DNA from: Physcomitrium patens | Lineage: Eukaryota; Streptophyta; Bryopsida; Funariales; Funariaceae | NCBI RefSeq assembly: GCF_000002425.4 | Contig: NC_037263.1 | Location: 13,960,607 to 14,024,606, forward strand | DNA length: 64,000 nucleotides | Direction of reading: 5' to 3' | Shown: positions 1 to 64,000 of the stretch, one piece after another | How the letters are laid out: each line of letters opens with the position of its first letter | Position numbering within the stretch: position 1 is the first letter of the stretch | Notes under the pieces: model-generated | Database searches by the model: none | The model's input: the letters and a program-made list of their open reading frames with translations, nothing else | What the model was told of the DNA's origin: nothing | Program-made: the position numbers and the translations under genes

Positions 1-346
1 GTGGTAGGTGGAAAATTAAAACAATGTCTTAAGAGGATCATGCTATATTGTTTTTCACAGTTTTTGGACAAGAAGTTTGGTGTCAAAAACCTTGGATGCA
101 AACATTGGTGTCAAAGTACTCTTGGTTTCCCATTGCGTGTACTTTTTGGGTAGATAATTGCATCCAATGTTAATGCCCGTGAAATTTGGTATCATGAGCC
201 AGCTGTTCTCATAATCCTGGGATGTAATGGATAATGTTACGTTGCTATTGACAGATCTCAATTTTATTAGGCATAAAAATTCGAAATGAGGAATAACACA
301 TTTCGCTATCATAAATATTTCGCTTAATTATGATGTGGAACTGTTC

Positions 347-2474
347 TAGGAGGGACATCAAGACCGCACGTATAGAAGCGAATGAACCGCATTTAAGCGA
401 TGTCTCAGCTGAGGACCTCGGAACTGATAGTCCTGGTGCTGACAAAGATGTAAAATCTCAATCTGCAAAGGAAGCATCACATATGCGTGACTCCCTTGAG
501 GAGCAGGTGTTTTCTCAATTAAAATTTCACTTCTTCGTCTATGCTCTCTGCATTTGGATGAGTTTGACATCTTGTTTTGGATCAAGCCGTGGAGCTACGT
601 TTTGTTGTGGTGCTTAATTATCGAAGAGAATGGCCATAACGCTGGATTGTCATATTTGATCAAGTATGGTGGATAGGAAGCGTTCTAAGCTTTACGGGGT
701 GAATTTTCTTCAAGCTGATGTTGTTGCAGATTCAAAACCTATGCAGATATGGAATGAACCATATTGTTGTATTTGAACTCTGTGTATGCACAACCTAAGC
801 AAGCTTTTGGGTGCCCACCATAGCCTCTTGTATAGCCCTTTCACTTGGCTTTATTGATGGTCGACGTAGCCCCAAAGCAAATTTGTAATCTTCCCTGCAT
901 AACAAAGTGGCATAGTAAGTGAGGAATTACACATGACGGTGGGTCTTATCAACCTTGACGTTTTTGTATCTCAAGAGGTCTAATTGCTGAAAAATGCGCG
1001 ATGCAGTTGGCGGAAGTGAAGGATGATAATAAAGTTTTAGTGGATGAGAAGACCAAGCTTGAGGTAATGGAGCTGTTACAACATTTTTGGTTCAACGTCT
1101 TTGAGATGGAAAAACCTTGTCAATTACATCTGTATTTTGCTGTAGTAGTGGAATATATATAATGTGGACGTTTGTAGAACAGTGACTTGTTTTCGTAACG
1201 ATCTGCTCGGGATACAATACCTGCAGCAGCTATTTTGACATTTTGGAATATGTTGGCTCTAAGACGTTATATTTTTGTGCTTGCTGGTTTGCAGCTTGTA
1301 TTGGAGAGCAAGAAAAATGAGACCTCAGAGTTAAATGAGAAAGTTACAACACTAAATGAGAGAGTAGCCGGAGTGCAAGAAGATTGTAAGGGGTATCTTT
1401 CTAAACCCGGTGTATCTTTGGAACAAGAGTTCATGCATACACTTCCACAATCCGCTTTTGAAGTGTTCGTTACTTATGGACACATTTGAAGGAGTACAGT
1501 GTTGAACCTCATTTTTCTTATACGTTTGGCTTGTTCTTTCCTTATTTAATGGAGTTTTCACTTGCTAACTGGAGCCACTCCACTGGCTTTCCTTGAACGA
1601 AGCACTTGCTTCTTTTTAAGATAGTTTATTTGGTGCGTGTGAATATGTGTAAATTCTTCAGATGATTAAGGTAGTGATTGTGAAATTTAGATGAGCATAG
1701 ATAATACATCTTTATATTGAAAAATATAATCGAGTATTTCTTCTTTGCATAGACTTGATGAAGACTGTTTTTTATGTTTTATATGTATTTTTTTACTTTA
1801 TGGTTTTAACGCAGTTGGCGTAGTAGTTGAAAGAATAGTGGTTCTTACAATCAAATAAACACGGGATTGGGGTGTCATTTCAGGATAACTTCAAGGACGC
1901 GGAAGCTCGTGAAAGTGTACAAAGTGTTTGTTCGTGCGCAAGACGAACTGAAGAAGTAAAAATATCATTTTTCTATACTCTCAATCGTTAGCTTGTTTTA
2001 CTGTCTTTGTTGTCTCGGATCCATGCATAGTGCTTGGTTTCATAGAAATTTTGACCCAGTTTTGTGTGCCTCACTTTAACAACTTCACATTTAATGTTGG
2101 AAAGTTAAGTGTTCATATCATGTTGTGGTTGTTGTGACAGAGCACAAGCCAAGTTAATCAAACTGGTGGACGATGGTATTGTGGAATCATATAGCAAGAA
2201 TATGGATCTGAACAATATGAAAGGTTTACTTCCATCCCATGGTGGAATGTTTGGAGATACTGCGACTCCACTTGATGGCTCTATCTCTCTGGAAGCTACG
2301 CAGAGGTGAATGACAAGTGCAACCAGATCTGATAACTTACTGCAGATTATATTTTAAAACTCTTTTGGAAGGATCCATTAGCGATGTTTCGTTCATTTGC
2401 TTGGCTGTACATGCACGACATTGGAGTTACGTATTTATCATTATGCAGGCTCGCTGGTTATCAGAAAGGATGCT
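347..2474 (+). CDS. Exon-like blocks of an unrecognised coiled-coil protein (5' end probably outside the window)
   Basis: Several open blocks end at good splice donors: 351-506 (acidic, ends GAGCAG|GT), about 988-1062 (charged, heptad-like, ends CTTGAG|GTAATG), 1293 to about 1390 (LVLESKKNETSELNEKV, clear coiled-coil composition), about 1876-1957, and 2141-2307 (contains AKLIKLVDDGIVES). A last block begins near 2450 and reaches a stop at about 2474. K/E-rich, leucine-spaced stretches support a coiled coil. I do not recognise the family. The phases of the first two blocks do not join with canonical acceptors, so the model is provisional: the gene may be decayed, or I may have missed short exons. 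Translation in the + direction and the spacing of blocks by T-rich introns are the main arguments that this is a real gene. Confidence 0.3.
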
Positions 2475-2509
2475 AAGGTTGAACCACCGAACGTGGTAAA
2501 ATGCCGTCC

Positions 2510-4565
2510 TTGGTTGAGGATCAGTGACCTCATCACTACAGCTCAAGATAGAACACTCTCTACAGAGTAATTTGCAGCAGGCAGGCACGGAATCAAAATG
2601 CAACAATACGTGGAATGGCAGTAGCCTTAAGAGAGCTATTTCAGGCATTGGTGAAGGCTTCAGCCAAATGCTTGTTTTGGAAGAAAGGATCATAATTCAG
2701 GATTTCGACTTTATATTCTGCTTATAATTCGCGAAAGATGTTTGGCATTGCAGTTCGAGTCAAAGAAGGAACTGTATGATTTTCATTTCTTGGTACCTGA
2801 AATGTGAAAATCTTTCACCTACTTTTGTCGTTGTACACAATCTGTCATGTGAGCAATTCACTGAGTAATCCAGTTGACGAAAGACCTAGGTATGGGTCTG
2901 AAATTTGCACCTTTCTATGTTAGGTTGCCAAATATTTATACAGAACGCCAGTTTGCACGTATTATGATTAATTTGTGATTTGACGCGACGTAAAAAGTTG
3001 AAATATTGGTATACTTAAAAAGTACAAATAATGTTTTTCCATCATACCAATCAATTACCTCCCATCCCCAATAATGTATTTTTCCTGAATAATGTATCCT
3101 CGGTGGAGTATTTCTCTTGGGTAAGTTTCCTTGTTTGAGAACCTTGAAATATGCTTGTTCATAATTTCATTGTGTTGTTTTGTGTATTTGTTTGTTAGAT
3201 TTATCTCAACAACAATACTTTCACTGATATTGTTGGTTCATAGATGTTTTTTTGTGATGAAAAGACGAGAACAGGTTGTCTTTTCATGCAAAGTAAAAAC
3301 GCATGACTATTTGTAAGGGGATTTTGAACACACGAAAACATATTGATTGTAACCTGTTAAATATGACTCCAATAATAAGTAATACCTACATATACTTGGG
3401 AAATTACTCAGTATCTTGTCAAAGAAATTACTCAAAGTTTAAAACCTAATTTGTCATACAGCATTATTTTAACTATGATCATTGTGTTGATTATTTGGTA
3501 TATTATTCAGTAGCTATTTCCTACTTATATTTACTATTATTTTTGTATGAAGCCAACATCAAATTTTGATTTAGAATGGTAGAAAATGGTATTTATTCTA
3601 GCATTTGTTTACAAGGATGACCAAGACTTTTAGTGTGTCAACTTGAAGAAAATTACTTTTAACATCTTCATAATGATAAACAATACTTTTGGAAAATATA
3701 AATTTAAAAGTACAGATAATGAATCACAAGTGTTTCTAATTATTCTATCGACACACCATTACAAATTGGGGATTGATATTCACTCCAATGTAATGCAATT
3801 TTGCAAAACATATATCCAAGCTCACACATTGACTTTTTTACTTCATTTGCCTCTAATCCATGCATGCCTTAAGACACAGATATTAGGCATTTACATGAGA
3901 TGTGAGCAGCTCATAGACAACCAACCAATTGTAAATATCATGGGATAATAATGCTTGAACGGTGATACTTGTAAAAGTTTACATAACAGAAATTGAAACA
4001 AGCATCATTGACAGCTTGTTGCATAAAGACCTGCCAGTTAGGTTCCAATTGTAATCTCGGTTAGGCCATGATCTAGGCCTTCATGGGGATCGCATGAAAC
4101 ACTAAGTGCCACTCCCATTCCAGCCTCAGTGAAGACTTCTCCTTAACGAAGACATTACGATACTCGACCTTGGTTTCTCAAAACAGAAGGAAGCATTCTA
4201 AACAACGATGGAATCCACCATTTCTATTCAGAAGAATTTGAAATGCGAATGGATTACGTTTAATTGCGCACTGAAGTGCATTCAAACACTCATCTCACAT
4301 CATGAATGCGCAGACTGTGCCATATTCCAGTACAACCCAGTTACTGCAAGGAACATTGTAACTTTGGTCCTGATAAAAATGGATATCAACTATTTTGTAT
4401 ATGAGCCATGCAACCTGAGCTGCATATTGTGCTCAGCCTGAAATGGAAGCACAAACGCTACAAAGGACTAAATCAGACATGTGCTTATGTAACAGGAAGA
4501 CCTTACGAGCCAGAGAATGTTGACGGCGTGAGAGCGTAAAATCCAGGAAGATGAGGAAAATGGCT
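2510..4565. other. Intergenic DNA, no gene recognised
   Basis: AT-rich sequence with scattered short ORFs in all frames, none with a recognisable motif. The portion from about 4000 to 4565 lies just 3' of SCAI, which reads leftward, and is less AT-rich; it probably holds the SCAI 3' UTR and polyadenylation region. Confidence 0.5.
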
Positions 4566-7500
4566 TCAGGAAAGATCATTAGGGTATCTGTCATCAGAAT
4601 GTTCTTCCTCACTCGCTTCTCCTGTTGAAAAGTCTTCACCAGTTGTAGTTGCCTCATCCTTAAACAATCCACTCAAGCAGTCAGCGTTCTTAGTGTTGCT
4701 TAGTTTGCCATCGAATTGATCCAAAGCTCCGAACTTGGTTGCCATCAGATAGATTACCATTTCCACTACTTTCGACGTAGGGAGGAGCTCATCTGGTAGA
4801 GGCGGATAGCATCGAGGCATGTGTTCAGGTTTGTCTCGATATTTTGAATGGAGACCAAACACTGCGCGACAAAATATGAACCTGAAAATTGTGAAACTCA
4901 ACAAGATCAAATTCCCTGGCATGATTAAAAGGACGACGTCATTAAAGTAAACATTGTCGTAGAAGAGAAACTGTAGCAAACCATAGCAAGTTTATACCTG
5001 CAAGTTAATTGACGCAAAAACGGATCTCCGAGTATCCTTGCCCAAGCAGGGTCAATCATCGCCGAGTCTAAGACGTTACCCCATTCAGCAATAAGTGTGG
5101 CAAACAGTCTCTCGGTCTGCTCAAAATTTCCCTGCGCATGGTATTTCTTGTACGCATTATTCGACAACATCCTTGTATTAGACCATGAATGTTAACGCCG
5201 AAAAACCATGGGCTGATGAATCTGACGAGGGTTCAAACCTGATTCAATCCTCAAAGATGCGAATAAAGTGCAACTTATGCATGTCAAGACGCGGTTGCGA
5301 CAAAGATTCATTACCTTTGACATGTTCTTGCTGGAAGACTGGATTACTCGGCAGAATGCAAGCAGTGGGGCAGTAAGAAAGAATGTAAACATGTTGCCGC
5401 TGCTCTTAGATGAAGAATATGTCGAAGTTGCGCCTTCATCTTCCAAACCCACCAGGCTAGGAGATAGCAGCAGTATTGCTTGTTCTCCTCTTTCTTCTCC
5501 TATAATGGACTGTGAATGACAGGAAAGTTCACTCCTTATGTAGTAGTAAGTACAGTATTCTTATGTACAAGAACCAACAGGCATCAAAATGGAATTCAAA
5601 TATGAAACCATGTAGATGATAAAAAAAAAAAAAAATACACGATAATAAAGGCCTAGACATGAAAATTGTTGTGACACTACCTCAAATACAAAGCTATTGG
5701 CGCTATCAATTATGATGAACAAAGGCCGCCGTGTGAATGGGAGGATGTCAATTGGATAAAGAAAGTTGAAACCTGTGTATTCAAAATTACTGTGATCAGA
5801 TAACCCTGTCAGCTACGATACGATTGAAATCATTATCTGCAAACTGAAAGAAATGTCATGAAACTAAGGGCACAGTCTAATATCCTACCTGGACTCCTCT
5901 TGGATCCAAGCCATAAACCAGGAGATCCGACTCCCCGAGGTTCTGATGGTGAATATTTCGCTCGTATTTCTTTCGTGTTGGTGGCTGTACTGGGTGTTTT
6001 CTCAAATTCATCCACTACTGCTATCTCAGCATCAGGGATTACTTCGGTGTGTGGAACATAAGAATTTGCATTCTTCAAGCTCAAAGTAGGCGTGAGAGAA
6101 ACGACTCCTTTCTTTGATGGTTGAGGAGCTTCTCCCAAATCCTGAGTTGACATGCTCATCGAAAGACTACGACCTGACCTTCCTACAATCACCAATGAAC
6201 AAGGACAGACTTAGAGGCTTGACAGACGTTGACCGAAGAAGTTAATACAAATAAAATACAATGATATAGTCAGATTCAGAGCTCCACTCACCAGAGGCCG
6301 AAATGTAAAGAAGAGCGATTCCATCACAAGGAAGCTCATCACAAGCAGTAGCCAAAACCTGGTATCGGAGAGCACAATGAAGTATTGACGTCTGAGTTAA
6401 CCATGAGATTATAAGAACTGTAATGTTACATGTTAAATCGCCATAGACACTAGGAAAGAGGTACAAGTAACAAGAGAGTTCCTTGCGCTTTCAATATACT
6501 CTTTTGGGGAAAATTGAGAAACAATAAACCCACCAGAAGCAATTCTTGTACTGTAGGTCGGTAAAGAATATATTTGTGAGGATTCGGCGGCAAACTCGGA
6601 TCGGAAATGTCCTCCGACACTCCAATTCCGCCAGAGGCTCCAATTCCCATGGATGAATCAGTACGCGCCTTAAATAGTGATCCACTTGGCTCCCATTCAA
6701 GAGCTTGTAGCATTCTGAATGTATCCAGTGTCAGCTCACTGAATTTCACCTGGCATACGCACAAGGCCATCTCCCTAATTACAATGATAATCCTTGTTAC
6801 AGTATTAACTAGTATCAGCCAAAAGAAAACTTTACACGAGCTTCGTAGATTCAGAGACTGCTGGTACTTAGTAAAAATATGTGTGACATGATCATCTCCA
6901 AAAGATGGCTGGGGGACAAATAGGGAGATGGGAAAGTGAATCCTTACCTCGTGGTGATAATAGCTTGCAAGTATTGAATCCTTCAGGTGCAAAGGCTTCT
7001 TTCCCTCAACTTTGTGGACCGACGAAATTATAGACGGATGAGGATCGTAAAGAAGACAGTATCGTAAAGATCTGCTCGTTTCACAAGCACCATCGGCTTT
7101 CATAAAACGCCCAATTTCCTGAACCACTATCTTCCAATCCTTAGCATCTGTACCCTGAAAAATGTTTCCAGCACCATTCCCGCTGTCAGCAACAAATGCA
7201 CGCCTGAAGTGCTTTACTTTTTATCGCTATGACATTAAGAAAATAACCTCATTCTAGAACTTCCAAGCTGTGTAGCAGAAGACTTGGTGGCAGGACTTTG
7301 CAGGGAACCAAGACAAATTTCAATTCAGAACCTAAAATTTGTGCAGCTGAAGGGAGGCACAATGTTTTATAATCCACTGACCTCACTAAAAGTTCGAGCA
7401 TATTCGTCTACAAGGGACCGAAGTTGGCGCACAAGAAGTTGGACAGTCTCCCTGCGATTGAGAAGAAGACAAATGACGATGAAGCGAGCAGTATATCTAA

Positions 7501-8205
7501 GTTGTTTGTTTGCAAGCGCCGCATCTTTGTCAAGTTCCTTAAAATATTCTCGGCTCTGAATGGCTTGGTAAAATATATACGATTCGATAAGGAATTTGGA
7601 GTCACTAGTGCGAAGATAGTAATTGTAGTACAACTGCCCTATGCGGGATGCAATTTCTCCAATTTCCCAACGTTTCAACCCCATCTCCAACAATTTTACC
7701 CGATTGTCTTGCTGAAACTTCCATAGCTTAGAGTACACCTGTAATCTCACATGGTTCCAGCAATCAAGTCAAGATACTGCATATACATGCATTGTTGGGA
7801 AGGATTTTATTGGATCAGCTTTATCAGCGGATCTCATTTATCACAAGCTGAGGAGAAATGACTTCGAAGAAACAAATCATCTCTATACAATCAGATAAAA
7901 CTTGAATATTTTACGATGATAAAAAGATCCCGTCGGGTACTGTCAAATCCGTAGCCAGACAAGAGCCCCCAACTACAGAATACGTAAACGATTGCTTGGA
8001 ATATAATCATCAAGACAAAATAGTTGCCTGCAATACAGTGGGCATCTTTACAAACTTGCTACGAAACCTGGAAAGCTTTGTGGAAGTAGAAGTCCCATTT
8101 GTTGCGCCCGTATGCAGGAAATTCTCGAAGTCTCGCGAACTTGTTATAAGCTTTATCCACTAAAGCTCGATATTCTTCACTTGTTGAATGCACGCGAGGT
8201 GCCAT
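4566..8205 (-). CDS. SCAI: SCAI homologue (suppressor of cancer cell invasion family)
   Basis: SCAI-family proteins are nuclear cofactors: in animals they repress MRTF/SRF transcription and act in double-strand break repair. The plant role is poorly known. Exons by splice signal and phase: 8205-8068, 7738-7382, 7154-6948, 6749-6534, 6358-6292, 6182-5889, 5772-5681, 5509-5315, about 5169/5145-4998, 4881-4566. Family-typical blocks are the N-terminus (MAPRVHSTSEEYRALVDKAY), KRWEIGEIASRIGQLYYNYY followed by LRTSDSKFL in exon 2, NFLYPIDILPFTRRPLF in exon 7, TFFLTAPLLAFCRV in exon 8, and DPFLRQLTCRFIFCRAVFGL across exons 9/10. The start is the first ATG of exon 1, preceded by untranslatable sequence. 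The predicted product is about 680 residues, near the family size. Exon 6 is a low-complexity S/T/P insert. The exon 8/9 junction does not close in frame with the obvious AG at 5170; an AG about 24 bp further in does. The C-terminus is acidic. Confidence 0.9.
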
Positions 8206-10189
8206 GGCGCTCGAGGGCAAAGCCTCATGACCAATCTACCTGGAACATACCCATCAACAAATGCCTCTGTTAAATTTAAAATCCGATCTGCCGATACAAT
8301 CACAAAAGCCTCTGGGCACTAAAAGCGTAAAAATCTGCACACGCCGAAACCTACACCAGAGACACACTACAATAGCATACAAGCTCTCAAATGCATTGTC
8401 TCCCTCAGCAGCACAGCAGGCAGAATACAACAGCTTCATTGCGTTCAGATCCTTTCTCGCAATCTTCCATCTCTCATATGAAGACTAGGCGAAATTACAT
8501 ATCACGACAGGTTTACAAGGTCCAAAAATTAGTTGCACGTGAAAAGTTATGGATCATAGTGCAAATCCTCTTTTATACGTCATTTTCCCCAAGTCTTTCG
8601 AAAACTTGAATATTTATGAAGCTCGTGTCTGAGTTGGCGGTATCGCTGAGCAGCTGAAAGGAAAACGGGAGATGAGTGACGTACTCTCAGATCACGTCGT
8701 CAATCTGTCCACTTCCAGAACCCACTCACAAGGTCCACCGAGACCGCTAGTTGTACTATCTACCTCCAAGTAGTACAAAGTACCGTCCTAACACCACGGG
8801 GATATTCTGCTAACACCCTAGTCCCTTGGGCTTCAGCAGTCGACACAGATGGACTATGAATGTGCACACATCATGATTGAGTGCCGTTAATTCCAACAAA
8901 CAGAATTAAATCTCTCCAACGAAAGCTTCAACCGACCAAACGCAAACGCCAGGTTCTCGAAGAGCCAGAATGGTACAACCATTCCACGAAGATCCTATGT
9001 GGGGTGAAAGAAGTGCGACCGTAAGTACGTACCAGAATCACGTGTACAACATGCTCGCATATACAGATAGGTTCCAATCACGCCAAATTATGCAAGTTCT
9101 CGCATGCTTCTAGAGAACAGAGTATCACCACTGTCTTTCCATTGTAATCCCGAGCATGCTGATGGTAGCAACAGATGGCTGAGAAAAAGAAGCCGATAGA
9201 AAGAATTTCGCAACGATCATAACGTATTTGGACCCTTGTGTAACAGCAATGATATACGTAGCGCATCAGTCTGGCCGTAAGTTTCACCTCTCGTTATCCG
9301 ACTGCACTCGGCGGCAATCTGAACCTAAGACTGCAGCACCCCAAAGTAATGCAACCACAGAGGGGAGGAATCGTTGAGAGCCCCCTGTTGAAACCAAAGC
9401 AGGGAGAACAAAAGAGCAAAAGTCGCCCATCCAAATGCTACTACGCTGAGAGACAACAACAATCTTGTAGTTCTCAATAATATCCCAGTTTGTGTGGGGG
9501 AAACATTTCAACAAACAAGATTTCGACCCCCACCATCTCAAATTGTGAGGAAAACAGCCCACACAAGGCACCGAGCGTGAAAGACTTCGACGATGATAAA
9601 AGCTCCACCATCAAGCTGAATATTAGGTTGCGATCGGCTGAAGAACCGAGGCACTCTAGTGATTATCGGAAACATAGACCATACACAAGCATCAGACCGA
9701 TAAAGATCCCCTCGGTAACACTACGCCCAAATCCAACACCCCAAAAGCAAGACAAAGTAAGCCATCTCAGCACATTTAAACCGCAATTTAACCTATACAG
9801 ACAACTCATCACAAAAGTTCACTTCTACGATCGACTAAAACAAATGCCTGCCACCTAAGACACTCCATTCCGCCACAGACATAAAATTATCAGTGCATGG
9901 AGCTGCACCTCCAAGCCTGCGCCGCTTCGAGTTTCAAACATCATGGACAACGCGCGCTCGCTGAATCCATTAATGGCAGCGCAGACATGCGTTCGACGCG
10001 GCAGCGCAGCGATGGGACCATGTGCGCCACGGCGATCGCTCGATCAGAGGATTTACATGGACTGCTGCTGGCTTGAAGGGAAGTGAGTTGGAGGCAGGAG
10101 AGGAATCTTTGCGGGCCGGGTTGTGGGAGATATGTAGGATCCGACCGAGAGCACCGGGCTCGGCAGGGCCCTAAAGTCTGGGCAGAAAC
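8206..10189. other. Upstream region of SCAI, no gene supported
   Basis: Moderate GC sequence lying between two outward-facing units (SCAI to the left, a small ORF to the right). It probably contains SCAI 5' UTR and a shared promoter region. ORFs of 60-120 codons occur on both strands at 9284-9858, but they overlap one another, have no recognisable motif and look like chance in CpG-containing DNA. The segment 9950-10080 is the most GC-rich part. Confidence 0.45.
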
Positions 10190-10591
10190 ATGGAGCCGAT
10201 CCCACGTGAAGAGGAATTTTGCAGCGTTACAGGATTTTCCTACTATGTCCGGTTTCGATTTGTGCTAATTTCCTCCGACAATCGGCTGGATGGATTTCTA
10301 TCAGCACTACAAGACGAAATAGCTGGCAGTTTTCCCGTTTGGATAATCTCATCGTTGTTTGAAGAGCATCTCACCACACCGCATACACCTGAGGATCGAT
10401 GGTGCCTTGAGAGATCCCTCGAGAAATTGCTTCGATTCTTCGAAGTGGGTCGAAATCGAAATTCCTCTGATTCCAGCTGGGATTCCGAGAATCGTGATAA
10501 AATATGGTTCTTGATACCCGTTGGGGTTCGATGGAATGATATTTCCAAGGAGAACAAGAACCATTTACGGTTGCTTGTTGAACATGCTTGA
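10190..10591 (+). CDS. Hypothetical 133-residue protein
   Basis: A single uninterrupted ORF starts at an ATG in an acceptable context (ACATGG) and ends at TGA. The product is acidic, with a hydrophobic N-terminal third (YYVRFRFVLISSDNRLDGF) and a middle rich in aromatic and leucine residues (WCLERSLEKLLRFFEVG). I see no known domain. The reverse strand also carries shorter ORFs, so coding status is uncertain. It faces away from SCAI and converges on the CLASRP gene. It might be the coding part of a lineage-specific gene or an exon of a longer transcript. Confidence 0.35.
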   Translation: MEPIPREEEFCSVTGFSYYVRFRFVLISSDNRLDGFLSALQDEIAGSFPVWIISSLFEEHLTTPHTPEDRWCLERSLEKLLRFFEVGRNRNSSDSSWDSENRDKIWFLIPVGVRWNDISKENKNHLRLLVEHA

Positions 10592-11247
10592 GAGGCAGCA
10601 AGGGAAGAGTGTCACGATTGCAAAAACAGAACCATGCTTGGCTCCCAAAACATTCCTGTCGATGATCTGATTGTTCGGACCCTTATGGGACAGAATTTGC
10701 ACAGCAGAGCGAATGTTTGCTGCAGTACAGTCCAAGCTGCTGCAGGTTTTGCCTCGATGAATACGCGTGTCAAGCTCTACCTACCACTTGGCGAGAGACA
10801 ATACTGCGCGTAAATACGAGAAAAACCAAGTGGTCTGCTGCAAATAGTCCTTGGTTCTGATAGTTACGGATCAAAAATTTAACCATGCGCAGCAGCAGCA
10901 GCAGCAGCACTAGGTATACACTTATGCTTGGTTCGACTCACAAACTTTTGTTTGCTTCCTGAATAGAGCCTGAAAAGCAAGGCCAGCTTGCTAAAGCGCG
11001 TCATGCTAGTTCAATGCGGGTATTCCCCTGATGAACATTCATAGTCATATGTACAATGTCTGAATAAATGGTTGAGTTGGAAGCCACGAAGTCATCCTCC
11101 ACTTCAAGCATGTTGAAAGAGGAATGGAGATACTTCACGTGGCTCGAAACTCCAGCTACGCTCAATGTGGTTCATGTGGGAGTTCAGTGTGGACAACGAG
11201 AGAAAACAAAAGGTACTCGATCCCACTACTCCACATGTCGACTAAAC
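10592..11247. other. Short convergent intergenic region
   Basis: Lies between the 3' ends of the small + ORF and the CLASRP gene. It contains a GCA trinucleotide tract near 10888-10908 and no recognisable coding sequence. It probably carries the CLASRP 3' UTR. Confidence 0.5.
10887..10909 (+). repeat. (GCA)n trinucleotide microsatellite
   Basis: About seven tandem GCA units in the intergenic spacer, likely to vary in length between individuals. Confidence 0.9.
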
Positions 11248-12951
11248 TCAACTCCTTACATAGCTCCGGCTTCGACTCCTACCGCTCGATGATCTTGGAT
11301 ATGACCGAATGGGACTTCTGCTTCTGCTTCTGCTTCTGTATCGATACCTGACTGGAGAGAGACTTCGACTTCTGCTGCGACCACGTCTACTGCGTTGTGC
11401 TATGCGGCGAGTCTCAGCAAGCTTCTCTTGTCTTTCCCTTTCCTGCTCTCTCCTCTTGCCTGCCTCTGAAACTATATCCTTCTTAATTTGCTTGCTTAGC
11501 TGCTTATTCATGATTCGTTTCAGACGCTCTTGAGGAGTTTCTTGAGACTTTTCATTTGATTGAGAGGTTTTCTGCGTAGCTGACCCAGGAGTCGCGACCT
11601 TACTCAACTTTGAAAGTGCAGAGGAAGAACACACACCAGAGGCCTTCCATTCCCGTTCTCTTTGCCGCGCATCCCAGTCAGTAGCAGATAGTCCCGAGAC
11701 CGATGGCGTAACAGCAATTGCTGCTGGGTCACTGTGTAAAGCTTCGAGAATCCGTCTTGATGGGAGCGTATGACGAGGAGCATCCAGATCATGCAGCGGG
11801 GGTGATACAGGGGTAGCCATATTTCGTACCGGCTCACTGGCAGTTCCCTCAACCCCAAACTCGGTAATATACTCGATCGTGGAAGTGGTACCACATGAAT
11901 TTTTCCGCTTCCTACGGTGATGGTCACGGCCATATGAGTCAGAATCGTGATAACGATGTTCCAGTCTGGACCTCGAATTAAGGGGAGAATGTGATGAAGA
12001 CCTTCCTCTATCTCTTCTTTGATAAGATTGATAAGAGTCATACGTAGGACTTTTCCTCAATTCCCTGTAAGGATCATGCTGAAGAGGTCGATTACTTAGC
12101 TGCCTTACAGCCTGTTTTTCCCTCTCTCTTTCTTGCTGAGATACTTTACGACGCTCCTTTCTGCTTAGCTTTCTCATTGTTGGATCTCCTTTCACTAACT
12201 CTTTCTGCCGCCCTTCCTCCTCCTTCAACTTCCGATCAAGGCTGAGCAAGGAATTGAATCTTTGCACTCCATAATCCTGTCCAATTGACTCAATCAACTC
12301 GTCCTCACTATCTTCACTGCTGCTGCCTTCCTCTTCCTCCGCAGCTTCTTCATCACTGTCGCTCTCCCCAATCCCTGCAAGCAAAGCTTCCTCCTTCAAA
12401 GCTCCAGCCCCTGGTCCGCCCGATCCCTCGTACGCAAACCCGACCTGTCCATACGTGGGCTTCGCTGCTGCCATCGGCCGCTGCTTATCTCCTCCAATCA
12501 AGGCCGTGGATCTTGCCTCCAGCTCCTGCTCCACATCATCAAGACCCTGCTTATCGCTCAGGCCCCTACGCCGCTGCTTAATAAGATCCCGATACCGTTG
12601 AAAATTGACCATCACCTCAAGCTCGTCTTCTTCTTCCGTCTTCTCCCGCTGCAAATGCTGGAAGGCTGAAGAATTGTACTCCCGAATGACATCCAGCAAC
12701 GCCCGCCCGTCAAAACGATCGATGAGGTTGTCCTCCTTCCCATTCCATGGAATTAATCCTTGCTGATCCTCCGTCGCCTGATAAATGGTAGCATCATGGT
12801 GCAGTCGGCACCGAGTCCCGACTATTCGCAACGTCTGCTGCGGATCCACTCTCCTCTTCGCCAAGAATATAGCTCTCTTCTGCGCCCGCCTTCGTGCCGC
12901 GTCCATTATTTCATGGACCTTCTTCTCCGAACGACGCGCTTCGTGCCACAT
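11248..12951 (-). CDS. CLASRP: CLASRP/SWAP-type SR-rich splicing regulator
   Basis: CLASRP (CLK4-associating SR-rich protein, SFRS16) is a nuclear regulator of alternative splicing that partners CLK kinases. This is one uninterrupted ORF of 567 residues. The N-terminus MWHEARRSEKKVHEIM matches the conserved MWHEAR start of the family, and IPWNGKEDNLIDRFDGRALL (about 88-107) is the conserved core. An acidic Ser/Glu stretch follows (about 205-235), then a basic region, the family motif EYITEFG (about 361-367), PQERLKRIMNKQLSKQIKKD (about 473-492), a coiled basic segment, and an RS-rich tail (SRSRS repeats from about 525 to the end). The family's plant members usually have introns as far as I recall, so the lack of introns is unusual. 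The start fits because the family begins at MWHEA. The SR tail suggests control by phosphorylation. Confidence 0.93.
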   Translation of the reverse strand: MWHEARRSEKKVHEIMDAARRRAQKRAIFLAKRRVDPQQTLRIVGTRCRLHHDATIYQATEDQQGLIPWNGKEDNLIDRFDGRALLDVIREYNSSAFQHLQREKTEEEDELEVMVNFQRYRDLIKQRRRGLSDKQGLDDVEQELEARSTALIGGDKQRPMAAAKPTYGQVGFAYEGSGGPGAGALKEEALLAGIGESDSDEEAAEEEEGSSSEDSEDELIESIGQDYGVQRFNSLLSLDRKLKEEEGRQKELVKGDPTMRKLSRKERRKVSQQEREREKQAVRQLSNRPLQHDPYRELRKSPTYDSYQSYQRRDRGRSSSHSPLNSRSRLEHRYHDSDSYGRDHHRRKRKNSCGTTSTIEYITEFGVEGTASEPVRNMATPVSPPLHDLDAPRHTLPSRRILEALHSDPAAIAVTPSVSGLSATDWDARQREREWKASGVCSSSALSKLSKVATPGSATQKTSQSNEKSQETPQERLKRIMNKQLSKQIKKDIVSEAGKRREQERERQEKLAETRRIAQRSRRGRSRSRSLSPVRYRYRSRSRSRSPIRSYPRSSSGRSRSRSYVRS

Positions 12952-13557
12952 GATGCCAGGATTCTCTCACCTCCCTCCGCCCTCTTTCTCTCCCTAAATA
13001 CAACCCCCACTACTCAAAAGCAACCTCCAATCCCTAATCCTCTTCACGACATCTCAGCTTCAAACCACACCTCACCCTAAAATTCCACCCTGCGATCATT
13101 CCAGCCAGCGCAAAGTCCACTTAACACTGCATACGAAGTGTATGACGGCACTGTGTTGGTTCCTTCCCGATGACGACGCTCCGATTCGCGGCAATGTCGC
13201 GGGCGATGAAGGCTGCGAAGTGGGAATGACGCAGCAGCAAAACGGGCGGATGCGGAGAGGGAAGAAGCGCCGCGGGTGTAGGACCCCAGAGGAGCTTGAG
13301 GAAGGAGAGTCTGTCTCCGTCCTCGCGTTCCGTTACCGTGATTCACACACGCAAGTCGGAGCGTTCTCTTGAATGGAACATTGGAACGTCATTGAGTTCC
13401 CATGAATGACATGTTCTCCTCCTTGTGAACGCCCAAAGTTGTTCTTGGCCAAGTTCAATAAGCCTCGCTTCCCTTTTGATGCAACTTCCCCTAATGGCCA
13501 CGTATATTGCTCATTAATCTCCTCTTGATTTTGTCAAAGAAATAAGTTAATAAAAAA

Positions 13558-13598
<41 letters not shown>

Positions 13599-13600
13599 TA
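13558..13600. repeat. (TA)n microsatellite
   Basis: A long alternating TA run in AT-rich intergenic DNA. Confidence 0.95.
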
Positions 13601-13786
13601 GGAATAAAATAATCTTAATAATATATTTAAGAAAAAAAGAAGATAAGAGCAGTGATTATATATAAATTTCATATTTTAATATCATCTAAAATTTTTAAAA
13701 TATTACACATAAACTTATTTTTCAATATTATTTAATAAATTTATTTACTATAAATTAAAGTTAAAATTATAATTTTTAGAGTAGAA

Positions 13787-13788
<2 letters not shown>

Positions 13789-13825
<37 letters not shown>
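13789..13825. repeat. (TA)n microsatellite
   Basis: A second pure TA run, 200 bp from the first, flanked by poly-A/T-rich DNA. Confidence 0.95.
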
Positions 13826-13829
<4 letters not shown>

Positions 13830-14049
13830 GATTGAAAAATTATATATTTTTAAACTATGATATTTTATTTATTTTTTTGGATTACTATTAAAATATATTT
13901 TTAAAACTATTTGATAATTTATAATTAAATAAATAACCAATTTTTATTTTTAATCTAACTTAAACTTTGACAACAAAAATAAGATGAATTGTAAAGTAGT
14001 CTACTTATTTATAAAAAAAATAATATAATATGTCTATTTTAAATTTATA

Positions 14050-14225
14050 TTTATATACTAGCAAAAATCCATGTCATTGAGCATTGCAATCTTTGGCACT
14101 TCTATCCATTCCCTTATTCTCATCTTTCATGGTTCCCTTGTTCCCATGTTCTCTCATTTTCCCATATTTTTTAGTTCCTATGTTCCCCAAGTTCTCCATG
14201 TTCCTCCCATTTTATTCTTCATGGT
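14050..14225 (+). repeat. Dispersed repeat copy, Helitron-like 5' terminus
   Basis: Begins TATATACTAGCAAAAATCC and continues with a segment shared with 56285-56450, including ATCCATG..GCATTGCAATC and a C/T-rich stretch after it. ACTAGCAAAAA followed by a CCGTG/GTTGCA-type motif resembles termini of plant Helitrons; here most C residues have become T. No Rep/helicase is present nearby, so this would be a non-autonomous or broken copy. The class is an inference; the repeat itself is visible. Confidence 0.5.
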
Positions 14226-15067
14226 GAATCCTTCCTTCTTTTTTTTCTTTTTTTTTTTTTTTTTCTTTTTTGTCTCTTTGTATAATATCCGAATTGTCTT
14301 CTATAATAGAAACAAATGCATACAAATATTATGTATTTTCCATTCTTTATCTTTTTAATTATTAATATTATATTCCTTAAAATTTATGTATCTTTAGGTA
14401 TTGTTCAAAAAATAGATTCAATACTAATCTCAAATCCTTTGTTATGATAACATCATAGAATAATATAAAATATAAAATAATTATGAACATTAACATATAT
14501 TAATCACATAATAACTATTTTATATATTTTTTGTAAATATATGTATTTCTTGAGATTTACAAATAAAAAAAATAACAATAAACAAAACAAAACAAAAACT
14601 TAAATAAAATGCTAACATGCTAAAATAATTAACGATTAAAAGGTTTATTTATTTGTAACTGTAGTATGGCATTAAAGTTTTCCTTTTCTGCACCTTTATT
14701 GATTTACATTTATATAAAATATGTTTTGGTTCAGATGAAATGAAGAAGCTTTAATTTGTAAAAATTATCGAATTCTAATGATGGACTCAATTGTTTTCTT
14801 TTAGTTTTAATCACAACTACTTGTTTTAAATTATGATTAAGCAAACGTGATTATTTCAGAACACTTATCAAAATGCTTAAGTTTCTACTTTTTTTTTCTT
14901 TTTCTTTTCTTTTTTTTGTTTTGAGAGACGTTTACTTCTTTGGATTACATATTTACATATTGCCACTTTTTATACTGTGAACAAAAAATTCTGACAACAT
15001 CAATTATTAGACTATTTAATGATTCTTGATTTATTTTGAAAAACTTTCATTAAATGTATATTGATTT

Positions 15068-15069
<2 letters not shown>

Positions 15070-15105
<36 letters not shown>
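15070..15105. repeat. (TA)n microsatellite
   Basis: A pure TA run about 1.1 kb from the kinase 3' end. Confidence 0.95.
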
Positions 15106-15107
<2 letters not shown>

Positions 15108-16200
15108 AAAAATTAAGGTAAAACTAAATCATTATCATTTGATCCTGCGATGGCAAATAGTTTGAGATGGTTCATACAAAATTTTGCAGCATTTCATATC
15201 AATCATTCTATTTATCCATCTTCAAATTTAGATTTTGACAAATTCGAAGAAAAATACTCAACCGACAGTACCTTGGTTTTGAATAGATTCACTATAGCAG
15301 CTCACCACATGCTTGGTTTGCAATTGATGATAGAAATCATAGTTTGATCATCTAAATCATAACCATTCTCTCAGTATACTCTTGAAATGTAAATGTAAAG
15401 CTCACTAGGGCATTAGCAACACCACCACAACCACAGCGTCACCACCGAAAGGCTTCACATCGTTGTACACCACCTGGTAGCGATGGTGATTTGCAACGCA
15501 CGGTTAATGGACTGAATCCAACCTTTTTAGCTGAAAACACAAAACACAAGGATGACATGATGACGATGATGATGCTACTGCAGTTGCATTCTGAGTTTGT
15601 GTGAAGAGAAAGAATATGGGTACCTGAATTGACCACACCGGACTTCGCTGGATTTTTTCTTGATTGAGAGGACTTTCTCATCCTGAGGCTGGGGCATGGC
15701 GTCCAAGACGTCCTGCATGTTGTACATTGTCTCTTAGTTTTCCACATTGACTATTTTTTGGACAATTAGTAGGCTCTGTGGACATTGTTCGAGTGCCTCC
15801 GTCACCTACTTCCGCTTTGATTGCATCAGCGGTATATTTCTCGAAATGACCAAAATTCAGTTGAAGACAACAACGCAGACAGCTAAAGAGTTGATGTGCA
15901 CAGTCTGACACACTGTAGAGCCAGCTTGAGGACGGAGGTACGTTAATGGGCAGGTTGGGTGATAACCTTCAATTCGTTTGGTACTGTAGCAGTTGTTGGA
16001 GCCTTCCCTCGAATGGGTACCCGTGATCGAAGCGAAGTTCCACTACAGGGCGGCGAGTCCGTCAGATTTTGGTTGATAACAGCAGCCATCTTCCATGCTA
16101 ATCTAAAAATGAAACACAGTAAGCTTGCTGTTTTTGGTTCGGCATTGCAATGTAAATGTGCTGCAAACTGGTTTCATTACCCAATGCAGCAAAGGTTAAT

Positions 16201-20150
<3,950 letters not shown>

Positions 20151-20739
20151 CCTTCACAACTCCTGCCCAAAAAAACAACAGAATGCGGTCGCTGCCGACT
20201 CAAAAAAACGCATCGAGAAGACGATGGCGATGGCATCGTTGGTGGTAATGCTCAATTGCTCAATTGGGGTCTCTTCTTCTTCTCGATCCGTCCCCCCCTC
20301 GAAGCTCATGAGACAATCAAAACCAGTTGAGCTTCGTGAGCCGCGTCGTTGCGTCCGCCCCACAGACGGCGGTGAACGTCGCGGCTCCGTAACGGTAACG
20401 TACTGTACGTAAAGATGGCTTGTATTTCGTATAATATTATTTCGGTCCCGGTCCTCACTCACCAGTGTGAACGCATGTGTGGGCTGAGGGGGATAATTAT
20501 GTGATCCCCTGAATGTTGTATTTACATACACCAACACCGGAGTCCCGTTTATTATTATTATGATTCCTAGTTTTGAGAGCTTGCTTTGGGAGGAATAATT
20601 ATTAATGCAAGTTATGGATGTATAATAATGTACACTATAATTCAAATAATGTAATTAAGAATTAAACAAGTATGTTTTTAAATTCAATCTTGTACAAAGT
20701 ATCTTTTGGAGAATTGGATTAGACTTGTGAAGGAAGAAG

Positions 20740-20770
<31 letters not shown>

Positions 20771-21905
20771 TTACTACTATTTAATTACATACATATAATC
20801 ATATGTTTAAATCGTCTACAGCTAATGTATGTATCAATGGATATATCTCAAAAAAAATTAAAACCAAAAGAAAACAGAAAAAAAAAAAAAACAAAAAAAA
20901 ACAAGGATAAAAAATATTATATGGTGAGTATTTTTTGTAAAAAAATAATCACAAACGTCATGTAATGTTCAATTGATATCTTTTACCCTTATTCAAATAA
21001 TAGAATGTTAATTTACTTCACTTTAAAGGTTAGAGCTCCTACTGTGACAGAATAGAACAAAATGAGAATCTTTTCAAATGGTATAGATTTTATTGTAAAA
21101 GAGATTTTCATATTTAATTACTAAAACCAAAGTCGGAGTTTGTTTTAAAAAGAAAAAAATTGAAGAAAAAAAATTAAATTCCAGAATACAAGACTTTTAG
21201 TTATGTTACAAAATAGATATTTTTGGTTGATTGGTTGGTTTTATCTTTATTCTTTTATGTATGACGATTTTACAAATTGTAAAAACTCATAAATTTTATC
21301 CTTAGAATTTACCTAACAAAATTAGTATTTTTAATTAAGAGTTATTTGCTTTATTTTTGCAAGTCAAAACCAGGTGCATTATTTTTGTACTTTCGAACTT
21401 GTAATGAAAACTTTAGATATATTCCAAATAAAGCTTTTTCTAAAGGACTATTCGAACTCCAAATAAATAAATATATAAATATATAAATGATAAAAATACT
21501 CAAATCGCTTCTCCGTCCATATTACTTCAAATTTAAAATTATAGCCAAGAATTCAATTACTCTAAAGAAAATATACTGAACAATTCGACCAATCAAAAAC
21601 AATACTAAATATCATAAAATATATAAATTAAAACCCTTGACATACGGGAGGCAACGTAGAATAGTGAGTCAAAGTAGTAGAATAGTGAGTTCAAGAATTC
21701 CGAGCCATGCCGAGGCTTTGGTCTGGTAAGGGCCGAGGCCAAGTTTTTAGGTCAGGGATTAGGTTAGGGAGTCGTCTCTCTGTTTCCGCCAGGGCATGGC
21801 CATGGCTGAGTCTCCCTCTTTGCTTTCGCATGTGCCAGCTCCCGCGAGTAGGCTCTGGCGCAAGGCCCCCGACACCACCATCACCACCACACTGCGGTAC
21901 TCACC
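20151..21905. other. Bidirectional intergenic region between kinase and eIF3f
   Basis: 20151-20420 is GC-rich and likely the kinase promoter/5' UTR. 20640-21650 is AT-rich with long A tracts (20741-20767) and no coding signal. From about 21650 GC rises into the eIF3f leader. TATAAAT lies near 21622, about 280 bp before the eIF3f ATG, a possible but unproved promoter element. The leader has upstream ATGs at 21707 and 21796. Confidence 0.5.
20739..20767 (+). repeat. Poly-A tract
   Basis: About 27 consecutive A residues after a GA-rich lead, in otherwise AT-rich DNA. It could be a retroposed 3' tail, but no target duplication was recognised. Confidence 0.9.
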
Positions 21906-24417
21906 ATGGCCATGGGACGGACTGTTCTCCACATGCCTTCGGGCCACACCGGCGTGGTCGCTAAGCTCCACCCGACTGTGCTCTTCAACATCTGCGACTC
22001 CTTCATCCGCCGCAACGATCAACAGGAGCGTGTCATCGGCACCTTGCTTGGCTCCATCTCCGCGGACGGAACCGTCGAGATTCGAAATTCGTACGCCGTG
22101 CCGCACAGTGAGCAAGCCGATCAGGTGTGTTGCTCGTTTGACGTCTGATAGTCGGTGATCTATATGACAGCTTCATGCATTGTAGGTTTTTTTCGGGGTA
22201 GCTTAGATCTGTTGTCTCGTGTGTGGAAAGTTGAAGTTTGGAAGGATAGGTTGAGTTTGAATTCGTCGAAGATTTTAGCAGTAAGTTCAACTTGTTTCAG
22301 ATGGAACTGTATACTTTTGTGTGTTGGAGGAATTGTTGCTGCAGTTTTTGTTTTCTTTGATTACGTCAGAGCGCAATGTGCATCACGTAATGCGACTTGT
22401 TAGTAGAATTCAGGAGGTGATTTAGATTTGTACCGGGTTCACTCATCTGCCCGTGGAGGAAGGTCATGCCTACCGTCAGACGATTTGTCCAGTTTGGTCT
22501 TGCGTAGATATTTGCCGTATTGGATCTTCTGTAATGTAGACTGGTTGTGGTTTAATTGCCAGGAGAGAGGTTGCGTGATTTGCTCTAGTGATTGATTGGG
22601 AATCAAGAGTATTATGAACCATCGGGACTCGAGTTCGTGAATTGGTCGTGTGGTATGTTTTTGGGACATGGATAGGTTATTGTGCACAGTTCCAATGGAT
22701 CTGGGTAATTGGAAAACAGCTTAATGAGTTACTTCAATTCTAATATAATTTTGCCATCATTCTCGTTATTGTTATTTTGAATTCTTCACTGAATTTCGTT
22801 GTGTGGCGATGCTAAAGGTAGCAGTAGATATTGACTACAACCGAACCATGTACGAGTTGCACCAGCGCGTGAATCCCAAAGAGGTGGTTGTTGGATGGTA
22901 AGTACTCGACGTTTGCGCACCTCCTGAGGAACATGGGCATCGACGTGGTCGCATACGCATGTCAGATACCATTACACATTCTTCTCGTGCATGAATCATT
23001 TAGCTCCTGGCATCAGCAGTAGTTTTTAATTAGCCAAGCTGGCTCTTTACCTCGCACATGCAGCGTCGTCTCCAGACTCCGCAATGTACTGACATTTTCC
23101 GGCAACTTGCAGGTACTCGACAGGTTCTAGTTTGAGCCCTAGTGACACACTTATTCATGACTTCTACGGTAGAGAAGTGGCCAATCCTGTGCTGCTCATT
23201 GTGGATACTGCTTTTGCGGAGGAGAAGGTCAACATCAAGGTTTTTGTATCCACTCTTCTTACTCTTGGAGAACGCCAGCTGGCTGCACAATTCCACGAAG
23301 TTCAGTTGGATTTGCGACTTGTCGAAGCTGAGAGAATAGGATGTACGCAATTTTGTTAACCCTTGCTGGCTTTCAGAGGAGTTGGGCGTTCATACATCTT
23401 CAAGTCGTTGTGTGGGTACTAGTGCGTGTATTGCTAATGACATGGCCTACTAGGTGTACGATTTTCTGGATCATGAGATAGTGGATTAGTGGTTTTTTGA
23501 GTATGGTCCATTAGGTGTGAGTACGCTAATGTTGCGGATGCGTATTAATTGGTGTAGGATGTTGTTAGTTCCAAAAGCTTTGTCAGCAATGCATGGGAAA
23601 CTACTCAAGAGATCTTATTTTTCAGATTCATTTACTTAATGTGTTTCCTGGCAGTTGACGTTTTGAAGAAGACCATGGTGGAGAAGTTGCCGAATGATCT
23701 CGAGGGGTTGGAAGCAACTATTGAGAGGCTGCAAGAAATGATTGATAGAGTTTTCAGATATGTGGATGATGTTCTGGTAGACTGTTTCCCATCGAATGAT
23801 TTTTGTAACTGCTTGTTATTTGGCAAATTGTAACAGATATGGCCGTTGAATATATTTCTTTTTCAAGATAACTTTGCTTTGTAGTTTTTTTAATTGCTGA
23901 CGATCGCTTCGAAGGTACTTACATTCTTGTTTTGCTGTGGATGCAGGAAGGGCAAATTGAGCCCGATAACTCTATAGGCAGGTTCCTTGCTGACACGATG
24001 TCAGCCGTGCCACGAATCTCGTCTGATGCTTTCGACAAGCTCTTCAACGATAGTGTCCAGGTAGGCCCTCACTTCTGGTTTAAAGCTCGAATTTAGCATA
24101 ACTTTTTCTCATCGACCATCTGAAGTTTGGGTCTATTGATTCTGTTCTGTTTTTACTTTGTCCCTCAATAGAAAGATGATTTTTCATTTTCCTTACCAAT
24201 ACCGAGCAAAACAAGTAGCTTGGGTCATGCAGCCATGAAACCTTTTATTTTGCACAAACGTCACATTTATTATGGTTATTATGCTGACCTCTTTTCTATC
24301 ATATGAATTTTGTTCCATTCTACGCAGGATCTTTTGTTGGTGTTGTACCTGGCGAACCTTACGAAAACTCAGCTCACGTTAGCTGAGAAACTTAACACAG
24401 CTGCCCAAATATTGTAG
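21906..24417 (+). CDS. eIF3f: Translation initiation factor eIF3 subunit f
   Basis: eIF3f is an MPN-domain subunit of the eIF3 complex, which binds the 40S ribosome and organises initiation in the cytoplasm. Six exons close perfectly in phase: 21906-22124, 22818-22897, 23113-23342, 23655-23776, 23947-24060, 24328-24417, encoding 284 residues (family about 290). The MPN domain starts HPTVLFNICDSFIRR and continues ERVIGTLLGS, VVVGWYSTG (split by intron 2), then IHDFYGREVANPVLLIVDT. The JAMM metal ligands are absent (STGSSLSPSD where a protease has HxH), as expected for this non-catalytic MPN subunit. The C-terminal half has AERIGFDVLKKTM and a helical bundle ending LTLAEKLNTAAQIL. Start: first ATG of MAMGRTVLHMPSG in a CACCATGG context. 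Upstream ATGs in the leader could reduce initiation if transcribed. Confidence 0.97.
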
Positions 24418-25518
24418 TTTGGAATTTGGCGGAAATCTTTACCTAGAGAGCATTTTATCTGCACTTTTGACCTTCCCCTTTTTTTATAGTTCAACGTGCG
24501 AGTCTTTCACAACCAACTGTGGTTATGAGGTGTTACATCTTTTTCTGTATTTTTTCCCAGAAAGTATCACAGAAACGCTTATACATTTTCGATGCGAAGA
24601 AAATTTTGGTTTATGATAATCTTGAACTCAACACCACTTTCAATGTATGCTTCCTGAGTGCCTTTCATGCGATTGTGTATTTCTACCTCAGGATATACAG
24701 GCCAAAGTAAAAGCTCTATTCACAAAACACTTGATTTACTGCCTAAGCGAACGGTGTACTCTCCACGACCCAGAAACAGGGTTTGCTGTCGAAAGCTGCT
24801 TGGCGTCTCCACGCGTGTGAAATTGCCTATTATTTACGAGTCAACATCAACTCAAAGAACGTGCTATACTTAATTACAGTGACATTGCCATAAAAAATTG
24901 GGGATTTGGCTCACCTGCAGTCCATTGCTGTATATTTTGTATCTGTTAAGAATTATTGCCATTAGAAGAGAATACGACAAATTTGTATAAAACTTCAAGT
25001 CACATTAAGTAGTTCAAGTGAATGTTGATCTGGTGATGATTTCCTTTAATTGGCTCACGGTTTGATAAATAAAGTTGAATAGATATGAATGAAAATGTAA
25101 GATTAATGCAATTTAAGAATGATAGTTGGAATACCTTGTTATTAATATGACAGTTTGATATTTTATACATAAAAAAACTACCTCAAAATAAAAATAAAAT
25201 TTTAATTAAAGGTACAAGGCTGGCAATATTAAAAGAAATGAAACAATAAAATGATATTATAAAAGTATATTATTAAAGGCTTGTAGTTTTTAGGTATAAA
25301 AGGCTGAAGAAAATAATTTTACAAGTTTGAGATTCTTTTCATCTTGCTTATTCAATTCCTAAATTAATAAATGTGAAACCAAAGATATATTATCTATGCT
25401 TCTAATACCATGTAATATAATCTATTAAAGAAGCTTTGTCAAAAGATTTATCTCTTGAGCTTTCAAATAAACCTTTTTATAAAATATTTTCACATAAAGT
25501 TTTTACAAAAAAGTCATC

Positions 25519-25523
<5 letters not shown>

Positions 25524-25552
<29 letters not shown>
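25524..25552. repeat. (TA)n microsatellite
   Basis: A pure TA run. Confidence 0.95.
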
Positions 25553-25560
<8 letters not shown>

Positions 25561-25754
25561 TACAATGTTTTTCCTATCAATTAGTCTCCTCAAAGTTAAT
25601 AATTCTCAATAATTGATTCAAAATTTAGGAACTAACTTTGTTTTATGGTACATAATTAATAAGCTGTTATTTATAATAATAGATTGATTTTGATTGATGT
25701 TTATTTAATGAAAAAAGTAATTAACAAAGGCCACATGGTTGGAAGTGCCACATA

Positions 25755-25756
<2 letters not shown>

Positions 25757-25788
<32 letters not shown>
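25757..25788. repeat. (TA)n microsatellite
   Basis: A pure TA run immediately upstream of the LTR-like relic. Confidence 0.95.
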
Positions 25789-25794
<6 letters not shown>

Positions 25795-25814
25795 TTAGGT
25801 AAAGTAATGCCACA

Positions 25815-26190
25815 TGGCTGCGACAATGGAAATAAGTTAATTAAGTATCACACTTATTGGTAGTTTGTAGAATAAGTTTACTATGTAGCGCACATATATA
25901 AAACTTACCTTCCAAGTTAAGATATGTATCTTATAAAGTCAACACGTATTACAGGTCTTATAGAACATCGCCATGTAACTCCTAATTAAATACAATATTT
26001 AGATATAAGAATGAAGCCTTCTTTACTCTTATCAATGCCTTTCTAGTCCTTAGTCTTGTTTCAAGACTTTCTAGTCTTTTTGTCTTTTGCAATAGCCATT
26101 CTAATTCAATATATTACCATCTTTGAATGATTTCTTAGTCTTTTTGACTAACATAAGAGTGTATTGAGATTGTCTTTCTTTGAGATTTAT
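25815..26190 (+). mobile_element. Relic LTR of the same family as the Ty3 element at 48.9-55.1 kb
   Basis: Resembles both LTRs of the Ty3 element in order and wording: a CACTTATTGGTAG box, a GTAGAATAAG box, a block around AAGTTAAGATATGTATCTTA, GGTCTTATAGAACATC, CATGTAACT, then a C/T-rich run with repeated CTAGTCTTT and TTTCTTAGTCTTTTTGA. The sequence has diverged strongly but stays collinear. No second LTR was found within the neighbouring 9 kb, so it is either a solo LTR or the 5' remnant of a decayed copy. Confidence 0.6.
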
Positions 26191-28949
26191 GTCCTCGAAA
26201 CTAATCTATCTTCGTCTTTAGTTTCCACTATGGATTTAGTTTTCAAAACTTGGTGATTTCTATTACTGAACCTAATCAACAATTTGATCCAAAATTAGAA
26301 AAGTTATATAGACAAGCAAGTAGGAGGATTACCTAAAGAAATCCTCTATCTTCTAAGTTTCTATATTGGTTGTAGATGTTAAAACCATTCTATTATCAAT
26401 CATCTTATTGATCTTGAAAACATAAGAAGAAATCAAGATTTTTTTTAGAATACAAAGACATTTCTTGTCACTGTAGCAAGTGTTTAGAATTAAAATGTGA
26501 TGCTAAAGAGTGTCTTCAAACCAAATAATAAGTAAGAAAGAAAGAAAAAAAAAAAACAATACACAAAATCAATTCTTAACAATAAGCATCCTATGCAAGC
26601 AGGCACAACCAAGTCTCTCTATGCATCACTACAACCCTTTAATATTATGAAGGCCAAGAACCATAAAAATACTCTCTTTACTATTCTAGCTAATAGTATA
26701 AAACCAACCTTGTAATAAGAGCAAAAGACAAAAGATGGAATGACCATGGACATTGTGATAGTCTACGAGGCAACTTATTTGCTATGGAAACATGCCTTCC
26801 ATCTTCATTTGACAATGCTACAAGTTTGTCATTGGTTGTAATGGATAGATAATAAAATCATCTATAATTGACTAATTAATGCTATTGGCTCCACCTCCTA
26901 GCAAAAATCAACTAATTGCTTCTAATCTACTTATAGAATAAGTATGGAAAATTTTAAATTTCTTAGGCACTCCTTGTATAAGGAAAAAAAGACTTCAACT
27001 TTGGCCAATTATACACACAATCTCCAAAGATTTGAAAACCTATTTCTTAAGTGTAATCCATGAAGAGCTACAAGGCACTTATATCTTCTTTCTATTAAAT
27101 ATTAAACATATCTTTGAGAGCCTCTAGGAGTTGTGTTGGAAACAACTCCAAACAAATATTATTATCAATCTTCGACTAAAGATCAAAACTTTCACTAACA
27201 AAAAAAAAAAAGAAAGAAAAAAAATCTAAAGAATTAGCAACTAATAGATCCTAAACATAGGTTACTGCATATGCTATGTACTAGCCTTTATGGATATGAC
27301 TCCAAAAGATGATACTTTTTATTTTGACAAAATTCAATATTAATAGACCGATGCCGAAGACTTAAAAGATGTATGTGCATTTTGATTGGGACCTCTCATG
27401 AGAAGAGTATCACCCAATGAAGTTACTAGCTACCTATTGGAAAATTGGTTCTAATGAAGAACAACCATCAGATCAAAGAGTAGAAACTCTAGATGTTGTT
27501 GCTTCAAAAAAATAAACTCTTTAGAAAAAAAGGCTCTTCAAGCCAGCTAATTATAAAAAAATATATTGAAAAATTAGAATACTAGCGTGAATTTAATACA
27601 TTGACAAAAAGAGCAAAGCAAGTAACTATGCCCACTCTTGCAATTCACCACAATGAAACTTCATAGTCAACCCTAGCTCTCACACATGATCGTTTTTTTA
27701 TTAAAAACAATATGCAACCTTTTTACACACTCTTTTTCATCTTTGGCCATGTCCATGATGTAAATTAATATAATATTAAAAAATACCTTTAAAAAAACTA
27801 CCAAATGTATACTTATTAGCTGCAATGAATATTGATTGATTTGGCTCATAGTGCACATGTCTACTATGGCCTTGGTTTGCCTCAAAACTTCAAGACTCTC
27901 ATTATTGAAGAAATCTCAAAATTTCTCCTCTTCAATGATACTTCCAATTAGGCTTCCATATTAAAAGTCTACTATTTTTCTATAAGTAAGATCTTAGTCT
28001 TTGAGATGCAACACATCATTGTATTATTTATCTTGCAACTTTATACTAATTTTGTAATGAAGTAGCATTTCAATTTAAAATTTAAGACCTTTTAGCTGTT
28101 GCAAGAAAGCACTACTCTATTTCTACCATAAGACATGATTAAAAAAAACTCTCTATCTACTACTAATAATTGATAATAATGTGTGTATAGTGTCGAAGAA
28201 TGTGTGGAGCTTATCTAGCCTTTTCATATATAAGGTCAAACAAAGCCACTTTCAAGCTCATCTTTGTATATTTTATATATAATCAGGTTTGGTATTTATT
28301 TAGGAATATAAAATGATATAAATTTTTTGCATGAAGATTGGTGCATTGAAGATGAAGCACAAGAAAGACCTCTAGAACAAGAAAATTTAGAATCCCATTT
28401 TAAAGAGCTTCAAAGGGAGAACCAAAAATATTTTAAGCTCCTTGATGAAACAAAAAATCATAGATTATGTAGTATTGATCTTAGGAAGAGCCTAATAGGT
28501 GATTCTAAACTTAGATCACAAGTATGTAGGTTTTTTAAATATTTAAGCTTCCAATAGAGAAAACAATATAGAATTTTTTTGGAATACAATCAATATTGGC
28601 CTTCCTGCAACATCTTCATTGAAACTAAGTATAAATATTAAAATAGACTTGCTTAACTTGGATTGCATTGGAAAAAAATTTCACCAATTTGTGTCTAAAA
28701 GAGCATATAAAATGAGATAATTTGACATTGCAATACAAGCTAGTAGATATTTGGTTATATTGTAAGTCCAAATTTCACCTCTTGATGAAATTGATGCCAC
28801 TCAATAGATTCAAGAAGTAGAATGGAGGAACTCCCAATTGTGTAAATACGAAGTTAATTTAAATCTTATTGTTTGTAGTTCAATTAGTTTAATTCCCTCC
28901 AAGCAATGATTATCGATATTAAAAAAAATATTTAATGAAATTTACTATA

Positions 28950-29365
28950 GTCTTTCAAAACTATTTGCATGATCTTTATTTAAATGCCATAAGTTCTTTC
29001 AAGACCATTTATATGATCTCTACTTAAATCTCTTATTTGTTAGGCTCATAATTTAATTTATCAATAAAAAAAAGAAAAAGAAGATAAATAAAACTTTTGA
29101 AAGCCTCATAATATCTTTCAATAAGAAAAAAACAAAAGAGACAAATAATGAAGATGGAACAACATCAATTAGACCAAAGTTGGTTGTTTTAGGATTCAAT
29201 TCACACAATTCAAGATCATTTTCATAACCTTTACTTCACTGTGGTTGTTCTTTCAATACCACTCATATGGTGTCTATTCAAATGCCATTAGATTGTTCAA
29301 ACCATTCATATGGTTTCTACTTGATCATTGATAAACCATTCAGACCATTTACATGGTTTCTATTA
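28950..29365 (+). repeat. Degenerate ~44-bp tandem/dispersed units
   Basis: At least five related units start near 28951, 28995, 29249, 29293 and 29336. Each reads roughly TTTCAAgACCATTTATATG, then an RTYTCTAYTTAAAT-like part. Spacing is 43-45 bp within the two clusters, which are separated by about 210 bp of other AT-rich sequence. No CRISPR character: the units are imperfect and contiguous. Confidence 0.65.
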
Positions 29366-30380
29366 AATTTTGTATGATTATAAAATTATGATAAATTATA
29401 ATAAATAAATAAAAAATAATAAAAAATAATTAATTATTACATCTTAAATAATTGATGGTAAAAGTAATCAATTAAATTCTTACCATTAATCTATAATAAA
29501 AAAAAATCTTAAAATTTAAGTTAAAAATAAAATTTAAAAATAAAAGAGAGAAGATTAAAGATTAAAATTTAAAAGTTAAAAATCCAAAGTTGAAATATGG
29601 AAGTTAAAATCTACTGTAAAAATAAAAGTAAAAATAGAACTAAAGAGAGATAAAAGCAAAGGTACCTTGATAACATCCAAAAATTGAGGGCAACAATCTC
29701 CTTCTACTCCAAAATTTCTGAAAATCGTAATTAGCTCCAAATTTAATGATTTTTAGTTTTTGCAAAGTTAACCTAAACACACTCTTGCTTCAACAAATTT
29801 CAACTCAATTTAGTACATAAGCCACGAGAAATGTTCTTTCAAAGTTGAATGACAAAGACTGCTGCAATAAGCAGCCTCTTTCCATTTGGAAATTTTCTAA
29901 AAATTTAATTTATCTTCAAATTCAAAGAAATTTATTCTATTAAAAGCTTGACTTAAAGATGCCTCATAATTACCTTTTTTAAAGCTGAGTGATATAAATT
30001 GCTAAGGCAGTCAACTCTTTCGTACTCAAAACTTATCCAAAACTTTGTTCTTACTTCAAATTGAGTGAGTCTTACCTTGTTAGAAACCTAACACCAAAAG
30101 CTACAACAAAAAAATATAATTCACATTGAAATTAAAAAAATCAAATGATTGATTGAAGGAAATCTGAGGCTCTTGAAATCCTTAGAGTATTTGAAAGGCT
30201 AAGGGAGCTATCTACTACAATAAAATATGTTAAAAAATCTAATGAACATTATTTCCATTCAAAATCCATGCACACACACCCACAAAGTTTACAATAAGAT
30301 TTAAAATACAAAATGAGATTAAAATTAGGATTTAAGGCCAAAATTTGAAAAGCAAAAATTTTGGCCTTCTTCGTGTAGTA

Positions 30381-30386
<6 letters not shown>

Positions 30387-30422
<36 letters not shown>
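30387..30422 (+). repeat. (GA)n microsatellite
   Basis: A run of GA dinucleotides of about 36 bp. Confidence 0.95.
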
Positions 30423-30424
<2 letters not shown>

Positions 30425-31899
30425 CTTAGGAAACCAAGCCATTCTTATACAATTGAGTAGTGGTTTATGGAAGGGCGGCAACATCTTTATTCTTAATCTT
30501 TAAGATCCCTAATGTAAATCTATGGCTTCATTCACCCAAGAACTAATTTCATAACCAAGGGTGATGGCTCTTGTAAATAGTCAAAAAAACACTTTTTGAT
30601 AAATCTAACTTCACCATTGTGTTCAAAACATCTTTTCATGCTAAGATTAATTATTCACATGCTTCAATATATGCTCATTTACAATATTTATGAAGGTTTT
30701 TACTTACAAGGATTTTGGCAATTTTTATAAAATTCTTCAAAAATGAGAATTTCATTGCTCCACTTTATTTTGAAGGAGAGGGTGCTGATCTTGTTTTCTT
30801 CACTCCATGAGGTGAATCTGATGCCACCATTATATTTAAAAGGCTTCAATTAATTAGAATAATCACTTTGCCACTTAGATTTGTTGAATTTGGAGAAAAT
30901 CTTCAAAATTATCATTGCTAAACTTTACTAGATCTTTTAAAAAATTATAAGTCTAATTTATTGTAAATCATATGAAATGATTATAAGTAAACTCATAGGC
31001 TCTTAGTCAACTTTTATAGTAATGACTAACAACCTATTAATTATTAAAACTAATTAAATTGCTATTCTAATTTTCTAACTCTTATCACTTTGGTCCTAAT
31101 TAACCTAATTTAAGGAATTAGGCTATGATATATCATCAAAAGTTACAATCCTAAAAATCCTATACAATTAAATTCTACTTATATAAATCCTAATATATCA
31201 TGCTCAAGTATCATAAAATAAGAAAAAAAATTAAAATTAAATTTTGGAATATAATTGAGAGCTAATATATATGATAATTTCAACCACCACAACTCTTTAT
31301 CTTTCTCATGGTCAAACCAACAAGTCTCTATTGATCACCACCTCACCTAATTAGATTTTTTTTATATAGATAATTGAAATAGAGTCAACAAAGATCACGT
31401 CACCATATTCAATGGCTACATCCATTTTTCCAACCACTTTCTAATCTAATTAATACTTAGAAACTAAATTCAAAATATAATAGGAGATAAATACTTCTAA
31501 TTCAATATTTCATTTATAGACAATGCATGCATGGTTCAATGATTAAAGTGCTAATGGATACTTGAGTATAATCCATGATTTGATAAGTTAAGCTAGTCTA
31601 CTTAGATAGTAGAATCATTCTAATAAGTGAAAGTATTTTGCTAAGATAAAGAAGCATTGCAAGCTCAAGCATATTGCACCCATTTAGCTCAACTTTGTGT
31701 AATATTATTTTTGACAAAGAAAATCCTCCAACTCAGTCCTAGTAATGAGTTCCTACAAATTACATGTGATATTGCATCTCAAGCCCTTACAAAACATAAA
31801 TTTAAATAATCCAAATACCAAGCATATGTAGCTCCACATATTAGGCATAACTTGATGGTCGCATGATTTTATTTATTCATTTATTTATTTATTTTCCTT

Positions 31900-33500
31900 A
31901 GTGACTTAAAAGATAATAATGTATCCTTGATTCAACTACTCTATAGCAAGAATAGTCAAGAATATGATAACAATGATTCTATAGCTGTATATGCCACTAC
32001 TTACTATCAAAAGTTATTTACAAATCAAGGCTTCTTCTCAACCTACCTTACTATTCAGAATCATTGTTGGAACAAACTATCTAAGTTGATATTTGCCAAG
32101 ATAAATCAAGCACTCACAACCACTGTAACCAAGGCCAAAGCCTCTAAGGTCCTAAAGACACTTCCAAAAAATTGAACCTTTAGAAGCAATAGATTATATG
32201 TCAATTTTTTTTTAAAGATGTAGAGCATTTTTAGATACAACTTATAAGAAGTCTTTATTAAAGCACTCCATTTATATATCCTTTATCACTACCTTAACAC
32301 ATGACTCTTTTGTTTAATTTTAAAGAGGAAAATAAAAACTAATTTAAAAAATTGATAACCAATTACTCTATTAGATACCATATATAAAATATTAATTAAA
32401 TTGATAGTAAAGAGATTATAACACATCTTAAATAACTTTATAAGGTCCAACCAAATTTATTTTTTAAAAAGAAGACATATTATAAATAATATCTTTTAAG
32501 CCTTTGAAACCATAGAATTTGAACAATCTATGATTATGCTCTTGCTATATTTTGAAAAGGCTTACAATAGATTTGAATGGAATTTTTTAGAAGATACTAT
32601 GACAACCATGGGATTTGACTTTGAGTAGATTAAATAGATTAGAATCTTTTATATTGACTTATAGTACTTAGTGGAGCTAAATGATATAACTAGCACTCTT
32701 TTTAAAATTACTAGGTTTATTAGCCTAAGATGCATTCTTGCTTCTTTTTCTATCTCTTTAAAGCTGATTGCTTTGGTTATTTTTTAAAAAAGGAAGGAGG
32801 TGATAAGAGTATCATTTTGCTTAGACTAAAATAAAAAGTAATCAATCAAGAAATTTATTGATGATACTAAGTTATATTTATTGGACACTCAAGTTAGTCT
32901 TGATTACATTAAACTAACTCTCATCATTTTTGCCATTGCTTTTGGTACAAAGATCAATTGGAATAAATTCTACATTATATGGTCTCAAAAATACCTAAAC
33001 CTTTTACTTAAGAAAAAGAAGATAACCTTCAATAGCTAATACCAAGTAAAATGACTTGATATCTAGGCTTAATAATAGGCTATCAAATATCTCTTGAAGA
33101 TAGATTTAAGATTGCTTTTAAATCTCTTAAACAAAAACTAACATATTGGTGCACCATCAAACAATCTTTAGTTAATAGAATATTAATTGCTAACCAAGTT
33201 TTATTTGCATCAGTGTAGTATATAGCTTTAAGTTGGTGCCCTTATGTACATTCATTAAATAAGATATGTGCTCTGTTATAGAACTACACATGGTTAGAAG
33301 AAGATGGAAAAAAAAATTGGCTGAACTAAGGTAGCTTTAAATTCCTTGATATTGCTTTAAAATCTAAGTAGATTGAAACTATTGGATCATGATCTATAAA
33401 TATATGCTCTTCTAGTTAAATTCTTTATTTATAATTTATTGCATAGCTCAATAATATGGTAGGTGCTCATTAAGCACCAAATCACCTCACTTCATTTAAA
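31900..33500 (+). pseudogene. Dead LINE (non-LTR retrotransposon) reverse transcriptase
   Basis: Reading in the + direction and ignoring stops and frameshifts gives the LINE order: YATTYYQKLFT (32000), LTTTVTKAKASKVLKTLPKN (pre-RT, to about 32170), ILNNFIRSNQIYFLKRRHI (about 32410-32480), FEKAYNRFEWNFLEDTMTTM (about 32545-32610), KFIDDTKLYL (about 32845-32880, the F-x-DD active-site motif, still intact) and FGTKINWNK (about 32940). SLEDRFKIAFKSLKQKLTYW follows (about 33090-33150), which is the thumb region. Many in-frame TAA/TAG and base loss make it inactive. The excess of T/A over C/G at conserved positions suggests decay by deamination of methylated C. No endonuclease domain was recognised upstream. 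Confidence 0.8.
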
Positions 33501-35688
33501 ACAAGGAGGCATATGGCTTCTTCACATATACTTCATTTTTTATGCTAAAGCTATAAAACAATTCAAATTAGATCTTTGGTGAACAATTTACAAAGCATGG
33601 ATCAATGTACGACATAGATTGGAATTTCAACAACCATCCCATGTTGACTCCACAACTCATTAATATTTATTCTAGAATGCAAGATATTATATTTATAAGG
33701 ATTCATGCTTAGAGGCACTTTATATTTGCCTAAAATCACATGGATGTAGAAAGGCATCATCTAATTCAAGGATTTGTGGCATAATCAACATTGAGAATGG
33801 AAAAAATAGAAGAATTGTGTCACATAATATATACTTGTAATATAAAACAATACAAGAGTAGATTCTTGGCCTCAATATTGGACCAATAAAATATGATATA
33901 ACAATTTGCTTTCAAACTATATAAGTAGATAGGAGTATTGGATTCAAATAGTGAGACATAGACCCTCATAACTTATTGTCTATACAAAAGAGCCATTTTC
34001 GAATAAATCAAGCTTGATTACTACTCCCATTAAGAAATTGACTATCTTATGGATATTATAAGCTTCAACTTCCATTGAACTTGAGTGGTCACTTTGAATA
34101 AGGACCTCTATATTATGCAAGTTAATCCAAACTCACCATATGATAAAGTCATATGGTGTATAGGTCCAATTTGATCCACCAAAATAGAAATGGTGTAAGA
34201 TCTTGCTTCTCTAAGTTGCCAATTTTTTTAATTATTCAATAAGATATGGCTATTATATAACAATGGCTGATAAATTACAAGTTACCTAACTTCACTCTAA
34301 AGAGGCCACTCTTAGACTAATGCCATCTAAAAAGATAGAATCAATTAAGCTTCAATGGAATAAAATATATGTACTAAGTCACAAGCTTTCATATAGCTAC
34401 TCAATCCAAGAAGACTACCAACCAATAGCCGAAGTGCGGAAATGGGATTCCTCAATGTATGCTTGTATTGCAGTAGGGACATCCAAGGAACACCAGAATA
34501 TTGCTTATAAAATTGCAAATTTGTCCATCAAGTTTTGCATTGTTATTCCAATATATGGAGTGTCTTAGACATGCCCTAACACCTTCCTTGGAGAGAAATT
34601 GCCATGGACATCCTACTTGGCAACTAGATTTGGTTTGGAATATACATCATCTCTTTGCACTCCAATCTTAGCAAGAAATGTCCTTCGAAGCACTTTAATA
34701 TGGAGAATTTAGTGTCGTTGTTGTAGTTTACATCCAAGAAAAGATTATTTTTTTTCAGATTTGCCACAATACTTGGCAAGATACAATCTATGTAGACATG
34801 GCATAGAGAAACCACATATTTAATTATATAGAATCTTTTGGTAAGAAACAGTAGGAAATATTAGACAAAGATTTTGACCAAGTATGGTGCAGTCACAAAT
34901 TTTTTGCATGGAAAGCCTTTGCTCACCTTGGTGGGTGATGGCTTCCATCCTATGAGTTCTGCCAACCAGTTTATGAGACCCATACTAACCTGTAAATTAT
35001 AATTCTTTAATATAACCACCGTTCGTTCTGACAAAACAAAACCCAAACTTATCCAAAATCTCTAGTTGAATAAAAAAAATGAAAAAAATAATTAGGGGTC
35101 ATTCCCCAAGTTCTACTTTGGAGTCCATGTTGACTGCTTGTAAAAAGAGACTTCCACAACTTGGAAAACGCTATGAAATGCAATCATCCGAACTGGTCTT
35201 GCAGATCACCTCGCAGTTAAAGTGAAAGAAAACATTTAAAGCAAAAAAGGCGTCTTGTACTCTGTTCGACTAGCCTCGCTCATGCGGCGAGGTTTTGGAA
35301 ACTGCCACAACTGTCACGGCGAAGCGGAATCAGCAGAAAAACAAACTGCCATGAAAAATCTATGGCGACGCATCGGAAATCCGTGTCCGCACCCCCTTCG
35401 CGCGCGCGCGCGCATAAAAAGAAAACACATGCACCAATCTGCGAGCTTCGGTTTGCATCTTCTCCCACTCACCACAGCTGCGCTGGGTTGAAGCTCACAC
35501 ACCCGGATGTGATCCCATGCCACATCAGTTTCCGCCTCCAAGATCACTAAGGCGTGTGGCACCTTCGTCTCGGTGCCATGCGAAAGCGGAACGGGAATTC
35601 AAACCATGTTGGGCTGTCACTGATTACTGCTCCAAGTTCTAGGGCTTGGACCCAGAAACTGTGGGAAGGTCGCGTTGGGGGTGAGAGA
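33500..35688. other. LINE 3' remnant and fasciclin gene upstream region
   Basis: 33500-34860 continues as stop-rich LINE-like DNA with no clear domain. 34860-35250 is unremarkable. 35250-35688 is GC-rich, with a CG alternating run near 35399-35411, and probably holds the promoter and leader of the fasciclin gene; CATAAAAAG near 35411 could be its TATA element. Confidence 0.4.
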
Positions 35689-36451
35689 ATGGCGGCATAC
35701 TCGTTGCGGAATGTGACGAGGTTGGTAGCTACGGTGGCGGTGATGCTCATGGCGGTGGCCCATGTCGCTCATGGGAAGGCAGAAGTGCCGCCCATCCTGC
35801 CCAAGGCGTACCAAGGAAGCGGGAATGTGCTGCAAGCTCTGTTGAATCAGTCCTGGCCGGCAGCACAAGGTGTGTCCTCCACATTAACGTTCTTCGCCCC
35901 CCAGAGCTCGGCTATCAAGGTTCATTCCGCCATTTCTTCGTCGTATCCCTATCCTTCCAGTTTTCTTAGAAAGCTCAAATGGGACGGAACGGCTTCTATT
36001 CATCATAGAAGCCACACGACGGATTGGATTCCTATTCGCTTTTGGTGTTTTTTTTTTTTTTTTTTTTTTTCGTTTGTTTGTTAGTTTGTTTGTGAGTCAG
36101 GATGTAGATATTGTATGTGATTTGACCTAGACTCCACCTTGGAACTGTGCCTATGATGGACAGAAATACCCATGTTTGTTCTCAGATTCGGATGCAGTGA
36201 GCAAATCTGTGGCGACCAGCGTGTTGCAATACCACATTATTGCAGGGAGAACATTTTCGTCCCAGCAGATTAAGAACCTCGCCCAGAAAGCCGATTATAT
36301 GGTCACAATCGCCTTCAATGGCAAGAAGATGAACTTTACCATCGGTGGCAACAAACTCAATGGCTACTCCAGTATCAATGATCCGGACATTGGCAGCAAG
36401 GAATACCAAGCCATCCATGGTATCAAAACGGTCCTCCTGCCCCTAGTCTGA
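35689..36451 (+). CDS. Short secreted fasciclin (FAS1) domain protein
   Basis: FAS1 proteins are extracellular adhesion-type proteins of wall and apoplast. Exon 1 is 35689-35919, exon 2 is 36164-36451; the AG at 36162-36163 keeps frame (the AG at 36185 would not), giving about 172 residues. An N-terminal signal peptide is visible (LVATVAVMLMAVAHVAHG). The FAS1 H1 box is TLTFFAPQSSAIK, the second conserved box LQYHIIAGRTF, and then a hydrophobic end with IKTVLLPLV. It has one FAS1 domain only, with no proline-rich arabinogalactan modules and no hydrophobic GPI tail, so it is smaller than typical FLAs. The start at 35689 is preferred because the signal peptide follows at once; an in-frame ATG at 35578 would add 37 residues and bury it. 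The intron has a 20-nt T tract. Confidence 0.82.
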
Positions 36452-37594
36452 CTGTGCGTAATAATAACACCCCCACCCTTCTCGTGTTTCTCTCTTCTAT
36501 TCCTTGTATCAGTCGAAACAAGGTTTGTCAGTTATTGTTACGCTTTTGTTCTGAAAACCCAGAGACTTAACGTTAAGGTCCGTTGATCTTGTGTAGATTG
36601 GTTGCGGACCGCTGTCCCCATTTGCCAGGCCTGCAAATCACAGTGACGCAAGTAGACCATGTGTGTTCGAAACTTAACCCCACTTTTCTGCCTATCGTGC
36701 TTGTGTGAACAATTTTATTTTATTTTAATGAAAACTTGTGGCCCCATTTGGACGTTTAATTCATGTAGACAACTAAACCTGTCTTTTGTCGATGGCATGG
36801 ATAGTGCCTCACGAATTAGCTGGGAGGACGCTGGTGGGTATCGGCATTCCAGTTATGAGCATACTGGTCAAGTGTTTTGCCCCAAGCCTCTCCACCAGAT
36901 GAATGACCTGAGTTCCCACAGCATTTGGCCTTCAGCTCTCCGACGAAATTCATAACTCACTCTCACTACATTTGCGCCGGTGAACACAATTGCTCAGGTT
37001 CGTAGGCCATGAGTGGATGCCCTAATCTTTCCAGAAATCTTATATACTTGACATGGGCACACCCGAGAACACCCTCGGAAGAGTTTTGTTGAGCAATTGA
37101 CGATCAGCATGGGCCATCATTCTGATACACAATTGAAACATCAGTTCAATGTGTCTCGATGAAAGCTTCTTCAAACGGTGGTATTGGAAATATACAAATG
37201 CCAATATAATTGGAGAATTTTCATATTAAACTCACGGACACGATGAATGTTGCACAAGCTTGACCTGATCTACGTAATAGCCCAAATTAGGAGTTGACAT
37301 GTCTTACTTGTTTGCCCTTAAAAAAAAAGTTCTTACATTACCATCACTTGGTCAAAGAAAATGAGAATTTACAATGTAAAAAAAAACACGAAAAAAGACG
37401 TCAACAACAAAAACGACTGTATTATTTTCAGGGCATTAATGTAGTAAATCCATTCTCAACAAATCTTTGTGTATCTTCATCACTGAAATTGGCTTTTTAG
37501 TGAAGATATCAAAACTTTTAAAACTTTTAATGCTTTTTCGTAAATAATAATCATGATGAGAAGATGAATCCGAGTCCTCTTTCAGCACTTTGGT
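36452..37594. other. Convergent spacer between the fasciclin gene and CFAP206
   Basis: Intermediate GC content, no recognisable gene. It likely contains the 3' UTRs of both flanking genes, which converge here. Confidence 0.5.
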
Positions 37595-40500
37595 TCAGTG
37601 AAAAGTGTGAATGGGGGGAGGTTTCTCTTTCCAAGGATTATGTACCGACGTATGTTCATACGTAGACCTGACGCTGTGCATCTTGTTATGGAGATGGCCT
37701 CGTAGGTCATGTAACTCCTTCATTTGGCTAGGCATGTTGGTGAACCTTGATATTCCCGTATTCGTCCACATGTCCTTTGGTGGATATGTCTGCACCAAAT
37801 CAGTACAACATAGTGTCCACTGTGAAATGTAGAGCGCAGAACAAGGACTTACTGTAATGTAGACAAAATTCACCACAAGCTTCACAATAATTTGATCGGA
37901 TCTAGATTCACAACAAAAGTTCCCAACCTGGGTGATATTCTCGCGTCGGAAATGGCTAACATCGGTCTGAGTAAAATGGGTCCTCAATTTTTGCCACTCC
38001 AGTTTTCTGCGTTATGATCGCGATTTCAATCAGAATGTTGCATAAGAGGTACAAGCCTGAGGATCTAAATGAGCTGCAGAAATTCTGGAGGTTGATAAGC
38101 ATGTCGGCGTGGTAGGTGACCACACCGATCAGCGACATATTCATTGACAAGGAATTGAAGAGCTAGTGGGTAAGAAAAAAAAATAAAAAATAAAAAATAG
38201 AAATGGTAATTGGTGATCATCAATATCAACTCGATGAAATATTGATCATAGGTTCCAGAAAGGAAGTAGCAGATGTATCAAGAATACCTTTGTTCAAGCT
38301 CTTGTCTATCCCATCGACACATCCATGGATGAACCTCTGTTTGTATCCCAAAGTCTTTAGGCAAGCTCTCGTTCACGAGCTCAGTCTCCAAAATCTGCTC
38401 CAATCCATGTTTTAGTTTCTCATGTACTATCAAAAGATCAAACCGACAGAATATGAGATTTTTTCAACCTAAAAATCTAACATGACTATGGCGGATGCAC
38501 GAAACTGTGAACAAACTAAGCTTAAATGATGAAATCTCAGTCTGAGATCATCGAGACAATCCGCCCAAATAAAGTGAAGGCGTGGGTGAAGGCATTGGAT
38601 TAATTCGACATGAACCAGTATACGACTTGTATTTCTTGGTGGTCAGGTTGTGCAAAGAAAGGATGAAAAACCTTCGGGATGGAGAGGTAATAAAATGCAG
38701 GCGAGTATTCCAGGTTCATCAAATGAACGTGTTGCGGCATTTCTAACACCAGCTTTGCCACATCTGCTATGTACTTGCAGGGAGCCTTCAAGAACCTGCT
38801 CTCCACGGTAGAAAATGTTAGAAACCGCCAGGTCCACCACAAACCTAGGGGAACTTCAAAAAATAAGGAAATTTTGAAATGAAGGTGAAGTGCATGAATC
38901 AATTGTTAATAACCAAGTGGGATACTACAATTCTGGAAAGCATGCTTACAGAAACTACGGGTCCAGCTCTAAACTTCATTGCCAATTTTCAAATTCAGGA
39001 CGTTCAGTACCTTTTTTGTGAGTCTTCATCTCCGAAGCAATACAATTTCTTGTCCACAGTTTGTACAAGGCCCATGTCAGGATCTCCTTTCCAGAGAATT
39101 CCATTTGTTCGAGAAAAACAGACAGGACAGAAGCCGTTATACTCAATGTGAGGTTGCTTCTCCATTACAGCGCGTACCTCATTCGGTGGAATAAATTGTG
39201 CTTTGCAGTCATCTTCAGTCACTTCGTACCTGAAATCCTCCCAATCGGACTTGGTCATGTAGTAAATGTCGACAATCAGTTTCTTATTAATCTGTGCTGC
39301 CCGACGACGTAGAGCGTTACATCGACTACACAATGAACATCTATATGTTGTTGAATAATATCATACTTGATAGACAAGACATACTCTTCATTCTTGCACT
39401 ACTGATAAAGAATTAAAAGTTCATGATAATCCCAGAATTGAAAAATCAGCAACGCATATGAGCCGTAAATCCTACACATTACCAAGAACTTTTCCATGAC
39501 AGTCTACGGAGGTCACCCAAATATCTGCACATGATGCATGAATTTGAATCACAGATCTGATAGAAGTGTGGTAGGAAAAAATTATGTGAAAGAATCTCAT
39601 CGTGAACGAACCTATTACAATCCACCTGAGGAGGTTCGCAGGCGAGAAAAAGGAAATTCTTCCGCTTGATATCAAGTCTTTTCTCTGTATGTGGAGACTC
39701 TCTATAGAAAGGATTCTGAGCCATTTTCAAAAGCGGTGTGGCTGCTTTGATTCGTGCTTGCAAGTGTCGAAACTCCTGAGCGATGGCAATATGAATGGCT
39801 CCAATTGCTCGCAATTCAGGAAATACCTGCACACGTCACCTCATAATTTTGTCATTAACTCATCGTGAACAACGAGTGTAGTACTAGCCATATTTAGATA
39901 CCTATACTGCATGATAATATGCTTATACAGAAAATAACAGGGTTGTGCAGCATACCATGTCACTTGGAATGACCTCGTAGCTTCCTATGATCTCCGAAAG
40001 TCTATCCAAATGTCCATGACTCTTCTCTAGAAGGTTTAAAACAGCCTCTTGCTTTTCACAAAGATATTCACGAACAGGCTCCAGGTATAGGGCAACCTGC
40101 CATCATAGAGCTTTGAACACATCTCATGGAAATTGACGAAGAGATGGACATTATCATTTAAACAGACCTCCTAATATGCTCAACAACTCTTTCGACGTTT
40201 GGATGTTAGAATATATACGTTGGCATTAAGACTCAAGATGTCATAATAAGCACTGACTTGAAATTGGTACGAAATTTCATCTCGCAAGCGCTTGATAAAA
40301 ATGTGATTAACTCCCATGTCTTGATAATACTTCATGACACTAGAACTATATGCACGGATTTTGGTATTGACTATTTCAAAAGTGTCTTGAATTGCGCATC
40401 CAAGCTCTACGGCGTCATGCTCGTACACCTCATTTGGGAGCTGAAAACCTTGACCTCCTTTTCCTTCATACCTGAGAACTCCAAGACTTAACCAGATCAG

Positions 40501-43417
40501 TATCTGAGAGGCTGAAATCATGTTTAAAAATGACCAGAAAGTCAACATACATTGTTCATAACACAAGAAGAGTATCGTCAATCTTCGCATTAACTTTTGA
40601 TAATAGAAGATGGATAATGATATTTCGGTATCCCCTTGGATATTTTGGTACCCTCCTCCAAACCCCTGGGTTGCTCCTCTTGAGAACACCATTGGGAACG
40701 AGTTCCCTAATTCCCAAGTTCCCAGGTTGAATTCCAATCCACCTAGTTGAGAAGAGACTTGAATAGCCTTGGGAGGTACCAAAATATGCAAGAGGAGTAC
40801 TGAAATATCCATGCCGTAGAAGATTCACTACTATTATAAATGTCACGTCTAAGTGGATTCAAAACACCGCTAGATTCAAAGCCATCAAAATTTGAAGACA
40901 TGCACGTCTTTTTCCAGCAGTCCTAATATCGTAAGCCCTCAAATGACTCACGTGGGTTATTTTAGATAAATCCGCTGAATGTCTACTACTTGAATACTAA
41001 AATAGTAAATATCTAAGAAATAGAGAGGTCTAACTTGTTGAAAACCCTAACGCCCGTCACCACTTCAGCCAGCTCTTGCAACTGCAACATTTTTTCCTCT
41101 TTTGGAAGATCCATCCAATACAAAAATCCCTTCCTTGGAAAAACACTCTCAAGAGCTGCTTCTAACTCTAAATTCATCCTTTTCTCACCTCCCTGTATTG
41201 CAGCGGCAAACGGGTCTACAAATTTATTGTAAACCATAAGATAGGCAATCACCCGCTCCCGCAGAACCTCTGCAGTTTCATAATATTTTCGAATATCGAT
41301 CACCTGATAAGGTCAACATCGCAAAATCAGAAAGGAGCCAATTTAGCTACAAATCCAATGGCAACATTCATGAACTACCATCTAATTGCGCATCGCAAAA
41401 TCAGAAAGGGGCCAATTTAGCTACAAATCCAATGGCAACATGCATGAACTACCATCTAATTGCGCATCGCAAAATCAGAAAGGGGCCAATTTAGCTACAA
41501 ATCCAATGGCAACATTCATGAACTACCATCTAATTGCGCATCGCAAAATCAGAAAGGAGCCAATTTAGCTACAAATCCAATGGCAACATTCATGAACTAC
41601 CATCTAATTGCGCATCGCAAAATCAGAAAGGGGCCAATTTAGCTACAAATCCAATGGGAACATTCATGAACTACCATCTAATTGCGCATCACAAAATCAG
41701 AAAGGGGCCAATTTAGCTACAAATCCAATGGCAACATTCATGAACTACCATCTAATTGCGCATCGCAAAATCAGAAAGGGGCCAATTTAGCTACAAATCC
41801 AATGGCAACATTCATGTACTACCATCTAATTGCGCATCGCAAAATCAGAAAGGAGCCAATTTAGCTACAAATCCAATGGCAACATTCATGAACTACCATC
41901 TAATTGCGCATCGCAAAATCAGAAAGGAGCCAATTTAGCTACAAATCCAATGGCAACATTCATGAACTACCATCTAATTGCGATAACGGCTCCCTTGCTG
42001 CTCATGCAAGTAGCTTCGAGTTTGCCATGTACTGAAATGAGTGAAAACAAAGAATACAAATTCCCAAAGCAATTCAGCATGATTCAGTGATCCTTTAGTC
42101 AATGCTACATCCAAATAAACCTACCCCTTCAAAGTTGTCAAGAATTAGACTCACATGCGTCTGTAATTGGCACTAGGTTTAGCAGTTACTCGTGAAAGGC
42201 CAACTAATTAAAGTTGAATTAAAAAATAGACTTTGACAATTCCTTGTAAAGGTTACTTACCTTAGTATCCAAGATGACTTGCTCAGTCGAGCTTAGCTCG
42301 GCATTTCTTAAACTATTTTCTTGGTCTAATTCCTTCATAGCAAAATGAAACGCTGCTTGCGTTGTAACCTGTATGTCGATAGAGAAGTCACAATAGTGTT
42401 GTTAAAGACCTACTAGTCTCCTTCTCCCACAGAAATTGTCCGTCAACAGAATGGTTCTCACTAGTTGAGGATGGATTTACGTGCAAATCGTGGAAGCTGC
42501 TGGACATTGAAATAGTGATCAACAACATTGGTGTCTCTTATTATGGTAAAAAAAGGTGAAACAAACAACATACATGTCCGCAGAAATGGTGTCGATGTTA
42601 ATCCTCATAATAAGGATAGTTACTGTATTGTGAAATTACTAGACCTGAAGCTGAACTATCTCTTGAGCTGGGCAGTCTGTGAGTGTCATATGCTTCGCAG
42701 CAAGCTCCACCATGGCCTCGTATTCTTGCTCGCTCATCTCTGAAAAATGTCTGGTGGAGCACAAAAAAAATTGTTTTAAATAGACAAGTAAATTTTTGAA
42801 AAGGAAAAGTTGATGCTTCGACGCCCCCCGAAAATACAATTGCCTTCAATACAAGCAGTAAATAGGTCATACAATAAATTGAGCGAAATCTACGCGACAT
42901 TGCATTTACTACTGCCTCCATTACGGGATAGAGAGAGATCAGATAAACAGAACTGAGACTCCCACCATTGCCTGCCAATTGAGAATGATAGAAAAACTTA
43001 CTTATCAGGCCACTGCATAACTGCACACCGCAACTGAAAACAAGCCATGACTTCCTGATACTCGCGGATCGGGTCTGTCGAAGTATACCTAGGGTGGTCT
43101 CGGAAACATCGGAGCGTATCCCTAACCATCTGTTTCAACGGTCTGGGATCTTTGTATGACAATACCTTGACCACTTGGTGTTGGACATTGATGATCGGTG
43201 GAGTAGCAGGTCTGATTACCGGTTCTTTTCGATAAAGAGGAAAAGGATCATCATATGGATCCTTCCAAGGTTTCTTCTCCTTTTCCGGTGGCTCTCCGTC
43301 TGTGGCCCTTGTCAACGTCAAATACAAATTCAGCTCTGGATCTCGCCAATCTCTCACATCAAACTTCCGCACGAAACCTTCAACTCTCTGCTCTGGCATC
43401 ACTTCCTCGATCTGCAT
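37595..43417 (-). CDS. CFAP206: CFAP206/FAP206, radial-spoke-base protein of motile flagella
   Basis: CFAP206 sits at the base of radial spoke 2 in motile 9+2 axonemes. Exons: 43417-43002, about 42739-42645, 42368-42261, 41303-41035, 40471-40258, 40096-39956, 39826-39612, 39340-39011, 38795-38672, 38394-38288, 38006-37928, 37789-37595, about 760 residues. Family blocks: LELEAALESVFPRKGF with LAEVVTGVRVFNK, then GKGGQGFQLP; a cysteine cluster CNRCSLCSRCNALRRRAAQ spanning exons 7/8; YNGFCPVCFSRTNGILWKGD; LKAPCKYIADVAKLV; a late FTQTDVSHFRRENITQ; and YPPKDMWTNTGISRFTN near the end. From exon 3 on, every junction closes in phase with canonical sites. The join between exon 1 and exon 2 does not, so the first 139 residues (unlike the animal N-terminus) are less secure. 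Expected to be expressed in spermatogenous tissue. Confidence 0.92.
41317..41982. repeat. Nine-copy 74-bp minisatellite in CFAP206 intron 3
   Basis: Units start CATCGCAAAATCAGAAAG at 41317, 41391, 41465, 41539, 41613, 41687, 41761, 41835 and 41909: exactly nine times 74 bp, with only a few substitutions between units (for example GGAGCC/GGGGCC and CATGAAC/CATGTAC). On the sense strand of the gene the array lies immediately before exon 4; its last edge is 14 bp from the exon start. The near-identical ORFs seen here are by-products of the repetition (74 is not a multiple of 3). Confidence 0.98.
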
Positions 43418-44853
43418 GGTGACCTACTTGTACGCATGCGTGTGTTCAGCAAGGCTCAGAAGCGTAACGCTTTAAAGCCTTTTTGGCATAGAGCCGCAAC
43501 TCATTGTGATAACCACACCCCGCTACACAACTCCAACGAAGCTAAATTTACAACAATATCAAACGAAATATAAAATTCGTCAGCCGTTCCCGATGAATTT
43601 CACACTCTTTCCACCGTCTCCCCATCTTACTGCGCCTGCACTCGCAAAACGTGCTTCTGTGAGAGAAAATTTCATTCCATAACATCGCGGACAACAGCAA
43701 ACAAATCGAGCGATGGTCCAATGCCGAGACTTGATTGCACTCGGTGTTTGGATCGTCAACCACAGCAAGTTTCGATTGTCAAAATAAAAGAGATTAACCA
43801 CAAACAAAGAAACAAACACAAACAAGCTTGAATCAAATTTCGAGAAAGTCGTCTAAATATCGATTTAATCTTAGTGTATGAATTCGAAGTCTGAGGAGGA
43901 AAGGAGAGCGAATGGGATGCTGCAGGTTTTGTCATGGAAAGGACACGATGAACGAGGATGCGGCTGCGGCAAAGCTTCCTCAAAACCCTAGCTGATGAAA
44001 ATCATCCATCGACCAATGCAAAAACCAAAGCGGTAGAGAGAATGCCACCACATTTTTTTGCCACTGCCACTCTTTCCACCTTTTTTTTATAGTTTTTTAT
44101 TCCAATTAAAATTATAATATATATATATATATATGGGAATGAAAAAGCAATCTAAATTATTACTGAAATGACATATCCATCATCATAATCATGACAAAAT
44201 AATTACCTCTAGATTTATTTCTCTACCACTTGATGTGCAACCAATGCAAAGAAAGCACATTCATCTATAATTATGATAATTTAATCTTCATTGCTACCAT
44301 TTACAATGATAGCCATGGTAGTTCTTAATTAGAATCCTAATTATTTGTTTAAAAGAAAAAAGAACTTGCCACAGGTTTATCTCATTGCATTGTTTTTTGT
44401 TGGAATGAGGGCTAGGTTGGCCTTCCTTTTCTTGCTGCCCTTCTCTCTCCGCATGACTTCTCTACCACCTTCACACTTCAATATAAGTTCTTAGAAGTAT
44501 GTTGTAAAACATTTTGCAATGACCATTGCAAAGACCAACTTTTAGAAGCCTCTCAGTGTTAGTACAAGGTCAGTGAGAGTTTAAGGTTTGTCAATTGTTG
44601 TTGAAATTGACCCAGAGATTTAATATATATGATTAATACTATGATTCATGGACCAATAGTAATAGCAGTTGTTGTTTTATAATACTCATGTGTTGATTAG
44701 TGACCTTCCTTCCCAACTCTACAATAATATAAATTCCTAAATATTGTGTAGGTAGTGATTATTGTAACTGTGAGCAGCATCTTCTTTCTTCTTAAAATTG
44801 GAATTTTACAATTGTGGATTGAAAAAACATGGAGTCATTGTTAGAGCAATTAT

Positions 44854-44857
<4 letters not shown>

Positions 44858-44898
<41 letters not shown>

Positions 44899-44899
44899 A
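44858..44899 (+). repeat. (CT)n microsatellite
   Basis: About 40 bp of CT dinucleotides with one interruption. Confidence 0.95.
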
Positions 44900-45707
44900 A
44901 AATACAATGTGTGATGGTTGACTGTGTATAATGCTTTGACACAAGAAAGGTGGGGGGATGGAGATGATGTTAAAGAAGTTGGAATTTTTAAAATTGAAGG
45001 ACCTTGTGAATGGCATTCAAATTGTTGTACAAGCATGCTATTTGTTCTTAGAGGTGAAATATCTAGAATACACAAAAAAATTGATACAATATATGTTGGT
45101 TACAAATAAGCGAGTTGAAGGGGGGAACTTGGATATGACGATGATTCTTTTTGCAACCCCAATGGAGGAGAACCTTGATACTGTATCATAACCACATGCT
45201 TGGCTTTTTTCTGTACCATGTCTATTAGACCATAGTCCTTATTGTATGCTACAAGGCATGAAAACAATGTCTAAATGTCCAAGTTTTGTTGTGAATTTGT
45301 CACATTGAAGCTAATTTTTTGTTGATGCTTTACATTTATAATAAATCCTTATATATATGCTCTCAAATCTTGTGCATCATTCATCCTCGTGAAGCAGATA
45401 TCTTAATAAAATTTTGTCTTTATTTTTTTTTTGTATTTTTTTATTTGAATCTAGAATTTTGGAATTAAAAAATTGTGATATTTGATGTTATCAAATTGGA
45501 GTACATTTCTTATAAAAAAAAGATAAATTACTTTAAATAAATTACTTGCTTAAAATTAGTCTTGTTTTTACAACAACACCTAGTATCACATAAATTGTCT
45601 TATGTCACTTATGTAGAATAGAAGACTTATTTCATAACTCTCAGAAATACTATTTATTCATCAATTGCATCTTTTTACTCCTACATATTTGGTTTAGAGA
45701 TTGAATA

Positions 45708-45710
<3 letters not shown>

Positions 45711-45743
<33 letters not shown>
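45711..45743. repeat. (TA)n microsatellite
   Basis: A pure TA run. Confidence 0.95.
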
Positions 45744-45745
<2 letters not shown>

Positions 45746-46574
45746 AAATATTTATCTTTTTGGAGAGAAGATGAGAAGAAAGTTTAATTTTGGGTATGAT
45801 TGTGAATTAATCCGTGTGTTGTTCATCTGAAGATATAAAGTAGGACCTTGTTTTGACATTTTAGGACTATAAATTTGACTTTTTTACTTTTTTAGTATGA
45901 AATTAATTGATAATTAATATTACTTGAAGTAATAACCATCTATAATTTTTCAAATGACTATTTATAATAATTTTTTTAAATAGTTTTAGGAGCATAGTGT
46001 TGAATTCTATTTTCTTTGTATATTATTTATAAATAATTGTGAAGAAAAAGTTATCCTTGTAGAACATGTGCGGACATTATATCCTATTGACTTGTAGTTG
46101 CTGTAAAAGTACCTCCTTGTTCTTCCTTCTATAGACTCAAACTGTGATGCAGATCATTCTGTTGATGTTTTTACATACATGTTACTTTTGCTTCTATTCC
46201 TTGCTCCTTGTAATCTTTCCTTTGGATAATTTACTTGTGGATTTTTCAATTGCATAGTTATTATTGAAAGGTCAATCAATCTTTTACATAGATTCTTTTA
46301 TTGGTGAAGAAGTAAAACATCAAAAATTCAACTAATAGCAACATAAAGTGAAAATAAACTATTAGAAGAGAATGGAAGTGGAAGTGCTATTGGAATAAAT
46401 TGGTCAAGAATATTTATTAAGTAGAATTGATGATAAAAATCACTAATTGACAAAACATCTTCTCATCTTAATAAAATTCTTATTTGATGCTTATATGATA
46501 TACTTAATGTATTTATTATTATTTTTATATAAAAAATTATATTTATCAATTTATACACTTGTTTATTTATGTTA

Positions 46575-46690
46575 TTCAAGAACAAGATTAATAGCATATA
46601 AAGACACATGTTTCAATATTAATAGCACGTAATGAATAAGATTAATAGCATGTAAAGAACAAGATTAATAGCATGTAAAGATACACAATA
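46575..46690 (+). repeat. ~23-bp tandem units
   Basis: Four units of the form AAGATTAATAGCATGTAAAG (the first and second copies degenerate: GCATATAAAG, GCACGTAATG). AT-rich and non-coding. Confidence 0.75.
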
Positions 46691-47599
46691 TTAGTGAAGA
46701 AACCAATGTTGTGCTGATAAACAATATGGATTTTTTTTAAACTTTCTTGAGCCTTCAATTCTCTTGTTGTATTCTCAAAAAAGTGAAAGAGAGAAATTTG
46801 AGCTTTTTTAAGGTCTTTGGTGGAAAATTTTAAGTAAGATTTTAATATTAAATATTGATTTTCTACTCATGATGTAGTAACACTTTTAAGATGAAGTAGA
46901 TTATTTATCTAAGCTTTAGCAAATCTCTTCTTGTATAGTATCTAAGTATTCTTTAAATACTCAATAGTTGCATGAATAACAATAGGAATATATTTGTTGC
47001 AAAGATTAGTCCATTCTAAATAAAAAAAAGCTCTATAAAACATGTACTAATCACAATGGTCCAATCTACAAGGAATAAAGGCCATCCTAACTCTACTTTA
47101 TTTGAAAAGTATTTTTTAGAATTTGCTAATATATTTTTTGTATATACCAAATACAAAGTGATATATTTGAAGTGAGAAGTATTAATTTAATTTATTAATT
47201 CTAAATTCCTATCAATACCTATGCAAATTTTTCCATACATCTTTTAAAGTTGGATTAAAGCCCAACAAAAAAATGATTTTGTTTCCTCTTAGAGAAAAAA
47301 AATATCAATGATAAATGAAGTATTAAAACTTATCATCCTCACAACATGTAATTTTGGCATTCTAAATCTATTTATTTTGTATGTGCAATCTATGACAATG
47401 GAAAAATAGTACTTTTTTACAAGTTGAACATGATAAAAATATGCAAAAAATAGAGAAGTAACTTTATCCTCTTGATAAAAAAAATAAAATAAAATGGTAA
47501 TTAACTCTTTATAAAGTTTTTATGAGACATATAATAGCTGATTGTCTTACAAGTACGACGAGAAGTAATTTTTGTTGCTCATTGTTAATAATTTGAACA

Positions 47600-48076
47600 A
47601 TGGCTTTGCTATTAGTATCAGTCTTATATAAGGCAATAATAACATTTTTTGGTAGGATGCTTGCAATTAGCAATTGTGAATATAAGGCAATAATAACATT
47701 TTTTGGTAGGATGCTTGCAATTAGCAATTGTGAATATAAGGCAATAATAACATTTTTTGGTAGGATGCTTGCAATTAGCAATTGTGAATATAAGGCAATA
47801 ATAACATTTTTTGGTAGGATGATTGCAATTAGCAATTGTGAAGTTAATTCTTTTTTGGGTAGTTATAAACAACAAGCAAATAGATGGTTTAAAAGAAAAA
47901 AAAATAACTCTATGGTTATAAAGAGCAGTTTGAATAATCAAATGCCATTAAATACTATTATGTCAAACGACTTGTATTATCTTATTTGCAAGTATGACAA
48001 TTTTGATCACAATAAACTTCTCCTTTGTCACACTTGTAATCAATGCAATCTTTATCAAAGAGTTGATTTCATATGA
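47600..48076 (+). other. Open frame created around a 54-bp x 4 array
   Basis: An uninterrupted frame of 158 codons whose N-terminal half is four copies of the 18-residue unit YKAIITFFGRMLAISNCE. The start codon is uncertain. The C-terminal part (RWFKRKKNNSMV then YYLICKYDNF and CHTCNQCN) has no recognised motif. The reverse strand is also open across the array, so openness alone is not evidence of coding. It sits in transposon-rich DNA with no visible promoter. I would treat it as non-coding unless transcripts show otherwise. Confidence 0.4.
47627..47842 (+). repeat. 54-bp tandem repeat, four copies
   Basis: Units start TATAAGGCAATAATAACA at 47627, 47681, 47735 and 47789. Copies are identical except for one change in the last (GGATGCTTG to GGATGATTG). 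Because 54 is a multiple of 3, each unit keeps frame. The near identity points to recent amplification. Confidence 0.98.
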
Positions 48077-48454
48077 AATAGCCTTGATTGTATGTAAATT
48101 CATCAATACTACATTTTATTTCTTCTGTATTTTTAAAATATCCCTATAGTGGTACACATATATATTGCTCATTTTATATTATAAAATACAAAAAAAATTA
48201 TAAAATATATAATTTTTTTCCTCTATCTATTATACATAATCTAAAAAAGAATATATATTAGAATAAAATAAAAAAATAGTACACACATAATTATAAGGTA
48301 ATTAATAGAAGAACAATAGAAAGATGTTATTACTAGTAGTTAGAAACTATTGAAAATTGTTGGAAACTATATCTAAAATGATGATTCTATTATTCAAATA
48401 TAGATTATGGTCTTAATAGTGAAGAATATTTATACTATCTATGTACAAAATTGT

Positions 48455-48560
48455 GATGATGGGTGGATCACTTTAGTAAAAATTTGATTCACTTTATCAT
48501 TTTCTTATATATATATATGTTAAATAGATCTATTTTTTTACAAAATTAATCCATCCTATT
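48455..48560. repeat. Hairpin (inverted repeat) around a TA run
   Basis: The left arm GGTGGATCACTTTAGTAAAA and the right arm TTTTTACAAAATTAATCCATC are imperfect reverse complements, with TATATATATAT between them. Related terminal sequence occurs at 55845-55900 and 57265-57335 (GGATCAATTTAG, TTTAGTAAAAAATTGGATC). This looks like the termini of two element copies meeting head to head, or one MITE-like hairpin. Confidence 0.55.
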
Positions 48561-48795
48561 ATAACTATCTTTAAAAAAATGGATTATCTCTAATAACCAT
48601 CATTAACATCATGGCTCTCATCTCTACCTCCCTCATTTCTAATCCTTCCTACTTTTGTTTACAACTCTTATCTTGATTGTCTTCCTCTTTTTTTCAACTG
48701 CCATCCTTCTATTTTCAACTTTCATCTTCATCCCTTCTATTTTCAATCTCTATTCTTAATCTTTTCTTGCCATCATTGTTATTAATCCAATCAAG
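48530..48795 (-). repeat. Left arm of a long inverted repeat (partner 55600-55890)
   Basis: Collinear with the reverse complement of 55600-55890: TATTATAACTAT, ATCTCTAA, ACATCATGGCTCTCAT (partner: GCATCATGGCTTTCAT), TTTTCAAC and TTTTCAATC in the same order. Strongly diverged. The two arms flank the Ty3 element. Confidence 0.65.
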
Positions 48796-48889
48796 TAAAA
48801 TACATCTATTCTTCTTCTTTAGAATAAGCACTTCTATAAAGATCACTTAATACAAGAAGTTTTTTGCATGAGCTTAGATTTATACTTTC

Positions 48890-49264
48890 ATATAGATGTG
48901 TCAAATATATATTTATTTATTTCTATAATTATTTAAATAATATGAATAGATAAAAGTACATAAAAATTGATTAAATTGATAATATCTTATAGAAAAGCTT
49001 CTTAGAAGCTTTACAAATATGATTTCAACTTTACATGTATCTACAAGTGATTGGTAGGTTGAATTCTTAGTCAATAAATTAGCCACACATACTGGTAGCT
49101 TGTAGTACAAGCTAATCATATAACATACATTTAAAAACATTGCCTTGTAAGTCAAGAGACATGTCTTGTAAATTGAATACATGTTAGAGGTCCTATAGAA
49201 TATTAACATGTAGCTTTTAATTAGATAGTATATATGAAATCAAGGATTAAAAGTTTATTTATCC

Positions 49265-49296
<32 letters not shown>

Positions 49297-49465
49297 TTTT
49301 TTGCTTCTAATATAGTTTGAAGAGTCTTTAGATTTCTAGTCTTTAAGAATAATCATTTCAGTTTTTTTTTTAATATACATATTTTTTTGTTATCATTTTT
49401 TTTAATCTTTCTTTGATACTTATCTCACTTATTTATAAATCTTCTTTGAATTCTTGTCCTTAACA
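48890..49465 (+). repeat. 5' LTR of the Ty3 element
   Basis: Collinear with 54565-55119, sharing AATTAGATAGTATATA, GATACTTATCTCACTTATTTAT and the end TTCTTGTCCTTRACA. The (ATT)n run at 49265-49296 is absent from the 3' LTR. The left edge is approximate. Confidence 0.85.
49265..49296 (+). repeat. (ATT)n microsatellite inside the 5' LTR
   Basis: Ten or so ATT units that the matching position of the 3' LTR does not carry, so the tract grew after insertion. Confidence 0.9.
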
Positions 49466-51659
49466 AATTGACAAGAATACACTTAAAATATTAGAATTTT
49501 ATCTTTTTTTGATTAAGAGTAAGTATATATATATATATATATACAACATAAATATATTTGAAGTTGTGGATTACTCACTTTTAAATTGATATTGTTCTTA
49601 AAATTTCTTTTATTTTCCAATTTTATTTTTTACTTATCTTGAGAGATATTAGACATTTTTTTTCTATTATGTAATTATAGCAAATTTTATTGAAATAAAA
49701 AATACAGTAGTATAAATGCAAGAGCAATTAAGAAAGTTAATGCTTGATATGCATCAACTCAACTTACCACCACATGGAGTAATAAGATAAATAAAGAGTG
49801 AAGATATAGAGATGATTGGAGCTACTTCACCATCTACATCAAATCATATTAATTTTTCTATACTAGAATATTATTTAAGTATTAGAGAATCAAAAATTGG
49901 CTTGCTTAAGAAGTTTGATGGCACAAGATTAAAGTTTTACGGATTCATTAATCAAGTATAACTAACAATTGAACTTCAATTCCAAAGTTATCTAACTTTA
50001 GAATTACAAGTCAAATTTATTAAAATATTACTTTTAAATTTTGCATTATCATAGTTTTTATCTTTTCTTAAATGATGTGATCCAATATGAATTATTTAAA
50101 GGATTTTTTGAAGGAGGTTGATCCATATATGAAAAACATGATATAATTTGTTTTGCAACAAATAAGATCTATATTTTGTAATAATACAATTGATTTGTAA
50201 TATTATGTGCTTTATAATTTTGATAACTTATCTTTGATATCAAGTAAGATGATATTATACTCATTGGTTAATTTTTTTATGAATTATAATATTAAAAAAA
50301 AAATTGATGCTCAATTTACTTGATTGTCAAATATTAAGTCAAGTAATTGATTTTATTGTAAAGTGTGACAATTGGATATTTGAATTTTGATTTGATAGTT
50401 GTACAAGTCGGCCTCAATATTATTATAATTCAATAGCAATACCAATATCTTCTCAATACATACATTCAAAATTAAAAGATATGCAAATTGATGTGATATG
50501 TTTTAAATTTCTTAATAAGCAAGAAAAGACTTATCATTGTCAAGAAGAATTGTGCTTATATTTTGAAGAACCTAAGCATATTGCTTAACATTGTTGAAAG
50601 AAGCAACACAACTACAAAATAAAGAGTATGATTTTTAAAATATAACAATATTTCAAAAAATAAATTGGTCCAATTACAATAGGGACAGTGTGGCTAAAAC
50701 CTTATATAATACTTAATAAATGTTTTATTCTTTCTTTAAAATCCTCTCCTTATTTTATAATAGATATTAATTTATGACCTAAATATCACAAAGCCTCTAC
50801 CATGCTAGATTCAAGAGTCTTAATTTATTTTTTTGGTGAAGAGTTTGTTAAAAGATATAGCATATCTTTAATGAAGAAATCTAATTTTTTTTAAATAGAA
50901 ATCATAGATAATTGTCCATTGTCTTTTGGAAATATTACTCAAGAAAATTCTTCTTATAGAAGTAATAATTAATGGTTATAGTAGCTTTATAATATTTAAT
51001 ACATTAGATTTTTTTTAATCTAATTATTTTAGATTTATCATGGTTATAAAGTATAATTCTTAAATAGATTTGATTTTTCATAGTCTTATCTTTTTTGAGA
51101 ATATAACTAAGAGTTTTTTAATCAAGTAGAAGGTCATAAGTTTAGTCCAACCAATTTTGTATTTGTATTTATAAGAGCTTTCTTGCATTCTACAAAAGAA
51201 GGATCATCTTATGTTATTTATGCTACACTATTTTTTAATAGTAAAAATATTTCAAATAGCATTTCAAGTCAATATCAAGATTTTCAAGATATTTTTGAGA
51301 AAAAAAAAATACAAATAATCTTTTGAAAGAACTTCTTTATGATTTTTCAATTGACCTTCAACAAAGAGCTCAACTATCATTTGAATTAATTTATGGTTTA
51401 TTATAAAATGAATTGACTAGACTCAAAGAATATATTGAAAAAAACCAAGCTAAAAATTTCATACATCACTTTAAATCTCCAACATGAGTTCCAATCTTAT
51501 TTGTGAAGAAAAAAAAAGAAATGATTGCAAATGTATGTCAATTATTAAAGACTCAAGATTACCATCAAAAATAGATATCTTCTATCTTTGATATCTGAAC
51601 TTCTTGATCAATTGAATCAAGCTAAGATCTATATAAAAATATATCTATAAAGAATATAT

Positions 51660-52425
51660 AATCTAATATATATCAAAAAAGGAGATGAATAGAAGATTAT
51701 ATTTTAAATAAAGTATGGATATTTTGAATACAATGTCATGTCTTTTGGATTCACAAATGTACTAGCTGTTTTTTAACATTTAATGAATGATATTTTTTGA
51801 AAGTTTTTAGATAATTTTATTATTTATTATTTAAATGATATCTATATCTATTCTAAAAACATAAAAGAATATGAATTTCATGTTTATTATGCCTTATAAA
51901 AATTAAGAGATGTTAAATTCTATCCCAAGTTTAAAATTTTAAAAATTACATTTTATACTACTTAAGTTGGTTTTTTAGAATACATCATTTTAAATAGTGG
52001 ACTCATGATAGATCCTAAAAACATTCAAACCATTATGGATTAGAAGATCTCAAAAATGATAAGAGATGTTGAATATTTTTTGAGATTTATAAATTACTAT
52101 CAAATCTTTATCAAGAACTTCTTTCAAAGAGTAGCTTCTACTAATATATTTGACTTGTAAAAACAAACTTAAATGGAATCAAGAAACAAAAATAAAACTT
52201 GAAGCTTCAAAAATAATCTTTGTTTTTAAACCAATTTTATATTGCACTGATTTTTTTAAGCCATTCTTTATAGAAAAAGATCCATTAGAATTTGCTTTGA
52301 GTGTTATATTATCACAAATGGAAATAAATGATAAACTTCACTTATTAGATTTTTATTTAAAAAAATTTACAATAGTAAAGATTAACTACAAGATTCACAA
52401 TAAAAAAAACTTTTTACAATTTTAG
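51660..52425 (+). pseudogene. Ty3 reverse transcriptase/RNase H remnant
   Basis: Read through stops: EYNVMSFGFTNV, HLMNDIF, DNFIIYYLNDIYIYSKN (about 51808-51855), VGFLEYIILNSGLMIDPKNI (about 51970-52030), then EKDPLEFALSVILSQ of RNase H (about 52276-52320). The active-site box should be YLDD; the first Asp codon reads AAT (Asn), so the enzyme would be dead even without stop codons. Confidence 0.85.
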
Positions 52426-53079
52426 ATTTTTTTTTAAAATAATGTCATTTTATAAAAGATGCTTTTATTCTAATAATTATATATAAATTATAAGAAACTT
52501 GAATATACTTATATCAACACATATTTTGAATCATTGTCAAGCTCATTGGAGCATATTTTTGTCAAGATTCAAATTTATGATTATTTATTGGCTAAGAAAA
52601 CAAGGTTTATTAAATGTAATTTTTAGACAATCTTATCTTATGCCAAAAGAAAAAAAAATACGACTTTTGATCAATAATAGATAATTTTCTTAAAGTCAAA
52701 GAAATCTCATCTTTGAACAATGAAATCAATATTAATTTTTGATTAAACTTTTCTTAAGTAAGTTCAATTAAATAAATCCCTTGATCCTTTCATTTGTGAT
52801 ATTAAAGAAAATTCTTCAAAATCTTATGATGATTCTAAGTTTAAATTTAAGAATAAACTACTATATTTCAAGGCTTGCTTTTATGTTCCAAAAGGTGAAG
52901 CATAATTATATGCTTTTGAAGCTTGTCACAACTTTCTAATAATCGGATATTTTGAATATAACAAGACTTCAAAACTAATATTTAGAGATTTTTGGTGGCT
53001 TCAAATGTGGAAGGCAATTAAAGATTTTGTACAATCATATGACATTTATTCAAAATCAAAAATTTCTTGCCATCAATCT

Positions 53080-53560
53080 TTCGGACTTCTTTAGCCATTA
53101 CTTATTTTTAAACATCCATAGTCTTTTGTTTCTATGGATTTTATTACAAATCTTTTAATTTCACGTTCTTATGATTTTATGTTTGTAATAGTAGATTATC
53201 TCACTACGATGACACATTTTGTATCATATACAAAATCTATTATATGTAAAAAAATAGATAAGTTTTTCCTTGATAATATCTATTATTATTATGGATTGTC
53301 TAAGGATATTATATTAGATAGGAAGTTTCAATTTGTATGAAGATTTTGAAAGACTTTTTTCAAGATTCTAAAGGTAGACATATAAATATCTTTGATATTC
53401 CATCTTCAAATTAATGGCCAAAAAGAACAAATAAATCAAGTTTTGGAGCAGTATTTAAAATATATTATCAACTATCAACAAGATGATTGCATAACTTTTT
53501 TGGATTTTAGCAAAGTTTTCTTATTATAATATAACATATTCTTCTATTCAACAAATATCT
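53080..53560 (+). pseudogene. Ty3 integrase remnant
   Basis: Matches the integrase core: SMDFITNLLISRSYDFMFVI, LTTMTHF, YYGLSKDIILDRKFQF, NGQKEQINQVLEQYLKYII. The catalytic positions D (MDFI), D (LDRK) and E (QKEQIN) can be placed. The segment 53134-53340 is free of stops, but the flanks are broken by a frameshift and stop near 53340. Confidence 0.85.
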
Positions 53561-54564
53561 CTTTTTACTAAATATGGTTATCATCCACAACTTAATATTT
53601 TTTATTTATCAAAAATTAATAATCTTAAAGCATAAAATTTGATGAATTATTTATCTAAGCTATATACAAAAATGAAGGTACAACTAAAAGAAGATCAAGA
53701 ATGACAAAAGATCAACATGGATGCTTATTAGAAGAAAAAACCTCAATTTCACATAAGTGATAAAATAAAGGTTATTTTGTTATAATATCAAGACTATTTA
53801 TACTTGTGACAAGTTGGATCATTATAGATTTGAACCATTTCTTATATGAAAACAAGTCAATCCAATAGCTTATTGATTAAAATTAGAATATTTTTTTCAT
53901 TGATATAAATATAATATTAGTGAATATACAAGAGAGCCAGTAAGGAATCTTACAAATGTAATAGAGAAGGTCAAAACTTTTTATCAATGACATCCATCAA
54001 AATCAAGATGATGAATCAAAAAAATCTTTTCTATAAAAAAAAGATGTTCAATGAAGATTGCATTCCATCTTCTATCTTTTATTACAATTTTTCTATTATT
54101 AGTAATAATAAGATGAAAAAACAATAGCCAACAGATTCAATTTAAGAACTATCATTTGTCAACTTATTAAACAAGATATTGTAATTATCACAACCTTCAA
54201 GAAAATATAATATAAATGAAGACCTTTAAGAAAAATATGTTTTTCATTGAATAGATAGTAAGATAAAATGGATTTTGTATCACAACCTTACAAGAGATTC
54301 TTGATGTTTGGTAATTTTATTAAAAGTAGGAATAATTCTTAATGATATTATAAATATTTTATTTGAAAGAAGTTATAAAGACCTCAATAATGTTCAAATA
54401 ATAGGATGATCTTCTTACTTGAGAATGAGACGTTATCAATGGCTAAAAAGACCTATTAACTATCTTTAAAAGAAAAAAAAACATCAAAATATGTAACAAA
54501 TATAATTTTTTGCATCTTGGACTTCATCAACAATAGATCACCACTTCTCATAGAACTTGTCCCT

Positions 54565-55119
54565 AAAAGATATATTATCATAGACATATATATTTGTCTT
54601 TATAATTATCTAAATAATATAAATAAATAGAAGTAAATAAAAATAGTTTAATTTGATAATATCTTATAGAATTTTTTTTAAAGCTTTATAGATGCAAATT
54701 CATCTTTATATGTGTCTATGAGTGATTCATAGATTGAATATTTGACTAATAAGTTAGCCATATATCACAAGTATTGGTAGCTCATGGTATAAGCTAACTA
54801 TGTGGTATACATAAAGAAAACTTGCCTTAGAAGTCAAGACATATGTCTTACAAATTGAACACATATTCAAAGTCTTATAGAATATCAACATGTAGCTTTT
54901 AATTAGATAGTATATATAGAAACAAGAATTAAGTATTTTTTATTCTTGTCAATTCTTTTCTTGTTTCTAGTCTAGTTTCAAGAATCTTTAGATTTCTAAT
55001 CTTTGATAATAGCCATTCCAATTTCTTCTTGAATATACATACTTTTTTGTTATCATTTTTTCTTCATTGATACTTATCTCACTTATTTATGTATCTTCTT
55101 TGAGTTCTTGTCCTTGACA
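54565..55119 (+). repeat. 3' LTR of the Ty3 element
   Basis: Partner of 48890-49465, ending TTCTTGTCCTTGACA at 55119 where similarity stops. The divergence between the two LTRs is large, so insertion is old. Confidence 0.85.
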
Positions 55120-55599
55120 TGATGTTTAGAATGTCATTGGTGTTACTGAGATAAAATTAGGAAAGTCTCTTATATTTGGCCTTCCAATACTATAACAATT
55201 TTTAGATGATCATGAAGAGTTTCAAAAGAAATCAAATTTTGATAAGGCTAACAAGAAACAATCCGGAGGTCCTTTATATGCTCTCATTGTTATTATTATA
55301 AGAGAACTTATATTGCATGTGCACACTTATCAAAAGCCATGCTTTACAATTAGAATACTTTTTTAGATGTTTATTATTTGTGAGGGTTCTTAGAGCAAAT
55401 GTTTTTGAAATAAAAGTTGACAATGGTTCTAGTATGTTTGTTGAATTGGATTTTTGAATTACTACCAATATGGGCTGGAAACTTTATTGTATTTTTTTAA
55501 TTTGAAAGTTCATTAATTCCAAAAATGATAAAATTTTAAAATCAAAATGCATTTATAAATTAGAATAAATATTGGCATTAGTTCTAATAAATAGATCAC

Positions 55600-55890
55600 T
55601 TAGTACTTTTAAGTGGAAACATAAAAGGGTTGAGATGTAAGTTGAAAACAAAAGAAGCAAAGATTGAAAATAGATGAGGTCAAGATGAGAGTTGAAAACA
55701 TAAGAAATAGGGGTTAGAAATAAGGGGAGTTAAGATGAGAGCTAAAAACAAAGGAAGCAAGGGCTAAAAACAAAGAAAGTAGAAATGAAAGCCATGATGC
55801 TAATAATAGTTTTTAGAGATGACTTATTTTTTTAATAATAGTTATAATAAGATGGATCAATTTAATAAAACAATGATCTATTTAATATTT
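55600..55890 (+). repeat. Right arm of the long inverted repeat, with purine-rich ~60-bp units
   Basis: Reverse complement of 48530-48795 (see there). The internal part repeats a purine-rich unit of about 60 bp: AGTTGAAAACAAAAGAAGC, then AAGATGAGAGTTGAAAAC, then AAGATGAGAGCTAAAAAC. It ends with GATGGATCAATTTAATAAAA, the same terminal motif seen in the hairpin. Confidence 0.65.
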
Positions 55891-56284
55891 TCTTTTATTT
55901 TTATATATATTTTCATATTCTTTTTAATTTATTATTAAAAAAAGTTTCGAATGACATGTAATGGATGGAGATATAAATGCAATAGCAAAAATTATAGTGG
56001 CATTAACAATGCCTTATTATAAGTATATCAAAAACTTTTGTTTTAAACACTAATCTAAAGTTTTAGCTCTTAAGATATTTTTTCATGCTAAAACTACTAT
56101 TTCGATGTCTATTAATTTATTTTTATTTTTTAAAATATTTCTTTGTAATAGCAATTTTTAGTAAAGTTAATAAATTTTTGATTACATATTATATATTATT
56201 TATGATTAAATAAACAAATAACTATCTGAAATTATATAAATATTCTTATTTATATTATTCTACAACATGTTATGGTCATTGTAA

Positions 56285-56450
56285 TCTTATATATATACTA
56301 GAAAAATCCATGTTGTTATGCATTGCAATCTCTAGCACAACCATCCATTTTCTTATTAATCTATGCTTCTTTGTTTTTATATTTCCTCATTCATCTACAT
56401 TTCTTTATTTATTGGTTTCTATATTTACTAAGTTTACTAAATTTCTTTCT
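56285..56450 (+). repeat. Second copy of the Helitron-like terminus (see 14050)
   Basis: ATATATACTAGAAAAATCC followed by ATGTTGTTATGCATTGCAATC, CCATCCATTTTCTTATT and a T/C-rich stretch, collinear with 14050-14225. A candidate partner end lies at 57265-57335 about 1 kb away. Confidence 0.5.
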
Positions 56451-57264
56451 TCATAGCTAATTAAAAGGTTTTTTTATCTTTTGTATTATACCTAAGTTGG
56501 TATTATACTTAATTTGGTCTATAAGCAATAGTTATAAGGATTTTTCTTTAAATAAGTTTAGAATTTAGTATAAAACATAGTCAATTAACTAAAGTTGAGT
56601 ATAGATGTGCACAAAATAGGTGAACTATGGTAAAAGAAGAATTGTAAAGAATATTACTATCAAATTCATATTGTATTTTCCAACTATATTTTCTAACTAT
56701 TGTAAATAAATTATTCTATAAAAGTAAAATAAAATAAAATAAATAACACTTAAAAATAATATGAAATAGTATGGTAATAGAATATATATTCAAAGAATAT
56801 GTTGAAAGGATTGCCAAAATATTTTTACATAAATAATTTATGAAATTTTTATACAAATTTTGTATGGATGAATAGATTTTTTTCCATCAAGATATAAGTA
56901 TATATATAATTACTAAATTAATCTATTTTTTTACTAAATTGACTAATTTTTCTCCAATTCCATCTATTTTTTAATAAAATACATGTGAAGTACTTGTTGC
57001 CTTCCTTAAATATAATACTAATTTTTGCAAATGGATACATGAAATTGAAATTGTTTGATTATTTGGATCAAAGAAGAGTAGAAGTTAGAATCTTGGCAAT
57101 ATAATTTTTTGAGGAAGTTGTGCAGAGATTCCTAAGGATTATATGGTGAGTTTGTTGTGAAGGAGTGTAAGTTCATTGTTACTTCTAGTAGCAAGCAACT
57201 AGAAAGGAAGGTTGGTCTTGTGCCAATAGACATAACATTGTAGCAAGTCCAAAGTATAAGTAAC

Positions 57265-57335
57265 CATTTTTGGTAGGGAGAGTCAATTTAGTAAAAAATT
57301 GGATCAATTTAGCAATTTTCTATATATATGTAGAT
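57265..57335 (+). repeat. Candidate element terminus (GGATCAATTTAG motif)
   Basis: GAGTCAATTTAGTAAAAAAT then GGATCAATTTAGCAATTTTC and CTATATATATG. The same wording occurs in the hairpin at 48455 and at 55845, so it is a recurrent element end. Confidence 0.5.
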
Positions 57336-57340
57336 ATTTG

Positions 57341-57344
<4 letters not shown>

Positions 57345-57377
<33 letters not shown>
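57345..57377. repeat. (TA)n microsatellite
   Basis: A TA run right after the terminus motif. Confidence 0.9.
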
Positions 57378-57386
<9 letters not shown>

Positions 57387-58327
57387 CTTGTAAATATTAT
57401 ATATATTTTAAAAACTGGTTATAATCTTTAAATTACTAAAAATAAATATTATAAGTATTAATTTTAATGTTCTTATTTTATTTTTATTTTAAATATATAA
57501 TTTATAAAAAATAATATTATATTTTTATAAATACCAATAAAATTTATAATTTTATATATACCTATTATATATATATGTATATTTTAAGTTGATCATAAAA
57601 GGGGTTCACCTTAAATATCATTAAATAATATGTAATTGTGACAACTTACTATTATCATATTGCTTATTAAATCAAATATTAATTTCTTTATTAAATTTTT
57701 AATCTAGTATGTTAAATATACTATATACATTTTTAATTTTATCTTTTGCACGTACACTAATTTGCTTACATTAAATTATAACCAAAAACTAGCTTTGTCT
57801 AAAAAATAACATATAAAATTTATATATATGTGTATATATTTATAACCTTCAGTGTTGGCCATAAATTTGTATGGACTTTCACTTGATGAGGATTGGATGA
57901 ACTTTACTTTAAATTGCATAATTTCAAATGATTTAAAACCCCCAAAAAAGTTTCCTACGAACAACGATCTTCTGTCGCGCAATCTCTAGAGGGAACGAGG
58001 GTCGGACGCGGGTCGGGGGCGGCACCCGAGTCCAGTCGGAGACCCTTCCAAACCCTAATTTCAGGACGGGGGGGGGGGGTTGTGCAGAGATGGCACTTGG
58101 ACGGAGCAATTGTCACTTGGTGGTGATGGCTCTCGACTGATGTCCGCTTGCTCGTTGCTTCTGATTCTGTAGGATTGCGACAACCCTTAGGAGCCTCGGG
58201 TTGCGTGTTAAGCGTAGAACTGGAGCTGAGGATGATAACAGATTTTCGAAGGGTGGCGTTGTGAAGGGAGAGAGCACGGGATTGGTAGTGTTTTAGTATC
58301 GCAGCAGTGGCGGAGGAGCCGATTGCC

Positions 58328-61300
58328 ATGGACGGCTCGGAGAATCATGGGAGAGGGCCGACGGGGGCGACGCCTGAGCAGATCGACGTGGAGAGCTACG
58401 CGAGCCTGTACTCGGGGCACACGAAGATCGCTCGCTTGCATTTCATAGCGGATCATAGCAATTCCCGCAATTTGGAGCTCGAGGCTTTGCGGATGGCGTT
58501 GGATGAGATTCGGAAGGGGGAGAACACGGTATTGTTCAAAGAGTGTGTGGAGAAGATAAACGGGCGCCTAGGGCCTGGTTACGGATTGGACCAGGAGTGG
58601 ATTGATACGGTGGAGCGCCGGGCTGCACAGCGGCAGGAGAAGCTTGAAATGGAGCTCAATGGATATAGGGTGTCCGTCTAGCCCTTTCTTTCTGGTTAAC
58701 GGATTTTAGGGTTAATCTTCTAGTATTTGGGAATGACGAAAGTGAAATTTGTATGGCCTTCTTAATCAAGTTTCTTGTATTTATTTGTGATGTCTCCTTG
58801 TGAGCTAATCAAGAATATGCAAGGCTTTTTTTAACAAGTTGTTTTCAACAGACAAACCTGATCAAAGAGAGCATTCGAATGGGCTACAATGACCTCGGCG
58901 ATTTCCATTATGCTCGCGGGGACCTTCAGCAAGCCTTCAAGTGCTACGTGCGGACACGGGATTACTGCACAACCTCCAAACACATAATTGCTATGTGCTT
59001 GAATGTTATTTTGGTTAGCATTGAGCTTGGACATTTTGTCCATGTCTCAAACTACGTTTCAAAAGCTGATCAGACTCCTGATGTGCAAGACCCCGTCGTG
59101 TTAGCCAAACTCAAATGTGCAGCCGGTTTGGCACACCTTGAGAGCAAGAAGTACAAGTTAGCCGCCCGCAAGGTACTTAGCTGGTTCTTTTCTAAGTGTT
59201 TTCTTATTTTTCATGTTGTGATTCGGGAAAGAAGCCGCAATACAGTTTGAGTTACGTACTTGGGAACTCTGTACTTCCTGAGGTTCTAAATTGAGTTACA
59301 TCTCAGGCTATAGAAATTTAAGTTTTGAATGAACTATCAAATTATTGGTTGTGATAGACGAGATGTCCCTTGAGGAGTTAAAGTGGGAAGTTCGGATTAG
59401 CATATAAAGGCGTTACAGCTCATGCTATTGGTTTGGTACGCAGTTTGTTGACACGAACTTCGAGTTGGGTAGCAACTACTCAGATGTTATAGCTCCCCAA
59501 GATGTTGCAACATATGGAGGTCTTTGCGCGCTTGCATCGTTTGACAGAGCGGAACTTAAAGTAAAATACCAAACCCTCTTTTAATTATTTTTTTTAGTGA
59601 TCTTTCTGGCTTATAAACTCTGCTATCGTAGCTTTTATCATGAGTTAGTAAGATGGATTTAATTCATTTTAATCATGTCCAATCTGTCGCCAATTGGTAG
59701 AGTAAAGTGATTGACAACATCAACTTCCGCAATTTTTTGGAGCTTGTCCCTGAAGTGCGAGAGCTGATCCATGACTTTTATGCGAGGTATGAGTTTTGTT
59801 CAGTACCAACTTTTACCTCTATATAATTTGCCTATTACAAAGTTTTGATCTGCGGTCTATTGGGTTTCCACTCTTAATGTTCAATAAGTTGCTGGTGATC
59901 ATAGAATTCAACCTGTAAAGCCTCTTCAGTTTTGCCGCAATTCGAAATTTTACAACACATGACCTGCGTAACATCTTGTAGGTTTCTCTGAAAAGAATAG
60001 AGAATATATAATTCGTGGTGTTCTTAGAGTACGCATGTTTAAATGTCGCAAATCACAACAGCCAAATTTTACAAATCATGTGAACCAACTTATAAGTCCA
60101 AATTCCTTAACTCACATTTGATAATGCGAGATGGCGTATCTCGTATTATATAGAATGTTTTCCTGAAAATTGGCACAATTGAATTATGGATACGTGCTTT
60201 ATTAAAATTGTACGTTCCAAGGACAGCACTTTAATGCGGGATAAGATTGATGGATGTTTATTTTAAGCTAATTCTCAAAGATAGCCATGTTTTTATTGGA
60301 GATCAGAGATCGGGATGAACTTTAGGTTGAACCAGACAAAATCCTGTGCCTTCCATTATCAAACGACAGTTTGTTGCTTTGTCTTGGTTATGACCTTGTT
60401 TCATCTCTAGAGATATTTTTGTTTTCGTATCTTTTGCAAGATTTTATCACAACTCGATAGCGCTGTAATTTGGACGTGTTGTTGGACTGATCTTACATCG
60501 GCTACCGGCTCTCCCCATTCAGTGATTGGGATTAGAAATAAACTTTCCAAAAGTTTGTTGCCCAGTCTGTTTCTCAGCTTAAAGTTTTCAAGAGAACACG
60601 AATGGGTTGCTCTGTGCTTGGAAGCTTAATGGCCTCGGTGTTATGCTGTCAATACACAGTTACTAAACGTGTTCTGGCTCATATTTCAGAGCCTCTGGTG
60701 ATTTGTTAAGTAGAGGATATGATCAAGTGTTCTATGGTTGACCTTTGGATGTTTTTTGCAGTCGATATGCTTCTTGCTTAGGGTATTTGCAAAAGCTGAA
60801 ACCGAATTTATTGCTCGATATTCATCTATACGATCATGTGGAGACATTATATGAGCAAATTAGACACAAGGCCCTTATTCAGTACACGAACCCCTTCATC
60901 TCAGTAGACCTGAACACAATGGCCAGTGCTTTCAAGACTAGTGTAACAGGGTTGGAGAAAGAGCTAGCTGCACTTATTACGGAAAATCAGATCCAGGTAC
61001 ATTCCAGAGCATTTTACTGTCAAAGTCACTTGTTTCGCTGTGTAGTGATTTCTTTCTACACTCGCATTTTTAGAGAAGGCGTTGGATCTCTGCATTGTTA
61101 ATTCGTGGTTGTTTCGGGGAGTAATTGAAACGCACAAAGAGTTTTCATGACTTTAAATTCTTTAGTAATCCAAGCAATTGCCGTGAACTACTTTAGGCGG
61201 CATGTTGAAAAGGCTTGTATGTGTTATGTTGCAGGCTCGTATCGATTCACACAACAAGATTCTGTACGCACGGCATGCAGACCAACGTAACACGACTTTT

Positions 61301-61414
61301 CAGCGAGTGCTGCAAACAGGCTCTGATTTCCAGAGAGAAACAAGAGCCATGCTCCTTCGTGCGAATCTAATGCGCCAAGACTTTGTCATGAAGGGGAATC
61401 GAAAGCAGCCCTAA
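58328..61414 (+). CDS. CSN1: COP9 signalosome subunit 1
   Basis: CSN1 (FUS6/COP11 in Arabidopsis) is a PCI subunit of the COP9 signalosome, which removes NEDD8 from cullins and represses photomorphogenesis. Six exons close perfectly in phase: 58328-58669, 58852-59172, 59444-59560, 59701-59786, 60762-60996, 61235-61414, giving 426 residues (Arabidopsis about 441). The helical-repeat half has [20 protein letters not shown] and [20 protein letters not shown]. The central [36 protein letters not shown] and [14 protein letters not shown] precede the PCI domain ([15 protein letters not shown] then [10 protein letters not shown], and [20 protein letters not shown]). The start is the first ATG in a GCCATGG context; an apparent extension upstream lacks an ATG. 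Intron 4 is long (975 bp). An upstream G-run lies in the leader. Confidence 0.97.
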
Positions 61415-61829
61415 ATAGCCTATGTATTAAAGCTGAAGAATCAGTGTGTAACTCGTATCAATGTCATCTGAAATATCAGAACCAGGCTTCTTGGTATGCG
61501 CTCAAGCAGCCAGCTATTTTACAAGCATGTTCATGTCTTGTTGAATGATCTTTAACGCATTACATTGATCTTATATATATTTTTCCCAAGTCCAGAACAA
61601 AATGTACAGATAAAAGCATGGTTTACTTTGACTGTTGATGTATCTCTGTTTTCTTCTTTTCTAATAATCCTTAATCACCTTAGAGTTAGAAAACCTTATT
61701 GACTGTTAAATGATTCGAAATTCATGAGAGAAGTGTGTAGTTCAAAACTTATACATTCTTTTTTTCACATCCATTTCCAGGTTTCACAGAAATAATTAGT
61801 TGTCTCCCTATAATTAACCCCCCCCCCCC

Positions 61830-61860
<31 letters not shown>

Positions 61861-63787
61861 AATAACCTCAATAATTAATCAAAATTTTGTGAACCGACTC
61901 CAGCTAAAATCTAACGATCTAGTGGTCTTTGTTGGATTGATAATCAATACTTGTTTCTGCAAGGGGTGATAACAATTAGCGGGAGGGACAACTGTATATA
62001 TATTGTTTTTTTCAATACAATTGTAAAACCCTCATATTCTAACAAATATCTGTTACAAATTCCAAGCAACCATGCTGGCAATGTTCGTGATATCTACATT
62101 GATAGTGATACTGTTAACCATAAATCTCAAGTACCAAACACTGATTTTTCAACTACCAACATCGTGTTGCGACAATGCATGTGATGTTTATATTATTTTT
62201 CCGTATCAAAAACTGCAATCCATTGAAAACATATTAATTTGACATTAAACATCATTGTTTTCATTTGAATAGCGATACTTATATACATCGATATCCACGT
62301 TCAGGTACTAAAACCACTGTGGAGCAAAATTACTGCAACCAGTAAGTTTAAATTTAATCTTTCTAACCTTACAGTGTAAATATTGGTTGTATTCTAAGGT
62401 TATTGTATCATATAAAATAGTTTTTTGTTAAAACAATCAGTGTTACTATATCGTCAACCATCATATCATTAATTTTAAAATTTGTTTCATGACAACAATT
62501 TGTGACAAAATCAGCTGAAGATTGTATGAATGTGTGTGTGTGAGTGTCTTTCTCTCTATATATATACAGACTTGCATATTCGCACATACGAGGGCTAAAG
62601 AGGGGCTCTTCGGATATAAATGGTGTGATCTTTCTCTTGAGAAGGCAATTTCAAACCAAGCAGGAAGCCAAAAGCTCAAAAACAGGATCATGTTGACAGG
62701 AATGACTCTGAAGACGCTGTAGGTGACGAGCATTAGATGAAGCAGGTTTGATTTTTGCTTCGAAGTGATCTTCAACAAATTTTCACCGAAACGAGTTTGC
62801 TCACATCTCCACTCCCATCACATCCCGCCGTTGTTCTGATAGCGTTGGCTTGAAACCCAGGAACTAAAATCGCTTCTTCAGCATCTTTCACGGCAACGGC
62901 AAAAGAAGAAGAAGAATAGAAACTCGCATGAAAAAAACAAAACTATGTAGCTGAACTACGAAGTCCACAACTGTGACCATGGATGAGGCAGTGCCAGTGT
63001 AAGTGAGTAAGCTCAAGCGAGATATAGCGAAGGAGAGGGGATGAGCACCGAGAGCAGGGGCAGGATGCAGAACAGAAGCGGGTGCCCCACCTGAGGCACA
63101 AATCTCACAGGCCAGACTTACAAAGTAGACACTGATGTAGGCCATGGCAATGTACCTTACTTCATCAATCTGCATTTGCCACAATCTCAAGTAAATTTGT
63201 TTTCGGATCAGCTGGCTGTTTTCCACGGTGGGACTCAATTGACACAAATCGATACAGAACACTTTATGCAGTTGCTACCACTGTAACCCACCGGCGTGTT
63301 CTCTGCACCAAGACTTCCTTCCCAACATGGGTCTTCAAAGAATTGTGTCATTTAATGCAACCAGAACACAGCGCACCGTTGCTACGCCCTAATTTCCTGA
63401 CACTTGAAAGTTGAAAGGGCAGTGCTTGGTCAGAATTGGTGCAGTCTGTGATCAGGCAAGTCATTTCCAAACGGAATTCTTATTGGGCCGGTGATTTGTG
63501 AACGCCGTCTCTTGAGGAACTGTGAAATCATGTAAATTCTATTTCCAGTGCTAAAAAAAAATGGAATCCACCCGTGCAAGTGAAACTCGTATTGCAGTCT
63601 TAATACATGTGAAACCACCAGCAAAACAGATGAGAAGTGTATACCAAAACCACACAGTTCTTGGGAGTTGCAGACTTGCTGAGTTGTTTTGTTTGTACTC
63701 CAATTTGTAACCCACTTGCTCGTATATCTCGTGGAAGTCGGTCCGATCGGCAGAGGCTTCCTCTGCACGAGGAGGGCAGCAACAGGC
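61415..63787. other. CSN1 3' flank and spacer with no supported gene
   Basis: 61415-61650 is the probable CSN1 3' UTR (ATTAAA near the stop). A C-run then A-run lies at 61819-61858. 62460-62780 is AT-rich. 62880-63280 on the minus strand is open but has a biased hydrophobic translation and no motif. 63430-63780 on the minus strand may be the 3' UTR of the gene entering from the right. Confidence 0.45.
61819..61858 (+). repeat. Poly-C/poly-A tract
   Basis: About 11 C residues directly followed by some 28 A residues. Confidence 0.9.
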
Positions 63788-64000
63788 TCAATAAGGACGA
63801 AACCTAGCCACGTTGGGCCTTCCTTCGAATGATCTTGTGTTGTGGGGAGGTCCCATTCTCTGCGGACAATAGCTGCCTCCGGGTCCATATCCTCCGTCCC
63901 TGTCCAGATAGTATTCTGGGGGAGGACCCTCTCCAGGGCGAGGTTGCGCGATCTTGATCTCGCCGATCTCGTTGCCTCTGATCGTTCGTGAACTGCGGGC
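63788..64000 (-). CDS. C-terminal 70 residues of an unidentified Pro/Gly-rich protein (5' end beyond the window)
   Basis: A frame open from the right edge to TGA at 63788 encodes GNEIGEIKIAQPRPGEGPPP, EYYLDRDGGYGPGGSYCPQR, then a basic end. Balanced, non-repetitive composition and higher GC than the spacer suggest true coding. A second minus frame (63430-63888) is longer but has a poor, biased composition, and either could be disrupted by a splice donor near 63800. No family recognised. Confidence 0.35.
   Translation of the reverse strand, partial: ARSSRTIRGNEIGEIKIAQPRPGEGPPPEYYLDRDGGYGPGGSYCPQRMGPPHNTRSFEGRPNVARFRPY

What the first reader, a model, noticed from the sequence alone, without database searches (positions are those of the whole stretch)
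37595..43417. CFAP206 gene in a plant genome window: marker of motile sperm
The sequence encodes collinear CFAP206 blocks across at least ten exons. CFAP206 belongs to the radial-spoke base of motile axonemes and is lost in flowering plants. The gene has intact frames and canonical splice sites, so it is under selection. It constrains the organism to a lineage with flagellated sperm (bryophyte, lycophyte, fern, cycad or Ginkgo, or a streptophyte alga).
Basis: partly seen in the sequence, partly recalled or inferred. Interest (0 to 1): 0.7.

Follow-up and report, generated by a model that had tools for sequence, protein, structure and literature searches.

The report
Ordinary moss-type sperm flagellum gene CFAP206
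The stretch holds one intact gene for CFAP206, a known part of swimming-sperm tails, in a land-plant genome that looks like a moss; this is expected rather than surprising.

Summary
The joined protein matches Pfam FAP206 (PF12018) at 6.4e-27 and two solved CFAP206 chains at 1.3e-11 and 7.2e-7. A neighbour, COP9 subunit 1, is plant-type. The window lies in a 470,438,890-base genome of 101 contigs. No second CFAP206 copy was seen there, and a radial-spoke-head gene and the axonemal dynein light chain p28 are present, as expected with flagellated sperm. Genome size, contig lengths and intron lengths suggest a moss, possibly Physcomitrium patens; that is inferred. Best explanation: an orthologous adapter at the base of radial spoke 2. 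Slightly unusual are an N-terminal extension, estimated from a weak alignment at about 100 residues, and a 9 x 74-bp minisatellite in intron 3. Loss in flowering plants, selection and expression were not tested. The finding is ordinary.

The parts
43002..43417 (-). Exon 1: start codon at 43417; residues 1-138 and two bases of the next codon, with an N-terminal extension (taken here as residues 1-92)
   Evidence: coding-like codon use and open frame of the extension
42645..42750 (-). Exon 2
42261..42368 (-). Exon 3
41304..42260 (-). Intron 3 (957 bases), with the minisatellite and an undecided 36-base in-phase candidate exon at 42160-42125
41317..41982 (.). Minisatellite, nine copies of a 74-bp unit, 0-1 differences per copy to copy 3, in intron 3; 13 intron bases lie between it and exon 4
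   Evidence: no 14-mer of the unit elsewhere in the window
41035..41303 (-). Exon 4
   Evidence: best PDB match of this reading frame is CFAP206 9e5c_4z, weak on its own, E 0.097
40258..40471 (-). Exon 5, start of the FAP206 domain
39956..40096 (-). Exon 6
39626..39826 (-). Exon 7 (3' end not settled)
39011..39291 (-). Exon 8 (5' end not settled), the FAP206 block that matches on its own
   Evidence: PF12018 1.9e-9 on the open frame alone; one search finds the same place in the whole genome at 1.2e-6
38672..38795 (-). Exon 9
38288..38394 (-). Exon 10
37928..38006 (-). Exon 11
   Evidence: in the C-terminal match to 9e5c_4z
37595..37789 (-). Exon 12 with stop codon
   Evidence: in the C-terminal match to 9e5c_4z

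Best explanation
This is the protein-coding CFAP206 (FAP206) gene, seen once in its genome, of a land plant with flagellated sperm, most likely a moss. Its product most likely sits at the foot of radial spoke 2 on the doublet microtubule of the spermatozoid flagellum, where it anchors that spoke and is needed for the inner-arm dynein c to dock. Gene, frame, domain and two other axoneme genes in the genome are shown. Location and function in this plant are inferred from Tetrahymena and mammals.
For: FAP206 domain at 6.4e-27 over residues 340-608. Matches to CFAP206 chains 9e5c_4z and 9y6s_8q at 1.3e-11 and 7.2e-7, mainly in the C-terminal block outside that domain. 746-residue frame over 12 exons, with G+C by codon position 0.53/0.33/0.46, and 40 and 51 stops in the other two sense frames. 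No second copy seen: all 12 rows of the whole-genome search with the joined protein lie in this gene (only the best 10 candidates were scored, and five rows run into introns and so count stops), and the one family match is this gene. The same genome has a radial-spoke-head gene, four exon rows on C17, best 3.5e-33, and p28, four exon rows on C25, best 3.5e-12. Plant host: a COP9 subunit 1 exon scores 167.1 and 166.4 bits with two chains (4lct recalled as Arabidopsis) against 115.6 bits or less with the other five listed. Function, from passages: Tetrahymena lacking CFAP206 loses the whole radial spoke 2 in 83% of subtomograms, and dynein c (PMC6678824; PMC12399478); CFAP206 mutation in patients and Cfap206 loss in mice give sperm-tail defects (PMC11506864).
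Against: None against identity. Not tested: expression, protein location, phenotype, selection by dN/dS. The searches for radial spoke 3 protein, CFAP91 and CFAP61 in this genome did not complete. One exon junction is unsettled. That moss axonemes lack outer arms but keep inner arms is a passage of the preprint PMC12637542 citing Hyams and Campbell 1985; against a simple form of it, an ODAD1-like coiled-coil exon (named for an outer-arm docking protein) passes its cut-off in this genome.
Confidence: 0.95

Rival explanations
1. A decaying or non-expressed CFAP206 relic in a plant that no longer makes flagellated sperm.
For: Expression was not tested. A near-uniform minisatellite ends 13 intron bases from the exon 4 acceptor and could disturb splicing.
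Against: The 746-residue model needs no stop or frameshift to be read past, though I chose its boundaries; the other sense frames hold 40 and 51 stops. Radial-spoke-head and p28 genes are also present.
Confidence: 0.03
2. CFAP206 starts further in than 43417, so the N-terminal extension is not part of the protein.
For: No Pfam family other than FAP206 on the whole protein, no NCBIfam family and only one chance-level PDB match, E 0.56, for residues 1-174. A weak stretch (independent E 0.096) puts query residue 256 at residue 154 of chain 9e5c_4z.
Against: The first 92 codons have the codon use of the rest of the gene (0.386 bits per codon in frame, negative in the five other frames). Of 5,000 shuffles of the extension 11 were open and 0 reached that score; of 2,018 overlapping upstream windows 10 were open and 0 reached it, but those are much richer in A+T and so a weak control. 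The frame runs without a break into the conserved part.
Confidence: 0.1

Closest known systems
CFAP206 / FAP206 (Pfam PF12018), radial spoke 2 base adapter
   Same: FAP206 domain and C-terminal conserved block
   Different: Longer (746 residues) than chains 9e5c_4z (640) and 9y6s_8q (706). About 100 extra N-terminal residues against 9e5c_4z, from a weak stretch with independent E 0.096; the corresponding stretch with 9y6s_8q is not significant, 0.9 bits
Flagellar gene set of Physcomitrium patens and other non-seed plants
   Same: GO terms for flagellar motility are overrepresented in P. patens and have no Arabidopsis genes in a table of PMC3729371 (passages); mean intron 278 bases there, 326 here
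   Different: CFAP206 is not named in the passages read

Membership tests
CFAP206 / FAP206 | FAP206 domain PF12018 above the curated cut-off | tested here: met
   95 bits against 33, E 6.4e-27
CFAP206 / FAP206 | Similarity to solved CFAP206 chains outside the Pfam domain | tested here: met
   Residues 647-726 with 9e5c_4z (independent E 6.4e-7) and 646-728 with 9y6s_8q (9.1e-6); residues 256-315 with 9e5c_4z only weakly, 0.096. Residues 257-610 sent alone gave CFAP206 first but only at 0.13
CFAP206 / FAP206 | Intact coding gene | tested here: met
   12 exons, one open frame of 746 codons; boundaries chosen by me, one junction unsettled
CFAP206 / FAP206 | Organism with radial-spoke and axonemal dynein genes | tested here: met
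   PF04712 and PF10211 in the same genome; PF06098, PF14738 and PF16092 searches unanswered
CFAP206 / FAP206 | Location at the base of radial spoke 2 | not testable with these tools
   Needs tagging or cryo-electron tomography of spermatozoids
Marker of motile sperm in plants | Absent from plants without flagellated sperm | not tested
   No seed-plant genome was searched here; PMC9023351 passages speak of flagellar genes in general

The most novel reading that the evidence does not exclude
The N-terminal extension is a plant-specific (or moss-specific) addition that docks radial spoke 2 or dynein c differently in axonemes described as lacking outer arms.
Probability: 0.06. Interest if true: 0.4.

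Novelty: new member of a known kind. Interest (0 to 1): 0.15.

Why it matters
It is a clean plant member of a known axonemal protein family, seen once in its genome, and a useful knock-out target in a moss, whose sperm are cited as having inner arms only. It does not change any view of the family or of plant sperm.

Tried and rejected
A frameshift seemed to lie near 40100, between two open frames. An acceptor before 40096 joins exon 5 to exon 6 in phase and removes it. The script's top-ranked, longer exon 11 was dropped for a shorter one that agrees with the C-terminal block of CFAP206. Rfam at gathering thresholds and a tRNA scan of the window gave nothing. A scan of viral contigs with exon 8 gave no relative. 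The N-terminal region gave no NCBIfam family and one chance-level PDB match, E 0.56. Paper searches pairing FAP206 or CFAP206 with plant terms showed me no paper on the plant gene: (Marchantia) found 0 papers, searches found 4 and 3, none on plants by title; searches matched 4,610 and 8,908 papers on their other terms, of which only 15 and 3 were listed, all without FAP206. A paper on the plant gene may still exist.

The possible extra exon at 42160-42125 was left out of the model, because nothing decides for or against it. The ODAD1-like exon was looked at only as far as one frame listing and one Pfam scan.

Full report
What is there. The minus strand from 43417 to 37595 carries a complete multi-exon gene. 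The model has 12 exons, 11 GT-AG introns and 746 codons plus a stop. Exon boundaries came from a splice-site scoring script and from reading the sequence. G+C is 0.44 in exons and 0.37-0.40 in introns, and differs by codon position (0.53/0.33/0.46); the other two sense frames of the joined sequence hold 40 and 51 stops. A random sequence of the local composition would be expected to hold about 47 stops in 746 codons, but since I chose the boundaries to stay open this number overstates the case. The stronger evidence is similarity.

Identity. Of six single reading frames sent without any splicing, one, containing exon 8, matches Pfam FAP206 at 1.9e-9. The joined protein matches it at 6.4e-27 over residues 340-608. 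Against the Protein Data Bank sequences two chains match at E up to 1, both named CFAP206 (1.3e-11 and 7.2e-7), mainly through the C-terminal block, residues 646-728, outside the Pfam domain. Residues 257-610 alone give only weak PDB matches, CFAP206 first at 0.13, so by sequence the middle of the protein is known through the Pfam model rather than through a solved chain.

Unsettled details. The exon 7/8 junction has three alternatives with FAP206 scores of 97.2, 93.5 and 97.1 bits. Intron 3 holds a 36-base in-phase stretch between an AG and a GT (42160-42125) that could be a small exon. The N-terminus seems about 100 residues longer than in chain 9e5c_4z, but this rests on a stretch with an independent E of 0.096; the like stretch with 9y6s_8q, 0.9 bits, is not significant. 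The first 92 codons score 0.386 bits per codon for the codon use of the rest of the gene and negative in the five other frames. Of 5,000 shuffles of the extension 11 were open and none reached that score; of 2,018 overlapping windows upstream 10 were open and none reached it, though that region is much richer in A+T. So the extension is very likely coding. No match explains it.

Minisatellite. Intron 3 holds nine copies of a 74-bp unit (41317-41982), each with 0 or 1 differences from the third copy, ending 13 intron bases before exon 4. No 14-mer of it occurs elsewhere in the window. The whole-genome search for it did not complete.

Setting. Pfam matches above the curated cut-off name pieces of neighbours: SCAI, a DRY_EERY splicing regulator, a JAB-domain protein (read by me as eIF3f), a fasciclin protein and an RPN7-family protein; a protein-kinase match, 29.4 bits, is just under its cut-off of 31.7. 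The RPN7 piece is COP9 subunit 1: it fits chains 4lct and 9is6 at 167.1 and 166.4 bits, against 115.6 or less for the five other chains listed; that 4lct is Arabidopsis is recalled. The window is therefore plant.

Whole genome. The window lies on contig C11 of a 470,438,890-base genome of 101 contigs. FAP206 gives one match, this gene. The 12 rows of a search with the joined protein all lie in this gene, so no paralogue was seen among the candidates scored. A radial-spoke-head gene (PF04712; four rows on C17) and the axonemal dynein light chain p28 family (PF10211; four rows on C25) are present. These families rang in 0 of the tool's 14 control genomes. An ODAD1-like coiled-coil exon passes its cut-off on C4 (30.7 bits; 33.3 bits). 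Radial spoke 3 protein, CFAP91 and CFAP61 could not be searched. The four contigs seen are 11-22 Mb long; with the genome size and introns of mean 326 and median 276 bases (P. patens mean 278, median 213) this fits a moss such as Physcomitrium patens.

How it works. [quoted passage not shown] its knock-out removes the whole spoke in 83% of subtomograms (PMC12399478). Its mutation is found with sperm-tail defects in patients, and its loss bends and coils flagella in mice (PMC11506864). The moss P. patens is cited as keeping inner arms without outer arms (PMC12637542). The inference is that the moss protein does the same in spermatozoids.

The gene, plant setting and flagellated-sperm lineage hold. 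That the gene is lost in flowering plants is plausible but not tested: PMC9023351 passages say that the cycad keeps most flagellar genes, Ginkgo fewer (without four radial-spoke proteins), and Gnetum, conifers and angiosperms lost many, without naming CFAP206.

Verdict. An ordinary, expected orthologue. Interest is low.

Noticed in passing
41317-41982: Nine near-identical copies of a 74-bp unit in intron 3 of CFAP206, ending 13 bases before the exon 4 acceptor; their uniformity suggests a recent array.
   Followed up: partly
L018 1426-1734 (genome contig C4), minus strand: A reading frame matching ODAD1_CC (33.3 bits, cut-off 27), a family named for an outer-dynein-arm docking protein, in a genome that looks like a moss; the moss P. 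patens is cited as lacking outer arms.
   Followed up: partly
46001-58000: Very A+T-rich stretch (21-26% G+C) with a retroelement trace: RT_RNaseH_2 match at 52135-52422, 7.1e-9.
   Followed up: no
47626-47842: Four near-identical copies of a 54-bp unit.
   Followed up: no
7370-7768, 11251-12966, 18631-18948, 21852-22145, 36131-36448, 58804-59247: Pieces of neighbour genes by Pfam: SCAI, DRY_EERY splicing regulator, a protein kinase (just under cut-off), a JAB-domain protein read as eIF3f, fasciclin, and COP9 subunit 1.
   Followed up: partly
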